Assembly: GCF_000719115.1 (NCBI RefSeq)
Contig: NZ_JOEA01000008.1
Span: 124,001-188,000 of the forward strand
Source: Lentzea albidocapillata
Lineage (GTDB): Bacteria > Actinomycetota > Actinomycetes > Mycobacteriales > Pseudonocardiaceae
DNA length: 64,000 bases
Direction: 5' to 3'
Shown piece by piece: positions 1 to 64,000 of the stretch. Position numbers and translations under genes: made by a program. Under the pieces are notes generated by a model. The model saw only the letters and a program-made list of their open reading frames with translations. It did no database searches and was not told the origin of the DNA. How positions within the stretch are numbered: position 1 is the first letter of the stretch; every line of letters begins with the position of its first letter.

Positions 1-1
1 G

Positions 2-652
2 ATCATCCTGTCGACCTCCACCGCGAGCCGGCTCGGTTTGACCGCCGGGTCACGCGCCGAGGTGAACGGCGTGCAGATGACCGTGGCGGCGACGTTGTTC
101 GGCGGGGTTCCGCTCGGCAGCGCGTTGCTGCACTCCTCCGACCTGGAGGGTGAACCGGTCGGCGTGCTCGCCAACGGCGCCAGGGAACGCGTGCCCGCGG
201 GGCTGGAGGTCGAGTCGCTCGCCGCGCATCGTCTTACCCAGGAGGACTGGTTCGCCTCGTTGGTGGCGATCGCGGTAGGGCTGCTGTTCCTCACGGTGTT
301 GATCGCCGTGGTCGGGGTGGGCTCGACCACGGCGTTGTCGGTGCTCGAACGGACCCGTGAGTCCGGTCTGCTGCGCGCGATCGGCCTGACCCGCAGGGAG
401 CTCGGCCGCATGGTCACGGCCGAGGCCGGCCTGTACGGGGTCGTCGGCGCGATGATCGGACTCGTCATCGGCATTCCCTACGCGTGGCTCGCGATCATCT
501 CGCTCGGCATCGAGTGGCCCCTGCAGGTGCCCGTCGTGTCCGTCGGCGTGGTGGTGCTCGTCCTGGCCGCCCTCACCGCGGGTGCGGGCCTGCTGCCGGC
601 CCGCCGCGCGGCACGGGTGAGCCCGGTCGCGGCACTTCACTCGATCCAGTGA
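2..652 (+). CDS. FtsX-family ABC transporter permease, C-terminal part
   Basis: The reading frame is open from the window edge, so the N-terminus and the true start lie outside. About 216 residues are visible. Three hydrophobic segments (roughly the last 130 residues) surround a cytoplasmic stretch with LERTRESGLLRAIGLTRRE, the coupling helix typical of the FtsX/MacB permease domain. The end has the usual LLPARRAARVSPVAAL tail. Such permeases act in the membrane with an ABC ATPase, usually encoded just upstream (not seen here). Substrate is unknown. The family call is firm and the role is open. Confidence 0.85.
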   Translation: MILSTSTASRLGLTAGSRAEVNGVQMTVAATLFGGVPLGSALLHSSDLEGEPVGVLANGARERVPAGLEVESLAAHRLTQEDWFASLVAIAVGLLFLTVLIAVVGVGSTTALSVLERTRESGLLRAIGLTRRELGRMVTAEAGLYGVVGAMIGLVIGIPYAWLAIISLGIEWPLQVPVVSVGVVVLVLAALTAGAGLLPARRAARVSPVAALHSIQ

Positions 653-706
653 CGTGTACCGGATCCAGGACCGGGTACCCGAACTGCATAGGGAGGTAAT
701 GCAGTC

Positions 707-901
707 ATGGGATTCGACGAGTTGAAGAACAAGGCCAAGGACCTCGCGGGCCAGCACGGTGACAAGGTCGACGACGGTGTCGAGCGCGCGGGGCAGGTCG
801 CCGACGACAAGACCGGCGGCAAGCACAGCGAGCACATCGACAAGGGCGAAGACAAGCTCAAGGAAGGCCTTCGCAACTTCGGCGGCCAGCAACAGGAGTG
901 A
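707..901 (+). CDS. Small MT0933-like antitoxin family protein
   Basis: 64 residues, acidic and lysine-rich, predicted largely helical. The composition and the motif order (DELKNKAKDLAGQHGDKVD near the start, then DDKTGGKHSEHIDKGEDK) match the actinobacterial family annotated as MT0933/Rv0909-like antitoxin, which resembles CsbD stress proteins. A good Shine-Dalgarno (GGGAGGT) lies about 9 bases before the ATG. No toxin gene follows: the next gene is a large NTPase. The antitoxin function is therefore inherited from the family name only. It stands alone and may be a stress protein. Confidence 0.7.
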   Translation: MGFDELKNKAKDLAGQHGDKVDDGVERAGQVADDKTGGKHSEHIDKGEDKLKEGLRNFGGQQQE

Positions 902-980
902 CAGGACCTACCCAAAGTGGGTTCCTGAGGCGGCGCAGGCGATTGGTTCGCGTGTGAGTTACGCCTGATCGGATTCACTT

Positions 981-1025
981 CCGCGATCCCGGCGGCCCGG
1001 TTACCGTCGTTCGCCGGGATCGCGG
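981..1025 (+). promoter_or_regulatory. Perfect 14-bp hairpin that runs into the ribosome binding site of the NACHT gene
   Basis: CCGCGATCCCGGCG (981-994) and its exact reverse complement (1012-1025) flank a 17-nt loop. The right arm overlaps the GGAGG (1024-1028) before the GTG start at 1034. No T-run follows, so it is a poor intrinsic terminator on the plus strand. It could hide the ribosome binding site in the mRNA or terminate transcription from upstream. Either role is inferred. Confidence 0.5.
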
Positions 1026-1033
1026 AGGTGAAG

Positions 1034-3064
1034 GTGGATCCGAGCGGGGTGACCAGAGCGGCACGACTGACTGCGTTGGCCGCGTTGTGCCTGGTCACCG
1101 TCGTTTTGCTACTGCCGGCGGCCATCAGTGTGAGCACCGGCGGGGCCGTGCCGGGGTTCATCGGCGAGTTCGGCCGGTGGTTGTGGCCCGCGGTCGGCGT
1201 GATGGTCCTCGTCGCGGTCGGTCTCGCTCTCTGGGAGCGCGGCCGCGGCCACGAGACCAGCAACCGCACCGCCGCCCTCGCACGGGTCGAGTCACGGGTG
1301 AAAGCGCTGCTCGCCGCCTCCCTGGCCGCGCAGACACAGATCAAGCTCGGTGTCCTGAAGCAGCCCGCGATCTCTGTTCGGGTCGACGGCGAAGAAGTCT
1401 CCTCACGGGACCTGGAGGCCGTCTACGACCGCCTCGGCCACACGATGGTCCTGGTCGGACCGGTGGGCAGCGGCCGGTCGACGTTGCTGCGCGAGCTGTG
1501 CCTGGCGCTGGTCGAACGGGCCCGCAACGACCCGCAGGCGCCCATCCCGGTCGTCGTGGACCTGGCGACGTGGCGGGCGTACGGCGCGCGCAAGCCGACC
1601 GAGTTCACCGCATGGCTGTTGCGCGAGATGAACCGCCGGTACGGCATCAGCCGCTCGGCAGGCACGATCTGGCTGCGCCGCGAGCGGGTGGCCGTGCTCA
1701 TCGACGGACTGGACGAGGTGCCGGGCGTGGACCGCGCGCACTGCGAGTCCGAACTCGCCCCGTTCGCCTCCGTCGTGAGCTCGACAGGTCCGATCGACAA
1801 CCTGCCGTCGGTGTTCGTGGAGCCGTTGAACCGCGGTCAGGTGCTCGAGTACATCGCTTCGGTCAGCCCTCGGCTCGACAGCCTGGAATCAGCCCTGACC
1901 CCGGAGATCTGGGAGCGGCTGGACTCGCCACTGGCGTTGAACCTGCTGGCGCTGACGCACCTGGACAAGCAGGTCGACACGATCGGCACCGACTTTGTGG
2001 GGTCCTTCGTCGTGGAAAGGCTTTCCGGCCAACGCGGCGCAGGACCCACCATTCGCGCGTTGAAGTTCCTCGCGCGGTTGGGGCGGCCGGACCTCGGTGC
2101 ACCCGTGCACATGCCTCAGCGCCGTGCGTGGCTTCCGCTGCTGCCGACGCGCCCCTTGTGGTTGCTGTTCGTGCGCGCGGTGCCTGCGGCATATGCCGGT
2201 GGGGTGTGTGCCGTGTCGTTCATGACGGGACTCCGCCTAGGATTGTGGCCCGCATTGGTGTTCGTGGTCGCCGCTTCTGCGTTGCTCGTGCTGGTGAACA
2301 AACTGCCTCGCGTCTTCCACCCGCCCGGACGCGCGCACGGCATTGTGACTGCCGCGCTGGGATTCCTCGCAGGAGTGCTCGCGGGATTACTGGTCGGTCT
2401 GGCCGGTTTGTGGCTGGGCGCAATCGGGACGCCGTGGCCGTATTTCGTGGCGTACGTGTTCGTGGTGGTGGCGTCATTCTTCTTGGCGTTGGGTTTCATA
2501 CCGGGTGACGCACCCGTGCCGTGGGCGTTGCTGATCGCTGCCGCGCCCGGCGTCTCGATGATCTGGACCGGTCCCTACGCGGTGCTGACGGGCATGGGGG
2601 TCGGGTTCTCGGCTGGCGTGGCGGGCGGGATTTTTGCTGCCGCTGTGGGGCGTGTGTGGCGCACGGTGCGCACGGTGCAACAACAACGCATGCGGCAAGG
2701 GCGCCCGTGGTGGGTTCAGCCGGCCGTCCCGGTACTCGGCGCGATCGGTCTGCTGGGCGGGATCGGCGCGCTGGGATCCTGGGGAACAGCACTGGGAGTA
2801 GCACTCGGTCTACTGGTGACCCCGACCGCCGCCCGCGACTACGTCTGGCCGTTCGACGCGCTCGCCGAAATGGCTGCCGAGGCCGTCACACGGCCCCTGT
2901 CGCTGGGCGAGTTGTCGTTCCGCCGCAAGGCTTTGCTGCACCTCGCACAGGACAGGCTGCTGCTCACCCGCGTCGATGGCGAGTACCGCTTCGCGCACGT
3001 CGCGCTGCGCGACCACCTGGCGTCGTGCGACCCGACGGCGCTGGTTCGGGCCACGCGCCGTTGA
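1034..3064 (+). CDS. Membrane-anchored NACHT-type NTPase
   Basis: About 676 residues. Two N-terminal membrane segments (about 15-35 and 50-70) precede a STAND/NACHT NTPase core: Walker A GPVGSGRST near residue 145 and the NACHT Walker B VAVLIDGLDEVP near 222. The C-terminal half has about seven to nine further hydrophobic segments and then a soluble tail. Such proteins in actinomycetes are signalling or defence-like STAND NTPases, but no effector domain is obvious. The segment after Walker B is shorter than usual, and I do not see the arginine-bearing sensor (TSR/TCR) that normally follows. GTG 1034 was chosen because GGAGG sits 5 bases upstream; an in-frame GTG at 1028 has no such site. Confidence 0.8.
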   Translation: MDPSGVTRAARLTALAALCLVTVVLLLPAAISVSTGGAVPGFIGEFGRWLWPAVGVMVLVAVGLALWERGRGHETSNRTAALARVESRVKALLAASLAAQTQIKLGVLKQPAISVRVDGEEVSSRDLEAVYDRLGHTMVLVGPVGSGRSTLLRELCLALVERARNDPQAPIPVVVDLATWRAYGARKPTEFTAWLLREMNRRYGISRSAGTIWLRRERVAVLIDGLDEVPGVDRAHCESELAPFASVVSSTGPIDNLPSVFVEPLNRGQVLEYIASVSPRLDSLESALTPEIWERLDSPLALNLLALTHLDKQVDTIGTDFVGSFVVERLSGQRGAGPTIRALKFLARLGRPDLGAPVHMPQRRAWLPLLPTRPLWLLFVRAVPAAYAGGVCAVSFMTGLRLGLWPALVFVVAASALLVLVNKLPRVFHPPGRAHGIVTAALGFLAGVLAGLLVGLAGLWLGAIGTPWPYFVAYVFVVVASFFLALGFIPGDAPVPWALLIAAAPGVSMIWTGPYAVLTGMGVGFSAGVAGGIFAAAVGRVWRTVRTVQQQRMRQGRPWWVQPAVPVLGAIGLLGGIGALGSWGTALGVALGLLVTPTAARDYVWPFDALAEMAAEAVTRPLSLGELSFRRKALLHLAQDRLLLTRVDGEYRFAHVALRDHLASCDPTALVRATRR

Positions 3065-3107
3065 ACCTTCCCGATCTGCGGGCCGTACGGCCTGACAGAA
3101 AGGTCGG

Positions 3108-3809
3108 GTGTTGCGCATGCGCTGGTCGAAGGGCTGGATCGTGGGTGCCGGGGTCTTCTCGGTAGTCGCGGCCATCGGGGGAACGGCCTTCGCTCTCGCC
3201 GGATCGGGTGCCTCCTCGTCGCAGCCCGTGGTGGCGGGCAAAGAGGTGTGCGCCGGGCAGCAGGTGAAGACGACGAACGCCAAGGGGCCCGCGACCGTCC
3301 TGTCGGACAAGTTCCCGGTCGGCACGCTGTTGCGAATCACGAATCCCGCCAACGGTCGGGCGATCACGGTTTCGGTCACCGGACCGTCGACCGGATGCGC
3401 GGTGCTGAACATCGCGGCATTCGATTCACTCGGGGCCGCCGAAAGCGGCGAAGCGGAAAGCGTTCTCCGGCGCATTCGGGTGGAGATCGTCGGAAACGCA
3501 CCGGCGCCGACACCCACCACCCGCACCTCCACAGCGCGGGTGCGGGCTTCCGGAACAGTCGGGCAGGTCGTCTGCGACGGCGCGACCGTCGGGTTGTCGG
3601 CCGTCGGTGGGGCACCTGGGGCGTTCTCGTCACAGCTCCCGGTCGGGACCGTGGTACGGGTCACCAATCTGGACAACGGGAAGCAGACGACCGTCCGCGT
3701 CGTCGGCGTCGGGCCGGCCTGCGTCGTGCTGAACAGCGCTGCTTTCGAACTCGTCGGGGAGTCCGGGAAGAACGTGATCAAGCGGGTGCAGATCGAGAAG
3801 GTGACCTGA
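3108..3809 (+). CDS. Secreted or membrane-anchored protein with two double-psi beta-barrel (RlpA-like) repeats
   Basis: 233 residues. A signal or anchor segment (about 9-32) is followed by two homologous units, roughly 40-128 and 145-233, joined by a Pro/Thr-rich linker. Each unit contains VC-(A/D)-G, then PVGT(L/V)(L/V)R(I/V)TN-x-(A/D)NG, a GP loop with a second Cys, and VLN-(I/S)-AAF. This is the layout of RlpA/expansin-type double-psi barrels (GTxVxVTNLxNG ... NDRGP ... DLSxxAA). The Asp of NDRGP, needed for lytic activity in that fold, is replaced (TGPSTG, VGVGP), so a binding role is more likely than cleavage. Two Cys per repeat could pair. Start GTG has AAAGG just upstream. Confidence 0.65.
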   Translation: MLRMRWSKGWIVGAGVFSVVAAIGGTAFALAGSGASSSQPVVAGKEVCAGQQVKTTNAKGPATVLSDKFPVGTLLRITNPANGRAITVSVTGPSTGCAVLNIAAFDSLGAAESGEAESVLRRIRVEIVGNAPAPTPTTRTSTARVRASGTVGQVVCDGATVGLSAVGGAPGAFSSQLPVGTVVRVTNLDNGKQTTVRVVGVGPACVVLNSAAFELVGESGKNVIKRVQIEKVT

Positions 3810-3814
3810 CCCGG

Positions 3815-5797
3815 TCACCAGTCCATCGGCTCGTCCGGCTCGTCCGGCTCCGGCCACTCGTCCACGGCGTCGCCCGAGCCCCACGCGGCACCACCGGGGC
3901 TCGTGGCCTTGAGCTTGGGCTTGGGTGCCGCGGCAGGTGCGGCCGCCTCCGGCGCGGGACCGCCGGCCGCCACCACCTCCAGGATCTGGTCGCCGTACTT
4001 CGTGAGCTTCGCCTGGCCGACGCCGCTCACCGCGCCCAGGGCGGTGAGCGAGCCGGGGCGCGACGCCGCGATGGACTTCAGCGTGGCGTCGTGGAAGATC
4101 ACGTACGCCGGGACGCCCTGTTCGCGGGCCTGGCCGGCCCGCCATTCGCGCAGCGCCTCGAAGAGCGGGCCCGCTTCGGCCGGGAGGTCGACCTTCACCT
4201 TGGCCGCGCCGGACGAGGAGGACGCCGTGCGCGTCGTCGAGCGGGCAGGCGTCGGGTCCTTGCGCATCTTGACTTCGCGCTTGCGGCCGAGGACCTCGGA
4301 GCTCGCCTCGGTGAGGACGAGCGTCGAGTACTCGCCCTCGACGGCCAGCAGGCCCTGCGCGAGGAGCTGGCGGACCACGCCGCGCCACTCGCCCTCGCTC
4401 AGGTCCTCACCGATGCCGAAGGTGCTGAGCTGGTCGTGGTCGAACTGGATGATCTTGGCGGTCTTGCGGCCCAGCAGGATGTCGATGGCCTGACCGGCGC
4501 CGAACTTCTGGTTGCGCTCCTTGCGCAGCCGGTAGACCGTGGACAGGACCTTCTGCGCGGCGACGGTGCCGTCCCACGACTCGGGTGGCGTCAGGCAGGT
4601 GTCGCAGTTGCCGCAGGGGGCACCACCGGGTTCGTTGAAGTACTCCAGAAGCCTGGTGCGGCGGCACGTGACCGTCTCGCAGAGGGCGAGCATCGCGTCG
4701 AGGTGCGCCTGCGAGCGGCGGCGGAACGCCAGATCGCCTTCCGACGACTCGATCATCTTGCGCTGCTGCACCACGTCCTGCAGGCCGTAGGCGAGCCACG
4801 CGGTGGACGGGAGACCGTCGCGGCCGGCACGGCCCGTCTCCTGGTAGTAGCCCTCGACCGACTTCGGCAGGTCGAGGTGGGCGACGAAGCGGACGTCCGG
4901 TTTGTCGATGCCCATGCCGAACGCGATGGTGGCGACCATGACCAGGCCGTCCTCCCGCAGGAACCGGGCCTGGTTGCGCTGGCGGACCGACGAGTCGAGC
5001 CCCGCGTGGTACGGCAGCGCGGGGATCCCGTTCGCCACCAGGAACTCCGCCGTCTTCTCCACCGACGCGCGGGACAGGCAGTAGACGATGCCCGCGTCGC
5101 CCTGGTGCTCGCCGCGCAGCAGGTCCAGCAGCTGCTTCTTCGGCTCCTTCTTGCCGACGATGCGGTACTGGATGTTCGGCCGGTCGAAGCTGGAGACGAA
5201 CTGCCGCCCCTCGTTCAGCTCCAGGCGCGTGAGGATCTCCTTGCGCGTCGCCTCCGTGGCCGTGGCGGTGAGCGCGATCCGCGGCACCTTCGGCCAGCGC
5301 TCGTGCAGGTGCGTGAGCGAGAGGTAGTCGGGCCGGAAGTCGTGGCCCCACTGGGAGACGCAGTGCGCCTCGTCGATCGCGAACAGCGCGATCTCACCCT
5401 GCTCCAGCAGGCGCAGCGTCGCGTCGGACGTCAGCCGCTCCGGCGCCAGGTAGAGCAGGTCGAGCTCGCCGTTGACGAACTCGGCCTCGACCATCCGGCG
5501 TTCGTCCCAGGACAGCGACGAGTTCAGGAAGCCCGCGCGCACGCCGAGAGCACGCAGCGCGTCCACCTGGTCCTGCATCAGCGCGATGAGCGGCGAGATC
5601 ACCACGCCCACGCCCGGCCGGACCAGCGCCGGCACCTGGTAGCAGAGGGACTTGCCACCACCGGTCGGCATGAGCACGAGCGCGTCGCCACCCGCGATCA
5701 CGTGCTCGACGATGGCGGCCTGGTCGCCGCGGAACTCGGGGTACCCGAAGACGCGCTGCAGGACCTGCAGCGCGTCGCCGTGGTCGGTTGAACCCAT
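3815..5797 (-). CDS. recQ: ATP-dependent DNA helicase RecQ
   Basis: About 660 residues, usual RecQ length. Visible in order: the motif 0 region (FGYPEFRGDQ), Walker A (MPTGGGKS), motif Ia SPLIALMQDQV, DEAH box followed by CVSQWGHDFRPDY, helicase C motif VI (YYQETGRAGRDG), the four-Cys zinc-binding subdomain (CETVTC...CGNCDTC) and a C-terminal HRDC domain (about the last 120-50 residues). RecQ unwinds 3'-tailed duplexes in recombination and replication-fork repair. ATG 5797 was chosen because RecQ homology begins right after it; an in-frame GTG at 5821 is possible. It converges with the barrel-protein gene, with 5 bases between stops. Confidence 0.95.
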   Translation of the reverse strand: MGSTDHGDALQVLQRVFGYPEFRGDQAAIVEHVIAGGDALVLMPTGGGKSLCYQVPALVRPGVGVVISPLIALMQDQVDALRALGVRAGFLNSSLSWDERRMVEAEFVNGELDLLYLAPERLTSDATLRLLEQGEIALFAIDEAHCVSQWGHDFRPDYLSLTHLHERWPKVPRIALTATATEATRKEILTRLELNEGRQFVSSFDRPNIQYRIVGKKEPKKQLLDLLRGEHQGDAGIVYCLSRASVEKTAEFLVANGIPALPYHAGLDSSVRQRNQARFLREDGLVMVATIAFGMGIDKPDVRFVAHLDLPKSVEGYYQETGRAGRDGLPSTAWLAYGLQDVVQQRKMIESSEGDLAFRRRSQAHLDAMLALCETVTCRRTRLLEYFNEPGGAPCGNCDTCLTPPESWDGTVAAQKVLSTVYRLRKERNQKFGAGQAIDILLGRKTAKIIQFDHDQLSTFGIGEDLSEGEWRGVVRQLLAQGLLAVEGEYSTLVLTEASSEVLGRKREVKMRKDPTPARSTTRTASSSSGAAKVKVDLPAEAGPLFEALREWRAGQAREQGVPAYVIFHDATLKSIAASRPGSLTALGAVSGVGQAKLTKYGDQILEVVAAGGPAPEAAAPAAAPKPKLKATSPGGAAWGSGDAVDEWPEPDEPDEPMDW

Positions 5798-5836
5798 GCC
5801 GCCGATGCTAGCGAGCAGCACCGACAGCCCGATTCG

Positions 5837-7687
5837 CTAGCCCAATGCACCCTTCGTACCAGCGGAAACGCTGCCGGCGACCAGCGGAGCGGACGAGGCG
5901 GCCGGCACCGAGCCCTTCAGCGGGATCCGCACCGACGTGTCCGCCAGGTCCACGGTCAGCCTCGGCAGCTGGCTCGGCCGCACGATCGCGGTCGAGTCGG
6001 TGCCGCCGATGACCAGGCCCAGACGATGTCCCGCCTTGACCAGATGGTCCGTTGTGGACAGTCGGAACGTCATGCGGTACTTGGTTCCCGGCGTGATCGT
6101 GCGCGGAGTCGAGAGAGACTGGTAGTTCGCGAGATCCGCCCAGCCACGCGCGATGATCTGCGCGTCGACGTTGCCCGTCGTCGCCTCCGTGTTGCGATAA
6201 CAGGCGTCATCGCCCGTGCGGCTCTCTCCCCAGCACGACTCCGTGGTCAGGGTCCGGATGCCCTCGCCGGTCCGCACCGTCGCCGGCCCGTAGTCGACGA
6301 GGTACGCCGTGAGGTGCGCGGTCGGCGTCGAGGACGACACCCCCACCGTGATCGAGGACGTGCCCGCGACGCGCAGGTCGGAGGTCAGCGGCGCCGTCGA
6401 GTAGATCGTCCTCCCGGTGTTCGAGCCCGAGAGCCAGTTCGCCGGCGTGCCGCTGCCGTTGTCGGTGAACGCCGACGTGCCCGTGCCGGGGGTCGTGCCG
6501 AGTCCCGAAGAAGAGGGACGCAGCACGGTGCCGACGGTGCCCGCAGGAGGCCACGTCTGGTCGTCCGCCCACTGGTTGGGCGCGCGTTCCGCCGACACCT
6601 GCGGTTCGTTCTCGATGCCGTTCTGCACGTTCAGCAACCAGCGGTCGAACCACCGGTGCAGCGTCGGGACCCACTCGCTGCGCCGGAAGTCGAACGGGTC
6701 GACGTGCGCCGTCTGCGAGAACCACAGCTTCTTCGGCACCGACGCGGGCACCGCGTCCCAGAACTGTCCGTACTGCAACGTCTTCACGTTGAGGTCGTTC
6801 AGCCCGTGGATCGCGAAGATCGACGCCTTCACGTTCGACGCGTTGCGCACGAAGTCACGCGTCTGCCACATCGCCGTGTAGTCGCCGTTGGCGGGAGAAC
6901 CGTTCGTCATCTGCGTGCGCACCGCACCACACCGTGAGCGCGCGTTGGAGTTCTCGAACTGCGAGCCCAGGCCGGTCGGCGAGCTGTAGCCGGGGTACGC
7001 GACGCCGTCCGAGCGGAACCAGTCGTACCAGGAACTGATGGCCGCGATCGGCACGATGGTCTTCAGCCCGTCGATGCCGGTCGACGCGACGCCGTTCGCG
7101 ATCGAGCCGTCCCACGACTTGCCGATCATGCCGACGGCGCCGGTCGACCAGGACGCGGCCTTCGTGGTGGCGCCGGTCAGGGTCGAGTAGCCGGTACGCC
7201 GGCCGTTCAGCCAGTCGATCACGGCCGTGCCGGAGGCGATCTCCGACTGACCGCCGACGTCGACGCAGCCGCGCGACCGGTTCGTGCCGAGGAAGTCGAC
7301 GAGCACGACGGCGTAGCCGCGTGGCACGAAGTAGTTGTCGTAGAAGAGCGGGAACTTGACCGGCACCCCGGCGGAGTCGTAGGTCTTGACCTCGCTCTCG
7401 TTGCCGCGCCCGGCGCTCTGGTAGTAGGGGCTGGCGTCCATGATCACGGGCACGCGCCCGGTCGTGGACGGCCTGATGATGTCGGCCGCCACCCGATCGC
7501 GGGTGCCGTTGCCGTCGAGGTCGAGCCCGGAGTCGACGTAGACCGTCTCGCGGACCGCGTCGGCCATCGAGTGGATCGGCGCGGTCACGCCGCCCGACAG
7601 GGTGAACGCTGGTGTCGCCGCTGTGGCAGGGATCGGCGTCAGGGTCAGGGCCCCTGCTAACGCCACTACAACACGAACACGCTTCAT
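5837..7687 (-). CDS. Secreted CocE/NonD-family hydrolase (Xaa-Pro dipeptidyl-peptidase type)
   Basis: 616 residues with a clear signal peptide (MKRVRV, then a hydrophobic core, ending at ATAATP). The alpha/beta-hydrolase core has the nucleophile motif GKSWDG near residue 190, preceded by the RGYAVVLVDFLGTNRSRGC stretch typical of the S15/CocE family. The C-terminal half is the jelly-roll domain of X-Pro dipeptidyl-peptidases (ends with TFRLSTTDHLVKAGHRLGLVIGG). Members cleave Xaa-Pro dipeptides or esters outside the cell; the substrate here is unknown. It is transcribed alone, divergent from the dehydrogenase at 7789. Confidence 0.88.
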   Translation of the reverse strand: MKRVRVVVALAGALTLTPIPATAATPAFTLSGGVTAPIHSMADAVRETVYVDSGLDLDGNGTRDRVAADIIRPSTTGRVPVIMDASPYYQSAGRGNESEVKTYDSAGVPVKFPLFYDNYFVPRGYAVVLVDFLGTNRSRGCVDVGGQSEIASGTAVIDWLNGRRTGYSTLTGATTKAASWSTGAVGMIGKSWDGSIANGVASTGIDGLKTIVPIAAISSWYDWFRSDGVAYPGYSSPTGLGSQFENSNARSRCGAVRTQMTNGSPANGDYTAMWQTRDFVRNASNVKASIFAIHGLNDLNVKTLQYGQFWDAVPASVPKKLWFSQTAHVDPFDFRRSEWVPTLHRWFDRWLLNVQNGIENEPQVSAERAPNQWADDQTWPPAGTVGTVLRPSSSGLGTTPGTGTSAFTDNGSGTPANWLSGSNTGRTIYSTAPLTSDLRVAGTSSITVGVSSSTPTAHLTAYLVDYGPATVRTGEGIRTLTTESCWGESRTGDDACYRNTEATTGNVDAQIIARGWADLANYQSLSTPRTITPGTKYRMTFRLSTTDHLVKAGHRLGLVIGGTDSTAIVRPSQLPRLTVDLADTSVRIPLKGSVPAASSAPLVAGSVSAGTKGALG

Positions 7688-7788
7688 GAAGATTCACGCT
7701 AAGGAGTGACGAAGTCGCCCCGTCAGAGCCGAAAGGCTTGACCCTCTGCTGTTGCGCCCGGCACTTCCCTCACGAATATTCGTTCCTC

Positions 7789-8727
7789 GTGAGCTTCACC
7801 TTCGAACCCGGCCGCACCCGCGTCGTCTTCGGCCGCGGCACCGTCTCCTCCGTGCGCGCCGAGGCCGAGCGGCTGGGCGCGCGGCGGGTGCTGCTGATCG
7901 CCCGGCACGGTGGCGACAGGGTGGCCACCGAACTCGGCCCGCTGCTGGTCACCCGGTTCACCGGTGCGGCCATGCACACGCCGGTCGAGGTCACGGAGCG
8001 CGCGCTCGCGTCGTTGCGTGAACACGGCGCGGACTGCATCGTGTCGGTCGGCGGCGGGTCGAGCACAGGGCTGTCGAAGGCGCTCTCTGTACGGGCGGGC
8101 GTACCGCAGATCGTCATCCCCACGACCTACGCGGGCTCCGAGGTCACACAAGTGCTCGGCGAGACGGCCTCGGGGCGGAAGAAGACACGACGCGATCCGG
8201 CGATCCAGCCGGACACGGTGATCTACGACGTCGACCTCACGCTGGACCTGCCGCTCGACGTCACGGTGACGAGCGCGCTCAACTCTCTCGCGCACGCCGT
8301 CGCCGCCCGAGGCAACGAGAACCCGCTGATCGACGCTGTCGCGACCAGAGCGATCGAGGGCGTTTTGCACGCTTTGAGCGGAAACCCGTCCACTGTGGAG
8401 GCACGGACGGAACTGCTGTCGTCGGCATGGCTCGCGGGCACGTGTCTCGCGTCCGTCCCCATGGGACTGCATCACAAGCTCGCGCACGTTCTGGGCGGTA
8501 CGTTCGGACTGCCGCACGCCGCCACCCACACGGCGCTGCTTCCCCACACGGCACCGTCCGATCTGGCCACCCGCGTCCACGACACGGCCACCCGGTTCGG
8601 CGCGGCGACGTCGTTGCGGGAACTGGGGATGGCGGAGTCCGATTTGTCTGGTGCCGCGGAGATCGCCGAGCATCCGGACGCCCTGAGGGTGCTGACGAAC
8701 GCCTGGCGTGACGCGTCGACCGGCTGA
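7789..8727 (+). CDS. Maleylacetate reductase-like iron-containing alcohol dehydrogenase
   Basis: 312 residues from GTG 7789. Nucleotide-binding GGGSSTGLSKA near residue 85, PTTYAGSEVT near 110, and the metal-binding His region MGLHHKLAHVLGGTFGLPHAATH near 225 match maleylacetate reductase (NADH-dependent maleylacetate to 3-oxoadipate, aromatic catabolism). It is shorter than the usual 350 residues, mainly at the C-terminus. No dioxygenase or other catabolic partner is nearby, so the substrate is uncertain. The upstream in-frame ATG at 7738 gives a Cys-rich extension unlike the family and was rejected. No good ribosome binding site is seen at either start. Confidence 0.8.
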   Translation: MSFTFEPGRTRVVFGRGTVSSVRAEAERLGARRVLLIARHGGDRVATELGPLLVTRFTGAAMHTPVEVTERALASLREHGADCIVSVGGGSSTGLSKALSVRAGVPQIVIPTTYAGSEVTQVLGETASGRKKTRRDPAIQPDTVIYDVDLTLDLPLDVTVTSALNSLAHAVAARGNENPLIDAVATRAIEGVLHALSGNPSTVEARTELLSSAWLAGTCLASVPMGLHHKLAHVLGGTFGLPHAATHTALLPHTAPSDLATRVHDTATRFGAATSLRELGMAESDLSGAAEIAEHPDALRVLTNAWRDASTG

Positions 8728-8818
8728 GCGGTTGTCATTCTTAAGGCTGATGTTCACAGCTCTGGACCGAGACGAATCACCGATGTGCTTCCTGAAGACT
8801 TCCTGAAGCATTGAGGAC

Positions 8819-10117
8819 ATGCTCAGCCCGTTGGACCTGTCCCTGATAAGCGGACCGATCCCCAAGCTCGCCACGGCCGCAGCCGCGCTCGCGCTCACCT
8901 ACCTGGCCATCCGGAAGAACCGGACGTGGTGGATCCGCGTGCTGCCGATCGTCGTGCTGGCGTGCGCGCTCGTGGTGACCGGGCTGGTGCTCGTCGTCGA
9001 CCACGTGTGGAAACCGTGGCCGGAGCCGATGCCGGTCGTTCTGGCGGTGTGGCTGGGCGCGGCGCTGGTCGCGTTGACGCTGGCAGCGGTGCGGCTGCGC
9101 TCCGGCCGATGGTACGGACGGGCCTTCGGCGTCCTGCTGGCGCTGGGTGTGACGGCGAGCGCGGTGGTCGCGACGAACGCCCATTTCGGGCAGTACCCCA
9201 CCACGCGCGCGATGCTGGACGTCTTCAGGAACGACAGGGTCGACCTGAACGACGCCGCTCCCCCGCCCACGGGCGTCGTCGAGGTGCCCGCGGGCCAGAA
9301 GCTCGCCGACGTCTGGAAGCGGCCGGCGAACCTGCCGGACAAGGGCGTCGTCACCGAGGCGGAGATCCCCGGCGCGTTCAAGGCGCGGCCGGCGTGGATC
9401 TACCTGCCTCCCGCCTACAACACGACCCCACGCCCGCGACTGCCCGTCATCGTCCTGATGGCGGGCCAGCCGGGCAGTCCACGCGACTGGTTCGACGGTG
9501 GCCGGATCCTCGACAACCTCGACGCGTACGCGCGTGAGCACGACGGGCTCGCGCCGATCGTCGTGGTGGTCGACCAGCTCGGCACGTCGACCGCGAACCC
9601 GCTGTGCCTCGACTCGAAGCTGGGTCAGTCGGAGACCTATCTGGCACGCGATGTGCCCGCGTGGATCAAGCACCGGCTGACGGTCGACGAGCGCCGGGAG
9701 TCGTGGACCGTCGCGGGCTTCTCCCAAGGCGCCACGTGCTCGGTGCAGCTGGCCGTGCGCGCGCCGGACGTGTACGGCAACTTCGTCGCCCTTGCCCCCC
9801 AGCCCGAGCCCTCGCTGGGCACGCGGCAGGAGACGGTCAAGGCGGCGTTCGACGGCGACGAGGCCGCGTTCGTCCGGGTCAACCCGATGGACATCCTCGC
9901 GCGCCAGCGATTCCCGCACACGGCGGGCATGGTCGTCGCCGGACGCGACGACGTCACGTACCGCAAGGCGGACGCCGAGGTGTTCGAGGCGTGCCGGAAG
10001 GCCGGAATGGACGTGCAGTGGAAAGAACTGCCGAACAACCACGACTGGAACATGGCCCGCGAGGGTCTCTTCGGGTCGCTGCCGTGGCTCGCGCAGCGAA
10101 CAGGGCTGGTCAGATGA
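8819..10117 (+). CDS. Membrane-anchored alpha/beta-hydrolase (esterase D / antigen 85-like)
   Basis: 432 residues. Four hydrophobic segments in the first about 120 residues anchor a C-terminal extracellular esterase domain with the nucleophile elbow GFSQGA near 302 and a late NNHDWN His motif. This architecture (membrane segments plus esterase D/Ag85-like hydrolase) is common in actinomycetes. The stop overlaps the start of the MprF-like gene by 4 bases (ATGA), so the two are co-translated. A shared job in the cell envelope, such as handling lipid or ester groups, is inferred. Confidence 0.82.
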   Translation: MLSPLDLSLISGPIPKLATAAAALALTYLAIRKNRTWWIRVLPIVVLACALVVTGLVLVVDHVWKPWPEPMPVVLAVWLGAALVALTLAAVRLRSGRWYGRAFGVLLALGVTASAVVATNAHFGQYPTTRAMLDVFRNDRVDLNDAAPPPTGVVEVPAGQKLADVWKRPANLPDKGVVTEAEIPGAFKARPAWIYLPPAYNTTPRPRLPVIVLMAGQPGSPRDWFDGGRILDNLDAYAREHDGLAPIVVVVDQLGTSTANPLCLDSKLGQSETYLARDVPAWIKHRLTVDERRESWTVAGFSQGATCSVQLAVRAPDVYGNFVALAPQPEPSLGTRQETVKAAFDGDEAAFVRVNPMDILARQRFPHTAGMVVAGRDDVTYRKADAEVFEACRKAGMDVQWKELPNNHDWNMAREGLFGSLPWLAQRTGLVR

Positions 10118-12564
10118 TCGGCCGGCTGTTCCGCGCCGCGCCTCTGACGTGCACGTTCCTGATCGTCTTCTGGACGGCCGGGGCGTTGAGCGGGGCGATC
10201 GGCGGCGCGAGCGACGAGCTGCTCACGCAGACCGGGTTCGGCACCGGGAGCCCGTGGTGGACGGTGCTCACCTCGGCGCTGTGGTCGATGGACCTGCTGG
10301 GTTACATCGCGACCACCGTGCTGCTGGCCGTCACCGGACCGCTGGCGGAGCGCGAGTTCGGCGCGCTGCGCACCGCGGCGATCTTCCTGGCCACGCACGT
10401 GCTCGGCTCGTTCCTGGGGCTCTGCCTGGTGCTGGTCGGCGGCGACCTGCACTGGGGCTGGCTCGAGTCGCTCGTCGGCGAGTCGGCGGCGGGGCCGTCG
10501 ATCGGCGGGGTCGGGCTGACGCTCGCCCTGACGTTCCGGATGCCACCGCTGTGGAGGCGTCGCGTCCGGCTGATGATGATCTTGTCGGTGCTGGTCCTTA
10601 CGCTGTACTCAGGTTGGCTGGAAGACCTCCTCCGACTGTCCGGTGGCGTGGCCGGGCTGGTGGTGGGAGCGCTGTTCCTGAAGAGCGGGCCGGTGCACAA
10701 GGCGCGTTCGCTGCAGGAGACGCGGGTGCTGGTGGCGTTGTTGCTCGCGGCGTCGGCGCTCGGGCCGGTGGTGTCGATGATGTCGCCGTACCCGAACGGA
10801 CCGCTGTGGTGGTTCGCGGACGTCGTCGCGGTCGCGCAGCCGTCGCAGGACGACGTCTACGCGATGTGCTCCTCGGACGCGGTCGAGCTGTGCCGGACGA
10901 TGGTGGTCCAGCTGTCGTACGGCCGGTTCCCCGCGCTCGTGATGTCGTTGCTGCCGGCGTTGCTGCTGCTCGTGCTGGCGGAAGGGCTGCGGCGCGGGCG
11001 GCGGTTCGCGTGGCGGGCGGCGCTCGTGTTCAACGTGGCGTTCGCGGCGTTCATCGGTTCGTACGTCGTGTACGTCGCGCAGTTCCCGGACGCGAGCGTG
11101 CTGGAGCTGGCGGTCTCGTTCGGTGTGCCGATGCTGGCACCGCTCGCGATCATCGTGGTGTTGTTGTTGACGCGCAAGCATTTCGACGTGCGTCTTCCTC
11201 GGCATGCCGTGGTGAGGTTCTGGCGGTTCACGGCGATCAGCGTCGCGTTGCTGTCGGCGCTGTACATCTTCGGCGGGTACCTGGTCCGCGACCAGTTCAC
11301 GCCGGAGCCCGGGTTCGGTGCGCTGCTCGCGGACCTGCCGACGCGGTTCCTGCCGCCGGGCTACCTCGACCTGGTGCCGCTGCGGTTCTCCGCCGAGGGG
11401 TTGGCCGGCACGCTGCTGTTCGAGTACACCGGCGTGGTGTTCTGGCTGATCGTGCTGGCCGGGCTGCTCATGGCGTCGTGGCGGACGTGGCCGTCGTCGT
11501 GCGAGAAGGAGGCAGCGCATGCCCGTGAACTGATGCGGCGCCACGGCGGTTCGTCGTTGTCGTACATGACGACGTGGCGCGGCAACCAGTACTGGTTCAC
11601 GCCTGACGGTGAGACGGCCATCGCGTACCGCGTGGTGGCGACCATCGCGCTGACGGTCGGCGATCCGATCGGCCCGGCGCGGCTGGACGCCGTGCGCGGG
11701 TTCGCGGAGTTCTGCGCGCGCAACGGCTGGACACCGTGCCTCTACAGCGTGGGCGCGGAAACGCGAGCCGCGGTGGAGGAACTCGGCTGGTCGGCGGTGC
11801 AGGTCGCCGAGGACACGATGATCGAGCTGGACGAGCTGAGCTTCACCGGCAAGAAGTGGCAGGACGTGCGCACGGCGCTGAACAAGGCTACCAAGGCCGG
11901 GATCACCGCCGAGTGGTGCACGTACGCCGACGCGCCGTACGCGATCACGGACCAGATCCGCTCGATCTCGGCGGAGTGGGTGGCGGACAAGGGCCTGCCG
12001 GAGATGGGTTTCACGCTGGGAGGGCTGGAAGAGCTGACCGGTGACGGGGTCCGCTGCCTGCTGGCGGTGGACGGCGACCGGACCGTGCACGGCATCACGA
12101 GCTGGCTGCCGGTGTACGCCGACGGCGAGATCGTCGGGTGGACGCTCGACTTCATGCGCCGCCGCTCGCACGGCTTCCGCGGCTCGATGGAGTTCCTGAT
12201 CGCCTCGGCGGCACAACAACTCCAGGCCGAGGGAGCGCGGTTCCTGAGCCTGTCCGGGGCACCACTCGCGCGGCTGGACCGCGGTGAGCGGCCGCGGGCG
12301 TTGCAGCGCGTCCTGGACTTCACCGGGCAGGTGCTGGAGCCGGTGTACGGGTTCCGCTCGCTGTTCGCGTTCAAGGCGAAGTTCCAGCCGACCTATCAGC
12401 CGATGTTCATGGCGTATCCGGACTCGGCGGCACTGCCGCGCATCGCGAACGCGGTGAGCCGCGCGTACCTCCCGCACCTCAACGCGCGGCAGGGACTGCG
12501 GCTCGCGACCAAGATGATCATTCGGACGCGTGAGCGCGTGACCACGCCTGGTCGAACTCGCTAG
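10114..12564 (+). CDS. MprF/LysX-like phosphatidylglycerol lysyltransferase (DUF2156) with rhomboid-like membrane domain
   Basis: 816 residues starting inside the preceding gene (ATGA). The N-terminal about 450 residues are a multi-span membrane region that opens with a rhomboid-like fold; further spans follow up to about 460. The C-terminal about 330 residues are the DUF2156 GNAT-like synthase domain (RRHGGSSLSYMTTWRGNQYWF near its start, then SLSGAPLAR and GFRSLFAFKAKFQP). This family transfers an aminoacyl group from tRNA to phosphatidylglycerol and flips the product, which lowers surface charge and protects against cationic peptides. There is no lysyl-tRNA synthetase domain, unlike mycobacterial LysX, so it uses cellular aminoacyl-tRNA. 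Amino acid specificity is not readable. Confidence 0.85.
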   Translation: MIGRLFRAAPLTCTFLIVFWTAGALSGAIGGASDELLTQTGFGTGSPWWTVLTSALWSMDLLGYIATTVLLAVTGPLAEREFGALRTAAIFLATHVLGSFLGLCLVLVGGDLHWGWLESLVGESAAGPSIGGVGLTLALTFRMPPLWRRRVRLMMILSVLVLTLYSGWLEDLLRLSGGVAGLVVGALFLKSGPVHKARSLQETRVLVALLLAASALGPVVSMMSPYPNGPLWWFADVVAVAQPSQDDVYAMCSSDAVELCRTMVVQLSYGRFPALVMSLLPALLLLVLAEGLRRGRRFAWRAALVFNVAFAAFIGSYVVYVAQFPDASVLELAVSFGVPMLAPLAIIVVLLLTRKHFDVRLPRHAVVRFWRFTAISVALLSALYIFGGYLVRDQFTPEPGFGALLADLPTRFLPPGYLDLVPLRFSAEGLAGTLLFEYTGVVFWLIVLAGLLMASWRTWPSSCEKEAAHARELMRRHGGSSLSYMTTWRGNQYWFTPDGETAIAYRVVATIALTVGDPIGPARLDAVRGFAEFCARNGWTPCLYSVGAETRAAVEELGWSAVQVAEDTMIELDELSFTGKKWQDVRTALNKATKAGITAEWCTYADAPYAITDQIRSISAEWVADKGLPEMGFTLGGLEELTGDGVRCLLAVDGDRTVHGITSWLPVYADGEIVGWTLDFMRRRSHGFRGSMEFLIASAAQQLQAEGARFLSLSGAPLARLDRGERPRALQRVLDFTGQVLEPVYGFRSLFAFKAKFQPTYQPMFMAYPDSAALPRIANAVSRAYLPHLNARQGLRLATKMIIRTRERVTTPGRTR

Positions 12565-12575
12565 TGCGGCACTAG
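12561..12575. promoter_or_regulatory. Short palindrome before the LuxR-type regulator
   Basis: CTAGTGC-G-GCACTAG, 7-bp arms, overlaps the stop codon of the MprF-like gene and lies 65 bases before the regulator start. It could be an operator for that regulator. There is no supporting second copy. Confidence 0.3.
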
Positions 12576-12639
12576 TCCAAAAGGGTGGAGAGGTGATGCT
12601 CGTCATCACACTCCCGCACCACTAGGCGAAGATGCGCCG

Positions 12640-14805
12640 ATGACCGTGCGGGGCGATCTGCCTGCCCAGACCACGACGTTCATCGGCCGCCGGGCGGTGC
12701 TCGCCGAAGCCGAGGCACTTCTGCGCCGATCCCGGCTGGTCACGCTGGTGGGTGCGGGCGGTGCGGGCAAGACGCGGATCGCCGGGGAGACGGGACGCGC
12801 GCTGGCTGGGGCGGGGACGTTCCAGCACGGGGTGTGGCGGGTGCGGCTCGCCGATCTCCACGACCCGGCGGCGCTGTCCCGCACCGTCGCGGCCGAGCTC
12901 CGGATCGTCGACAACTCACCGGAGGCCGGGCTCAACCGACTCGTGGAGTCGTTGCACGACAAGCACTTGTTGCTCGTGCTGGACGGCTGCGAGCACCTGC
13001 TTGAGGCGGTCCGGCATCTGGCGCACCACCTGTTGCGCGACTGCGAGGGGCTGACGATCCTCGCCACCTCGCGGGAGCCGCTCGGCGTCTACGGGGAGCA
13101 TCTGCTGCGGGTTCCGCCGCTGAGCGTGGACGAAGCGGTGGAGCTGTTCCTGGACCGGGCGGAGCTGCCGCCCGGCTCACCCTGCGTCACGACGCTGTGC
13201 CAGGCGGTCGAAGGGCTGCCGCTCGCGATCGAACTCCTGGCCGCGCTACCGGCCGGTGTGGTGCTTCCCGAGGTGCCCCGGCAGCCCGCCTCTCTGGAGC
13301 AGGTGCTCGAGTGGGCGGCGCAGCAGTGTACGGACGAGGAACGGCGGTTGTGGGCACAGCTGTCGGTGTTCCCTGCGGACTTCGACCTCGGCGCCGCCGA
13401 GGCGGTGGCGGACGCGGACGTGCTGAAACCCTTGTCAACGTTGGTTCTCCGGTCGATCGTGGCGACGACGACGAGCCCCGTCACCGGTGAGACCCGCTAT
13501 CGATTATCGAACACCGTGTCGCAGTTCGGTGCTCGTCTGCTGATGGACGCGGACGAGCCGTTACGCCGCCACGCCGTGCACTACAGCGAGTTCGTGGACG
13601 AGGCCGTCCGCTCGTGGTTCTCGCCGGGTGAAGCGTTGTGGATGGGCCGGTTGTGGGAGGAGTGGCCGAACATCCGCGCGGCCGTCGGTCACGCGCTCCG
13701 GACACCCGGCCTGGCCGCGGCCGGCGCGGTCGTGACGATGAACGTGCAGCGGGCGCGCTTCACCTCGTTCGCGGGGATGCTCGGGCAGGCGTGGGACATG
13801 CTCGGCGCCGCCCGCGAGGTGATCACCGAGGCACCGCTGCGGACGTCGTTGCTGGCGCACAGCGCGTACATGACGCAGGTGCGTGGCGATTCGGCGGTGG
13901 CGTTCCCGTTGATGAACGAGGCACGTGCGTTGCCGCGGCTGCCGATCACCGACGTGCACCTGGTTCTGGCCGAGGCCACGCATCTCTTCTTCGTGGAGGG
14001 CTCACCGGACTGTGTGCCGTTGTACGCGCACGTCGTGGAGCTGTGCCGTCAGTACGCGTCGCCGGGCGACACCTACGTCTCCGAGCTGATGCACGCGATG
14101 GCGTCGTGCTTCCTGCTGGACGCCGAAGCCGCGGACAAGGCCACGACAGCGCTCGCCAGGCAGGCCGAGAGCAACGGCGTGAACTGGTCGCACGCCTGGG
14201 GGCTGTGGCATCGCGGTCTCTACGAACTGCTGCACGGCGACCCGGCACAGGTGCATCCGCTGGTGATCGAGGCGTTGCGGATCCAGCTGACGCTCGGCGA
14301 CACGTGGGGTGCGCCGTTCAGTCTGTGGCTGCTCGCCTGCGCGTGCGCCGAACTCGGGGCCTTCGACCGCGCGGCACGGCTGCTCGGCGCGCTGCGGTCG
14401 CAGGAACGGATCTCGCGAATCTCGTTCGGTGGCATGAGCCCGTTCCACCGGCTGCTGGACCGCGCCGACCGGACCGTCCGCCGCTCGCTCGGCGACGACT
14501 ACCAGGTGATCTTGACGCTCGGCGCCGACCTGCGACCGGAGCAGGCGATGGCGTTCGCGCTCGAACCGGTGCCGGACTCCGAACGCCGACCGGCGAAGCC
14601 GCTGCTGCCCGGCGGCCTGACCCGGCAGGAGTTCACCATCGCCGGGCTGGTCGCGGACGGCTTCACGTCGAAGCAGATCGGGGCACGGCTGTTCATCTCG
14701 CCGCGCACCGCGGACCGGCACGTGGTCAACATCCGGGTGAAGCTCGGCCTGCCGAGCAGGGTCGCGCTCGCGGCCTGGCACCGCTCGGTCACCGGGGAGC
14801 GTTAG
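12640..14805 (+). CDS. LuxR-family transcriptional regulator with STAND ATPase domain
   Basis: 721 residues. N-terminal NB-ARC/AAA-like ATPase: FIGRRAVLAEAEALL, Walker A VGAGGAGKTR near residue 39, Walker B LLLVLDGCEH near 110, and LTILATSREPLGV. A long helical, TPR-like middle is followed by a C-terminal LuxR helix-turn-helix (GLTRQEFTIAGLVADGFTSKQI, then FISPRTADRHVVNI, about 655-712). This is the AfsR/LAL-like class of large ATP-dependent activators. The HTH has the normal length and core residues. Targets are unknown. It converges with the LysE gene at 14802, stops overlapping by 4 bases. Confidence 0.9.
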   Translation: MTVRGDLPAQTTTFIGRRAVLAEAEALLRRSRLVTLVGAGGAGKTRIAGETGRALAGAGTFQHGVWRVRLADLHDPAALSRTVAAELRIVDNSPEAGLNRLVESLHDKHLLLVLDGCEHLLEAVRHLAHHLLRDCEGLTILATSREPLGVYGEHLLRVPPLSVDEAVELFLDRAELPPGSPCVTTLCQAVEGLPLAIELLAALPAGVVLPEVPRQPASLEQVLEWAAQQCTDEERRLWAQLSVFPADFDLGAAEAVADADVLKPLSTLVLRSIVATTTSPVTGETRYRLSNTVSQFGARLLMDADEPLRRHAVHYSEFVDEAVRSWFSPGEALWMGRLWEEWPNIRAAVGHALRTPGLAAAGAVVTMNVQRARFTSFAGMLGQAWDMLGAAREVITEAPLRTSLLAHSAYMTQVRGDSAVAFPLMNEARALPRLPITDVHLVLAEATHLFFVEGSPDCVPLYAHVVELCRQYASPGDTYVSELMHAMASCFLLDAEAADKATTALARQAESNGVNWSHAWGLWHRGLYELLHGDPAQVHPLVIEALRIQLTLGDTWGAPFSLWLLACACAELGAFDRAARLLGALRSQERISRISFGGMSPFHRLLDRADRTVRRSLGDDYQVILTLGADLRPEQAMAFALEPVPDSERRPAKPLLPGGLTRQEFTIAGLVADGFTSKQIGARLFISPRTADRHVVNIRVKLGLPSRVALAAWHRSVTGER

Positions 14806-15410
14806 CGCGCCTCGAACGCCAGCTTCAGTCCCAGCGCGACGAACACGGACGCCGTCAGCCGGTCCAGCAGAACCTGCTGGCACAAAAGGAAAGCACGAGC
14901 ACGGCCGGCCACCGCGATGAGGATCGGCAGCCACACCAGGCCGAGCCCGAGGTGGATGGCGACGAGTACGGCGCCCCACGCGGGCTCACCGGCGGGCATG
15001 AACTGCGGCAGCAGCGACAGGTAGAAGACGCCGACCTTGGGGTTGAGCAGGTTCGTCAGCAGTCCGGCGCGCAACGACGCCCCCGCGCCCGGCACCGGAC
15101 GGGAGTCCTCGAGGGACACGGCCTTCCGGGAGTTCCACAAAGCCTTGGCGCCCAGGTAGATCAGGTAGGCGGCGCCGAGCCAGCGCACGATGTCGTAGGC
15201 AAGTTCGGACGCCTGCAGCAGCGCGGTGAGGCCCGCGAGGCTCGCCACCGCCCAGACCAGGCAGCCGAGTGTGATGCCGAGGACCACGCCCATCGCCGCG
15301 CGTTTGCCGCTCAGCAACGCAGTGCGCAACACCATCACCGTGTCCAGACCGGGTGTCAGGACGGTGAGCAGTGCGACGAGCGAGAAGCTCAGGAGCGCGG
15401 CGGCCGACAT
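14802..15410 (-). CDS. LysE-family amino acid exporter (copy 1)
   Basis: 202 residues, six hydrophobic segments, standard LysE/RhtB layout: LVALLTVLTPGLDTVMVLRTAL at the N-terminus, the GxxxG-rich first half, and LLTNLLNPKVGVFYLSLLPQF in the middle. These proton-driven transporters export amino acids or related metabolites through the membrane. It lies directly downstream (19 bases) of a second copy of exactly the same length and very similar sequence, so the pair is a recent tandem duplication and probably co-transcribed. Confidence 0.9.
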   Translation of the reverse strand: MSAAALLSFSLVALLTVLTPGLDTVMVLRTALLSGKRAAMGVVLGITLGCLVWAVASLAGLTALLQASELAYDIVRWLGAAYLIYLGAKALWNSRKAVSLEDSRPVPGAGASLRAGLLTNLLNPKVGVFYLSLLPQFMPAGEPAWGAVLVAIHLGLGLVWLPILIAVAGRARAFLLCQQVLLDRLTASVFVALGLKLAFEAR

Positions 15411-15429
15411 GCGGACATCACATCACACG

Positions 15430-16038
15430 TCACCGCGCGTCCGCCGCCGTCTTCAAGCCGAACGCGATCAGCGCTGAAGCGGACAACCGGTCCAGCAGAA
15501 GCCGTTGCCGCAGCAGGAAAGCACGGGCCCGGCCGGCCGCCGTGATCAGGATCGGGAACCACACCAGCCCGATGCCGAGGTGGATGGCCACGAGCACCGC
15601 GCCCCACGCGGGCCGGCCGACCGGCAGGAACTGGGGCAGCAGCGAGATGTAGAAGACGCCCGGCTTCGGGTTGAGCAGGTTCGTCAGCAGTCCGACCCGG
15701 ACGGCCGCGCGCACCGACGGCACGGGCGCGGGTTCGTCGATCTCGACGGGACGCCTGGACTGCCACAACGCCTTGACGCCCAGGTAGATCAGGTATCCCG
15801 CGCCGAGCCAGCGCACGATGTCGTAGGCCAGTTCGGACGCCTGCAGCAGCGCTGTCAGGCCGACCAGGCCCGCGACCGCCCACGCCAGGCAGCCCAGCGT
15901 GCTGCCCACCACGACGCCCATGGCCGTGCGCCGGCCGACCAGCAGGGCCGTGCGCAACACCAGCAGCGTCTCGAGGCCCGGCGTGATGACCGTCAGCAAC
16001 GCGACGAGCGTGAAGCTCAGGAGGGCGGTGGTCGACAT
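15430..16038 (-). CDS. LysE-family amino acid exporter (copy 2)
   Basis: 202 residues, six membrane segments. The same landmarks as its neighbour occur at the same positions (LVALLTVITPGLETLLVLRTAL; LLTNLLNPKPGVFYISLLPQF). By eye, most positions are identical; differences cluster in the loop at about 95-115 (EIDEPAPVPSVRAAVR here). It is first in the two-gene unit. Substrate is unknown. LysE-type pairs can also form hetero-pairs, but nothing in the sequence shows that. Confidence 0.9.
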   Translation of the reverse strand: MSTTALLSFTLVALLTVITPGLETLLVLRTALLVGRRTAMGVVVGSTLGCLAWAVAGLVGLTALLQASELAYDIVRWLGAGYLIYLGVKALWQSRRPVEIDEPAPVPSVRAAVRVGLLTNLLNPKPGVFYISLLPQFLPVGRPAWGAVLVAIHLGIGLVWFPILITAAGRARAFLLRQRLLLDRLSASALIAFGLKTAADAR

Positions 16039-16116
16039 GACGCCATGAGAACACGGAAGAACGGCGCCACCAGAAGAATTAACACACCCGACAGGACCGG
16101 CACGACGCCGGGGCGC

Positions 16117-16788
16117 TCAGGTCAGCCGGTAACCGTGCGCCGGGCGGTTCGCCATGCCGTACCGCGGTTGCACCTCCGCCTTGCCGATGGTCACCAGGTG
16201 CTCCAGGTAGCGGCGGGCACTCACGCGGGACAGCCCCGCCCGATCGCCGACCTCCTGGGCCGACAGGTCGTTCGCGCTGTCCCGCAACGCATCGGTCACC
16301 AGCCGCAACGTCACGGCGGACAGTCCCTTGGGCATGGCCGGAGTCCTCGGCCGGTGGTGCATCAGCGAGTCGACCTGGTCCTGGTCCAGCACCTGCCCCA
16401 GCCGCTGCACCTCGATCCGTTGCGCGAGGTACTCCCGCATCCGGTCGAGGAACGCCGTGCGCGTGAACGGCTTGACGAGGTAGTTGTCGACTCCGCGGGA
16501 CATGGCCTGACGCACGGTCTCCCGTTCGCGTGCCGCCGTCACCGCGATGACGTCCACGGGCGGCCCACCGCGGGCGCGCAGCCGTGACAGCACCTCCAGC
16601 CCGGACATGTCCGGCAGGTGGATGTCGAGCAGCACCAGGTCCGGCCGCAACGCCTCCACGGCCCGCAACGCCTCACCACCGCGGTGGGCCTCGCCGACCA
16701 CCTCGAACTCGGGCATCGCCTCCAGGAACCCGCGGTGGATCGCCGCCACGGCGAAGTCGTCGTCGACCACGAGCGTTCGCACGCTCAT
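16117..16788 (-). CDS. CitB/DcuR-type response regulator
   Basis: 223 residues. Receiver domain with acidic pocket VVDDD (8-12), phospho-acceptor Asp near 55 (LVLLDIHLPDMSG) and the Lys of VKPF near 110. A C-terminal winged-helix region follows (LSAQEVGDRAGLSRVSARRYLEHL), as in CitB/DpiA/DcuR regulators of C4-dicarboxylate and citrate use. Its start overlaps the stop of the sensor kinase gene (ATGA), giving a two-gene operon. It most likely controls the divergent tricarboxylate transporter at 18497-21448. Confidence 0.92.
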   Translation of the reverse strand: MSVRTLVVDDDFAVAAIHRGFLEAMPEFEVVGEAHRGGEALRAVEALRPDLVLLDIHLPDMSGLEVLSRLRARGGPPVDVIAVTAARERETVRQAMSRGVDNYLVKPFTRTAFLDRMREYLAQRIEVQRLGQVLDQDQVDSLMHHRPRTPAMPKGLSAVTLRLVTDALRDSANDLSAQEVGDRAGLSRVSARRYLEHLVTIGKAEVQPRYGMANRPAHGYRLT

Positions 16789-18374
16789 CGGTTCCCCGTT
16801 TCCGGCAGCCACACGTCGAACGACGCGCCGCCGAGTTCCGAGTCGGTGATCGCGACCCGGCCACTGCGCCGGGTCACCACCCTCGACACCAATGCAAGTC
16901 CGATTCCTCTGCCGTGCGCGCCCTGGGCGTCCTTGGAGCTCACGCCCAGGTCGAAGATGCGGCCGCGTTGCGACTCCGCCACTCCCGGCCCGTCGTCGTC
17001 CACGACCACCCGCACTCCGGTGACCGACGAGCGCACGAGCACCCGCACGGTTCCACCGGTCTCCACGGCGTCGACCGCGTTGTCGACCAGGTTTCCCAGC
17101 ACGGTCAACGCGTCGTCGCCCGCACGAATGTCGACGGAGCTGCCGGGATCGAGCCGGAGCTCCACACCTCGTTCGTGCGCGGTGGAGGATTTTGCCAGCA
17201 ACAACGCCGCCAGGGCGGGATCGGCGTTCGCTCCGTCGATGATGTCGGCCGTGACCGAGCCGGCGCCACCGACCCGTTCGATGTAGGCGACGGCGTCCGG
17301 GCCGCGGTCCAGATCCAAAAGACCGCCGATGACGTGCAGGTGGTTCGAGAACTCGTGGGCCTGCGCGCGCAGCGCTTCCGTGACGGTGCGCTGCCCGTCG
17401 AGCTCGCGCAACGCGTCGTGCAGCTCTGTCCGATCGCGCAACGTCAGCACGACGCCGACGGCGCGTTCGTTCGTCTTGGCCGTCATCCGGTTCGCGACCA
17501 GAACCCGTTCCCCGGCAAGGACGAGCCGGTCCGCGACGTCGTCGTCACCACGGGCGAGGTCCAGCAGACCGGCGTCGAGCACCTCCGCCGCCGGGCGTCC
17601 GCTCGGGTTCTCGGCCAGACCCAGCAACCGCAGCGCCTCGTCGTTGACCAGCGCCAGCTTCTCCTGGTCGTCCACGGCGACCACACCTTCGCGGATGCCG
17701 TGCAGCATCGCGTCCCTGGTCTCGAGCAGCTGCGCGATCTCGGCCGGTTCGAGCCGGAACGTCCGCCGCCGCACGTGCTGCGTGATCAACGCGGCGCCGA
17801 GCACGCCGACCAGCGCGGCCGCCGCCAGCCAGCCGATCAGCTCCGGCAGGTCCTCGGCGAGGTCGGCCGAGAGCTGGCTCTCCAGGATGCCGACCGACGC
17901 CATGCCGATGACGCGCCCGTCCTCCGTCCGCACCGGCACCTTCGCGCGGAGCGACGTGCCGAGCGTGCCCGTCTCCGTGCCGACGAAGACCTCGCCGGAC
18001 AACGCGCTGGTCGGGTCGGTCGACACGCGCTCGCCGATCCGCTTCGGGTCGGGGTGGGCATAACGGACCCCGTTGTGGTCGGTGACCACCACGTACGTCA
18101 CGTTGGACGCCTTGCGGATCAGCTCGGCCAGGGGCTGGATCGTCGCGGGCGGGTCAACCGAGCCGAACGCCTCGATCACCGTCGGTAGCCGCGCCACGCT
18201 TTCGGCGACGGACAACATCCGGTCCTTGTAGGAGTCGCGGATCCGGTCGCTCTGCAGTTTGGCGGCGAGCAGCCCGGCCGCACAGGTGGTCATGAGCACG
18301 ATGACCACCTGCAACGCCAGAAGCAAAGCCCCAAACGAAACAGACCGACGGAACATGGATGGATTCTGACGCAT
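16785..18374 (-). CDS. CitA/DcuS-type sensor histidine kinase
   Basis: 529 residues. A membrane segment (about 12-38), an extracytoplasmic PDC/Cache sensor (about 40-180, with SNVTYVVVTDHNGVRYAHPDP, the CitA-like signature), a second membrane segment (about 180-200), a cytoplasmic PAS domain, the H-box AHEFSNHLHVIGGLLDLD with the phospho-acceptor His, and a HATPase domain with GRGIGLALVSRVV. The family senses citrate or C4-dicarboxylates outside the cell. The start at 18374 is one of two in-frame ATGs (the other is 18356); neither has a strong ribosome binding site. Confidence 0.92.
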   Translation of the reverse strand: MRQNPSMFRRSVSFGALLLALQVVIVLMTTCAAGLLAAKLQSDRIRDSYKDRMLSVAESVARLPTVIEAFGSVDPPATIQPLAELIRKASNVTYVVVTDHNGVRYAHPDPKRIGERVSTDPTSALSGEVFVGTETGTLGTSLRAKVPVRTEDGRVIGMASVGILESQLSADLAEDLPELIGWLAAAALVGVLGAALITQHVRRRTFRLEPAEIAQLLETRDAMLHGIREGVVAVDDQEKLALVNDEALRLLGLAENPSGRPAAEVLDAGLLDLARGDDDVADRLVLAGERVLVANRMTAKTNERAVGVVLTLRDRTELHDALRELDGQRTVTEALRAQAHEFSNHLHVIGGLLDLDRGPDAVAYIERVGGAGSVTADIIDGANADPALAALLLAKSSTAHERGVELRLDPGSSVDIRAGDDALTVLGNLVDNAVDAVETGGTVRVLVRSSVTGVRVVVDDDGPGVAESQRGRIFDLGVSSKDAQGAHGRGIGLALVSRVVTRRSGRVAITDSELGGASFDVWLPETGNR

Positions 18375-18496
18375 CAGCTGTGAAACAGGTCACGAACTAA
18401 ACGACCAATACGGAACTTACGACCTAAGCCTTACGAGCCGCACGGCCGTTACCTAGCGTCCCCGCCCAACGTTCGCAACGAAGCGAGGAGTACTCG

Positions 18497-19471
18497 ATGG
18501 GTACGGCATGGAGACGAGCGGTGGCGGTCGCCGCCACCGGACTGGTGCTCGCAGGATGCGGTCAGGGGGCCAAGAGCGCGAGCAGCGGTGACTCCATCGC
18601 GAAGCTGGAGATCATGGCGCCCGCGGACCCCGGTGGTGGCTGGGACCAGACGGCGCGGTCGATGCAGTCGGCGGTGACCGGCGCCAAGCTCGCCAACTCG
18701 GTGCAGGTCACCAACGTCGGCGGCGCGGGCGGGACGGTCGGCCTGCAGAAGCTCCTCAACGAGCGCTCCGAGTCGTTCCTGATGATCACCGGCCTGGTCA
18801 TGGTCGGCGCGGTGGAGACCAACGCGTCGGCGGCCCGGCTGGAGGAGACCACGCCGATCGCCCGGCTGACGGCCGAGGACGAGGTCGTCGTGGTGCCCGC
18901 CGACTCGCCGCACAAGACGATCGACGACCTGCTGGCCGCGGTCGCCGAGAAGGGCAAGGGCGTCTCGATCACCGGCGGTTCGGCCGGCGGTACCGACCAC
19001 ATCCTCGCCGGGTTGCTGCTCAAGGCGAAGAACATCGAGCCGGCGAAGCTGAACTACGTGCCGTACTCCGGCGGCGGTGAGTCGCTGGCGGCGCTGCTGG
19101 GCAAGAAGGTCGACGCGGGCATCTCCGGCGTCGGCGAGTACAAGGAGCAGATCAAGGCGGGCAAGCTGCGCGCGCTCGGCACGTCCGGCCCGAACCCGGT
19201 CCCCGACCTGAACGTGCCCACGTTCAAGGACCTGGGCGTCGAGCTGATCAACTGGCGTGGCGTCGTGGCGCCCGCCTCGATCTCGGCCGAGGCCAAGCAG
19301 CGGCTGACCAAGCTGGTCACCGACATGCACGCGAGCCAGCAGTGGAAGGACGAGCTCTCCAAGAAGGGCTGGACGGACACGTTCCTGACCGGCAGCGAGT
19401 TCTCCACGTTCATGGCCAAGGAGATCGGCCGGGTGAAGCCCGCACTGCAGGACATCGGGCTCGTCAAGTGA
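18497..19471 (+). CDS. tctC: Tripartite tricarboxylate transporter substrate-binding lipoprotein TctC
   Basis: 324 residues. Lipoprotein signal with lipobox LVLAGC at about 17-22. The mature part has APADPGGGWDQTARSM, NVGGAGGTVGLQKL and VPYSGGGESLAALLGKKVDAG, all typical of the Bug/TctC family that binds citrate or other tricarboxylates outside the membrane and delivers them to TctAB. GAGGAG lies just upstream of the ATG. The stop overlaps the tctB start (GTGA). It is the first gene of the tctCBA operon, divergent from the sensor kinase that presumably controls it. Confidence 0.93.
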   Translation: MGTAWRRAVAVAATGLVLAGCGQGAKSASSGDSIAKLEIMAPADPGGGWDQTARSMQSAVTGAKLANSVQVTNVGGAGGTVGLQKLLNERSESFLMITGLVMVGAVETNASAARLEETTPIARLTAEDEVVVVPADSPHKTIDDLLAAVAEKGKGVSITGGSAGGTDHILAGLLLKAKNIEPAKLNYVPYSGGGESLAALLGKKVDAGISGVGEYKEQIKAGKLRALGTSGPNPVPDLNVPTFKDLGVELINWRGVVAPASISAEAKQRLTKLVTDMHASQQWKDELSKKGWTDTFLTGSEFSTFMAKEIGRVKPALQDIGLVK

Positions 19472-19959
19472 TTGCAGCAAAAGCCGAGGAGTACGCGTTC
19501 GGCGGTCTGGTCGCGGCGGTCGGGGTCTTCACCCTGGTCGACGCGACCACGATCGCCGGGCGTGACGACAACGTCGTTGGACCACGCGCGTTCCCATACG
19601 CGGTGGGGATTCTGCTCGTCGTGACGGGCATCGCGGCGATCATCGCGACCGCCCGCGGCAAGCTCGGCCAGGCCGAGGACGCCGAGGACGTCGACGAGAA
19701 CGTCCGCACCGACTGGCTCACCGTGGCCAAGCTGGTGGCCGTGCTGATCGTGCACCTGGTGCTCATCGACGTGGTCGGCTGGCCGGTCGCGGCCGCGCTG
19801 CTGTTCTTCGGCGCGGCCTGGACCCTGGGCGCGACCTGGTGGAGGGCGCTGCCGATCGCGGTGGTGCTGGCGCTGCTCGTGCAGGTGGTGTTCGCGTACG
19901 GCCTGGGCCTGTCGCTGCCCGCCGGGATCTTCGAAGGGGTGCCGTTCCTCGATGGATAG
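19468..19959 (+). CDS. tctB: Tripartite tricarboxylate transporter small membrane subunit TctB
   Basis: 163 residues with four hydrophobic segments and a hydrophilic loop ([16 protein letters not shown]) in the middle, the size and layout of TctB. GTG start overlaps the tctC stop. The 3' end overlaps the tctA start by 8 bases. It forms the membrane complex with TctA; its own sequence is weakly conserved in the family, so the call leans on position. Confidence 0.9.
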
Positions 19960-21448
19960 CATCACCATGCTGCTGGAGGGTTTCGCGACCGCCGCGCAAC
20001 CCGAGTACCTGCTGTACGCGCTGCTGGGCGTCACGCTCGGCACGGCCGTCGGCGTGCTGCCGGGCATCGGGCCGGCGATGACGGTGGCGTTGCTGCTGCC
20101 GCTGACGTACACGCTGGAACCGACGGCGGCGCTGATCATCTTCGCCGGCATCTACTACGGCGGCATGTACGGCGGCTCGACGACGTCGATCCTGCTCAAC
20201 ACACCGGGCGAGTCGGCCTCCATCGTCACTGCCTTGGAAGGCAACAAGATGGCCAAGGCCGGGCGCGGTGCCGCCGCGCTCGCAACGGCCGCCATCGGCT
20301 CGTTCGTGGCGGGCACGATCGCCACGGTGCTGCTCACGTTGCTGGCGCCGGTCATCGCGGACCTCGCGGTGCAGCTGGGTCCGGCGGACTACGTGGCGCT
20401 GATGGTCGTGGCGTTCACGACCGTGGCCGCACTGCTCGGCTCCTCTCCCGTGCGGGGCCTGGCGTCGCTGGGACTCGGCCTGTTCATCGGGCTCGTCGGC
20501 ACCGACACGCTGACCGGTCAGCAGCGCTTCACCCTCGGGGTGGCGACGATGTCCGACGGCATCGACGTGGTCGTGGTGGCGGTCGGCGTGTTCGCGGTCG
20601 GCGAGGCGCTGTACGTGGCGTCGCGGCTGCGGCACGGGCCGATCGAGGTGATTCCCGTGGGCGGCAAGTGGATGACGCGTGGTTTCTGGGCGCGCTCGTG
20701 GAAGCCGTGGCTGCGCGGCACGTTCATCGGCTTCCCGATCGGCACCGTGCCGGCCGGTGGCGCGGACGTGTCGACGTTCCTGTCGTACGCGGCGGAGAAG
20801 AAGCTCTCGAAACGGCCCGAGGAGTTCGGCAAGGGCGCGATCGAGGGCGTGGCCGGTCCGGAGGCGGCCAACAACGCCGCTGCGGCAGGCGTTCTGGTGC
20901 CGTTGCTGACGCTCGGGCTGCCCACGACCGCCACGGCGGCGGTGATCGTGGCCGCGTTCCAGAGCTACGGCATCCAGCCGGGGCCGTTGCTGTTCACCAA
21001 CAACGGCCCGATGGTGTGGGCGCTGATCGCGTCGCTCTACATCGGCAACGTGATGCTGCTCGTGCTGAACCTGCCGCTGGTGAAGATCTGGGTGAAGGTG
21101 CTGCAGATCCCGCGGCCGTACCTCTACGCGGGCATCCTGCTGTTCGCGGCGCTGGGCACCTACGCGGTGAACTTCGTCGTGGACGACCTGATCGTGCTGC
21201 TGGTGATCGGTGTGATCGGCTTCTTCATGCGGCGCCACGGTTATCCGGTCGCGCCGCTGGTCGTCGGCCTGATCCTCGGGCCGATGGCGGAGGAACAGGT
21301 CCGGCGCACGCTGCAGATCAGCGAGGGCAAGCTCAGCGCGTTGGTGACGAGTCCGTTCGCGGCGGTCGCCTACAGCATCCTCGTCGTGCTTCTGGTGGTC
21401 GCGGTGGTGCTTCGGTTGCGCCGCAAGAAGTCCGAGGTGACGGTCTGA
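19952..21448 (+). CDS. tctA: Tripartite tricarboxylate transporter large membrane subunit TctA
   Basis: 498 residues, about 11-12 hydrophobic segments. It shows the strongly conserved TctA signatures: [17 protein letters not shown] (about 35-51), [20 protein letters not shown] (about 68-87) and the half-repeat [20 protein letters not shown] (about 267-286), as well as [14 protein letters not shown]. It is the permease of the tctCBA operon and moves tricarboxylates with a cation. Complete, no anomalies. Confidence 0.95.
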
Positions 21449-21533
21449 CCGCGCACGGCGGCAAGCGCCCGTTCGTACAGTTCGAACGCATCGGCCTTGC
21501 CGCCGTGGCGGACCCACAGTTCCGCCGCGGTTT

Positions 21534-21587
21534 GGCAGTCACTGCCAGCCTGCCATCATCTGACGCCTCTTTCTGCCCCTGGCAGAA
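21534..21587. promoter_or_regulatory. Two dyad sites upstream of the XRE regulator, candidate operators
   Basis: GGCAGT-C-ACTGCC (21534-21546) and TTCTGCC-CCT-GGCAGAA (21571-21587) lie 41-94 bases before the regulator start. The second matches the site at 23216-23230 before the clpP pair at 12 of 15 positions when that site is read on the minus strand (TCTGCCC-yyr-GCAGA). A shared site on both sides suggests one regulator controls both, probably the XRE protein encoded here. No promoter hexamers are clear. Confidence 0.55.
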
Positions 21588-21627
21588 CGGCCCTTTGAAG
21601 TAGCCGGGCTGCTGTCACCATGGCGAC

Positions 21628-21975
21628 ATGGCGGAGATCCTGGACTTCAAGCGCACCCCGGAACCCCTGTGGCGTGAAGCCCTGGGTCGCAAGCTTCGCG
21701 AGACGCGGGAGGACCTCGGCGACCGCCTGGTCGACGTGGCCGACCGCGCGGGCATCTCGGTGCAGTACCTGTCCGAGATCGAACGCGGCCGCAAGGAGCC
21801 GTCGAGCGAGATGATCGCGGCGGTCGCCGGTGCCCTGGGCATCGACCTGGCCGATCTGCTGATCGGTGTCGCCGGCCAGGTCCGCCACCTGCGCGTCCAG
21901 CAGGTCAGCCACTTCCACACCGCACGCCCGACGGGCCGCCCCTCCGGTCCCGTGGCCATGGCCTGGGCGGCTTAG
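21628..21975 (+). CDS. XRE-family regulator of the adjacent clpP genes (ClgR/PopR type)
   Basis: 115 residues. A helix-turn-helix domain spans about 18-75 (ALGRKLRETREDLGDRLVDVADRAGISVQYLSEIERGRKEP), a close match in length and wording to the ClgR/PopR regulators that sit beside clpP genes in actinobacteria. A C-terminal tail ends in Met-Ala-Trp-Ala-Ala, a hydrophobic, Ala-rich end of the kind that makes such regulators Clp substrates; that role here is inferred. It converges with the clpP pair (stops overlap by 4 bases). Confidence 0.8.
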   Translation: MAEILDFKRTPEPLWREALGRKLRETREDLGDRLVDVADRAGISVQYLSEIERGRKEPSSEMIAAVAGALGIDLADLLIGVAGQVRHLRVQQVSHFHTARPTGRPSGPVAMAWAA

Positions 21976-22562
21976 CCCCGCTGGTCCAGCACCTGGTCCA
22001 CCAGCCCGTACTCGACGGCGCCCGCCGCGTCGAACACGCGGTCCCGGTCGGTGTCGTGGCGCAGTTCGGCCACGGTCCGGCCGGTGTGCCTGGCCAGGAT
22101 CACCTCCAGCTGCGTGCGCACCCGCACCACCTCGTCCGCCGCGAGGATGAGGTCCGGGATCGTGCCCCGCCCCTGCGCCGCGGGCTGGTGCAGCACGACC
22201 CTGGAGTGCGGCAGGACGGACCGGCGTCCTTCCGCGCCCGCGGCCAGCAGCACCGCTCCCGCCGCCACCGCCTGGCCCACGCAGGTCGTCGCGACCGGCG
22301 CCTTGATGTAGCGCATGGTGTCGTACAGCGCGAGCATCGCCGACGGGTCGCCGCCCTCGCAGTTGATGTAGAGGTTGATCTCCAGGTCCGGGTTGTCCGC
22401 TTCGAGGTGGAAGAGCTGCGCGATCAACGCGTTGGCGACGCCGGAGTCGATCCCGGTGCCCAGGTAGACGATCCGTTCGGACAGCAGGTGCGAGTAGACG
22501 TCCATGACCCGCTCGCCCCGCGCGTCCCGCGTGATGACGTTGGGAATGGTGTAGGTGCTCAT
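21972..22562 (-). CDS. ClpP-like subunit lacking the catalytic serine
   Basis: 196 residues, a full ClpP fold. The active-site strand normally GQAASMGA reads GQAVAAGA (96-103), so the nucleophile serine is Ala100. The catalytic His (LPHSRVVLHQP, His125) and the Asp region (DTDRDRVFDAAGAVEYGLVD) remain. It is the second gene of a pair; its start overlaps the stop of an intact ClpP (ATGA). Mixed ClpP rings with an inactive partner that gates or docks the ATPase are known, and such a role is inferred here. Length and framework are otherwise conserved, so this is not decay. Confidence 0.85.
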   Translation of the reverse strand: MSTYTIPNVITRDARGERVMDVYSHLLSERIVYLGTGIDSGVANALIAQLFHLEADNPDLEINLYINCEGGDPSAMLALYDTMRYIKAPVATTCVGQAVAAGAVLLAAGAEGRRSVLPHSRVVLHQPAAQGRGTIPDLILAADEVVRVRTQLEVILARHTGRTVAELRHDTDRDRVFDAAGAVEYGLVDQVLDQRG

Positions 22563-23173
22563 GCCATGGCTCCCGAGTGCAGTCCCAGCTTGTGCATGCG
22601 GACGGGGACGACCTGCCCGAGGTCGCTGACGACGTGGTCGATGAACCCGTACTCGCGGGCCTGCTCCGTCGTGAACCACCTGTCGTGCAGCGAGTCGGTG
22701 AAGATGCGGTCGAACGGCTGCCCGGTGTCCTGCGCGATCAGGCCGAGCACGGTGTCCCTGGTGTGCCGCAGGTCGTCCGCCTGCACCTCCACCTCGACGG
22801 CCGAACCGCCGATGCCCGCACTTCCCTGGTGCATCAGGATTCGCGCGTGCGGCAACGCGAACCGCTTGCCCGGCGTTCCGGCCGAGAGCAGGAACTGCCC
22901 GGCGCTGCAGGCAAGGCCCAGCGCGAGCGTCGCCACGTCGCACGGCACGAGCCGCATCACGTCGCGAATCGCCAGCATCGAGGGCACCGAACCACCCGGC
23001 GAGTTGATCCACAACGCGATGTCCTGCCGCGGGTCCTCGCTCGCCAGCGAGAGCATCTGGGTCGCCAGCACCGTGCCGTTGTCGTCGTCGAGCGCGCCGT
23101 CGAGAATCAGCACCCGCTGACCGAAGAACCGTTCTCGCAGCCCTGGGCTGAAGAGCTTCTCGCTGTTCGTCAT
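22559..23173 (-). CDS. clpP: ATP-dependent Clp protease proteolytic subunit
   Basis: 204 residues. N-terminal LFSPGLRERFFGQRVLILDGALDDDNGT, then GLACSAGQFLLSAG with the nucleophile Ser90, ALPHARILMHQGSAG with His115, and HDRWFTTEQAREYGFIDHV with the third residue Asp. It is the accessory (ClpP3/P4-like) type rather than the housekeeping one, judged by the clustering with an XRE regulator. With ClpX or ClpC it would degrade unfolded substrates. It is first in a two-gene unit; a candidate operator lies 43-57 bases upstream of the start. Confidence 0.9.
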   Translation of the reverse strand: MTNSEKLFSPGLRERFFGQRVLILDGALDDDNGTVLATQMLSLASEDPRQDIALWINSPGGSVPSMLAIRDVMRLVPCDVATLALGLACSAGQFLLSAGTPGKRFALPHARILMHQGSAGIGGSAVEVEVQADDLRHTRDTVLGLIAQDTGQPFDRIFTDSLHDRWFTTEQAREYGFIDHVVSDLGQVVPVRMHKLGLHSGAMA

Positions 23174-23215
23174 GGCACTGACGATGCCCGCCGCCCCAAC
23201 GGGTCCGCCGCTTTC

Positions 23216-23230
23216 TCTGCTGAGGGCAGA
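23216..23230. promoter_or_regulatory. Candidate operator of the clpP pair
   Basis: TCTGC-TGAGG-GCAGA, a 5-bp dyad. Its reverse complement agrees at 12 of 15 bases with the dyad at 21572-21586 before the XRE gene. Its position relative to the clpP start fits a promoter region. Confidence 0.5.
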
Positions 23231-23235
23231 TCAGC

Positions 23236-23540
23236 TCACAGCAGGCACTGCGGGCGCCGGGACGAGTCCCGATGGCTGCCTTCCTCGTCTCCCAGCCGCA
23301 GGAAGGTGACGTGCACGGTCGTCTCGGTGATGCCGTACATGTTCACGAGGTCCGACAAAACGAAGACGGCGTCTGCGACAGCACAGTAACCTGCTCCCGC
23401 CGCAAAAGGTCCACAAAGGACTCAGGCGACCAGACGTGTAGATCACCAAGCCCGGCCAACTGCCGCGCAACACCGTCGGCCCACGCATCCAGCTGCGAGT
23501 AACGAGCGTCTGTCCACTCGCAACGCGCCGTTCGTCCCAT
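23236..23540 (-). pseudogene. Fossil of an NRPS adenylation domain
   Basis: Three adenylation-domain pieces remain in order on the minus strand. Piece one is like core A1 (YSQLDAWADGVARQLAGLG). It is joined directly to a piece like the region after A3/A4 (SPESFVDLLRREQVTVLSQTPSSF). A frame change then leads to the A5 core (LVNMYGITETTVHVTF). About 100 residues are missing at each joint, and a stop follows at 23236. The intact family would carry about 500 residues. It lies just beyond the terminator of the biosynthetic operon and reads the same way, so an NRPS gene once stood here. The A5 match is nearly perfect. Confidence 0.8.
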
Positions 23541-23594
23541 GCGGACGGCACGCGCCGCGCGGTGGTGGCGGTGTACCGGGCGGCGAAAGCGAAA

Positions 23595-23624
23595 GCCCGT
23601 CTGATTCAGCCGTATCAGACGGGC
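23595..23624 (-). terminator. Intrinsic terminator of the biosynthetic operon
   Basis: GCCCGTCTGAT, 8-nt loop, ATCAGACGGGC: a perfect 11-bp stem 40 bases after the last stop codon (23665). On the minus strand it is followed by TTTCGCTTTC, a T-rich tail. Confidence 0.8.
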
Positions 23625-23664
23625 GGCTGCAACGCTGTGAGCGGACCCGGCGACCTGTCAGGGC

Positions 23665-25020
23665 CTATGACGTCCCGGCGTTCGCCCGCAGCGGGGCGGC
23701 ATGCGTCTCGACCCGCGTGACGATCGACTGGACGATATCGCCCGCGCGGACGGCCGAAGTGGACAGCAGCGACGACGTGATGCCGTGCGAGTGCTCGGTG
23801 CCGCCGCACAGGTACACGCCCGCGAGAACCTCGGGGCCGGTGGCGACCCGGTAGTCGCGCTCCACCCGGAGCCGATCCTGCTCGTCGCGCCAGAGCAGCG
23901 GCTCGACCTCGCCGAGGAGGGTGGTGGGGTCGGTCTCGCGGTATCCGGTCGCGCAGACCAGGGCGTCGACCTCCACGAGGGACTCGCGCGCGGTGTTCTC
24001 GTGCCGGATCGTCACCTCGACCCCGTCACCCGACGCGCGGGCGGACTTCAGGCGCGACATGTTGAGCAGGCGCAGCCGGCTGACGCCGCGGACCTTCTCC
24101 TCGTAGGTGCGGGCGTACAGGTCCTTGATGAGGTCGACGTCCACCACGGCGTAGTTCGTGTTGGCGTGGTAGGCCAGCAGAGCCGACTTGGTCTCCTCGG
24201 TGGCGGCGTGGAAGTCGTCGATCGCGGCAGGGTCGAAGATGCGGTTGGCGAACGGGCTGTCGTCGGCCTGGCTGTAGCCGAACCGCGCGAAGACGGCGTA
24301 GACCTCGGCCGACGGGAACGCGCGGTGCAGGTGGTCGACGATCTCGGCGGCGCTCTGCCCGGCCCCGACGACCATGAGCCGCCGTGGGTCCGTGATCCCT
24401 CCGACCCGGTCGAGGAACTCGGAGCTGTGCCAGATCCGCTCGCCCGCGGTGATGCCTGCGGGCAGTTCGGGGCTGAGACCTGGCGCGACCACGACGTTGC
24501 GGGCGAGCAACGCGGTGATGCGACCAGTCACGACGCAGCGGGCCGTCACCTCATAGTGGGTGACCATCCCCGCCTCGTACACCGGGCGCGCCGTCACGGC
24601 CTCGGTGCCGTAGTCGACCAGTGGGCTCAGCTGGTCGGCGCACCACCGGAAGTAGTCGTGGAACTCCACGCGCGAGGGGAAGAAGCTCTTGTGGTTGACG
24701 AAGTCGGCGAGGCGGTTCCGCGTGTGCAGGTACGACAGGAAGCTGAACTGGCTCACCGGGTTGCGCAGCGTGGCGAGGTCCTTGAGGAAGGAAACCTGCA
24801 TCGTGGCGCCTTCGAGCAGCATGCCCTGGTGCCAGCCGAACTCGAGCTTGCGCTCCAGGAAACGCGCCGTCAGCGCCCCGCCCTGCTGGTTGTGCTCGGT
24901 GAGCGCGATTGCCAGCGCGAGGTTGGACGGGCCGAACCCGATGCCAACCACGTCGAGAATGTCCTTCGCCAGGGCGGAATCCACCCGAACCCCCATCGGT
25001 CGATGTGCTGAAGAATCCAT
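23665..25020 (-). CDS. Ornithine/lysine N-monooxygenase (SidA/PvdA/KtzI family)
   Basis: 451 residues. FAD site VVGIGFGPSNLALA (24-37), the family landmarks MQVSFLKDLATLRNPVSQF and NHKSFFPSRVEFHDYFRW, an NADPH site VVGAGQSAAE, and the C-terminal ATGYRETDPT. These flavoenzymes add a hydroxyl to the side-chain amine of ornithine or lysine, giving the nitrogen used in hydroxamates or N-N bonds. The landmarks resemble ornithine hydroxylases more than lysine ones, but substrate is not certain. Last gene of the operon, 5 bases after the SDR stop. ATG 25020 is preferred for coupling; ATG 24996 is possible. Confidence 0.9.
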   Translation of the reverse strand: MDSSAHRPMGVRVDSALAKDILDVVGIGFGPSNLALAIALTEHNQQGGALTARFLERKLEFGWHQGMLLEGATMQVSFLKDLATLRNPVSQFSFLSYLHTRNRLADFVNHKSFFPSRVEFHDYFRWCADQLSPLVDYGTEAVTARPVYEAGMVTHYEVTARCVVTGRITALLARNVVVAPGLSPELPAGITAGERIWHSSEFLDRVGGITDPRRLMVVGAGQSAAEIVDHLHRAFPSAEVYAVFARFGYSQADDSPFANRIFDPAAIDDFHAATEETKSALLAYHANTNYAVVDVDLIKDLYARTYEEKVRGVSRLRLLNMSRLKSARASGDGVEVTIRHENTARESLVEVDALVCATGYRETDPTTLLGEVEPLLWRDEQDRLRVERDYRVATGPEVLAGVYLCGGTEHSHGITSSLLSTSAVRAGDIVQSIVTRVETHAAPLRANAGTS

Positions 25021-25025
25021 CCGGG

Positions 25026-25757
25026 TCAGCGCCCGCGTTCCGCGCCGCCGTTGACCTGGATGATCTGCGCGGTCACGTGGGCCGCAGCGGGAGAAGCCAG
25101 CCAGTGCGCTGTCTCCGCCACGTCCGCCGGGACGCCCGCGCGGCCGGTGTGGCTCTGCGCGATCAGCGTCTGCTCCCGCTCCGCGGACAGCTTCCCCCTG
25201 AAGAACTCGGTGTCCTCGATGTAGCCGGGCGCGATCACGTTCACCGTGATCCCGCGCGGCCCGAGCGCCGCCGCGAGGTCGCTCGCATACGGGTGGAGCG
25301 CTGCCTTCGACGCCCCGTAGGAGCCGGACCCCGATCCCCGGTACGCCGCGATCGAGCTGATCAGCAGGACGCGGCCTCCGTCGGCGATCCGGTCGCGCAT
25401 GGCCTCGGTGAGCAGCGCGGTCGTCAATGTGTTCGCCCGGAAGTTCGCCAGCCAGTGCCACGCCACGCCCGCAACGCCGTCCGGCCCGTCGTCCGGGGCG
25501 TCCAGCAGCGCGTTGCCGCCCGCGGCGTTGACGAGCACGTCGACGGACCCGATCTCGGCGGCCACTCGCTCGACGTCGACGGGCTCGGCAAGGTCGGCGA
25601 CCACGGCGCTCGCGAGCTCGCCCAGCCGGGCGACGGCGGCGTCCAGCACCTGCCGCCTGCGGCCGATCAGCACCACCCGGTCGCCGTCGGCGGCGAACCG
25701 CTCGGCGGTGGCGAGCCCGATGCCGGTGCCTCCGCCACTGATCACAACCGTGCGCAT
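25026..25757 (-). CDS. Short-chain dehydrogenase/reductase
   Basis: 243 residues, classical SDR. Cofactor motif GGGTGIG (8-14), NAAG (77-80), catalytic Ser134/135, Tyr147 and Lys151 (YGASK), and the PGYIEDTEFF segment. It should use NAD(P)H to reduce a ketone or oxidise an alcohol. The lack of an acid after beta-2 and the presence of Arg (IGRRRQ) favour NADPH. Its start shares a base with the stop of the upstream ligase gene (TGATG), so expression is coupled. The substrate in the pathway is unknown. Confidence 0.88.
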   Translation of the reverse strand: MRTVVISGGGTGIGLATAERFAADGDRVVLIGRRRQVLDAAVARLGELASAVVADLAEPVDVERVAAEIGSVDVLVNAAGGNALLDAPDDGPDGVAGVAWHWLANFRANTLTTALLTEAMRDRIADGGRVLLISSIAAYRGSGSGSYGASKAALHPYASDLAAALGPRGITVNVIAPGYIEDTEFFRGKLSAEREQTLIAQSHTGRAGVPADVAETAHWLASPAAAHVTAQIIQVNGGAERGR

Positions 25758-26968
25758 CAGCTCTCCTCCCGCACCAGCAGCGGCGTCTTGTTGGTGCGCT
25801 CGTTGCGGGTGAACTCGGCGTCGGCACGCACCCTGAACCCGTCCTCGTCGCCGGCGACCTCGCCGTGCACCCGGTAGTGCTCCTCCAGCAGCCGCACGCG
25901 CAGCCGGGCGCACAGCGCGTCGGCGTCGGCGCCCGCGGCCGGCCGGATGCGGACGTGCATGCGCTCGCCGGGCGTGCCGGACTCGTAGACGGCGATCTGC
26001 ACGTCCCGCACCTCGGGGTCGTCCAGCGCGGTGTCGGCCAGCTCCTGCGGGACGAACAGGATCGACCGGAACTTCACCTGCTGGTCCATTCGCCCGAGGA
26101 TGCGCAGCGCGGGGTCCGGCCTGCCGCACGGGCAGCTCACGAACTCGCCGCGGTCGCCGATCTGGTACCGCAGGATCGGGTTGACGCAGCGCGGGTGGGT
26201 GTTTGTGACCAGCACGCGGTCCTGGTCCACCTCGACGTGCTGGTAGGGCATGGGGTGGAACGTGTGCCGGTCGCACTCGGGTCCGTTGTGGCCGATCACC
26301 CAGGTCTCGGACGAGCCGTAGACCGAGTGGTACTCGGCGTCGGGCAGCAGCCGCGTGGCCACCTCGGCGGCGTGGTCGCTGAACCGCTCCCCCGTCCACA
26401 CGACCTTGCGGAAGTGGGAGGTGTCGCGGCCGGTGGCGGCGCAGAACTCCAGCAGCGTGGCCAGGTAGCTCGGGGTCGCGCCGATGGCCGTCACCCCGCA
26501 GTCGGCGGCGAAGTCCAGCCAGCGGCCCAGCTTGTCCCCGCCGACGCCGCCGAGCGGGACGACCGCGGCGCCGCACTGCTCGGCGAGCCGGTTGTAGAAC
26601 GGGTTCATCGAGCCCAGCTCGCTGCCGGTGTTGCAGTTGAGGAGGACGTCGTCGCGGCGCAGCGGCTGCCACTGCGCGCAGATCTCCTCGATGAACAGGT
26701 CGCCGGGCATGACGCTGAGCTTGGGCGCCGACGTGGTGCCCCCGGTGCCGAAGACCACCGTGCCGTGGTCGCGGCTGCGTGCCCTGGCGAGGACGTCGGC
26801 GCGCACGGCGGCGAAGTCGTCCTTGGACAGCACGGGCAGCTCGGCCAGCGGGACCGGCCCGTCCGCGGCGGCGAACCGGGCGTACTTCTCGCTCAGCGCG
26901 GGCAGGTCGGCGGCCAGCGGGATCAGCGGCCGGGCGTCGTCGGCCGGCGTGGTGATAGCGGCGGTCAT
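25757..26968 (-). CDS. Phenylacetate-CoA ligase-like adenylate-forming enzyme (A)
   Basis: 403 residues, PaaK class. Core motifs: P-loop FGTGGTTSAPK (73-83, Lys83), VYGSSET near 245, RYQIGDRGEF and the CPCG-x-PDPALRILGR turn, with a family-like C-terminal lid. The invariant adenylation Lys region at the C-terminus reads RNERTNKTPLL. It would activate a carboxylic acid as an adenylate and pass it to CoA, a carrier protein or an amine. One of three adenylate-forming enzymes in this operon. Its 5' end overlaps the upstream acyltransferase gene (ATGA). Confidence 0.85.
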   Translation of the reverse strand: MTAAITTPADDARPLIPLAADLPALSEKYARFAAADGPVPLAELPVLSKDDFAAVRADVLARARSRDHGTVVFGTGGTTSAPKLSVMPGDLFIEEICAQWQPLRRDDVLLNCNTGSELGSMNPFYNRLAEQCGAAVVPLGGVGGDKLGRWLDFAADCGVTAIGATPSYLATLLEFCAATGRDTSHFRKVVWTGERFSDHAAEVATRLLPDAEYHSVYGSSETWVIGHNGPECDRHTFHPMPYQHVEVDQDRVLVTNTHPRCVNPILRYQIGDRGEFVSCPCGRPDPALRILGRMDQQVKFRSILFVPQELADTALDDPEVRDVQIAVYESGTPGERMHVRIRPAAGADADALCARLRVRLLEEHYRVHGEVAGDEDGFRVRADAEFTRNERTNKTPLLVREES

Positions 26969-28101
26969 CGTGTCTCCAGGTGCGGGTGCGGCACAGCGGT
27001 GTTCATGCGCGGGTCCCAGGCGGCGAACTCCTCGGCCCGCGCGCGGGCGCGGTCGGCGATCTCGCGGGTGGTGTCCGCGTCCCAGCCAGGAGCGGTGGCC
27101 AGCCCCCACAGCGGGTGCAGGCGGGCGCCACGGCGGACCTTGGCTTCGTAGGAGTCGCAGCCGAGGTCGATCGCGGTGAAGCCGTTAGCCGCGGCGAACT
27201 CGATCGCGTGGTAGTAGGTGAGGTTGTAGTAGAGCGCGGCGGACCGGGCCATGTCGTCGTCGAGCCCGTGGACGCGCCCGAACAGGGTGCTGCCCCAGCC
27301 GAAGAACTGGGTGAAGCCGACGACCCGCCCGCCCTGCCGGGCGAGGACGACGTGGCAGATGTCGTCCATCGTCGCCACCTGCTCGGCGAACCGGCCTGCC
27401 TCGGCCTCGGCGGTGATCTCGTGGCCGTAGCGGCGCAGCACCCGCGCGGACAGCTCGCCGAGGTGCTCGTGGCACTCCGACAGGCGCAGCACCTCGGCGC
27501 GGCAGCCCGCGTCGGCGAACTTGCGCATCTCCTTGCGCATGCGCGCCGCGGTGTTCTCGCTGACCGCAGCCCGGTATCCGGCCAGCCCGCTCGGCTCGAC
27601 GGGCAGCCGGGCGTGGGCGTCGAGCAGGAACACCCGGTCGTCCGGGCTCGACGGGGTCATGGCCAGTGCGTCATCGGTCAGGTAGAGCACGGCGGTCGCC
27701 GCCGCGTCCTCGGCGCGCAGGCGCTCCAGCAGCGCGGCGACGGCGGCGGCGCGCACGTCTTCCGACAGGCCGGGCCGGATCAGGTACTCCGAGCTGTAGC
27801 CGTGCCTGGTCCCGCCGAGGACGACGGGGCTGCCCGCGGGCGCACCGTAGTACTGCGGGTCGTAGTAGCGCGGGATAGCGCCTTCGAACCGGTACACCGG
27901 CAGCGCCGCGACGAGCTCCCCGTCGCGGCGCACCAGCAGGTACCGGTGCTCGCAGTCGCCGAACGTCTCGACGAACCGCAGCCAGGCGTGGCTGGAGTAG
28001 ACGGCGGCCCCGGCGGCGACAGCGTCCCACTCCGTGCGGGGCACCTCCTCGACCCGGCCGGCCTCCTCGACGACGAGGTCCGCGACGGCGACCGGGCTCA
28101 C
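26965..28101 (-). CDS. GNAT/FemAB-like acyltransferase (BioF2-like domain)
   Basis: 378 residues from a GTG that overlaps the ATP-grasp stop (GTGA). Two GNAT-like halves: an N-terminal half with YLLVRRDGELVAALPVYRFEG and a C-terminal half with VVLARQGGRVVGFTQFFGWG, LYYNLTYYHAIEFAAANGF and IDLGCDSYEAKVRRG. This is the BioF2/FemAB-like fold that transfers acyl or aminoacyl groups to amines. A tRNA-dependent or ACP/CoA-dependent donor cannot be told apart from sequence. In this context it may form an amide on the N-hydroxylated amino acid; this is inference. Confidence 0.75.
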   Translation of the reverse strand: MSPVAVADLVVEEAGRVEEVPRTEWDAVAAGAAVYSSHAWLRFVETFGDCEHRYLLVRRDGELVAALPVYRFEGAIPRYYDPQYYGAPAGSPVVLGGTRHGYSSEYLIRPGLSEDVRAAAVAALLERLRAEDAAATAVLYLTDDALAMTPSSPDDRVFLLDAHARLPVEPSGLAGYRAAVSENTAARMRKEMRKFADAGCRAEVLRLSECHEHLGELSARVLRRYGHEITAEAEAGRFAEQVATMDDICHVVLARQGGRVVGFTQFFGWGSTLFGRVHGLDDDMARSAALYYNLTYYHAIEFAAANGFTAIDLGCDSYEAKVRRGARLHPLWGLATAPGWDADTTREIADRARARAEEFAAWDPRMNTAVPHPHLETR

Positions 28102-29459
28102 TCCGGTTCTCCGGCCGCGGCTTCCTTCAGCCTGGCCTCCAGGCAGTCGAAGACCGCGTAGGTGTCGGCGACCATCTGCGCGCGGGTCGGGGCGGTCAGG
28201 AACAGCATGCCGATGCAGTTGGCGATGCCGCGGGCCTCGGTGTAGTGGGGCACCCGCGTGCCGTCCGGCGCCGTGAGCCCGTGCACGTGGGTGATCGTGC
28301 TGCCCGGCGACACCAACCGGTGCAGTTCGGCGGTGCGCGAGTCCCAGACGGGTTCGGTTCGCCACGGCCTGCCCGCGGAGTCCGTCCCGATCAGCGACAA
28401 CTCCGCGGCCGCCGATCCGGCGTCGACCAGCATGCGGTCCGGGTAGTCGACCGGCTCACCGAGCAGCTGCCGGATGAACATGCCGACCAGGTCGACGCCG
28501 AACACCGACTCCACGACGCCGGTGATGGCCGAGCCACCGAACCGGGCGGCGGACTCCAGGAGCATGACCGTTCCGTCGGCGCACAGCTTCATCTCGGTGT
28601 GCGTGCCGCAGGTATCCAGGCGCAGCGCGTCCACCGCGGCCGTGGCCACCCGCTCGATCTCGCGCTGCAGCGGCTCCGGCAGCGCGCACGGGGCGTGGCT
28701 GCTCAGCTCGGTGAACGGCGGGATGGTCGGGATGCGGCCGGTGATGGCGATCGGGTGGTACACGCCGTCGGCGACGATGCCCTCGACGCTGAGGTAGTCG
28801 CCGAAGCCGGGCTCGTCGTACCAGCCGTCGGTGGTTCCCGCGATGATCTCCTCGACCAGCAGTTGGCGTGGCGCCTCCGCTTCGTAGTACTCGCCTGCGC
28901 CGTAGGCCACGAGGTCGTCGAGTGCCTTGGCGACGGTGATCCACGCGATGGCCACGTCGGCCTCCTCGCGCAGGACGAACTGCCCGATGGACCCGGCGCC
29001 CCAGGCGGGCTTGAGCAACATGGGCGCGGTCAGCTCGCGGAACGCGGCCAGCAGGTCGGCCTCGCTGCCCACCCGGCGGAACTCCGGTCCTGGCACCCCG
29101 GCTTCGGCCCAGCGCTCGCGCATGAGGCGCTTGTCGCGGGAGTCACGCACGTTGGCGCCGGGGCCGGGCAGTCCGAGCCGTTGCGCGGCCAGCGACACGG
29201 CAAGCAGCGCCCACTCGGCGAACCCGGTCACGGCGTCGGCTCCGACGGCTTTCGCGGTCTCGACGATCAGATCGACGAGGTCGTCGCCGCGGACCGGCTC
29301 GGTCCACCGGGGAATGATCTCGGCGCAGTGCTCGCGCCACGGCCCGTCCGGCAGCGGCGCCAGTGCCAGCAGGTGTACCTCGGCGTGTGCGGCCATCCTC
29401 GGCACGGCGTGGTCGAGCGGAACCCCGCCCTTGCCGTGCACGAACAGCAGTTTCTTCAT
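28098..29459 (-). CDS. ATP-grasp carboxylate-amine ligase
   Basis: 453 residues. N-terminal Rossmann-like region (MKKLLFVHGKGG), then the ATP-grasp core: DSRDKRLMRERWAEAGVP near 110, MLLKPAWGAGSIGQF near 150, VEEIIAG near 205, and the metal-binding end THTEMKLCADGTVMLLESAARFGG near 290. This is the carbamoyl-phosphate-synthase-like subclass used in natural-product pathways to join a carboxylate, through acyl-phosphate, to an amine. Likely the peptide-bond maker of this operon, in place of an NRPS. Start overlaps the transporter stop (ATGA). Confidence 0.85.
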   Translation of the reverse strand: MKKLLFVHGKGGVPLDHAVPRMAAHAEVHLLALAPLPDGPWREHCAEIIPRWTEPVRGDDLVDLIVETAKAVGADAVTGFAEWALLAVSLAAQRLGLPGPGANVRDSRDKRLMRERWAEAGVPGPEFRRVGSEADLLAAFRELTAPMLLKPAWGAGSIGQFVLREEADVAIAWITVAKALDDLVAYGAGEYYEAEAPRQLLVEEIIAGTTDGWYDEPGFGDYLSVEGIVADGVYHPIAITGRIPTIPPFTELSSHAPCALPEPLQREIERVATAAVDALRLDTCGTHTEMKLCADGTVMLLESAARFGGSAITGVVESVFGVDLVGMFIRQLLGEPVDYPDRMLVDAGSAAAELSLIGTDSAGRPWRTEPVWDSRTAELHRLVSPGSTITHVHGLTAPDGTRVPHYTEARGIANCIGMLFLTAPTRAQMVADTYAVFDCLEARLKEAAAGEPE

Positions 29460-30754
29460 GATCCCTCGGTCTCGTTCAGGGGACGGGAGGCCCGGAAGCG
29501 CACCCAGGCGACGATGAGGAGCAGGAGCACCACGACGGCGAGTGCCTGCACGAAGGTGCGGTAGCCGACGGCGGCGCCGCCGAAGCCCATCAGCATCGTG
29601 CCGACGGGGATGCTGGAGTAGACGGTGAGCCTGCGCAGAGCGAAGACCCGCACCCGGACCTCGGCGGGCGTGCGGTGCAGCCACACCGCGCCGCCCACGG
29701 CGACCAGCACCGAGAACAGCGCGCCGTTGGCCGCCATCGCCGCGACGACCAGCACCGGTGCCTGCCCGGCGGCGGCGCCCACCAGCACCAGGCAGATGAC
29801 GCCGAGGCTCGCGCTGGCACAGGCCATCGCCGCGGTGCCGCGGAAGTCGCGGCGCAGGCGGGTGAGCGCCAGGGAACCGACGAGCATGCCCGCGCCGTAG
29901 GCGGTGGCGGCCCGGCCGAACCACACGGCCAGGTCGGTGGCGTCCGAGGTGTACTCCCCCAGCACGGCGGGCAGCACGGCGTAGAAGGGGAACACGATCA
30001 GGTTGGCCAGCACGCCCAGCTGGACCAGAAAGGTCAGGTCGCGGTGCCGACGCACCAGACTGACCGCGGGTTTGGCGTCGCGGACCAGGCCGCGCAGCAC
30101 CGAGGCCGGCTTGGGTTCCGGCGCGTCCGCCGCGCCGAGCCGCCTGCGGGTGACCGCGTCGAGGTGGCGGCGGGCCAGCAACGTCGCGCCGATCATGCAG
30201 ACGACGACTGCGACTGCGGTCAGCGGCACCACGCCCACCGCGCCCGCGGCGATCAGCAGACCGGTGAGCAGCGGTCCGACGACGCGTTCGACCTGTGAGT
30301 GGATCTGGGTCAGCAGGGCGGTGCGGGTCTGCGGCCAGGACGTGGGGGCCAGGTCGACCGCCACGGTCTCGGTGGCCGCGAGGTAGAGGGACTCGCCGGT
30401 GCTGATGAGCACGTAGCAGGTGCCCGCCAGCAGCACCACCGCCCCAGCGGGTTCCTGCCCGACGACGTAGACCAGACCAGCGACGGGCAACGTCATCAGC
30501 AACAGGAGCCGCACGAGCGTCGTGCGACTGTCCGCGCGGTCGATCACCCCCGAGACTGCGGCGACGGTGAGCAGCGAGATGACGCTGGAGAACCCGATGA
30601 CCAGGCCAAGCGCGGCGCCGCCGCCCGGCGCTTTCCCGATCCACCAGCTGACGGTGAACAGGCACGCCCCGGTGGCGATGATGACGATCAGACTGGGCAC
30701 CCACACGGCGAGGAACGCCGGCGTGGAGCGGTCCGAGGTGGCGGTAACGGTCAT
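29456..30754 (-). CDS. MFS transporter, probable product exporter
   Basis: 432 residues, about 12 hydrophobic segments. Typical MFS features: IGKAPGGGAALGLVIGFSSVISLL in the first helices, RADSRTTLVRLLLLM as the loop 2-3 motif, and a long middle loop (RRHLDAVTRRRLGAADAPEPKP) between the halves. Family members in biosynthetic operons export the product or a precursor. Start ATG 30754 overlaps the amidase stop (ATGA). Confidence 0.88.
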   Translation of the reverse strand: MTVTATSDRSTPAFLAVWVPSLIVIIATGACLFTVSWWIGKAPGGGAALGLVIGFSSVISLLTVAAVSGVIDRADSRTTLVRLLLLMTLPVAGLVYVVGQEPAGAVVLLAGTCYVLISTGESLYLAATETVAVDLAPTSWPQTRTALLTQIHSQVERVVGPLLTGLLIAAGAVGVVPLTAVAVVVCMIGATLLARRHLDAVTRRRLGAADAPEPKPASVLRGLVRDAKPAVSLVRRHRDLTFLVQLGVLANLIVFPFYAVLPAVLGEYTSDATDLAVWFGRAATAYGAGMLVGSLALTRLRRDFRGTAAMACASASLGVICLVLVGAAAGQAPVLVVAAMAANGALFSVLVAVGGAVWLHRTPAEVRVRVFALRRLTVYSSIPVGTMLMGFGGAAVGYRTFVQALAVVVLLLLIVAWVRFRASRPLNETEGS

Positions 30755-32052
30755 GCCGTCCCCCCAGAGGTGCGACCGCCGAGCGGGTAGCGCGGTACGC
30801 CCACCAGGGCGTTGATCTCGGCGGCCGCCCCGATCAGCTCGGCCTCGCTCCACCGCGGGCCCACGAGCTGCAGGGAGATGGGCGCGTCGAAGCCGGGGCT
30901 GTGCGCCACGGGGAACGTCAGCGACGGCAGGCCGAGCAGGCTCGCCATGGCCGCGTAGTTCACCCGCGGCGAGGTCGCCAGCTCCGCCGGATCGGGAATG
31001 GTGGACGCGACGGCGGGCTCGGTGTGGATGTTGCGGGGCATCATCGTGCCCGCGGGCAGCAGCCAGATGCCGGTGCCGGCGAGCAGTTCGGCGGCGCGCA
31101 CCTGGTAGGCGTCCTGGATGCCGATCAGCTCGGCGTAGCGCACGTCGTCGCAGGAGCGGCCGGAGGCGAGCGCGAGGCGAGTCGCCTCGGCCAGTTCGTC
31201 GTCGATCTGGTCGCTGGTGCGCTGCCAGGTGTCGGCGGCCTCCCGTGCGCAGAGTTGGTAGGCCGTGCCGCGGGCGGTGAACAGCTCGCCGAGCTCGACG
31301 GTCCGCACCCGGTGGCCCGCGTCGGTGAGAGCGGCGACCGCCGCGTCGACCGAGGCGCGGATCTCCGGTTCGAGGTCGGCGTCGAGCGCCTCGGCGACGA
31401 CACCGACGGTCAGCGGGACGCCGGTCAGGATCTCACGGCCGACGAGGCCGAGCGCGGGGTCGTGCTGCTCCCAGAAGTGCGCGAGGTCGTCGACGGTGCG
31501 GGTGATCCAGCCGGGCGCGTCCAGCCGCCCGGAGATGGTGAACACGCCTTCGAGGAGCCGCTTGTCGCTGGTCATGCGCAGCCCGGTCAACCCGCACGCG
31601 GCGGCGGGCAGGCGGACGGAGGCCACCGTGTCGGTGCCCATCGCGACGTCGCAGATGTTCGCCGCGACCGCGACCGCGCACCCGGTGCTGGACCCGGCCG
31701 GGTCGAGGTGCGGGAAGTACGGGTTCACGCAGCCGTGGTCGAGGCCGATGTTCAGCTCGGTGGTGACCAGCTTCGCGGTGATCGAGCCCGCCGGGACGCC
31801 CGCCAGGGCCGCCGCGGTGGCGGCCGGGTGGGCGCGGTGCCTGCGCAGGCCGAGCCGGGTGGCGAAGCCCGCGACGTCGACGGTGTCCTTCACCCCGATC
31901 CGCAGCCGCGGGTCCGTCACCGGGTGCAGCTCGACGGCCGCGCGGTAGCGGGCGTCGGCGTGACGCGCCCAGGCGTCGGCCTCGGCCGGGTCGATCGGGC
32001 CGCGCTCGCGCAGCGGCGCCAGCAACGCGGGCGGTGGCTGTCGGTGGTTCAT
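30751..32052 (-). CDS. Amidase signature family enzyme
   Basis: 433 residues. The Ser-cisSer-Lys machinery is complete: Lys55 in RIGVKDTVDVAGF, the DPAGSSTGCAVAVAA loop (cis-Ser) and GTDTVASVRLPAAACGLTGLR with the nucleophile Ser. Members hydrolyse amides or run amide transfer. In this pathway it may remove an amide protecting group, cyclise or transfer an acyl group; the sequence alone does not tell. Coupled by ATGA overlap to the DAHP synthase upstream. Confidence 0.88.
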   Translation of the reverse strand: MNHRQPPPALLAPLRERGPIDPAEADAWARHADARYRAAVELHPVTDPRLRIGVKDTVDVAGFATRLGLRRHRAHPAATAAALAGVPAGSITAKLVTTELNIGLDHGCVNPYFPHLDPAGSSTGCAVAVAANICDVAMGTDTVASVRLPAAACGLTGLRMTSDKRLLEGVFTISGRLDAPGWITRTVDDLAHFWEQHDPALGLVGREILTGVPLTVGVVAEALDADLEPEIRASVDAAVAALTDAGHRVRTVELGELFTARGTAYQLCAREAADTWQRTSDQIDDELAEATRLALASGRSCDDVRYAELIGIQDAYQVRAAELLAGTGIWLLPAGTMMPRNIHTEPAVASTIPDPAELATSPRVNYAAMASLLGLPSLTFPVAHSPGFDAPISLQLVGPRWSEAELIGAAAEINALVGVPRYPLGGRTSGGTA

Positions 32053-33269
32053 CGCCGGTTTCCTCCGGGGCTGATCAGTTCTGCCGCGTACCGCACGACG
32101 GCTTCGGCCTGGCCGCGATCGAGCCGCGGGTCGCACAGCGACGTGTACGGGGCCAGCGGCTCGGTGCGCACGAGGTCTTCCGGCCGGGCCAGGCACTCGG
32201 CGACCGGGTCCGGCGTCATCTCCAGGTGCAGACCGCCTGGCCGCAGGCCGTGCCCGCGCAGGACGCCGACGAACCCGCCGACCTCGGTCAGCACGTCGGC
32301 GAGCAGCCTGGTCTTCTGCCCTGCGGCGGTCTTGCGGGTGTTGCCGTGCATGGGGTCGCACATCCAGACCACCGACCCGGCCATCGGTCCGAGTGCGGCG
32401 ATCAGCTCGGTGAGCTTGGGGACAACCTGCTCGGCGCCCATCCGCGCGATCAGGGTCAGCTTGCCCTCACCGCGGGCAAGGCCGGTGACCAGCGCCGTGA
32501 TCTCCGGTGCGGTCATCGTCGGCCCGACCTTCAACCCGACCGGGTTGGTGATCGACCGCGCGAAGTGCACGTGCGCACCGTCGGGCTGCCGGGTCCGGTC
32601 GCCGATCCAGAGGAAGTGCGCCGAGGAGGCGTAGTGCCCGCCCGCGTACCAGTCCGGCCGCACCAGCGGCTGCTCGAAGTCCATCAGGAGGGCCTCGTGG
32701 CTGACGTAGGTCTGCACGAACGGCCCGTCGCAGGCCAGCGGGAGGAACCTGTTGAGGAACAGTGCGTCCAGCCCGGCCGCGGCGTGGTCGTAGGCGGCCA
32801 GCAGCCGCCGCACGTCGGGCTCGCGCTCGGCCAGGTCGAACCCGTTGACCGCTTCGCCGCGAAACGCCGGGACGACGGCGCCGTCCGGCAGTGTTTCGAC
32901 GGGACTCGACCGGGGCTTCGCGTACTGCCCGGCGAAGCGGCCGACCCGGACGACCGGCAGGCCGGTGTGCCCCTCGAACAGGTCCGCCAGGTCTTCCAGG
33001 AGCGCGGCTTTCGCCTGCATGCGGTCGGCGGTGGCGTCGGCGAACGGTTCGGCGCAGTCGCCGCCCTGGATGACGAACGCCTGACCGCGGGAGGCCGCGC
33101 GCAGTTCGCCGCGCAGCGCGTGGCAGGCCGCGGCATCCACCAGCGGGTGTCGCGCGCCCAGTTCGGCGCGCACGCGTGCGACGGCGTCCGGCGCCTGCCA
33201 GTCCGGTTGCTGCGCGGCGGTCCGCTCGCGGCTGGTGACGCCGTCGCCGCCCAGGCTCGTGGTCGTCAT
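32049..33269 (-). CDS. Class II DAHP synthase, short PhzC-like form
   Basis: 406 residues. Class II (plant-type) signatures: FVIQGGDCAEPF near residue 70, GRFAGQYAKPRSSP, the SHEALLMDFEQPL segment, SSAHFLWIGDRTR, NPVGLKVGP, and WMCDPMHGNT near 330. The enzyme condenses phosphoenolpyruvate and erythrose 4-phosphate, the first step to aromatic amino acids. It lacks the about 50-residue N-terminal and inserted regulatory elements of the mycobacterial enzyme and matches PhzC in length, so it is probably not feedback inhibited by Tyr/Phe/Trp. Its presence points to an aromatic precursor of this pathway, consistent with the MIO enzyme at the operon start. Confidence 0.93.
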   Translation of the reverse strand: MTTTSLGGDGVTSRERTAAQQPDWQAPDAVARVRAELGARHPLVDAAACHALRGELRAASRGQAFVIQGGDCAEPFADATADRMQAKAALLEDLADLFEGHTGLPVVRVGRFAGQYAKPRSSPVETLPDGAVVPAFRGEAVNGFDLAEREPDVRRLLAAYDHAAAGLDALFLNRFLPLACDGPFVQTYVSHEALLMDFEQPLVRPDWYAGGHYASSAHFLWIGDRTRQPDGAHVHFARSITNPVGLKVGPTMTAPEITALVTGLARGEGKLTLIARMGAEQVVPKLTELIAALGPMAGSVVWMCDPMHGNTRKTAAGQKTRLLADVLTEVGGFVGVLRGHGLRPGGLHLEMTPDPVAECLARPEDLVRTEPLAPYTSLCDPRLDRGQAEAVVRYAAELISPGGNRR

Positions 33270-34246
33270 CGCGCGCTCACGCCCAGCGAGTACAGCCGGT
33301 CGGTCTTGACCTTGCCGGTGGCCGTGCGCGGGATGCGCGGCACGCGATGGACGCCGCGTGGCAGCGGCAGGTCACCGAGCAGTCCCGGCAGCCGCGGCCT
33401 GAGGTCGTCGGCCGGGCCGGTGTGGAACAGCTCGTAGTGCTCGCCGCGGATCCCGTCGCGCACGGCCAGGCAGACCACCTCGGTTCCCGGCAGCGCCGCG
33501 GCGAGCAGCCCTTCCACCGCGCCCAGGTCGCAGCGGCGGCCGTTGATCTTCACCAGCCGGGAGCTGCGACCCACGAAGTGGAACTCGCGATCGCCGACGA
33601 CGCGGACGACGTCGGTGAGGAGGTGGGTGGTCGCGGCCGCGGCCGCGCCGACGCGCCGGGCGATGCGGGGGCTGCGCACGTGCAGCAGGCAGGTCTCGTC
33701 CGGCGACTCCGGCCGGTCCGCGAAGGCCACGTCCGGCAGCAGCCGCCAGGGTGCGGGGTCAGCCGAGATGTCGCGCTGGGCGACGCCACCGGTCTCCGTC
33801 GACCCGAACAGCTCGACCGCGCGGAGCCCGCGAGCCGTCAGCGCCGGCAGCGCCTGCGCGGTCGCCGCGGTCGTCGGCCCGGTGCCGTGCAGCGCGATCG
33901 AGCCGGTGAGGTCGGCGGCGCCCGCGGCCACCGCGCGCATGACGTGCCAACTCGCGGGCAGGCACACGAACAGGGTGCGGGCGCCGGCCGGCAGGACGGG
34001 CAGGGCCAGCACGTCGTGCGAGAGATCCTGCACGGGCACGCCGAGGATGCGCGGCAGCAGGTCGCCGAACAGCGTGCCGTAGAGGTGGGTCGTCGGGGCG
34101 AAGGTGACGACCTGGTCCACCGGGCCGAGCGAGGCCGCGGCGACCAGCTCGGTCTCCGCTACCAGCTGCGCGCCGGTGCGCGCCCAGTCGACCGGCTCGC
34201 CGGTGTGCCCGGAGGTGCGGAAGACCCGGTCGGCGACGGTGATCAC
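33266..34246 (-). CDS. Truncated AMP-forming ligase that begins at the P-loop
   Basis: 326 residues against about 500 for the family. It starts with a P-loop-like RTSGHTGEPVDW (about 11-22; the usual Lys after Pro is absent, a Val-Asp instead), then LFGSTETGG near 143 (A5), the hinge region VGRSSRLVKINGRRCDLGAVE near 225 and the A10 Lys RTATGKVKTDR at the end. The entire region before the P-loop is missing, yet the rest is complete and in frame, and it is coupled both ways (GTGA, ATGA). It is next to a free carrier protein, so its likely job is to charge that protein. Confidence 0.8.
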   Translation of the reverse strand: MITVADRVFRTSGHTGEPVDWARTGAQLVAETELVAAASLGPVDQVVTFAPTTHLYGTLFGDLLPRILGVPVQDLSHDVLALPVLPAGARTLFVCLPASWHVMRAVAAGAADLTGSIALHGTGPTTAATAQALPALTARGLRAVELFGSTETGGVAQRDISADPAPWRLLPDVAFADRPESPDETCLLHVRSPRIARRVGAAAAATTHLLTDVVRVVGDREFHFVGRSSRLVKINGRRCDLGAVEGLLAAALPGTEVVCLAVRDGIRGEHYELFHTGPADDLRPRLPGLLGDLPLPRGVHRVPRIPRTATGKVKTDRLYSLGVSAR

Positions 34247-34539
34247 CTCGCCGCCCCGAGCACGGCCTGGTCCTCGATCTGGTCGCGGACGAACTCGGCG
34301 ATGCGGGCGATCGAGGCGAACCAGTGCCGCACGTCGTGCCCGACGAAGTCGACCTCGATGCCGAACTCGGCTTCCACCCTGGCGATGCAGTCCAGTGCGG
34401 AGAGGCTGTCGTAGTTGCCGTCGAGGCCTTCGGTCAGCGGGACGTCGTCGGCAAGGGCGTCGACGGCCGGGCCGAACTGGTCGCGGAGCACGTGCCGGAC
34501 CCTGGCGTTGACCTGCTCGGTGGTGGGCAGTTCGCTCAT
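34243..34539 (-). CDS. Free-standing acyl/peptidyl carrier protein
   Basis: 98 residues, four-helix carrier protein with the phosphopantetheine site in NYDSLSALDCIARVE (Ser45). The sequence around it (DSLS) is ACP-like. It stands alone, followed by the truncated ligase (overlapping start). It presumably tethers an aromatic acyl or amino-acyl intermediate. A phosphopantetheinyl transferase is not encoded in the window, so one elsewhere must modify it. Confidence 0.9.
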   Translation of the reverse strand: MSELPTTEQVNARVRHVLRDQFGPAVDALADDVPLTEGLDGNYDSLSALDCIARVEAEFGIEVDFVGHDVRHWFASIARIAEFVRDQIEDQAVLGAAR

Positions 34540-34542
34540 TGG

Positions 34543-34941
34543 TCAGCCTTTCGGTTCGTCAGCTCGACGCAGTACGCCCGAGCGCCAGATGTGCACGTGC
34601 TCGCGTGGGGTGGGACGGAATTCCAGGTACAGGAACGCCGACGGGTGGACGACGCCCAGCGCGGCGGCGACCTGTTCGGCGAACGCGGCGCGGAACTCCT
34701 CGTCCCGGTCGGTTCCGACGCACGCCACGACCGAGGCGAAGCGGAGGCCGTCGGCGTCCTTGGCGACCGCCTCGACCGGCATCCCGCCGGTGAAGACGGT
34801 GCCGGGCCGGTGGTCGGTGAAGTGCACCACGACGTGTGCCGGTTCGACGCCGCGGTCGCGGAGCCAGCGGGTCAGGCCGAGGGCCACCGCGCGGCGCCTG
34901 GGCACGGGCAGGGGATCACAGGTGATGGTGATGGTGGGCAT
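34543..34941 (-). CDS. Fused tautomerase-superfamily protein (4-OT/MIF fold)
   Basis: 132 residues starting Met-Pro, so removal of Met would leave the catalytic N-terminal Pro1 of tautomerases. Two beta-alpha-beta units are visible: 2-55 (TITITCDPLPVPRRR...) and about 68-120 (ASVVACVGTDRDEEFRAAFAEQV...FLYLEFRPTPR). It has MIF/cis-CaaD-like length. Substrate is unknown; a keto-enol or double-bond shift on an aromatic-derived intermediate would fit. The carrier protein gene follows after 3 bases. Confidence 0.75.
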   Translation of the reverse strand: MPTITITCDPLPVPRRRAVALGLTRWLRDRGVEPAHVVVHFTDHRPGTVFTGGMPVEAVAKDADGLRFASVVACVGTDRDEEFRAAFAEQVAAALGVVHPSAFLYLEFRPTPREHVHIWRSGVLRRADEPKG

Positions 34942-34955
34942 GGTCCTTGGGCGGA

Positions 34956-36623
34956 TCAGGAGAGGACGACGGCGGGCAGCGCCGTCAGGCGGTCACCGAA
35001 CCGGGCGCGCAGCAGCGCCGCGAGGCACCGGGCGAGCGGGTCGTCGCCGAGCGGGGCCAGCGGGGTCCAGGTGGCCTGGTCCACTGTGGACACCCTGGCC
35101 ACGAACCTGCCCACATGGTCGGCGTCGACGGCGACGCCGTGCACGTCGGCGGCGAGGACCGCCTCGTACGTGGAGAGGAGGTCGGGCATGCGGTTGCCCT
35201 CGTTGGCATATCCGCCGCCCTTGACGTGGTGGGCGCGCAGGACCTCGGCGACCACGGTCGCATCCGGTTCGCCCAGCGCGTGCCGGACCCGGTGGGCCTG
35301 GAGCGTGGACCGCAGCGTCGGCCGTTCACCGGGGGTGTGCGCGTAGGACTCACCCACCCGGCAGGAGCGCAGGAACCGGGCGAGCCCGGCGCGGTCCAGG
35401 TGTGCGCCGACGGCCGTGGCCGCGGCGACGGCGGACGCGGTGGAGACCATGTCGGAGCCCCTGCCCTCCCAGTAGCCGAAGCCGCCGTCGGGGTTCTGCA
35501 TCGCGACCAGCCACTGGGCGACCAGGGCCCGGCCGTCCGGGTCGGCGGCGAACGCACCCGCCGCGAGCGCCCAGGCCGTGCACCGGATTTCCGCGCCACG
35601 TCCCGGCATGTACATGACGCCACCTTCGTTGGGCAGCTGGCAGCTCTCCAGCCAGCGCACCATGTCCGCGGCATGGGGCTCGCCGCGCAGCACGGCCGCC
35701 GCCGTGGTCAGGGCGTCCCAGGCGGCACCCGGTTCCCGGTAGGTGTAGCCCCCACCGGGGCAGGCGAAGCGGGCGAGCGCGGTCACGACCGCCTCCGCGG
35801 CTTGGCCGGGCAGGTCGGTGAGCGTCCCTGCCGCGCAGAACGACGCCCACACGTCCTCGACGGCGTAGCCATCCCAGCGGACGAAGGCGCCGGTCGGTCC
35901 GCGCAGGCCGATGACGAAGGCCGCGACCGAGTCGGCGGGCTTGCGCCCCAGGGCGGACAGGGCGCCGGTGGCCCGATAGGTCGCCCACAGGCACGGGACC
36001 TCGGTGTCCTCGGCGAACCGGAAGCCGCCCGTGGCGTCCTGTTGGGACAGAAGCCAGGACACCAGGGCCTCGACGTCCCACGGTGGGTCGGCCGGCTGGT
36101 GGTTCGCCAGCGCACGCCACGCGGCGATGCCGTAGTAGCAGGCCCGCACGTCCGCCGCGCCGGTCCCGGCGTGCTCCGGCGTCCAGGCGAGGCCGCCGCC
36201 GCTGGTCTGCAGTCCGCGCAGCCAGTCGAGCAGTCTCGCGCGGTCGGGTACGTCCCGCCCGCAGATCTCCACCGCGGTGCGAGTGGAGAAGTGGGTGGCC
36301 CACACGTCGGGCGCCTGCCCCGGCATCATCGCGAAGGCCACGCCGGACCAGGTGCGCTCCAGCCACGTCCACAGGCCGGAGGTGTCGGCGAGCGGCGACC
36401 CGAGGTCGCGCATGGCCTGCGTGCAGTAGAAGGTGGCCCACGCATCGGAAGGCATGCCGCGGCTCCACGCGAACCCGCCGTCGGCGTTGCGCCGGTTGGC
36501 GAGGTAGGCGGTAGTGGCCTCCGGCTCGGGCACCGAGTCGAGGCGGTCGAGCCACGCGAGGGTGCGCACGGCGGCGTAGGTGCACCAGAGGTCGGGCTCG
36601 CCGGTGCCCGTCCCGGCGATCAT
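34956..36623 (-). CDS. Alpha/alpha-toroid protein (prenyltransferase/squalene-cyclase repeat family)
   Basis: 555 residues made of about 11 repeats of a helix pair with the core xD(V/L)WATY..T.A..AL, separated by QxxDGGF/GGGY-type turns (NADGGFAW, TSGGGLAW, DATGGFRF, PGGGYTY, NEGGVMY, NPDGGFGY, KGGGYAN). This is the barrel of prenyltransferase beta-subunits and class II terpene cyclases. No DxDD cyclase motif and no obvious zinc-site triad of protein prenyltransferases was seen, and there is no isoprenoid gene nearby. Function unknown: scaffold, prenyl transfer or an unprecedented cyclase. ATGA overlap with the ligase gene upstream. Confidence 0.8.
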   Translation of the reverse strand: MIAGTGTGEPDLWCTYAAVRTLAWLDRLDSVPEPEATTAYLANRRNADGGFAWSRGMPSDAWATFYCTQAMRDLGSPLADTSGLWTWLERTWSGVAFAMMPGQAPDVWATHFSTRTAVEICGRDVPDRARLLDWLRGLQTSGGGLAWTPEHAGTGAADVRACYYGIAAWRALANHQPADPPWDVEALVSWLLSQQDATGGFRFAEDTEVPCLWATYRATGALSALGRKPADSVAAFVIGLRGPTGAFVRWDGYAVEDVWASFCAAGTLTDLPGQAAEAVVTALARFACPGGGYTYREPGAAWDALTTAAAVLRGEPHAADMVRWLESCQLPNEGGVMYMPGRGAEIRCTAWALAAGAFAADPDGRALVAQWLVAMQNPDGGFGYWEGRGSDMVSTASAVAAATAVGAHLDRAGLARFLRSCRVGESYAHTPGERPTLRSTLQAHRVRHALGEPDATVVAEVLRAHHVKGGGYANEGNRMPDLLSTYEAVLAADVHGVAVDADHVGRFVARVSTVDQATWTPLAPLGDDPLARCLAALLRARFGDRLTALPAVVLS

Positions 36624-37933
36624 CGGGCGGGTTCCACGATGCGGATGTTGGACCGCTTCCAGCTCTTCTGCGAGCCGCCGCTCTTGGTGGTGGCGGGCAG
36701 TGTGTTCACAAAGGACACGTCGTCCCACCGGAGGCCGAGCGCGGTGGCCGACGCCTCCTGCACCGCTTCCCGCTGGGCCGGCTCGGTGGCACGGTCGGCG
36801 TCGATGTCGCGCTCGAGCAGGAGCCTGCCGTAGCCGCCATCGCGGTCGAGCTCGATCAGGTAGCCGGTGCTGGAGCTGGCCCGGTAGACGACGTCCTCGA
36901 CCGCGCGCAGCGTGAGAGCGCTGCCACGTAGCGACAGCGCCTCCGCCGAGCGGCCGCTGACCGTGACGACCGGGGCGGGCGAGCCGCAGGCGCAGCCGGC
37001 CGTGACCACCACGTCGTCGCCGGTGTCCAATTTGATCAGTGGCCGAGCGTGGAGGTTCAGCGGGGTGACGACGAGCCTGCCCCGGTCACCTTCGGACAGC
37101 CCGACCACGCCCCGGCCGGTCGCCAGCTCGAAGTGGTTGGCGGCAAGAAGCAGGTGCAGGTTCCCGTGCACGCAGGTCGCCGCCAGGGTGCCGGTTTCGG
37201 TGCTGCCGTAGCTGGCGTCGAACGCGGTGGCTCCCCACCAGGCGCCGAGGCGCTCACGCATCGCGGCGGTGCTGACCTCGCCGAGCAGCATCAGCGAACG
37301 CACCGATGCGCTGACGTCGGGGAGCTGTCCGCGCTGCTTGAGCAATCTGGACAGTTGCATCACGACACCCGGCGCGGCGAAGACGACCGTGGGCCGCAGG
37401 ACGGCGAAGAGGCCGAGAAGGCGGTCCCAGTCGGTGATCCCGGTGGCGAAGGGGTACGCACGGGTGTGCACGAGGCCGCGGTGCTCGCAGACGTTGACGA
37501 TCAGGTCGGCGACGGGCACGACGTCGGAGGGCAGCAGCACCAGCACGCGGTCGTCGTCGGCGAGGACGTCCTGCCAGGCCGCCGAGACCGAGGCGACGTT
37601 CCAGATGATGTCCTCCGCGAGCCGCGGCGTGGGCGTGACCTGACCGGACGTGCCGGTGGTCTCGTAGTACTTCGCCGCAGCACCGAGGTCGGCGACGATG
37701 TAGTCCCACGGCTGGGACTTGATGGCGTCCTTCGTGGTGACCGGTCGCCCGCGCAGCGCGGCCATGGAGAAATCACCCAGGTCCCCGTACGCGGCGGACT
37801 TCTTCGCCCGGTTCCACACCGAGGCGAGTTTCCTGTCGTAGAAGGACCGATCGGGCGCGGAGGCTCCAATCGTGCGCATCTCGTCGATCGCAGAGCACAG
37901 CTCTGTCAAGAGCTCATAGCTGTTTATCAGCAC
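36620..37933 (-). CDS. Phenylacetate-CoA ligase-like adenylate-forming enzyme (B)
   Basis: 437 residues from GTG 37933, chosen because GGGGA lies 5 bases upstream; ATG 37879 is an alternative. PaaK-like layout: GRPVTTKDAIK near 75, P-loop YYETTGTSGQVTPT near 98, FDASYGSTETGTL near 245, LIKLDTGDDVVV and a C-terminal lid ending NTLPATTKSGGSQKSWKRSN. It activates a carboxylic acid, possibly the product of the MIO enzyme encoded just upstream. The P-loop lacks the usual Lys, which suggests atypical catalysis or a shifted substrate. Second gene of the operon, 150 bases after the MIO gene. Confidence 0.8.
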   Translation of the reverse strand: MLINSYELLTELCSAIDEMRTIGASAPDRSFYDRKLASVWNRAKKSAAYGDLGDFSMAALRGRPVTTKDAIKSQPWDYIVADLGAAAKYYETTGTSGQVTPTPRLAEDIIWNVASVSAAWQDVLADDDRVLVLLPSDVVPVADLIVNVCEHRGLVHTRAYPFATGITDWDRLLGLFAVLRPTVVFAAPGVVMQLSRLLKQRGQLPDVSASVRSLMLLGEVSTAAMRERLGAWWGATAFDASYGSTETGTLAATCVHGNLHLLLAANHFELATGRGVVGLSEGDRGRLVVTPLNLHARPLIKLDTGDDVVVTAGCACGSPAPVVTVSGRSAEALSLRGSALTLRAVEDVVYRASSSTGYLIELDRDGGYGRLLLERDIDADRATEPAQREAVQEASATALGLRWDDVSFVNTLPATTKSGGSQKSWKRSNIRIVEPAR

Positions 37934-38083
37934 AAAGATCCCCAGATCCCCACTGTTCCCCAAACAGATACGCCCGCGCATTGCCGAGCACGGCGCAGAA
38001 CGTAACAGCAGCGGCAACGCGCTAAAGCAGATCACGCTAAATGTGACCCAGAGCACACCGCTGCGCCGAATGGCCTATACCAA

Positions 38084-39685
38084 TTACTTCGAGGTCTCGG
38101 CGACCACGGCGCGCAACCTTCCGGAAAGCAGAAGTTGGGCGACGGACTCGATATCGCCATCCTGTCGGCGGTCTCCCGACACAAATCGAGCGCATTCACG
38201 GACAACACCGTGGACACGTCGCGACACTGATGACACGCGTTCCAGACCACGCAGTTCGAGCGCCTGAGCGACGGCCAGAAGGTGGATCGCCGCGACCTGC
38301 GCGGTCAATTCGAGAACAGTGCGCGCACCTCGGGCCGCGATCGTGCCCATACTCACCTTGTCCTGGTTGTGGGACTCGCTCGACCTGGAGAAGATTCCCG
38401 CGGGCCCTGCCTCCTTCAGCGCCTCGGCGGTGACGGCCGAGCAGGCGATCTGCATTCCCTTGAAGCCGTGGTGCACGCCGCGCCCGGCTTCGGCGCCGAC
38501 GAGGTTGGCAGGCAGGCCGCGGCTGAAGCGCGGGTCGACGACCAGGGCGAGCTGCCGGTCGAGCAGGTCGGCGACGTTCGCCGCGGCGATCTTGAGGCTG
38601 TCCATCGCCTGTCCGACGTGACCCGCGTAGAAGTTGCCGCCGTGGTGGACCGTCCCGGCCCGCGAGTCGAACAGCGGGTTGTCGGTGCTCGAATTGACCT
38701 CGACCGCAACCCAGCGGCTCGCCCACTCCAGCGTGTCCCACAGCACTCCGGTGACATGAGGGGCACATCGAATCGAGTAATTGTCCTGCACACGTTCCCC
38801 GCCGGAACAGTTCTGTTCACCTGCCGTGCACCGAGCGGACGTCACGTCGTCCTGGGACCGCGCCAGCCGGGAATCGCTCAGGATCCGGCGGATCAGCTCG
38901 GCACTCTGAATCGAACCTCGGTGCGGCTTGGCTGCGAACAGGAACTCGTCGAAGTGCGCACGGTTGCCCAGAATCGCCTCGCTCGCCATCGCCGTGACCA
39001 GATCCGCCGCGAATGCCAGCTCCTCGGCATCAGCTACGGCCAATGCGGCGAACGCTGCGGCGAACGAAGTTCCATTGATGAGCGCAAGCCCTTCCTTCGC
39101 TTCCAACGCGATCGGGTTCAGGCCCGCATCGATCAATGCATCAACCGCACTCCACGTCGACCCGCGATAGTCGACATCGCCCTCTCCCATCAACGCGGCG
39201 GCGATGTAGCACAGCGGAACGAGATCGCCGCTCGCCCCGAGCGAACCCCGCTCCGGAACCCGCGGCACCACATCGTGCAGAACCATCCCCAGCAGCAGGT
39301 CGACGACCTCCGGCCGAATCGCGGAATCGCCGCGCGCCAAACTGTTCGCCCGGATCAGCATGGTCGCCCGCACGACGTCGCGGCACGCGAGCGGGCCGAC
39401 GCCGTTGAGGTGGTAGCGGATGAGATTCCGCTGGAGCTCGGCCGCGTCCTCCACCGCGATCCGCCGGTGCGAGCTGTCGCCGAAGCCGGTGGTCACCCCG
39501 TAGACGGGGACACCCTCGGCCAGGCGCTTCTCCAGGACCCTGACCGAATCCTCCATCCGGACCACGGAAACAGGGTCCAGGCCGACCCGGACCGGGGCCG
39601 CCGACCGCGCGGCGCCGGCGATCTCCCGGATGGTCAACGATGATCCGTCCAGGACCATTGCCGGTCGCGTGTGGACGTCGTACAT
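38084..39685 (-). CDS. MIO-type aromatic amino acid ammonia-lyase or aminomutase, tyrosine-selective by motif
   Basis: 533 residues. Tyr62 in VYGVTTGFG, the MIO-forming Ala151-Ser152-Gly153 in GSLGASGDLVPL, NGTSFAAAF, QDNYSIRC and the FSRSSESHNQD region are all present. In NLIRYHLNGVG the His92-Leu93 pair equals the His-Leu of tyrosine ammonia-lyases (the residue that selects Tyr over Phe). The enzyme should therefore make 4-coumarate or beta-tyrosine. No hut genes are near, which argues against histidine degradation. GGGGGAG sits 5 bases before ATG 39685. First gene of the operon, so its product probably feeds the ligases. Confidence 0.88.
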   Translation of the reverse strand: MYDVHTRPAMVLDGSSLTIREIAGAARSAAPVRVGLDPVSVVRMEDSVRVLEKRLAEGVPVYGVTTGFGDSSHRRIAVEDAAELQRNLIRYHLNGVGPLACRDVVRATMLIRANSLARGDSAIRPEVVDLLLGMVLHDVVPRVPERGSLGASGDLVPLCYIAAALMGEGDVDYRGSTWSAVDALIDAGLNPIALEAKEGLALINGTSFAAAFAALAVADAEELAFAADLVTAMASEAILGNRAHFDEFLFAAKPHRGSIQSAELIRRILSDSRLARSQDDVTSARCTAGEQNCSGGERVQDNYSIRCAPHVTGVLWDTLEWASRWVAVEVNSSTDNPLFDSRAGTVHHGGNFYAGHVGQAMDSLKIAAANVADLLDRQLALVVDPRFSRGLPANLVGAEAGRGVHHGFKGMQIACSAVTAEALKEAGPAGIFSRSSESHNQDKVSMGTIAARGARTVLELTAQVAAIHLLAVAQALELRGLERVSSVSRRVHGVVRECARFVSGDRRQDGDIESVAQLLLSGRLRAVVAETSK

Positions 39686-39959
39686 GGTGCTCCCCCGGTG
39701 ACATTCGATGCGCGAGACCGTCTGCTCGCCTATCAAAACGCGCCCAGGCTACGACACGGCCCGCCGCCGGGAACCCGTTCCGCGAAAACATCGATGGCGA
39801 ACAGATCCGGCGAATCCGCCGGGCCTGTTTCGCGGTGAATCAACGCCAGTTCTCCGAAGCTTCTCCAGATCGGCGCGGCAGCGTCCACAATGGACCGAGA
39901 ACGAAGATGGCCTGCCGGAGCTGTTCATGGGGGTCATCGGGCAATTCAGAGGCAGCGTC

Positions 39960-40610
39960 CGCCTTTGGTCCACAAAGGACCCGTTCAGGCCGCACGATCG
40001 CGGTCCGGCTACGACATCGGCAAGCCGCCCTGCGGGTACAAGCCACCCCAACCCTTCCAAAGCGCTCAAGGGCCTGACGAAGACACGACTGGAACTCTCC
40101 GCCCGAGCCACCAGGTGCTGCTCGTGCACGAAACGCGTGGTCGAAGTCGAGTGTCGCCGAACTGCTGAAGAACCCGAAGTACACCGGCTACCGGGTCTCC
40201 AACGCCGTTGATTCCAAAGTGGATGTTCGATGAGTTCAACGCACGCAGCGCGAACAACAAAGGTTCGCGTGACGGCACCGCCCGAAGTAGGATCCGAGGG
40301 CGAACGCACCTGTCTCCCACGCGGTCGCATTCTGTGCGAGTGCCGGCGCCGCATGATCGGCAATCCTCGCCACGGAACCACGTGCTACCGCTGTCACCCC
40401 GCCGACAACAACCGCGGACGGCCCGACACGAACGTGGCGAACAACGTCAACGTCACAGCGCAAGCTCGCTGACACGGTGCGCAGACAGGAAAACCTACTC
40501 GGCCAGGCGGAGGACGCAGACCCCAGCGACCGGTTCACGCAAGGTCTGCGCCAGCGATACAACGAGCTCGACCAAGAGCGGGAGGCGATCCTTGCCGCAC
40601 TCGCCAGTCA
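39960..40610 (+). pseudogene. Decayed serine recombinase (large resolvase/integrase)
   Basis: Recognisable blocks of a large serine recombinase follow each other on the plus strand in changing frames: YDIGKPPCGYKP (about 40010-40045), TKTRLEL, SSVAELLKNPKYTGYRVSN (about 40148-40203), IPKWMFDEFNARSANNKGSRDG (from 40210), the zinc ribbon (CRRRMIGNPRHGTTCYRCHPADNN, about 40342-40420), and the coiled coil (RQENLLGQAEDADPSDRF...REAILAALA, to 40605). The catalytic N-terminus is missing, and several frameshifts and deletions break it. It marks an old integration next to the biosynthetic operon. Confidence 0.75.
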
Positions 40611-40690
40611 TGGAACGTGTCTTCCTGCGTGGACCGACTGCGGTGCAACTCCACATTCGACGAGCAGGACTGCGACGAACCAAGCCGACC

Positions 40691-40793
40691 GCTGAGCGAA
40701 GCGAAATCCAAGCGGGACCCAGGAACGGCCTGACCGCCGAGCGAAGCGAAGGCGCCCTCCCGCCCGACGCGGACGGCCGAGCGAAGCGAGGCC
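40691..40793 (+). repeat. Three copies of a GAGCGAAGCGA direct repeat
   Basis: Near-identical units lie around 40691-40705, 40734-40752 and 40774-40793, each with a preceding GACCGC/GACGGC. Their spacing is 40-45 bases. This type of spacer-like repeat is common in actinomycete intergenic and plasmid DNA; no function is seen. Confidence 0.6.
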
Positions 40794-40806
40794 GAAGCGG
40801 GGGTCC

Positions 40807-40850
40807 GGGGGCGCAGCGCCCCTGCTGGGGCCTGGGGGCTCGGCCCCCAG
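40807..40850. repeat. Two GC hairpins in the non-coding stretch after the recombinase fossil
   Basis: GGGGCGC-A-GCGCCCC (40808-40822) and CTGGGGGC-TCG-GCCCCCAG (40832-40850). The stems are strong but no T-run follows on the plus strand, so they are not classic intrinsic terminators. The rest of 40611-41023 holds no gene I can support. Confidence 0.5.
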
Positions 40851-41023
40851 AAAACACAAGCACTCGATGAGGGCGAGCGCTCTCCGCGAGCACACCTCAC
40901 CGAATCGAGTGCCCCCGGCGCGTCTCGTACAACGTCTACACGCTCTCGCACCCGCCGTGAACTGCAGGTTTCCGCCACCGTAGAGGTCCCCCGTGGCCGC
41001 CGCCGTCGTACCGGCGGTGAAGG

Positions 41024-41239
41024 ATGAATCCGAACGAGATCATCCATGGCCTGACTGACCTGCAGGCTGACGGCTTGGCCTGTCCAGTTTGCGCAGCGAA
41101 CTTCATGCAGGTCCATGTTGCTTCGGTGCCTGTTGGCCGCTCGGTTACCGGCTCCCAGGTCCACGCGTGCGTCGACGGGTGCGTCGCATCAGCTACGGCA
41201 GCCGTCGCAGCTCGGCGTCGAGCTGGCGGTGCACGATGA
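41024..41239 (+). CDS. Small zinc-ribbon-like protein, mobile-element type
   Basis: 71 residues. CPVC near residue 20 and HACVDGC near 48 give two Cys pairs that could bind zinc. The stop overlaps the ATG of the DUF2637 gene (ATGA), which supports translation. Small proteins with such Cys pairs are common beside SpdB-like genes on actinomycete plasmids and integrative elements. Function unknown. Confidence 0.55.
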   Translation: MNPNEIIHGLTDLQADGLACPVCAANFMQVHVASVPVGRSVTGSQVHACVDGCVASATAAVAARRRAGGAR

Positions 41240-41946
41240 CCGCCGTTGTCCGGCGCGATCGCTCGCTGTGGGTCCAGTGCGCGTGCACGGCTCTGGTCGC
41301 GCTCGGCGCGGCGTACGCCTCGTACCGACACGGGCGCGAGTTCGCGCTCCGGTTCGGCGCGGACGAGACGACCGCGGCGATCTGGCCGCTGATCGTGGAC
41401 GGCTTGTTGACCACGGCGACGGTGGAGCTGTGGAAGACCGGTCACGGCGGCGGGCGCTGGAAGGCCTGGCTGGCGTTCGTGTTCGGCATTGTGCTCTCGC
41501 TTTGCGCCAATGTGGCCGCGGCCCCGGAGTTGAGCGTGTTCGCCGTGGCGGTCGCGGCGTGTCCGCCATTGGCGCTTCTCCTGGCGGTCGAGCTGCTCAA
41601 CCATGCGCTGAAACGCCGCCGCGCCGAGTGCGCGAACAAGACCGGAACCGAGAGCAACGAGAACAGTGACGAGAGCGCCGACGTGGTGCGTCTCGCGGCG
41701 ATCTCGGACGACTCTCTACCGCCGGCAGAACCGACCGCCGAGCAGCGAATGTGGGCCTACTTCCGGGCACAGGTCGCACGCGGTCGGATGCCATCCGGTG
41801 CGGAGCTGGATCGTGCAGCGGGAACCAATAACTACGGTCGCCGGGTGCTGCGCCAGTGGCACGAGGAGGGCCGAGTCAGCTCCACGGCTGCTCAGCTTCG
41901 CCAGCAAAGCCCGCCGAACTGCAACACAACACTACATCGATCTTGA
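41236..41946 (+). CDS. DUF2637 (SpdB2-like) membrane protein with C-terminal domain
   Basis: 236 residues. Four hydrophobic segments in the first about 110 residues, with FALRFGADETTAAIWPLIVDGLLTTATVELWKTG as the landmark of the DUF2637 family (here shown in part by TTAAIWPLIVDGLL). The C-terminal part (EQRMWAYFRAQVARGRMPSGAELDRAAGTNNYGRRVLRQW) looks like a small winged-helix DNA-binding module. In Streptomyces plasmids this family helps intramycelial spread after transfer. No FtsK-type transfer gene or replication gene is present here, so the element is incomplete. Confidence 0.75.
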   Translation: MTAVVRRDRSLWVQCACTALVALGAAYASYRHGREFALRFGADETTAAIWPLIVDGLLTTATVELWKTGHGGGRWKAWLAFVFGIVLSLCANVAAAPELSVFAVAVAACPPLALLLAVELLNHALKRRRAECANKTGTESNENSDESADVVRLAAISDDSLPPAEPTAEQRMWAYFRAQVARGRMPSGAELDRAAGTNNYGRRVLRQWHEEGRVSSTAAQLRQQSPPNCNTTLHRS

Positions 41947-42000
41947 GAAAGCGCGTCAGCCATGTGCGAGTCTCCTGGGACAAGCTCTCCAAGGTCGTGT

Positions 42001-42861
42001 ATGGATCAATCCATGACACCGGAGCAGGCGGCACAGTTGATCGACATGATCGATGACTACGCGATCTGTTCAGATCTTCGTGCGTATGCCTGGGGACGGC
42101 GTCGCTGGCTGCAGGAGACAGGCGCGTCCAACGACATGATCAAGTACGCGCGCGAGGTCGAGCAGAGCAAGGCTCAGCACGCGCAAGATGCCTTCGACGG
42201 AGTGCGCAAGTTTGTTGAAGCGCTGACGCGTGGCGAGTCTCCGGCTCTGCATGCTGACCGTGATGATGCGCGCGAGTTGCTCAGCGACTTCGTCAGCGCC
42301 GCCGATGCCGCGGTCAGAGAGCAGTTGAGCAAGCAAAGGACGTCGCACGAACTGCTGAGCACCCGGAGCGCTGCCGGAATCGTTGTCGAGTGTTGGCGCG
42401 ACGTCTTGGAGCCCTGGCACTACTACTTCAGCGACGCCGAGATGGCCTGGATGAGCATGATCACTACACGCGATATCGCTCACCTGATTGACGTCAGGGC
42501 GAACGCGATCAACTTTGAAGGCGTTCGACGTGTGATGACCGATGGTGACCGCGAAGTCCTGCCGAAGACCGGCGTGCGCGATGCTCTCGGACCGGCGTGG
42601 CGCGCGATCGAACACCGCATCGCTGATCGCATCACGAGTGCGGTCGCGAACGGTATGACCGCTGCTACGTATGTCGGCTGGGCTGGCCGAGTTTGCTCGG
42701 ACTGGTGGGGTGGCACGCGCTGGGTGGCGCTGGCTGAGCAGGTCGCTGAGGAGCTCGCGCTGAACGACGCGGAAGTACGGCAGCTGGTGACTGCTCCACA
42801 CCAGTTGCCGTTCGACCGGTGGGAAGCAGTGATCGACGCGTTGACGAACATCAAGTACTGA
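42001..42861 (+). CDS. Hypothetical protein
   Basis: 286 residues from ATG 42001 (ATG 42013 also possible). Not recognised. It is soluble, acidic and helical, rich in Ala and Asp, with a Trp-rich middle (CWRDVLEPWHYYFSDAEMAWMSM) and no membrane segment or known motif. It follows the DUF2637 gene by 54 bases on the same strand and is probably part of the same element. Coding potential is supported by third-position GC and length. Confidence 0.6.
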   Translation: MDQSMTPEQAAQLIDMIDDYAICSDLRAYAWGRRRWLQETGASNDMIKYAREVEQSKAQHAQDAFDGVRKFVEALTRGESPALHADRDDARELLSDFVSAADAAVREQLSKQRTSHELLSTRSAAGIVVECWRDVLEPWHYYFSDAEMAWMSMITTRDIAHLIDVRANAINFEGVRRVMTDGDREVLPKTGVRDALGPAWRAIEHRIADRITSAVANGMTAATYVGWAGRVCSDWWGGTRWVALAEQVAEELALNDAEVRQLVTAPHQLPFDRWEAVIDALTNIKY

Positions 42862-42888
42862 TTGGTGTAGGACAGGGGCTTGAGACTG

Positions 42889-43416
42889 ATGACGAAGTCT
42901 GGCTGGCGTACCGATCCGCAGGTGGACAAGCTGTTCGACAGATACCACGAGGTGGGGAATGCCTATTGCTCGACCACTCGTGCAGCCGATCCGATCGCCT
43001 TGGCCGAGGCTGTACTCAATCGCCCGGTTCAGGTAGCCGACAGCCGTTTTCGTTCCCAGGCTGCCTTCTACGCCCTTTGGGGTGAGTTGCTCGTTGTGGT
43101 GTGGCACCTTCGTAACCGCGGTGTCTCCGCTCAAGCGCTCTCCGACGGTCGGGGCTTGTTGAGCCGCAACGACGTCGACCGCCTCATCGCTGAGGCAACC
43201 GCGCCCACAGCCCGTTCGCTTGCTGAGAACTGGGCGAGCTCAGCATTCGTCGGCGAGGTTGCGAACAAGCTCAACCAGCTACGGCGGGCGGGGAAGGAAG
43301 CCGAAGCCGAGCGGCTACGCAAGGCCGCCCGCCCCTTCTTGCGCGTCTGGTTCGAACAGAACGTGCCCGCTGACCCGCCGGACGAAACTGCCCGCGCCTT
43401 ACTCCCGGCCTCCTGA
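42889..43416 (+). CDS. Hypothetical protein, possible frameshift near its end
   Basis: 175 residues from ATG 42889, preceded by AGGGG. Not recognised; helical, no membrane segment. After the stop at 43416 another frame continues for about 24 residues with a similar helical, charged sequence (EVVAAERAAWQDARRLVKERI) up to 43489. This suggests that the end was shifted by a one-base change or a sequencing error near 43400. Confidence 0.6.
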   Translation: MTKSGWRTDPQVDKLFDRYHEVGNAYCSTTRAADPIALAEAVLNRPVQVADSRFRSQAAFYALWGELLVVVWHLRNRGVSAQALSDGRGLLSRNDVDRLIAEATAPTARSLAENWASSAFVGEVANKLNQLRRAGKEAEAERLRKAARPFLRVWFEQNVPADPPDETARALLPAS

Positions 43417-43505
43417 AGTTGTTGCCGCCGAACGCGCAGCGTGGCAGGACGCTCGACGTCTCGTCAAAGAACGCATCCGAGAGCTCTGAACCAGGAAGGG
43501 AATGA

Positions 43506-44870
43506 ATGGTGCGGAACGCGGCGCTGAACGCGAAGCAGCTGGCTGTTCTCAGGTGGGTCAGCGGCGGGTGCGCAGACGGCGTCTACGAGGGAACAGCTCA
43601 CCGCCTGGTCGCTCGTGCGCTGCACAACCGCGGCCTGATCGTGGTGAAGGGCAACGGACCGTCGTGGACGGCACGAATGACCGACGAGGGCAACCACTTC
43701 CTCGAACACGGCGAGCACCCGCCAGCCGACGTCCGCGTGGAAAGCAGCCGTCCGACAAACGATCGCCCTGTCAAGGCACGGAAGCACGGGCCAGTCGACC
43801 AGCTGATGACGTCGCTCGCGGAAGCGCCCGATCGCCGCGTCGTCGTACCGCACGCCGAGGCTGGCAGGTACCGAAGGCTCGCCGGGATGGCAAAGAACCT
43901 CGACCGGATCCCGGAAGGGTTCCTCATCTCCTTCGGACACTCACGGGAATCCGGCGGCTTCATGGTGACGCTGACTCTGGAGCCAGTACCCGACTGGCAG
44001 ACCAAAGTGCTGGACCCGTTGCACGTCTCGCACGAGTTGTCGAACCCCAGTGATGTCGTGCGCACCATGATGGCGAGCGACAACTTCCCCGTCGCCGGCG
44101 AGCCCCGAGATCGGGCTTTCCGGTTGCTGGAGGCGCTTGTGGCTGGCGCTCAGGAAGCGGGAATGACGGTCGATACCGGGCATCAGGCGCGCCGCGGGTA
44201 CGGGACCGGCGCTCGCACCCAGGACGAGGTCACATTCCGCATCGGCCAGGACACGTTCCAGCTGCGCTTCACCCAGGCCACCTTGCAACGTCCCCACGAA
44301 CCGACGGAACAGGAACTCGCAAAAGCACGCCGTGGCTACATGTTCCCGGACTTCGACGAGATCCCGGACGAGCACCTCGGCGTCGTCCTGGACGGGCCTG
44401 GCGCGCAGTTCTGGGCAAGCAGGTGGAAGGACACCAGTGACCACCGCTTGGAGGACGACCTTGCACAGATGCTGGAAGAGATAGGTCTCCGTCACGGGTA
44501 CCTGACCGATTTGCGCGTACAGGAACAGGAGCGACAGCACCGGGCCCAGGAGGCACGGGTTGAGCGTCAGAGGCGATTGGACGCCGCGCGTGCCCGTGCG
44601 GCAGTGGCGTACCAGGAACACGTAATCGACGAAGAGGCTCGTGATCAAGCCAAGAGGTGGCATGAGGCCAAACAGATGCGGGACTACGCCGCTGAGGTCC
44701 GTCACCGTGCCTCGGCGCTCGGTACGGACGGTGAGAAACGGGCGCACGCGTGGGCGGAGAGGATCACTGAGGTCGCCGACGCCCTGGATCCGTTCCCAGA
44801 TCAGGCCCTTCCGCCCGCCGACATCGCTGCGCCTTCGGAGAGCGACCTGCAGGCGTTCATGGACCTGTGA
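43506..44870 (+). CDS. Hypothetical coiled-coil protein
   Basis: 454 residues from ATG 43506 (GGAAGGGA upstream). The first about 80 residues look like a winged helix (KQLAVLRWVSGGCADGVYEGTAHRLVARALHNRGLI). An unknown middle follows, and then a coiled coil of about 90 residues rich in Arg, Ala and Glu (QEQERQHRAQEARVERQRR) before an acidic tail. No enzyme motif is seen. Similar proteins occur beside actinomycete integrative elements. A DNA-binding role is only a guess. Confidence 0.65.
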   Translation: MVRNAALNAKQLAVLRWVSGGCADGVYEGTAHRLVARALHNRGLIVVKGNGPSWTARMTDEGNHFLEHGEHPPADVRVESSRPTNDRPVKARKHGPVDQLMTSLAEAPDRRVVVPHAEAGRYRRLAGMAKNLDRIPEGFLISFGHSRESGGFMVTLTLEPVPDWQTKVLDPLHVSHELSNPSDVVRTMMASDNFPVAGEPRDRAFRLLEALVAGAQEAGMTVDTGHQARRGYGTGARTQDEVTFRIGQDTFQLRFTQATLQRPHEPTEQELAKARRGYMFPDFDEIPDEHLGVVLDGPGAQFWASRWKDTSDHRLEDDLAQMLEEIGLRHGYLTDLRVQEQERQHRAQEARVERQRRLDAARARAAVAYQEHVIDEEARDQAKRWHEAKQMRDYAAEVRHRASALGTDGEKRAHAWAERITEVADALDPFPDQALPPADIAAPSESDLQAFMDL

Positions 44871-44883
44871 GTCATGAGCAGCC

Positions 44884-45807
44884 CTAGCCCCACCATCGAC
44901 GACGCCGCCGCACTTCGACATACCGGACGGGGATCTCCGATGGCTTCAGCGGACGGTCGACGACGGGGCGATGGTTCGCAGGGGTGATCCGTTCTTCCTC
45001 GTGCACGCTCGCGATCACGTTGGCGAAGTTGCTGTGCCCGTTCTCGCGCAGCTGGTCGACCAGCCGTGTGACGAGCAGGTCCAAGCGGCGCACTTCCGCT
45101 TCCGCCGCGCCCAGCCGTTCCTGCATGGTCACAGCACGATGACCGCACCAGGAGCGCAGCAGTTCGTGCAGTGGGCGTCTGCGTTCGAGGTACCAGCTGT
45201 ACTCCCACTCCGGATCCGAGGTCCGCTCCTCGCCTCGATGATTGGTGTAGGTCTCGCCGCGTCTAGTCTTCTCGCGGTACTCGCGCTCGTCCTCCAACAC
45301 GAAGTCCAGCACCGGTGTGGGATTGACCTGACACGCGAACTCTGCGATCAAGAGGCTTCCCTCTGGTGACACCACGTCGTGCCCGTCGGAGTTGGTCAGT
45401 GACTCAACCCGATCGACAAGCTGCGCGACCGGGACACCGATCAGCGGTTCGAGCTTCGCCGGATCGATGATCTCGGCCGTCCGATCGGACCAGTCAAGAT
45501 TGGCGATCTCTTCTGCGATCAACATCTCGAAGATGTATTCCGCAGCTGACCCTTCGGTCTCGGTCAGCTCGAACCCACAGACGCGTTGCCAGTTCGCCAT
45601 CATCTCGTCGTACCGACGCACATCGGACCACGGCCCGCGCAGGCGCCGTTGTGGAACGTTCGCCTTCTTCTCAGCGGTTTCGCCGTCCAGAAACTCGACC
45701 TCGTACCGCGGGTTCCGCTTGGACGTGTCGATGGCGACGACGCGCACGCGCTGCGAGGGGTCGTGATCGCGTTGCCGATAGATCTGCTCGTCACCGATCT
45801 GGATCAT
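44884..45807 (-). CDS. Hypothetical protein at the end of the defence operon
   Basis: 307 residues. Not recognised. An N-terminal small beta-rich region (RVRVVAIDTSKRNPRYEVEFLDGETAEKKANVPQRRLRGPW, partly quoted) looks like an SH3/Tudor-like fold, and a mostly helical remainder ends in a basic tail (RYVEVRRRRRWWG). It lies 67 bases after the AIPR gene on the same strand and may be its last co-transcribed gene. No nuclease motif is visible. Confidence 0.6.
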   Translation of the reverse strand: MIQIGDEQIYRQRDHDPSQRVRVVAIDTSKRNPRYEVEFLDGETAEKKANVPQRRLRGPWSDVRRYDEMMANWQRVCGFELTETEGSAAEYIFEMLIAEEIANLDWSDRTAEIIDPAKLEPLIGVPVAQLVDRVESLTNSDGHDVVSPEGSLLIAEFACQVNPTPVLDFVLEDEREYREKTRRGETYTNHRGEERTSDPEWEYSWYLERRRPLHELLRSWCGHRAVTMQERLGAAEAEVRRLDLLVTRLVDQLRENGHSNFANVIASVHEEERITPANHRPVVDRPLKPSEIPVRYVEVRRRRRWWG

Positions 45808-45874
45808 CGTCCGTGGACCTCGTCGATCTGCTGTGGCTGAAGCCCAGATCGTAGTAGCGCTTTACTACCGACTT

Positions 45875-47620
45875 CTATCCAGCAAGTACATCGGCCGGCG
45901 CGATCCAACCGACTGCACGCACGCGGTCCCAACATGCTGGTTTCTTCGCCCACTCGGTGACGTTTCCGCCACTCGGCGGCGACGTCAGGACGCCGCGCAC
46001 TATTCGGGCGACATCAGGTACCACTGTCGCGATCGCCTCTGGCAGGGCCTGCTCACGCCAGATACGGTCGAGGTCCAGTCCGCCGACAGCATGCACGATC
46101 AGGGACACGACGTAGGCTGCGGTTTGTCCGAGGTAGCCTCCGAAGTTCTCCTTCTGGATCAGCGATCGCGTCTGCCGGAACACGATCGCCTTCGAGACGA
46201 GGTGGCGGAAGTACGCGTCATCAGGTGCCTCCCGCTCGGCGAGTTCGGCCTCGAGAGTCCACGTCCGGAAGCACTTTTCCGCGCCCTGGCATACGACGTC
46301 CGGTCGTTCGTTGTAGGCGTACTCGTACTTCGCTGCGTCCGTCTTACCAAAGCGTTGCCGCACGGGGTTCTCGCGGTCGAACCGTCGCCGTGACGCCGTG
46401 GTCGTGAACTTGTTCTTGTCCACGTCGTACTGCCCGCGGACCCGTTCATAGTACCAACGGGTCTGCACGAGCTCGTCGCCGGATGGTGTCAGCCAGATAC
46501 TGCGAGAGGAACGCTCCAGACCGACGTGGAACCGGCTGTTGCCCTCAAAGTCAGCAGCAGTAACAGCGTTCTGCGAGTTCGCATAGCGGGAGATCTCCGG
46601 AACCATGTGGTCAAGACGGTCATCCGGAATCAACGTGATCTTCGCGGGGACTGTCACCTGGGACAGGTCGAGCCCTCTGCGCGCAGCATTGTGCAGCGAA
46701 GCCGTGGTCTGGCCGCCATTAACGATCTGGAGCTCTGTCAGGCCTCGCAGGAGCAGCCCGTCCGGTGTCCGCTCGATCTCCGCAGCTCGAGCCGTAGCCG
46801 AGACGCCGTTGTTGTAGGCCAGGAAACGGCCTGGCTGGCTCTTGATCGTTGCCGCTATGCCCTTGTTGACCTTGCCACGCGCCTGCAGGAAGGCTCGCAC
46901 GTTGCGCTGGAGCAGGCGGCTGTGGTGCTCGTCGTACAGATCTGCAAGAAGCTTTCCGGGGAGCATGGTGAGAAGGCAGCGGTAACCATCTGCCTGTTCG
47001 GAAGACTCGAGGCACTGCACCTCGTAGCCCAGCTTCGCGATGTCGATGAGGATGTCCTCCTGCTGGGCGCCGGAGCTGATCAGTCGATGCAGTCGGGTGG
47101 CATCCCACACATGCACGGCTGTTGGAAGCCCCGCAACAGTTGCTTCCTCGGCACGCCGCAGCCCAGTCGTCCCATCGGTGAAGACGAAAATCCGGATCGT
47201 GTGCAGATCCGGCCACGCGGTGTGGATCCGTTGGACCATGTCGTAGGTCGGGCTTGATCGCTCAAGCTGTTCGTGCATGCCGTTCCGGCAGAACTCGGCG
47301 AAGGCACCCACGCGTCGGACCAACTGAGTCAGTCGCTCGCGTTTCAACGGCTCGGCTCCCAGCCCATACTCGGTTGTTACGAGCTGGAGGATTGTTCCGT
47401 CGCCAGCGATGTCGTAGCCAGCGACTTCGACACGCCGGTTCTGCCACGGCACAAACAGGTAGCAGGTTTCGAGGTCGTCGAGCACACCGTCGTCGATCAG
47501 GTACTCGCCGACGATGCTCACAAACGCGTCCCGCACCATCAGCTCGGGCTCGGCGTCGACACGGTCCTCGATTCGGCGCTGCAACTCGGCGGTGAAGTTG
47601 ACCAGTTCGCCGTCCGTCAC
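45875..47620 (-). CDS. AIPR-family protein (abortive-infection type phage resistance)
   Basis: 581 residues. The core LLQRNVRAFLQARGKVNKGI, then AYNNGVSATA, then LQIVNGGQTTASLHNA (about 245-330) is the AIPR signature (PF10592). A C-terminal helical region follows. The family is linked to abortive infection and is often found with restriction-modification genes; its biochemical activity is not established. Start GTG overlaps the stop of the sigma-fusion gene (GTGA), so it is co-translated with the defence operon. Confidence 0.85.
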   Translation of the reverse strand: MTDGELVNFTAELQRRIEDRVDAEPELMVRDAFVSIVGEYLIDDGVLDDLETCYLFVPWQNRRVEVAGYDIAGDGTILQLVTTEYGLGAEPLKRERLTQLVRRVGAFAEFCRNGMHEQLERSSPTYDMVQRIHTAWPDLHTIRIFVFTDGTTGLRRAEEATVAGLPTAVHVWDATRLHRLISSGAQQEDILIDIAKLGYEVQCLESSEQADGYRCLLTMLPGKLLADLYDEHHSRLLQRNVRAFLQARGKVNKGIAATIKSQPGRFLAYNNGVSATARAAEIERTPDGLLLRGLTELQIVNGGQTTASLHNAARRGLDLSQVTVPAKITLIPDDRLDHMVPEISRYANSQNAVTAADFEGNSRFHVGLERSSRSIWLTPSGDELVQTRWYYERVRGQYDVDKNKFTTTASRRRFDRENPVRQRFGKTDAAKYEYAYNERPDVVCQGAEKCFRTWTLEAELAEREAPDDAYFRHLVSKAIVFRQTRSLIQKENFGGYLGQTAAYVVSLIVHAVGGLDLDRIWREQALPEAIATVVPDVARIVRGVLTSPPSGGNVTEWAKKPACWDRVRAVGWIAPADVLAG

Positions 47621-50600
47621 GTCGCTACTCCAGTTTGGTGTCGTTCGATCACGAGGGCAGACTTGTTACGTGCAATCCGGGCGAGGGCAGTCAGCCGTGG
47701 CCGCAGGGGTTCCGGGGGTATGAGGTGTGCACCAGGCTCCGTACCGCCCCATGCACCAAGTTGGTCAACAGGCAACTCCACGAGCACGCGGGCGAGCGAG
47801 GTCTCAGTCGACATGTCAAGGCCGTCGAGCCCGAGCCACCCACCACACGACAGGTAGCGATCCTCACAGCGCACGTAGAATCCTTGGGCGCGCTGCCACT
47901 CGGAAGGATCACCGACGGAGTGAGAGTCACTGGTCCGAAGAGCGTTCGGATGTGGAAGAACACGCGGGCTCACCACTATCGAAAGTCCCTCGGCAGCAAC
48001 GTGTTCCTCGCCGAGATGTTGCCCGGCCGGGTTGTTCCAGAGGAACGGGTCCTGCGCGGTCACGTCGATGCCGTTGACATCGATGCTTGTAACAGGCAGC
48101 AAATCTCCGAAAACGACTCCAAGTTCACGGATGCAGCGGTCCAAGATTGCAGCCACGCTCGCTCGCGCCACCTGTGGGCGTGGAGCCCGGAACAGGACGG
48201 TCGTCCATGCGCCGGCCTCATCGTCAGCGATCAGACCCGAAGGCGGGTTCTTGCGCGCACGATGCAACCACCATGTGTCCGTACCCGACGCCGAGGTCAG
48301 AATCCGGCAGTCCGGAGCGGTGCGGGAGTTCCAGCTCGTAATTTCGTCGTAGAGCGAAGCCGCGATACCGAGGGCCGTTGAGGCGTGGGTGGATGGACCG
48401 CCGCCGCATAGCACTTGCTGCAACACGGGTTCGACGAACGGCTCGCCGTCGTGGAGAAACGCCAGTCTGGCGGTTGTGTTGGTGCCTGCCGTTCGGATCC
48501 GGATCTTGTGAGCACCGGATCGCATTGCCTGATCCACTAGTGCAGCCAGCATCTTCATGACGCTGCTTTCGTCGCTCGTGGCGCCGAGGCGGTCAACCAA
48601 CCCCAGACCGGTCGCAAGTTCATCACCGAACAGCCGCTTTTTCGGCAGGGACCTGCGTATCGGAGCAGGTGCCTGCGGGGGCGTGGCGTACACAGAAACA
48701 CTCGGCTCTGCGTCGTCCGCGACGATCCCTACCTCGGCAAGCTTGGTGACCAGGTTTTTCTTGGCCTTGCCCTCGACCTGGCGGGCCCTCTCGCGGGTGA
48801 AGGAGAAGTGTTCGCCGATCTTCTCCAGCGTGAGGTCATCCTCGCCGTCAAAGCCGAACCGTAGCTCAAGGACCTTGGCCTCGCGTTCCTTGAGCGACGA
48901 CACCGCCTTCCGTACGAGCTCCGCCCCAACTGCTCGGTCCACCACGTAGTCCGGGTTGGCGTCGTGCTCGAACGGAATTGGCACCAGTTCGGCAAAGGTG
49001 ATCTCGCCGTCGGCACCGAGCGGCGCATCGATGCTGATAACACCGGCTGCGAGACGCAGACATTTCACAACCTGCTCCGGCGACAACTCGGCGCGCCTGG
49101 CTATCTGGGCTATCGAGCAGTCGTCGTTCTCGCGCTGCAGCTTGCTTCGGATTGCCTGAACCTTGCGAACGATCTCGTACATGTGGACGGGCAACCGGAT
49201 GGTCGCACCCTCGTCGGCAACGGCACGGCTCATTGCCTGGTTGATCCAGTTGATGGCGTACGTCGAGAACTTGAGTCCGCGGGAACCGTCCCACTTCTCA
49301 ATGGCCCGCATGAGACCGAGTACCCCGTGTTGCTGCAGGTCCTCGAAATCGAGGCCAGCACCGAGGTACCTGCTGACACTCGATCCGACAAGGCCCATGT
49401 TGTGCATCACCATGACGTCGAAGGCCCGCGCCCGTTCGTCGTCATCGCGGACTGTCGAGCGGAATCCTCGCGGCAGTTCGTCCACTAGGCCGACGCCGAC
49501 GGAACGCATCAGCAGGGCAAGTCCGACTTCCTCGATCGCCGTCATGACCCGCTTGGCCCGGGCATTGCTCGTCAGCTTCGTCCCGATCAGGCTGCGGGCA
49601 GCCGACACCGCTTCGTCATTGGCCGCCGGAGGAGCAGGCTCAATTTCCGCCAGATCGTCAACAGGTACACGAGCTGCTGGCAGGGTCAGATCCGGCCACT
49701 CACGATCCGTGCGGTCCTGCACACGGTTGTCCACAAGGTCAGCCGGCAAGCCGCGCAGCGCCGTCGGCCGACCCGCCCCCGAATAGGAGAGAACCAGTTC
49801 GACCTGGGCGGTTGAGCCGAGGACCTGCAGAACGTTCTCAGAGCGTTCCTGGCTTGCAAGGGTGTCGAGGGCTGCCAGTACGACGTGGTCGAACCGCATT
49901 CCTATGGCACTTGCCCATGTGAGCACCTTGATGCCGGGATCGGACGCCGTCACCCAGGCATGGCGTGGGACGACGTGGTTGGACAGGTACCACTGGGTTA
50001 CACCGTCGAAGAGATCCTCGATCCCGGTTCTGAACACCTGGACGAGTTCCTGCGTCGGCAGGAGAACCCCGATCTGTGCCTCACGGTGGTTCGTCGCGTG
50101 GTCCACGATGAACCGGATCTCCTCATCGACATCGTCGTGTCCAACCAGCAACGGTCGAGGGCCGTTCCGACACGGCGCGTTGATGTGAAAGTGTCCTTCG
50201 AAGTGCCCCAGAAACTCACGGATCTGCCTGGTGCCGTCGCTGCTGTCTCGCAGCATCGTTGGTGTTTGTGCGCCAAGAACAGTGACCAGTTCGTCGAGCG
50301 GCGTGCCCGACTCGTCAACCGGCTGCACGGGATCGATGAACACGGTCGCTGCGACACCAAGCAGCCGGAGCACCGCATAGAACTCGGTCGGCAACTGTTG
50401 GCCATGGACAACGACAACGTGCCGTCGGTCGAGTGGCCGAACGTAGCGAGCCCTGAGGCGTTGGCGAAACTCCCACAGATCCACGTTGTGGTCGTCGACC
50501 TTCTGAACGGGAACGCGCAGTGCGGCGCGCCACGTGTCGCTGCAGTACGCAGCGAAGGTCATCACGGTGTCTCCGCGGCTCTCGAACGGCATCAGGCCGC

Positions 50601-50772
50601 GGATGCGGTGGTTCAGCACGCTCGATCTGGTGATGACGTGCAGTTCCTTGCCATGACCACGCAGGCGGCGATACGCAGCAGCTGCCTCGGCGGCCTGATC
50701 AATTCCGGGCGGGGCAACCAGAACTTCGTAACTGGCTGCTTCGTGAACAGGCGCGCGGAGCGCGGCGCTCAC
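47617..50772 (-). CDS. Fusion of degenerate SF1 helicase, RpoD-like sigma-70 and degenerate GHKL ATPase
   Basis: 1051 residues in one uninterrupted frame. Residues 1-385: SF1 (UvrD-like) helicase fold. The position of Walker A reads VAPPGIDQA and of Walker B VVVVHGQQLP, both dead, while later motifs remain (INAPCRN; IKVLTWASAIGMRFDHVVL; VELVLSYSGAGRP). Residues 445-535: sigma region 2 (LDFEDLQQHGVLGLMRAIEKWD, FSTYAINWINQAM, IRLPVHMYE); 540-605 region 3; 622-675 region 4 (LKEREAKVLELRFGFDG...TRERARQVEGKA). Residues 725-1051: MutL/Hsp90-type GHKL (LVDQAMRSGAHKIRI; ALGIAASLYDEITSW) with the catalytic Glu and Asn changed to Ala and Gln. GTG overlaps the DrmB-like stop (GTGA). I know of no such described protein. 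Confidence 0.85.
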   Translation of the reverse strand: MSAALRAPVHEAASYEVLVAPPGIDQAAEAAAAYRRLRGHGKELHVITRSSVLNHRIRGLMPFESRGDTVMTFAAYCSDTWRAALRVPVQKVDDHNVDLWEFRQRLRARYVRPLDRRHVVVVHGQQLPTEFYAVLRLLGVAATVFIDPVQPVDESGTPLDELVTVLGAQTPTMLRDSSDGTRQIREFLGHFEGHFHINAPCRNGPRPLLVGHDDVDEEIRFIVDHATNHREAQIGVLLPTQELVQVFRTGIEDLFDGVTQWYLSNHVVPRHAWVTASDPGIKVLTWASAIGMRFDHVVLAALDTLASQERSENVLQVLGSTAQVELVLSYSGAGRPTALRGLPADLVDNRVQDRTDREWPDLTLPAARVPVDDLAEIEPAPPAANDEAVSAARSLIGTKLTSNARAKRVMTAIEEVGLALLMRSVGVGLVDELPRGFRSTVRDDDERARAFDVMVMHNMGLVGSSVSRYLGAGLDFEDLQQHGVLGLMRAIEKWDGSRGLKFSTYAINWINQAMSRAVADEGATIRLPVHMYEIVRKVQAIRSKLQRENDDCSIAQIARRAELSPEQVVKCLRLAAGVISIDAPLGADGEITFAELVPIPFEHDANPDYVVDRAVGAELVRKAVSSLKEREAKVLELRFGFDGEDDLTLEKIGEHFSFTRERARQVEGKAKKNLVTKLAEVGIVADDAEPSVSVYATPPQAPAPIRRSLPKKRLFGDELATGLGLVDRLGATSDESSVMKMLAALVDQAMRSGAHKIRIRTAGTNTTARLAFLHDGEPFVEPVLQQVLCGGGPSTHASTALGIAASLYDEITSWNSRTAPDCRILTSASGTDTWWLHRARKNPPSGLIADDEAGAWTTVLFRAPRPQVARASVAAILDRCIRELGVVFGDLLPVTSIDVNGIDVTAQDPFLWNNPAGQHLGEEHVAAEGLSIVVSPRVLPHPNALRTSDSHSVGDPSEWQRAQGFYVRCEDRYLSCGGWLGLDGLDMSTETSLARVLVELPVDQLGAWGGTEPGAHLIPPEPLRPRLTALARIARNKSALVIERHQTGVAT

Positions 50773-52553
50773 ACCACACCTCCGGGTACTCCTCCGATGG
50801 CGGTCACAAGATCTGCAAAGAACCCGAACTCAGGATCGACAAGCAGTCCTCGATCCAGCTGCCTGTTCGTCACCTCGCAACTGGTCTCGGGTACCAACGA
50901 GCACGCATGACACGCGGCCAGAGACAGACCGTCCGGCCCCTGACCAGGATGCTCTCCGCACACTGGATCGAACGAGCACCACTGCGCCGATGTCACTGAC
51001 ATGTCAAGCAGCCGCCCCAACCGCGGGAATTCCCCCATGCGAACAAGACCGCCCAGCGTTCCCTCGGAGTCACCGGCCGCGGTGTAGATCAGTACGCCGG
51101 CCATGGCAGGCGAATTGGTCTCGTCAGTCACGTAAAGGCGCTCACGCAGCGAGGACGTCGAGTAACCCGCCTCGAACGCGGTATTGCGAAGCAGGAGATG
51201 CGCGAACGTGTGGAGCAGTACATGCCGTGGCGTCGGCTTCGGGAGCCACGCGGCTCCCTTTCTCTCATGCCGTTCCAACAGTTTCCGGCACCGTTCAACC
51301 ACAGGATCGCGTTGTTCCCACTCAGTGAGGGCACTCTCGTCGAACCTCAGGAAGAATCCCTCACCGAACACTTCGATGGCTGGCAGGAAGTCGGCATCCA
51401 CGCTCAGGTTCGACTTCACCTTCTGCTGCATCGTGTGGCGCTCGAAGTGTGTGAGCACGCGAACCTCGCGCAGGCGGTCCACCAGCACAACATCAGCGAT
51501 CACCTGACTCCACAGGCTCTCGGTGGAGGGGTTACCCCGCATCGAGCGGCTGGCGCGCCGGGTGATGAACAGATCGCGCGGGTGGTGTTCCTCAACCTGG
51601 GGGTTGATCAGCGCCGACCATTCGTCTGGCCGAATGTTCTCGGGTCCTCCGTCAGCCGGCACAAGCGGGTCCGTCGTCTCATGCGCCAGCGCGGCCTCCA
51701 CTTCGGACCTGGCGAGTCCGTACTGTGCTGCAGCAAGGTCGATCATCTGACTGGCCAGCGCATATCCCGGATCAGTGACCAGGAACTTGAACTCCTTGCT
51801 TCGGCGCAGTGCGTTCAGCGGATCGCTGACCATGCGCCAAGCGGACTCCGGCGGGATGTCGATCGCACTTTCGACGTGCGGGAAGTACACGCTGGAAGCT
51901 CCCCGCTGCATGGCCACCACCGGCTCGGAGCAGTTCTGCGCGTCGGAGTTGTCCTGCCACGGCTGTCTGCCCGTACAGCGCACGCCAATCTGCCTCAGGC
52001 CGATTCTGGTCGTGAGCCCGTCCAGGGATCGTTCTCCACTGCATGTCTCACAACGCACGACCAGTGAGTTCAGTCCGCCGCCGACCTTGGATCTGTTCAG
52101 GAACCTCAGGTCGGGTCGCTCACACTGGAACTGGTTGCGGCCACGGCGCATCCCGCTGTGTGCCCACTTTCCCCAGTCGACATCGGCCAAGTGCCCGTCG
52201 CCGCACACGGCGACAAACCGCATCGGTACAAGTTGTTTACTGCCAGGGCATTGCTCACACGCCGGCGCGATGTTGGCGATCTCCTTCTTGTACGACCACC
52301 GGTACATACGTCGGCAGGATCCGCAGAAGAGCCACTGGGGAAACCTGTAGTAGGGAATCGGCCGGCGCGGCGACGGCGCGGCAAGTGAATCGATCTTCAG
52401 GTACGACGCCAGTCTCGGGAAGTCAACAGGTACGAGGGGGCGTCGCCACTTTCCGGCGTCCTCGACCACGAATGACTCGCCCACGAGATCGATGATCGCG
52501 CCCGGACCGAACGGACTGATGATCTGTGCACGTCGTACCTTGCGGGCGGTCAT
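50769..52553 (-). CDS. drmB: DrmB-like DUF1998 protein of a DISARM-type system
   Basis: 594 residues. N-terminal AQIISPFGPGAIIDLVGESFV, then paired Cys of zinc ribbons (CGSCRRMYRW, CEQCPG, CETCSG), MRFVAVCGDGHLADVDW, and the C-terminal DUF1998 region with LLHTFAHLLLRNTAFEAGYS, LIYTAAGDSEGTLGGL and a last Cys cluster (CSFDPVCGEHPG...CHACSL). Order and motifs match DrmB, the partner of the DrmA helicase in DISARM phage defence. Starts inside the helicase gene (ATGA overlap). Known role: with DrmA it loads on phage DNA; here inferred by homology and pairing. Confidence 0.85.
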   Translation of the reverse strand: MTARKVRRAQIISPFGPGAIIDLVGESFVVEDAGKWRRPLVPVDFPRLASYLKIDSLAAPSPRRPIPYYRFPQWLFCGSCRRMYRWSYKKEIANIAPACEQCPGSKQLVPMRFVAVCGDGHLADVDWGKWAHSGMRRGRNQFQCERPDLRFLNRSKVGGGLNSLVVRCETCSGERSLDGLTTRIGLRQIGVRCTGRQPWQDNSDAQNCSEPVVAMQRGASSVYFPHVESAIDIPPESAWRMVSDPLNALRRSKEFKFLVTDPGYALASQMIDLAAAQYGLARSEVEAALAHETTDPLVPADGGPENIRPDEWSALINPQVEEHHPRDLFITRRASRSMRGNPSTESLWSQVIADVVLVDRLREVRVLTHFERHTMQQKVKSNLSVDADFLPAIEVFGEGFFLRFDESALTEWEQRDPVVERCRKLLERHERKGAAWLPKPTPRHVLLHTFAHLLLRNTAFEAGYSTSSLRERLYVTDETNSPAMAGVLIYTAAGDSEGTLGGLVRMGEFPRLGRLLDMSVTSAQWCSFDPVCGEHPGQGPDGLSLAACHACSLVPETSCEVTNRQLDRGLLVDPEFGFFADLVTAIGGVPGGVV

Positions 52554-55500
52554 CTCCGGGTTCCCCTCACCTGCACCTCGATCTCGACGTCGACGCTGCG
52601 CATCGAGTCGAGCGTCGCCCAGCCGTCTCCTCGTTCGGTGAACCGCTTCAGCAACCTCGGTCGCTCGTGGCCGAAGTTGCTGTAACGAAGGCCTCCCAAG
52701 GCCTGTGAGTCGATCGCCCGCTTCGACCACGTCTCGATCAGGTCATCGAGGTGAACCTGTACGCGCGCGAGCTCGGTGGCATCCGCCTGCTCCACCCTCG
52801 CGAGAAACAACTCCAGCAGGGCTGTCAGGCGCTTGTCGTCCGGATCGAACAGGGCTGCGTCCTGGTTCTCGGTCAGGCCGAGGGCATGACGGACCAGGAT
52901 GACAAGATCAGCGTGCAGCGCGCGTTCCCGCGCTGGTACCGAGAACGGCGTCACCGAACTCGGTTCCACAGAGCGGTAAAGACTTGCGTGGTAGGGGACA
53001 AACGACTCGTAGTGCGAGCGGTCGCGCGGCTTGGACGGTGAGTAGACCGTCACAACGAGACCTGGCCTGTCAGCCTTTCGGCCTACGCGGCTGGTTGCCT
53101 GGATGTACTCGGCAGTCGTCTTGGGCTGACCAACCACGGTCATGAGCCCAAGACGACCAACGTCAACACCGACGGAGATCATGTTGGTGCTGGCCAGAAA
53201 GGCCACACCCTCAACGTCGTCGTGTGGCCTCTTCAACCGTTCGAGTCGTTTCGGAATCTGGATGGAAGCGACGTTGCTCGTCAGCTCAACGACATTGTCA
53301 TCATCGATGTGTCTGATCTCGTCCTCAGCCCGCGCGATCACCTTCAGACGCGAGGGGATGTCATCCGAGGCGAGGTTGATCGTCTTACCGAGCTCGCGAA
53401 GACTGTTGTGGTAGACGACGAGTGTCGAGTAGGCATCGGCAACCTGGGCCGACAGCTCGATCTCGAGCGGAGCCTGGAGCTGCGCGGCGGCGACGTGGAT
53501 GAGCGCCGTAAGGGGCGTGTGCCCCTGAGGCATGATCCCTGCGTATGCGCGTCCGGGCCGCATATCGTCGGTCCGGACGAAGTACGAGTCGGCGGCGTTG
53601 ACTCCTGCGGGAGGAAACAGCGCGACCTCGCGTCCGAACACACCCTGTGCCTGCTCGTCCGCGCGGCGGATGGTGGCAGTCGCGGCGACGATCTTCGGCC
53701 TGTGTCCAAGGTGCTGCATCAGAACGTCGAAGGCGGCCTCGTAGAGCCCGACGATGGTGCCGAGCGGACCGGAGATCAGGTGGAACTCGTCCTGGATGAT
53801 CAGAGACGGTCCGGGGTCGTGGCCCGCGCCGAAGAACGCTCCGGTGTCCTTGTTCCACACGGCCCGAGCAAACTTGTCGACCGTGCCGACGAGCATCGTG
53901 GGCGGGTTCTCGTAGAGATCCTCGTCCACGGACGACATGGGCAGCCCGGTGCGGAACCGACACTTCTCGTTCAGGCACCTGACCCGGAACGAGCTGTTGG
54001 TTACCGAGATGCCCCACAGCTGTTCGTCCTCAGGACCGTTCGGCACGATCCTGGTCCCACACCACGGGCACGCCTCGATCTGGAAGCCCTGGTCCTCCAC
54101 CACACCCTCGCGCGCACGGGCCAACAGTTTGCGCGCATCGGAGTACGTGTTGGGACTGTTGTTGGCGCCGACCCAGATCCCTATCGACACCGGTCGGCTG
54201 CCCAGCGCCCCGTTGGCCTGGTCACGCAGCACCTCGCAGGCCGCGATCATGGTGGCCGCGCGCTGGAACTGCTGGGTTGTGAGCAACCTCAGCGTGTACC
54301 TCGTAATGACCGTGGTGCCGGCTCCCTCGTCGCGACGGGTCAGCCGTCGGTGCAGGATCGTGAACGCGGCGAGCCCAAGGTATGCCTCTGTCTTGCCACC
54401 TCCGGTGGGGAACCAGATCAGGTCAACAAGATCGCGGTCCTCACCTTCCTGCACAACGCCCTTCACTGCCAGGAGAAGGAATCCGAGCTGGAACGGCCGC
54501 CACGTGGGGTCAAGCGACTCGTAGTCCACCGTTGGATCCGGTGCCTGGGAGAGCGGATGCGGCGAACCGCCGAGGTCCTCAAGGCTGTGCGCCATCTGCA
54601 TGGCCATCGCACGGTTCGCCAGTCCGAACGCCCTACGTGCGTCTGGATCGTCGCGGAGGAACTCGACCCCTGCAAGCATGCGGTCCCGCGCGTTCTCGGC
54701 CCGATCCTGAAGCCGCTGTACCGCAGGAAGAAGTCGCGGCGGGAGGTTCTCCGACACAGCTTCCCATGTCGATGCAATCCAGTCCGTGTATCTGCCGACG
54801 AACCTGGTCAGGAAACCAACAGTTTCCTCTGTGGTGGACTCGATTTCGGCCAGCCGGTTCAACCGGACGGCATCCGCCACGTCCGGCACGTCGAATGCAA
54901 CATCTGGAACGACATGCACGGGAAGAAAGGACGTGCTGACCCAGTCTGGGCGTTCAGTGGTGATGTCCCAGCAGGCCGCTGCCCCGTGTCCCACCGCATA
55001 AACCGGTACGTCGCGGTATAGGAGTTCGAGTTCCTCTGCCTCTTCATCGCTGTGGGTGTGAACCTGCGTCGGATAGCGGGTGATACCGCCATCTGTCACC
55101 GAGCAACGCAGCCCGACCTGGAACAGACAGTCCTCAGGCTGTACCGGACGGCCTTTTTCCTGCTTCCTGCGGTTGACCAGAACGACGGTGACTATGAGCC
55201 CGCCGGGATGCTGACGCCAGGTCACCTCCAAGGTGGCTGCGTCGTCCCAAAGGGGAACGCTTCGGTGCGTTCCGCCAGATTCCGGCGGAACGCACCGAAC
55301 CGCATCGGTTCCGTTGAGGTCGAGAGAGTGACGCTGCCACTCGTCCTCGGCGACGTTCAGATAGCGAGCCGCGTGGACGTCGACGAGTAGCGTCGACCGG
55401 CTCGTGGTCATGAAGCTGATGCCTGCTGAGCTTGGGCGGTTCTGGCCGGCCAGTGTTATGGGGTCCTCGTCGTTGTCCTCCGGGAGTGCCCCTGCCCTGT

Positions 55501-55711
55501 CATCGATCTCCTCGTCGTCCTCGACGGGACTTCCCGCATCGGCTGCCGCCACATCGAGGGATGTCGGGTAAAGGATGGCCGTCAGATATCGGTGTTGTGG
55601 AGCCTTCTCGTACAGGACTTCGCTGTCACCGTCGACTGGACCCACAAGTTGGTCGTGAAGGTAGCCCAGCATCCGGTCCCGGTCGGGGAATCGGGTGGCA
55701 TCCGGTTCCAT
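52550..55711 (-). CDS. drmA: DrmA-like SF2 helicase of a DISARM-type system
   Basis: 1053 residues. A long N-terminal region (1-420) precedes the helicase: Walker A WFPTGGGKTEAYLGLAAF (Lys440), RYTLRLLTTQQFQRAATM, IWVGANNSPN, paired Cys (CPWCGTR...CLNEKCRF), a DEFH box (IIQDEFHLISG), and helicase C motifs (STNMISVGVDVGRLG; EYIQATSRVGRKA). This is the wording of DrmA. It is third-position GC-rich but less so than the region to the left, in line with transfer. The start (TGATG) shares a base with the stop of the NERD-helicase gene. It presumably works with the DrmB-like protein encoded next. Confidence 0.87.
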   Translation of the reverse strand: MEPDATRFPDRDRMLGYLHDQLVGPVDGDSEVLYEKAPQHRYLTAILYPTSLDVAAADAGSPVEDDEEIDDRAGALPEDNDEDPITLAGQNRPSSAGISFMTTSRSTLLVDVHAARYLNVAEDEWQRHSLDLNGTDAVRCVPPESGGTHRSVPLWDDAATLEVTWRQHPGGLIVTVVLVNRRKQEKGRPVQPEDCLFQVGLRCSVTDGGITRYPTQVHTHSDEEAEELELLYRDVPVYAVGHGAAACWDITTERPDWVSTSFLPVHVVPDVAFDVPDVADAVRLNRLAEIESTTEETVGFLTRFVGRYTDWIASTWEAVSENLPPRLLPAVQRLQDRAENARDRMLAGVEFLRDDPDARRAFGLANRAMAMQMAHSLEDLGGSPHPLSQAPDPTVDYESLDPTWRPFQLGFLLLAVKGVVQEGEDRDLVDLIWFPTGGGKTEAYLGLAAFTILHRRLTRRDEGAGTTVITRYTLRLLTTQQFQRAATMIAACEVLRDQANGALGSRPVSIGIWVGANNSPNTYSDARKLLARAREGVVEDQGFQIEACPWCGTRIVPNGPEDEQLWGISVTNSSFRVRCLNEKCRFRTGLPMSSVDEDLYENPPTMLVGTVDKFARAVWNKDTGAFFGAGHDPGPSLIIQDEFHLISGPLGTIVGLYEAAFDVLMQHLGHRPKIVAATATIRRADEQAQGVFGREVALFPPAGVNAADSYFVRTDDMRPGRAYAGIMPQGHTPLTALIHVAAAQLQAPLEIELSAQVADAYSTLVVYHNSLRELGKTINLASDDIPSRLKVIARAEDEIRHIDDDNVVELTSNVASIQIPKRLERLKRPHDDVEGVAFLASTNMISVGVDVGRLGLMTVVGQPKTTAEYIQATSRVGRKADRPGLVVTVYSPSKPRDRSHYESFVPYHASLYRSVEPSSVTPFSVPARERALHADLVILVRHALGLTENQDAALFDPDDKRLTALLELFLARVEQADATELARVQVHLDDLIETWSKRAIDSQALGGLRYSNFGHERPRLLKRFTERGDGWATLDSMRSVDVEIEVQVRGTRR

Positions 55712-57285
55712 CACCGTCCCGCTTCCTGATCGGCAGGCTTCACGATCCACAGCGCAGCCTTGGCCCTGGTCATGCCGACGTACAGCTGAGCTCGCGCCGT
55801 CTGTTCGTCCGTGTCCTCGTCCGTTTCCAGAACGACGTACCGACTTTCCAAGCCCTTGAAGTCGGCTACCTTGGCAAAACCGACGCGTCCGCGGCCCGGC
55901 TTGCGCATACGCATGAGGTCGAGCGCGTCCACACGCTGGCGCCACGGGGCAGGCAGCTCGACGAAGACGGAATTCGCCATGTCGTGTGGCGACAGCAGTA
56001 CCACCTGCTCCAGCGGCACGTCGTGTTCTTCGAGTTCCGCCAGGACTGCGGCCACGGCAACAGCGGCTTCCGAGCGGTGCGCATCAATCACGACGACCTC
56101 GCGACCATGCCCCGCCGTCGTTACACCGAGGTCGGCGCCAGTCCGATCACGCGTGGCTTCAACGATCTCGGTCGTGTTCCTGCAGTTGTCCATCAGGTCC
56201 ACAACGGCCGGTCGCTGCGCCTGCAGCGTGGCCATCGCGGTTTCCTCATACCGGCCAACCAGTCCACGTTGGTTGTTGGAGTCCAAGAGGAAGGACCAAC
56301 GTCCGTCGGCGAGACCCCCGCATAGCGCGGCCTCGATGACCTTGAGGTCCTGCTCGTTGACGATGTCCTGCGCCTCGTCCACGACGACCATGTCGAAGGC
56401 GTCGACGTCGAAGGTCGGCACCTGGTCGAACGCGACCACGGTGATGTCGTCGAGGTCGGGCTGCGCACGGATGAAACTCGCAAGGATGTCACTGCGGCAC
56501 GTAAGCAGGACACGATCACCGGAACTCCGTGCGCGTCGGCACATCTCTACCGCGAGCATCGTCTTGCCCGTGCCTGCGCCACCTTCGAAGATCAGTCGGG
56601 GATTCCGACGGTGGTGGTCAAGAGCCCTGTACTGACGCGTCGTAAGAGCGACCAGTTCCTTCTCGACGAGGTCGTCAAGTCGCCGCAACGACAACACACG
56701 ATCGAAGTCCGGACGCAGGGCGCTGAGGTACTGCTCGACTTCCTCCGAGGAAAGCTGGCTTCGCCCGTTGGACCTGCCCTCCCAGAAGGTACCCAGCTTG
56801 TCGAGGCAGGCCGCCCAGCCCTCCGCCCGAAGCCGGGCAGCGTCGATCACCATCTCCGGACGCCACTCGACGCTGACTGCGTTGAAGTCGCAGTCCGGAA
56901 AGACGACGCCGTACCCGAACACCGTGCGACGCACCAGTTCGGGCCCGACATCGCGTCGCAGAACGTTCTCCAGAGCGAACATGCTCGATCTTGCCTGCTC
57001 GAGCGGGCTCTCCTTCAGCCGGTGCCTGGTTCCACGAAGATCCTGGGTGTGCCAGACGCCGTTCCTGCGGGAGATGCCACCGCCCTTGGCCTCCAGCACC
57101 AGCAGACCGCGCGGCCCCAACAGCAGGAAGTCGATCTCACACACACGTTTGCGTTCGTGTTCGGGCAGGTTGAGGCTGTGCAGGGCGTATTGCCAGCCGT
57201 CGGCTTCAAGTTCGGACAGCTGAGCAAAGATGTCCTTCTCGGCACGGCTGGGGTTGGAACCTATCCGGTTCGGGATCATCCTCAT
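55711..57285 (-). CDS. NERD-domain SF1 helicase
   Basis: 524 residues. N-terminal NERD nuclease-related domain (about 12-130): RKRVCEIDFLLLGPRGLLVLEAKGGG holds the D...ExK catalytic pattern. The SF1 helicase follows: Walker A FEGGAGTGKTM (Lys241), Walker B MVVVDEAQDIV (Asp303-Glu304), motif III FLLDSNNQ, motif IV VDLMDNCRN, motif V VADFKGLESRYVVL, motif VI ARAQLYVGMTRAKAAL. The helicase part is similar in plan to the inactive N-terminal part of the sigma fusion two genes on, but here all ATPase residues are intact. First gene of the operon. Confidence 0.88.
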   Translation of the reverse strand: MRMIPNRIGSNPSRAEKDIFAQLSELEADGWQYALHSLNLPEHERKRVCEIDFLLLGPRGLLVLEAKGGGISRRNGVWHTQDLRGTRHRLKESPLEQARSSMFALENVLRRDVGPELVRRTVFGYGVVFPDCDFNAVSVEWRPEMVIDAARLRAEGWAACLDKLGTFWEGRSNGRSQLSSEEVEQYLSALRPDFDRVLSLRRLDDLVEKELVALTTRQYRALDHHRRNPRLIFEGGAGTGKTMLAVEMCRRARSSGDRVLLTCRSDILASFIRAQPDLDDITVVAFDQVPTFDVDAFDMVVVDEAQDIVNEQDLKVIEAALCGGLADGRWSFLLDSNNQRGLVGRYEETAMATLQAQRPAVVDLMDNCRNTTEIVEATRDRTGADLGVTTAGHGREVVVIDAHRSEAAVAVAAVLAELEEHDVPLEQVVLLSPHDMANSVFVELPAPWRQRVDALDLMRMRKPGRGRVGFAKVADFKGLESRYVVLETDEDTDEQTARAQLYVGMTRAKAALWIVKPADQEAGR

Positions 57286-57880
57286 CGAGATACGCCTGCT
57301 TTACGACGAACGGGCATGAGAGTCGAATGCATGTTCGAGATCCTCAGTGAAGCGCTCCTTGCCGGCCGACCTGAACAAACACATGCGATCGCTTATCGCT
57401 GCGTTGCCAGCCTCGGTTACATCGCACGAGTTCGAACTCCGATCACGGGCATGAGACGCGACTGCGCGCAATAAGACCATATTCAGCACGCGCCTGAGTC
57501 ATTCTGACGCAATCGCGCGCGCGGAGCATCGGATCAGACACCCACGCAACGGCAGCGACAGGGGTAGCGAGGAGCGTTTTCGCAGCTAGGAGTACACCAG
57601 AGGCGCCGACAGCAGCGTTGCACCCGAACCGGGATGTCCTTGTTTTGACCAGTTTTACTGAAGTCACATCCCGCCGTTACGCCATCCGAGTGGCGCAACT
57701 GCGACTGGACAGTTGGCCAGCCGACACCATAGGCTCCGAGAGCACGCCCGCCATGAGCGCTTGATTCGCCTGCTCACCAGGACTTTCCGTCAGGCAACGT
57801 CCATTGTGGATCGCTGCCGACGAGGCGCCAAACGACTTCCGCATCGAAGACTTCCACACTCAGGTATGTTATCCACGCAC
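57286..57880. other. Intergenic region between divergent defence units
   Basis: About 600 bases without a gene I can support. Short open frames on both strands look like noise. It must hold the promoters of the minus-strand operon and the methyltransferase unit. A TATGTT at 57864 could be a -10 box but no matching -35 was found. No hairpin or repeat stands out. Confidence 0.5.
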
Positions 57881-57991
57881 ATGAACCTGGCGGCGAACCG
57901 TAACCGATACCAGAGATCATGGAAGCGGTTGTCACGGGACGGCTACATGGTCCTGGTACTCGTTGGCGCAGTGTTCGAAAGGGTGCGATAG
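57881..57991 (+). CDS. Possible 36-residue leader peptide before the methyltransferase
   Basis: MNLAANRNRYQRSWKRLSRD and 16 more residues, ending at a TAG that directly abuts the methyltransferase GTG (no base between). Basic and amphipathic with a hydrophobic end (YMVLVLVGAVFERVR). The placement suggests coupling or a leader-type control of methyltransferase synthesis. No recognised family; it may be chance. Confidence 0.35.
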   Translation: MNLAANRNRYQRSWKRLSRDGYMVLVLVGAVFERVR

Positions 57992-59878
57992 GTGTCCTAC
58001 TACGGGGTCAAGCTGCAGCGCAGCGACGATCTGCAACTAGCCAGCCACCCCGATGGCTGTACCGAGGACACCTTCGACGAATGGTGCTCACAGAGGCTCG
58101 CAAACAACCAGAAGCTGGCCGTCGACCTGTTCTCGGGCGCGGGTGGCCTGAGTCTTGGTCTGGAAGAGGCCGGCTGGACAGTCGCGGTCTCTGTCGACAA
58201 CGACAACAAGGCGCTGCAGACCCATCGCCACAACTTCCCGGGGTTGGCGCTTGCCCGCGACCTTGGCGACGAAACCCAGCGCCAGGAGCTCGTCAGCCTT
58301 CTCCGTCGTACGACAGTAGACCTGATTGCGGGTGGACCACCCTGTCAGCCATTCAGCCGGGCAGGCCGAAGCAAGATCCGCAGCCTTGTGGTGGCCGGAC
58401 ACCGCGACGAGCACGACCACCGACGCGAACTGTGGCAGGCGTTTCTTGACATCGCGTTGGCTGTACGTCCGCGGGCAGTGCTGATGGAGAACGTCCCCGA
58501 CATGGCGCTCGGCGACGACTTCGCCGTGGTTCGCACCATGGCCGACGAACTTGAGCGTGCGGGCTACTACACCGATCTACGACTCGTCGACGCGTGGCGA
58601 TATCGCGTTCCACAGCATCGCAAGCGCCTCATCCTGCTTGCGCGCCGCGACATCGAGGACTTCCCCTGGCCAGAGGAGCAGGAGGTACAGACGACGCTGT
58701 GGGATGCGATCGGCGACCTGCCCGACCTCAATGACACCACGGGCGCTCGTGTGCTGACCTATCGCAGGCCACGAAAGCTCCCATGGTTCGGCGACGCGAT
58801 GCGGGCTGGGGCTCCGGGTGGAGTGATCTGGGATCACATGACCCGTCCAGTGCGTGACGATGACCGCGAGATCTTCGATCTCATGGACTCGACCACCCTC
58901 TACGCGAACATCCCGGAGAAGTACCGGCGGTACAAGGTCGAAACCTTCGACGACAAGTACAAGAAGCTGGACTGGAAATCGGTAAGTCGGTCGATCACCG
59001 CACACATCGCCAAGGATGGGTACTGGTACATCCATCCAAAGCAACTGCGAACCCTCACCGTTCGGGAAGCCGCAAGGGTGCAGACCTTTCCTGATCGATT
59101 TCGTTTTGCCGGCACCCGTAGCGACGCGTTCCGGCAGATTGGTAACGCGGTACCCCCGATGCTTGGCCAAGCTGTGGCGACTGCGCTACGGCCGGTCAGC
59201 CAGGAGGAACACGAGAAGAATCCCCACGATGCTTCCTCACGCTGGGTCGCAGCGCGTAGCGCGCTGACCACATGGGCACGCCAGCAACGGCGTGGAAAAC
59301 AGTGGCACACGATGCCGGGCCCCGCAGTTACTCCTGCAGTAGCTGCGGTGGCAGCAGTTCTGACCAGCCGTGGCACGATGCCCAAAGGTACCGAGCAGGT
59401 CCTCGAAAGCATCCGAGGTAGGACACGACTGACAAAGGCCGAACTCGAAGCGCTGCAACAGCACCTCGCGACACCGCCAGGACGTCGCCAGCTTGAGCGT
59501 TTCCGGCCACTGCTCACCAAGCGCAAGGTCTGGACCGACCCCGATCTACTCGTCGAGCAACTGGACATGAAGCCTGCGGAAGAACAGACCTTCAGACTCC
59601 TAGCTGGTCAGGATGTCCTTCTCGCCACGCAAACCACGCTCCGGGTCGCAGCACGGGTTGTCGGCTCGGATTCGGACAGGACCAACCGGCTGAGTGACGG
59701 TCGCGTGGATCTTGCCAGGCTGATCGGAGCCGGAGAGGACGCCCCGCTCCGGGCGGCGGCACTCCGGCTGCTCGGCAGCACCGTCTGCAGAGCTCCCAGC
59801 ACACTCTGCGCAGCCTGCCCTCTCAGTCAGCAGTGCATTGGCGCGACAGCAGATCAGGCGACCGAGACGCTCTTCTAG
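57992..59878 (+). CDS. C5-cytosine DNA methyltransferase fused to an EndoIII-like [4Fe-4S] domain
   Basis: 628 residues. Methyltransferase part (1-400): motif I AVDLFSGAGGLSLG (43-56), motif IV GGPPCQPFSRAG (catalytic Cys118), motif VI ENV (166-168), motif VIII QHRKRLILLARR, motif X RQIGNAVPP. The C-terminal about 200 residues look like an HhH-GPD/EndoIII fold: ATQTTLRVAARVVG aligns with the catalytic loop where glycosylases have Asp (here Gln), and Cys599-x6-Cys606-x2-Cys609-x5-Cys615 is exactly the EndoIII cluster spacing. GTG start; GAAAGGG 9 bases upstream. In DISARM such an enzyme marks self DNA. It converges with vsr. Confidence 0.87.
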   Translation: MSYYGVKLQRSDDLQLASHPDGCTEDTFDEWCSQRLANNQKLAVDLFSGAGGLSLGLEEAGWTVAVSVDNDNKALQTHRHNFPGLALARDLGDETQRQELVSLLRRTTVDLIAGGPPCQPFSRAGRSKIRSLVVAGHRDEHDHRRELWQAFLDIALAVRPRAVLMENVPDMALGDDFAVVRTMADELERAGYYTDLRLVDAWRYRVPQHRKRLILLARRDIEDFPWPEEQEVQTTLWDAIGDLPDLNDTTGARVLTYRRPRKLPWFGDAMRAGAPGGVIWDHMTRPVRDDDREIFDLMDSTTLYANIPEKYRRYKVETFDDKYKKLDWKSVSRSITAHIAKDGYWYIHPKQLRTLTVREAARVQTFPDRFRFAGTRSDAFRQIGNAVPPMLGQAVATALRPVSQEEHEKNPHDASSRWVAARSALTTWARQQRRGKQWHTMPGPAVTPAVAAVAAVLTSRGTMPKGTEQVLESIRGRTRLTKAELEALQQHLATPPGRRQLERFRPLLTKRKVWTDPDLLVEQLDMKPAEEQTFRLLAGQDVLLATQTTLRVAARVVGSDSDRTNRLSDGRVDLARLIGAGEDAPLRAAALRLLGSTVCRAPSTLCAACPLSQQCIGATADQATETLF

Positions 59879-60303
59879 TCTGCTGCTCCGCGTGACGTCT
59901 CAGCCCAGATCCGTTGGGCAGCGCCGACCGCATCTCGACGGATCTCACATTCCCAGACTCGAACTACGTGCCAACCAGCGTCGGCAGCAGACTGGTTGTT
60001 GCGCAGGTCGCGCTCACGGTTCGTGTTGATCTTCTTGGCCCATTGATCTGCGTTCGGCCCGCGAAATCTTGCAGGTGTATGGGCCGGACAGCCGTGCCAG
60101 AAGCATCCGTCCACGAAGACGGCCAAGCGATGACGCGGGAGGATGAAGTCTGGTGTGCATCGTGGCGCTACCTGCTGGTGAATCCTGTACCGCAGGCCAA
60201 GGGCGTGCACCGCACAACGTAACGCGAGCTCCGGCTTCGTGTTGCGGGTGGGTCGGCCTCGCAGATGCTGCCCCTCCGCTGTCGCGATCCATCGATCGGA
60301 CAC
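59875..60303 (-). CDS. vsr: Very short patch repair endonuclease Vsr
   Basis: 142 residues from GTG 60303 (GGGAGG 4-5 bases upstream; ATG 60333 is an alternative). Vsr hallmarks: RGRPTRNTKPELALRCAVH, TPDFILPRHRLAVFVDGCFWHGCP (catalytic Asp and Zn-binding residues), NTNRERD and GWHVVRVWECEI. It nicks T:G mismatches that arise when 5-methylcytosine deaminates. It overlaps the end of the C5-methyltransferase tail to tail by 4 bases, the expected partner; the repair site is likely the methyltransferase's target. Confidence 0.93.
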   Translation of the reverse strand: MSDRWIATAEGQHLRGRPTRNTKPELALRCAVHALGLRYRIHQQVAPRCTPDFILPRHRLAVFVDGCFWHGCPAHTPARFRGPNADQWAKKINTNRERDLRNNQSAADAGWHVVRVWECEIRRDAVGAAQRIWAETSRGAAD

Positions 60304-60482
60304 TGGGCCTCCCACCTCGTCAAAGGACAACATCCTCCAGGCTGGAGGCGAATGTCCACGTACTCTGCCGAACGCACGAACGAGCAAGACGTTGACTCGT
60401 TGCGTCAGCCACGGCTGACCGACCGAGAGGCTGGCATAGCGCCCAGACTGCACGGTGCTCGCAAGTGACAGCTGCGACCTGA

Positions 60483-60520
60483 GCACAGGACGGACTGCCT
60501 ATAGGCAGTCCGTCCTGTGC
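60483..60520 (-). terminator. Intrinsic-type hairpin after the DUF397 gene
   Basis: GCACAGGACGGACTGCC (60483-60499), TATA loop, GGCAGTCCGTCCTGTGC (60504-60520): a perfect 17-bp stem, 5 bases past the DUF397 stop on the minus strand. No T-run follows, so efficiency is uncertain. Confidence 0.7.
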
Positions 60521-60525
60521 GATCG

Positions 60526-60723
60526 CTACTGCCGACCTGCCTTGTCTCGCAGGTCGTTGATGAAGCTGCAGAACGCGGTGCGCTGGAACCGCAGCGGCTC
60601 CGCGTCCGGGTTCTTGGAGTCGCGGACGCCGACGTCGTCAGTACTCACGGCGAGTTCCACGCACTCGTTGCCGGCTCCTCCCGAGTAGCTGCTCTTGCGC
60701 CACATGGAGTTGCTGCTGCTCAT
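60526..60723 (-). CDS. DUF397 family protein
   Basis: 65 residues with the DUF397 signature MWRKSSYSGGAGNECVELAV, GVRDSKNP and F-xx-FIND-LR at the C-terminus. These small proteins are paired with XRE/DUF5753 regulators in actinomycetes and often act as their antagonists or partners (as in BldB/WhiJ-like pairs). The start overlaps the stop of the XRE gene (ATGA). Confidence 0.9.
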   Translation of the reverse strand: MSSSNSMWRKSSYSGGAGNECVELAVSTDDVGVRDSKNPDAEPLRFQRTAFCSFINDLRDKAGRQ

Positions 60724-61574
60724 TGTCTGCCGAGCGCCCCTATCTGTCGGCCGATGCGCGCTGCCGTCTCGGTGGGCGACAACGCGACCAGGCTCACGTC
60801 GTCGAACATGGTGGTGAAGCGGACTACGTCAGCCTCATTGTCCACCCACGCGCCTCCGGCCGGGTATTCCAGGTAAACGCCCGGCGGATCGGCCGGACTC
60901 GGGAAGCTGATGATCGTGCACGGCCCGGACATGCTGCCGTAGGCACCGGCGGTCTTCGGGATGATCTGCAAGATGACGTTTGCTCGTGCGCCCACGGTCA
61001 GCAGGCGGTGAAGCTGTTCCTCCATCACGTCCGGACCACCGACCTCGCGCTCGATGACCGCCTCGTCGATCAGCGCGTGCAGCTGCAGTTCGCCGTTCTC
61101 CAGCCGTTTCTGCCGGTTGAGGCGTGTGGTGACGTGGCTGTCGAGCCGCACATCCTGCTTGTAGAACCGGTGAGCGGCCGCCTCGATGGCACGGGCATAG
61201 GACTTCACCTGGATCAGGCCGGGCACGGCCAGCGACTGAACGGTGCGCACCTTGTCGGCTTCGAGCTCGGCGCGGACGAACGTGCGGAACGCCTTGGTCG
61301 AGCCTGCAGGCAGGCGCACGCGCGGAGGTTCATCGCTCGCGTTCTCCCACAGCCGGGCTGCGGTGTCGCGATCCTCGTCGCTGGCGTCGTAGGACGCGCA
61401 CAAGGCGGCGACGCTCGCCCAGTTCGGCAGCACGTGTCCTGACTCGTACCGGCTGATGGTGCTGTCTGACGTCTTGAGTTCCTTTGCCGTCTGCGCGAGA
61501 GATCTGCCAGCGCTGTCTCGCAATCGCGCGAGGTGATCGCCGAGACGCTTCTTCGCCCGAGTTGGTGCTGCCAT
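60720..61574 (-). CDS. XRE-family regulator with DUF5753 domain
   Basis: 284 residues from ATG 61574. N-terminal helix-turn-helix (about 10-70: LGDHLARLRDSAGRSLAQTAKELKTSDSTISRYESG) and a C-terminal DUF5753 domain (AVPGLIQVKSYARAIEAAAHR; ALIDEAVIEREVGG; MEEQLHRLLTVGARANVILQIIP; CTIISFPSPADPPGVYLEYPAGGAWVD). Forms a unit with the DUF397 gene. The sense of regulation and target are unknown; a second such regulator begins at 63269. Confidence 0.92.
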   Translation of the reverse strand: MAAPTRAKKRLGDHLARLRDSAGRSLAQTAKELKTSDSTISRYESGHVLPNWASVAALCASYDASDEDRDTAARLWENASDEPPRVRLPAGSTKAFRTFVRAELEADKVRTVQSLAVPGLIQVKSYARAIEAAAHRFYKQDVRLDSHVTTRLNRQKRLENGELQLHALIDEAVIEREVGGPDVMEEQLHRLLTVGARANVILQIIPKTAGAYGSMSGPCTIISFPSPADPPGVYLEYPAGGAWVDNEADVVRFTTMFDDVSLVALSPTETAARIGRQIGALGRQ

Positions 61575-61797
61575 GCAGGCGAGACTAGCGCTGCACGCTC
61601 CCATGCAACAGCTCTCCAGCGACCCGATTGGGCGATAGAAGTCGTGCTATTGCACGGTATATGTTGCATGGGTCGACGGGACTGCTGGCCTCGATGGCCG
61701 GGCCGTCACGTGGTGGTGAAGCGCCCCTGCAGTCCCGTCGGCCCAGCAGAAGTGCCCGCTACGGGCACCCGGGCTCGACGGAAGGGGTGTCGGGGCG

Positions 61798-62112
61798 ATG
61801 GACGTAGTGTTCGACGAGCTGCACCGCAGGGTGAAGAGCTACCTGGCGACCGTGAAGAACGTGGCCGCCGATGGCGGCAACGAGGCCGCGCTGGTCATCG
61901 CTCGCGACGAACTGCCGTTGATCGTCGACGCCTTCGACGCGCTGTTCGGCGGGCACATCCCGGACGACAACGGTCACTGCCGCCAGTGCCACCGAGCGGG
62001 CCGGTGGTGGCGGCGACGCCGGGTGCCTTGCCGGGTGTTCCTACAAGCCCAGATCGCCCTGTTCCATCCTGTCGGCCATGGCCGTCACGCCCTGACGAGG
62101 GCCGAGTTGTGA
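61798..62112 (+). CDS. Hypothetical protein of DUF397/XRE neighbourhoods
   Basis: 104 residues. Helical N-terminus and a C-terminal zinc-finger-like run (HIPDDNGHCRQCHRAGRWWRRRRVPCRVF) with three Cys and several His. Proteins of this kind lie next to the XRE/DUF397 pairs in actinomycetes. Its stop overlaps the next gene (GTGA), divergent from the regulator upstream. Confidence 0.65.
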   Translation: MDVVFDELHRRVKSYLATVKNVAADGGNEAALVIARDELPLIVDAFDALFGGHIPDDNGHCRQCHRAGRWWRRRRVPCRVFLQAQIALFHPVGHGRHALTRAEL

Positions 62113-62453
62113 ACGCCCGCGCTCTTGATGCGGTCACGCAGATGCAGCGCCTGCGGCATCTGCACCAAGTGCGGGACTGGTCCTTCGACCCGGTCCGCTC
62201 ACCCGACCCGCCGCACGAGCTGGTGGAGCTGATCTATTCGTTCTGCCACGGCCAGTGGCTCGATGTGCTGCGGGTCAGATCGGACACCGACGCCCAGGCC
62301 GGGCGGTTCCTCACCGAGTCGATGGTCGGTGGCGGTTGTCCTCGGGCGTGCTGGCTGGCCACGGGCACGCTCGCCGACGTGCTGGACGGCCTGGACGACC
62401 TACCGCTACCGATGTCGCGGCTGGCTCCCGTCTTCTCCTACCCGCGATCGTGA
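62109..62453 (+). CDS. Hypothetical protein
   Basis: 114 residues, GTG start overlapping the preceding stop (GTGA). No known motif; it has a Cys near the middle (SFCHGQWLDVLRV) and a Gly-Cys-rich stretch (VGGGCPRACWLA). It is coupled to the gene before it and probably shares its role. Not recognised. Confidence 0.55.
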   Translation: MNARALDAVTQMQRLRHLHQVRDWSFDPVRSPDPPHELVELIYSFCHGQWLDVLRVRSDTDAQAGRFLTESMVGGGCPRACWLATGTLADVLDGLDDLPLPMSRLAPVFSYPRS

Positions 62454-62460
62454 GGTGACC

Positions 62461-62919
62461 ATGTCCATGCCCCGCAATGCAATTCGTCTCGGCCTCGGCG
62501 TCCGAGAGGGACCGCAGACCGAGTTCGAGGCCGCCGCACAGTCCTATCAGGACGAGTACGGATGGACGGTGGGTGTGTACCGGACCGGTGTGTGGCTGGT
62601 CTCCGGTCGCGAGATCGACGCGCTGGACATGCCCAGGAAGCTCGGAGAGCGAGCGCGAACCGCACTGGGGGACTCCGTACCGCTGTTCGAGTCGCCTGAC
62701 GACCACGGTGTGCGCTGGGTGTTCCTCGTCGTGTCGCACGCCGGCCCTCCTCTTCCGGAGGTAGCCGAACAGGGCGTCGATCATGTCGGGGCCGGGCGGT
62801 GCGTCGATCTGCCGCCCAGCCGGTTCGGACTGCACCGGTTGCGGTGGATCACCGAACCGGGTGGTGTGGAAGTTCCTGACTTCACGACCGTGACACACGC
62901 GACCCTCCAGTCGAGGTGA
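62461..62919 (+). CDS. Hypothetical protein
   Basis: 152 residues from ATG 62461, 7 bases after the preceding stop, with GTGAGGTGACC upstream. The N-terminal part (FEAAAQSYQDEYGWTVGVYRTGVWLVSG) faintly recalls bifunctional primase/polymerase N-termini, but no catalytic residues are visible. Part of the small-protein set that goes with XRE/DUF397 genes. Confidence 0.55.
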   Translation: MSMPRNAIRLGLGVREGPQTEFEAAAQSYQDEYGWTVGVYRTGVWLVSGREIDALDMPRKLGERARTALGDSVPLFESPDDHGVRWVFLVVSHAGPPLPEVAEQGVDHVGAGRCVDLPPSRFGLHRLRWITEPGGVEVPDFTTVTHATLQSR

Positions 62920-62941
62920 TCGTGTGCGCTCCCGATCGGAA

Positions 62942-63262
62942 ATGACACCACCGGAACGCAAAGTCGTTGCGGTGAAAGGTCTTACGCCGCCCCGCCCATT
63001 CCGCTGGCTGCCGTACCTCGGGGCGCGACATGCGATCCCCCGGGCACTGGCGGCTCCGGGTGCATGCGGAGAGGCGCTGTGCGGTGCTGAGGTTGTGGTT
63101 CCGGAGAAGGCGCCGCCGAAGTACCCGGACGGGTTGTGGAGCGAGTGCCCGCAATGCGATCGGCAGTGGCGTCGGCAGACAGGTCTGGCGCAACGGCCCT
63201 GGCGGCCCGACGCCACCAGACGTGAACGTCGAAAATGGATTCACGAATCAAGAACAGGTTGA
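62942..63262 (+). CDS. Small zinc-finger-like protein
   Basis: 106 residues from ATG 62942 (GTG 62924 is an alternative). Cys in EALCGAEVV and CPQCDRQWRRQTGL give a likely zinc-binding pair as seen in actinomycete zinc-ribbon proteins beside XRE genes. Basic C-terminus. Function unknown; likely a partner of the regulator that follows after 6 bases. Confidence 0.6.
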   Translation: MTPPERKVVAVKGLTPPRPFRWLPYLGARHAIPRALAAPGACGEALCGAEVVVPEKAPPKYPDGLWSECPQCDRQWRRQTGLAQRPWRPDATRRERRKWIHESRTG

Positions 63263-63268
63263 TGGCAC

Positions 63269-64000
63269 ATGGCGTTGGATCTGGTCGACGGGAGAGCAAG
63301 CCTGGAAGTCCGGGCGTTGAGCCGGACCGTGCTGGACTGGCGGACGAAACGTGGCTGGTCTCTCGCGGAGCTGGGTGAGCTGGTCGGCTTCTCGGCGGCC
63401 AAGCTGTCGCAACTCTGCAGGGCCGTACTGCGCATGTCTCCGCTCGAAGTCGTGGCGATCGGCGCGGTGTGCGGCGCGTCCGACGAGGAAGTCGAGCTCT
63501 GCGTTCGCGTGGCACAGCGCGCTGTCGACCCTGGCATGTGGGATCGGATCAACGGTGACGCGTGGGCACGGCTGACGTGGACCCCGTGGGACGTCATGGC
63601 CGAAGCGAGCGAACTGGTGATCGTGGCGGACAACGTGCTGCCTGAGCTCGTGCGCGTCGACTCCTACCACGCGGCTCTGCTGGAGTCCGGGGCCGCTGTG
63701 AACGAGCTTGACCTCGCGCTGCAGCACGAGGTCCTCAAACGCCTGGGGGTGGACGCCAGGGACGCCGCGCGGCCGGGCAGTCCGCGACGATTGCGTGTGC
63801 GGCTGATCGTGACCGAGTCGCTCATCAGGGACACCGTCGGTGGCGCGCGGGTGATGGCAGACCAGCTGGAGCGCTTGGAGGAGCTGACCGAACTGCCTGG
63901 GTTCGAGTTCCTAGTTGTGGATGGCGATGCGGGGCCGTACTTCGGCCAAGGCACGTCGTTCACGATGATGCGGTTCGCCGAGAAACGTTTCGATGATGTC
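63269..64000 (+). CDS. XRE-family DUF5753 regulator, cut by the window edge
   Basis: 244 residues are visible and the frame is open at the end of the window. Helix-turn-helix near 20-60 (VLDWRTKRGWSLAELGELVGFSAAKLSQLCR), then a DUF5753-like part (IVADNVLPELVRVDSYHAALLESG; LIVTESLIRDTVGGARVMADQLERLEEL). The Ser-Glu-Ser-Leu-Ile segment stands where DUF5753 proteins have DEAxL. Second regulator of this class in the region, in opposite orientation to the first. C-terminus and partner are outside. Confidence 0.88.
   Translation, partial: MALDLVDGRASLEVRALSRTVLDWRTKRGWSLAELGELVGFSAAKLSQLCRAVLRMSPLEVVAIGAVCGASDEEVELCVRVAQRAVDPGMWDRINGDAWARLTWTPWDVMAEASELVIVADNVLPELVRVDSYHAALLESGAAVNELDLALQHEVLKRLGVDARDAARPGSPRRLRVRLIVTESLIRDTVGGARVMADQLERLEELTELPGFEFLVVDGDAGPYFGQGTSFTMMRFAEKRFDDV

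Follow-up and report, generated by a model that had tools for sequence, protein, structure and literature searches.

A primary-type sigma factor joined to two ATPase folds lacking catalytic residues in a predicted anti-phage gene cluster of Lentzea albidocapillata

Why would a predicted anti-phage gene cluster encode a primary-type sigma factor, and why would that factor lie on one polypeptide between two ATPase folds whose catalytic residues are gone? The question is raised by a 64,000-nucleotide stretch of the Lentzea albidocapillata genome (contig NZ_JOEA01000008.1, positions 124,001 to 188,000), referred to here as the window, in which such a protein is encoded among genes for DrmA-like and DrmB-like proteins, a NERD nuclease-helicase, and an AIPR protein.

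Layout and conservation of the gene cluster

Five minus-strand genes abut one another in the order NERD-SF1, DrmA, DrmB, fusion, and AIPR, with overlaps of TGATG, ATGA, GTGA, and GTGA. The initial annotation had proposed translational coupling of the fusion gene to its DrmB-like and AIPR neighbors, and the GTGA overlaps on both sides bear this out. The genes of the locus are as follows.

45875..47620, minus strand: AIPR protein, MzaE-like, 581 aa; GTG at 47620, GTGA overlap with the fusion gene
47617..50772, minus strand: SF1-like/sigma-70/GHKL-like fusion, 1051 aa; GTG at 50772, GTGA overlap with DrmB
50769..52553, minus strand: DrmB-like protein (MrfA Zn-binding domain); ATG at 52553, ATGA overlap
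52550..55711, minus strand: DrmA-like SF2 (YprA-family) helicase; ATG at 55711, TGATG (1-nt overlap with the NERD stop)
55711..57285, minus strand: NERD nuclease plus SF1 helicase, 524 aa, operon gene 1; Walker A GTGKT, DEAQ, and NERD EAK present
57992..59878, plus strand: C5-cytosine methyltransferase (MTase_II/DrmMII-like), divergent from the operon
59875..60486, minus strand: Vsr-type very short patch endonuclease, upstream of the operon
60720..61604, minus strand: HTH plus DUF5753 regulator

The motor motifs of DrmA (GGGKT, DEFH, QATSRVGR) and of NERD-SF1 are intact, unlike those of the dead folds in the fusion protein. The DrmA-like protein scored 887 bits against NF038325 (cutoff 950) and 460 bits against the solved DrmA 7s9v, and the DrmB-like protein scored 422 bits against NF038324, above the cutoff of 240. 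The AIPR protein matched NF041935 (MzaE) over almost its full length at 350 bits, with a cutoff of 1050, and is on these scores a relative of MzaE and not an equivalog. The methyltransferase scored 281 bits against MTase_II and 266 bits against DrmMII; the Vsr-type endonuclease is its probable partner, and it is uncertain whether the HTH and DUF5753 regulator belongs to the system.

Beyond AIPR, at 43506-45807, lie two genes without Pfam or PADLOC matches, one of 454 aa on the plus strand and one of 307 aa on the minus strand, in the spot held by the methyltransferase in other loci. Over the defence island (~41-62 kb), GC at third codon positions lies mostly at 0.7-0.8, against values mostly of 0.85-0.95 before it, which suggests that the island was horizontally acquired. 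Adjoining it on the minus strand, at 23665-39736, is a likely natural-product cluster with genes for a Lys/Orn oxygenase, two AMP-binding proteins, a FemAB-like protein, an MFS protein, an amidase, a class-II DAHP synthase, a prenyltransferase/cyclase-like protein, and an aromatic amino acid lyase.

Searches for fusion loci in samples of 397 genomes of the order, 396 of the phylum, and 390 of the family yielded two others in the order (the window's own excluded), none in the phylum, and 12 in the family. All 12 place the fusion homolog beside DrmA-DrmB, as the initial annotation would lead one to expect, and all share the order NERD-SF1/DrmA/DrmB/fusion/AIPR/methyltransferase (the L111 stretch cuts NERD-SF1). 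The methyltransferase follows AIPR in each of them, whereas in the window it is divergent and upstream. An RTGA overlap joins DrmB to the fusion gene in 11 of the 12 (TGATG in L142) and the fusion gene to AIPR, again in 11 of 12 (the frame in L138 extends slightly further). Identity between the window and these loci is 59-74% for NERD-SF1, 62-77% for DrmA, 54-78% for DrmB, and 61-83% for AIPR, and within the fusion 34-64% for the SF1 part, 47-74% for sigma, and 33-63% for GHKL. Because two close relatives (83-87%) are named Nocardia, the unit probably moves between families. The cluster is a fixed, conserved unit in some actinobacteria, and its function, predicted from homology, is anti-phage defence. 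An assembly or frame-joining error, a concern attached to 48.5-49.6 kb in the first reading, is ruled out by the 12 other loci and by codon-position GC that is steady along the gene.

Domains of the fusion protein and residues of its sigma part

The fusion had been read from its letters as a UvrD-like helicase, an RpoD-like sigma-70 factor with regions 2, 3, and 4, and a GHKL domain, and structure and profile matches agree with this reading. Structure searches recovered both flanking folds, with UvrD a better match to the SF1 part than HelD. The predicted model of the fusion protein reached a pTM of only 0.42. Its parts, all on the minus strand, are the following.

49693..50748 (residues 9-360): SF1 fold of UvrD type, lacking the Walker A/B residues
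48733..49560 (residues 405-680): primary-type sigma-70, regions 1.2, 2, 3, and 4
48772..48798 (residues 659-667): -35-reading helix TRERARQVE
47635..48627 (residues 716-1046): MzaB/MutL-type GHKL domain and the transducer-like part after it, catalytic residues lost

In an alignment of 32 rows of fusion homologs, the Walker A lysine is absent from all 26 rows with residues at that site, and of the 31 rows that could be read at the Walker B position, 28 have QG or HG, two NG, and one DG. The GHKL part has its Mg-binding Asn replaced and the final Gly of DxGxG missing in every row (32/32 for both), and the catalytic acid is still E in six. The losses described for the Lentzea protein thus extend to the family, and the alignment indicates that both folds are catalytically silenced family-wide. 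Mean pairwise identity is highest in sigma2 (73%), sigma1.2 (67%), sigma4 (66%), and GHKL-C (61%), and lower in SF1 (53%), sigma3 (52%), GHKL-N (47%), and the linkers (31%). The idea that the SF1 part was copied from the NERD-SF1 helicase of the operon was rejected, with a weak match in the Walker A region only (E 0.018, probability 2.6) and none between the two by BLASTP.

The sigma part is, by its RpoD-like regions 2, 3, and 4, apparently of primary (group 1/2) type. These regions were found in all 32 rows, and R660, E661, R662, R664, Q665, and E667 of the -35 helix are invariant in all of them. Nine of the 11 other loci aligned (L110, L137-L141, and L143-L145) share a block around TGTAAC-ATGTCACCCGAA, ~100-150 nt before NERD-SF1 begins; the Lentzea window keeps parts of it only. 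Both the retained regions and the upstream block favor a working alternative sigma factor, which would send RNA polymerase (RNAP) to the operon's own promoter or to other defence genes, with the dead ATPase folds as regulatory, anti-sigma-like parts. This explanation is considered unlikely.

Sigma residues were compared at positions invariant in 19 housekeeping sigmas, using 15 sequences of the fusion family, 21 fusions in which a GHKL domain precedes sigma (GHKL-sigma), and 16 MzaA-like proteins. The fusion family keeps 88% of these positions in region 4.2, 81% in 2.3/2.4, 60% in 2.1/2.2, and 49% in the 3.2 finger; the corresponding values are 92%, 93%, 90%, and 65% for GHKL-sigma proteins and 96%, 89%, 79%, and 36% for MzaA-like proteins, some of which keep just 16-17 of 25 positions in region 2.1/2.2. 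Region 2.1/2.2 of sigma carries the main RNAP core contact. Residue 482, in the core-contact helix, is never E in the fusion family (H in 28, N in two, and Y in two of 32), and E482 is present in all 21 GHKL-sigma and all 18 MzaA-like proteins sampled, as well as in the divergent own sigma L004. W508, the first tryptophan of the melting dyad, occurs in five of the 32 rows and in L004 and all 39 sampled GHKL-sigma and MzaA-like proteins; the second tryptophan is kept in 32/32. We take residues 482 and 508 to be E407 and W433 of E. coli sigma, in which mutations at E407 weaken core binding. The position of N484 is hydrophobic in all 32 rows. Since N484 is changed also in six of 21 GHKL-sigma proteins, and MzaA-like proteins too are low in region 2.1/2.2, the E482 and W508 changes are the sole ones specific to the fusion family among the proteins sampled.

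With its melting dyad changed, a sigma of primary type could end up in a dead-end holoenzyme, and on that basis the fusion might act as an RNAP sink, occupying or poisoning the enzyme on infection so that transcription stops, as an abortive effector. Such a role would require an abundant protein with tight core binding, yet a core-contact residue is changed in 32/32 rows, and AIPR, judged by name only, is the likelier abortive part; the sink is accordingly regarded as quite improbable. Core binding may nevertheless persist, as the core-contact helix keeps D478 and Q481 in all 32 rows. Conservation of the substituted residues is as compatible with a changed contact to RNAP as with its loss. The nearest rival to the interpretation favored below, although rather doubtful, is a sensor or loader tethered to RNAP, in which the sigma part would compete with SigA for the host enzyme, and the SF1 part would sit on that enzyme in the manner of HelD. 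This tethered complex would sense takeover of RNAP or load DrmAB at open promoter bubbles.

Among Pfam matches to the fusion there was none to region 1.1, and the SF1 domain occupies that place. Region 1.1 keeps free sigma off DNA, and group 2 sigmas normally do without it. The initial annotation had suggested that the protein could switch RNAP to defence genes, sense its takeover, or sequester it; with the core-contact E and melting W replaced and the promoter-reading residues kept, none of the three is proven by the sequence.

Origin of the sigma part and a candidate mechanism

A tree of 74 sigma domains was built from 77 rows hand-picked as samples from longer match lists (P0031, P0225, and P0036 were dropped for length). 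Of the MzaA-like rows, P0143 was assigned from its gene context and the others by similarity; P0219 and P0245 fell among RpoD and were excluded from topology tests after the tree was seen. Fusion-family sigmas make up a single clade (100/100) whose stem is long (0.74), GHKL-sigma fusions form another (96/93) that lies beside three Microbacteriaceae SigA (93/97), and MzaA-like sigmas group (98/90) with the RpoD proteins of Nitrincola and of a myxobacterium. A single origin of all defence sigmas was rejected, because a clade of MzaA-like and GHKL-sigma proteins failed the constraint test (AU p 9e-6). The fusion family was rejected neither with GHKL-sigma (p 0.24) nor with MzaA-like proteins (p 0.17). 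MzaB-type GHKL modules have therefore gained a primary sigma at least twice independently, in one case by fusion and in the other as a neighboring gene, the arrangement read in L088, and such repeated capture suggests that sigma does something specific in these modules.

The explanation tentatively favored is that the fusion is a promoter-reading adaptor for the DrmAB, NERD, and AIPR machinery. Its sigma part would read promoter DNA and so bring the DrmA-DrmB helicase and the NERD nuclease-helicase to invading DNA. The altered core-binding face and the lack of a recognized region 1.1 suggest that this is no ordinary sigma, and it may bind promoters alone or in a weak complex with RNAP. The dead SF1 and GHKL folds would serve as binding platforms, the latter presumably for a partner like that of MzaB in the MZA system. 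Such promoters would be the loading sites of DrmA-DrmB, which in DISARM binds 5′ single-stranded overhangs and is damped by 5-methylcytosine; cutting would fall to the NERD helicase, and AIPR would act as a further effector, possibly an abortive one. A phage that relies on the host RNA polymerase cannot do without host-type promoters, which would make them a pattern hard to lose. Host promoters would be read too, in which case the host would depend on methylation for its protection; the C5-methyltransferase would mark self DNA. Against the adaptor it counts that a poorly conserved 3.2 finger is found in MzaA-like proteins too, as are low values in region 2.1/2.2 in some of them, and that group 2 sigmas likewise lack region 1.1.

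On a still more tentative footing, a primary sigma with rewritten RNAP contacts may have become an immune pattern-recognition receptor that reads phage promoters, its dead folds passing the DNA to DrmA-DrmB, the NERD nuclease-helicase, and AIPR. If true, the recognition of promoters would count as an immune strategy of general use, given the two or more captures of sigma by GHKL defence modules.

Comparison with known systems

The initial annotation knew of no described system with this protein. That view needs revision for sigma, GHKL, and AIPR, which are known as MzaA, MzaB, and MzaE, and stands for the rest: in the literature, no description was found of a sigma-GHKL fusion with a dead SF1 domain or of its pairing with DrmA-DrmB and NERD-SF1.

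The MZA anti-phage system, mzaABCDE, was described by Gao et al. 2020 as cited in PMC9523054, which terms mzaA "a sigma factor". It is represented by NCBIfam profiles NF041931 (MzaA), NF041932 (MzaB), and NF041935 (MzaE) and is covered by PADLOC, and one canonical locus, on Thalassospira plasmid L088, was read for comparison. Both systems have a sigma-70 (MzaA), a MutL-type GHKL (MzaB), an AIPR protein (MzaE), and a C5-methyltransferase nearby. The fusion's sigma part differs in scoring 229 bits against NF041931 (residues 447-674), far under the cutoff of 800, with the N-terminal part of MzaA unmatched; its GHKL part shares the MzaB fold and C-terminal motifs but has lost the Mg-binding Asn throughout the family. 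A reverse fusion, mainly in Microbacteriaceae where named, places an MzaB-type GHKL before a primary sigma (P0041, P0047, P0054, P0057, P0065, P0114, and others). Both ingredients are again on one polypeptide, but the domain order is opposite, the GHKL motifs are intact in those read, and the sigma adjoins Microbacteriaceae SigA in the tree.

DISARM shares the DrmA-DrmB order and a C5-methyltransferase of MTase_II/DrmMII type, whereas NERD-SF1, the sigma fusion, and AIPR are additions of the Lentzea cluster. A Pfam and PADLOC scan of 15 ORFs of the window recognized no DrmC, a PLD nuclease typical of DISARM and reported to be non-essential, and neither DrmD nor DrmE. PMC9142583 reports binding of DrmAB to DNA with a 7-nt 5′ overhang, minimally to shorter overhangs, and a severe drop of its ATPase activity on 5mC DNA.

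SF1-like HelD and sigmaA touch inside RNAP (PMC11464796). HelD, at work with RNAP and sigmaA, is comparable to the fusion in its SF1 fold; it differs in binding and hydrolyzing NTP and in a CO domain that reaches into RNAP. BrxL of BREX is reported to have a sigma-like HTH (PMC12839542). TALON brings together a YprA helicase, NERD, and TATA-binding protein (TBP), and the text of PMC12458937, which describes it, contains no mention of AIPR, MutL, or GHKL. TALON has TBP and TPR-CSD where the Lentzea cluster has sigma, its YprA is ARMADA-like, and it is largely from Chloroflexota, yet both systems combine a YprA-family helicase and a NERD nuclease with a promoter-binding initiation factor.
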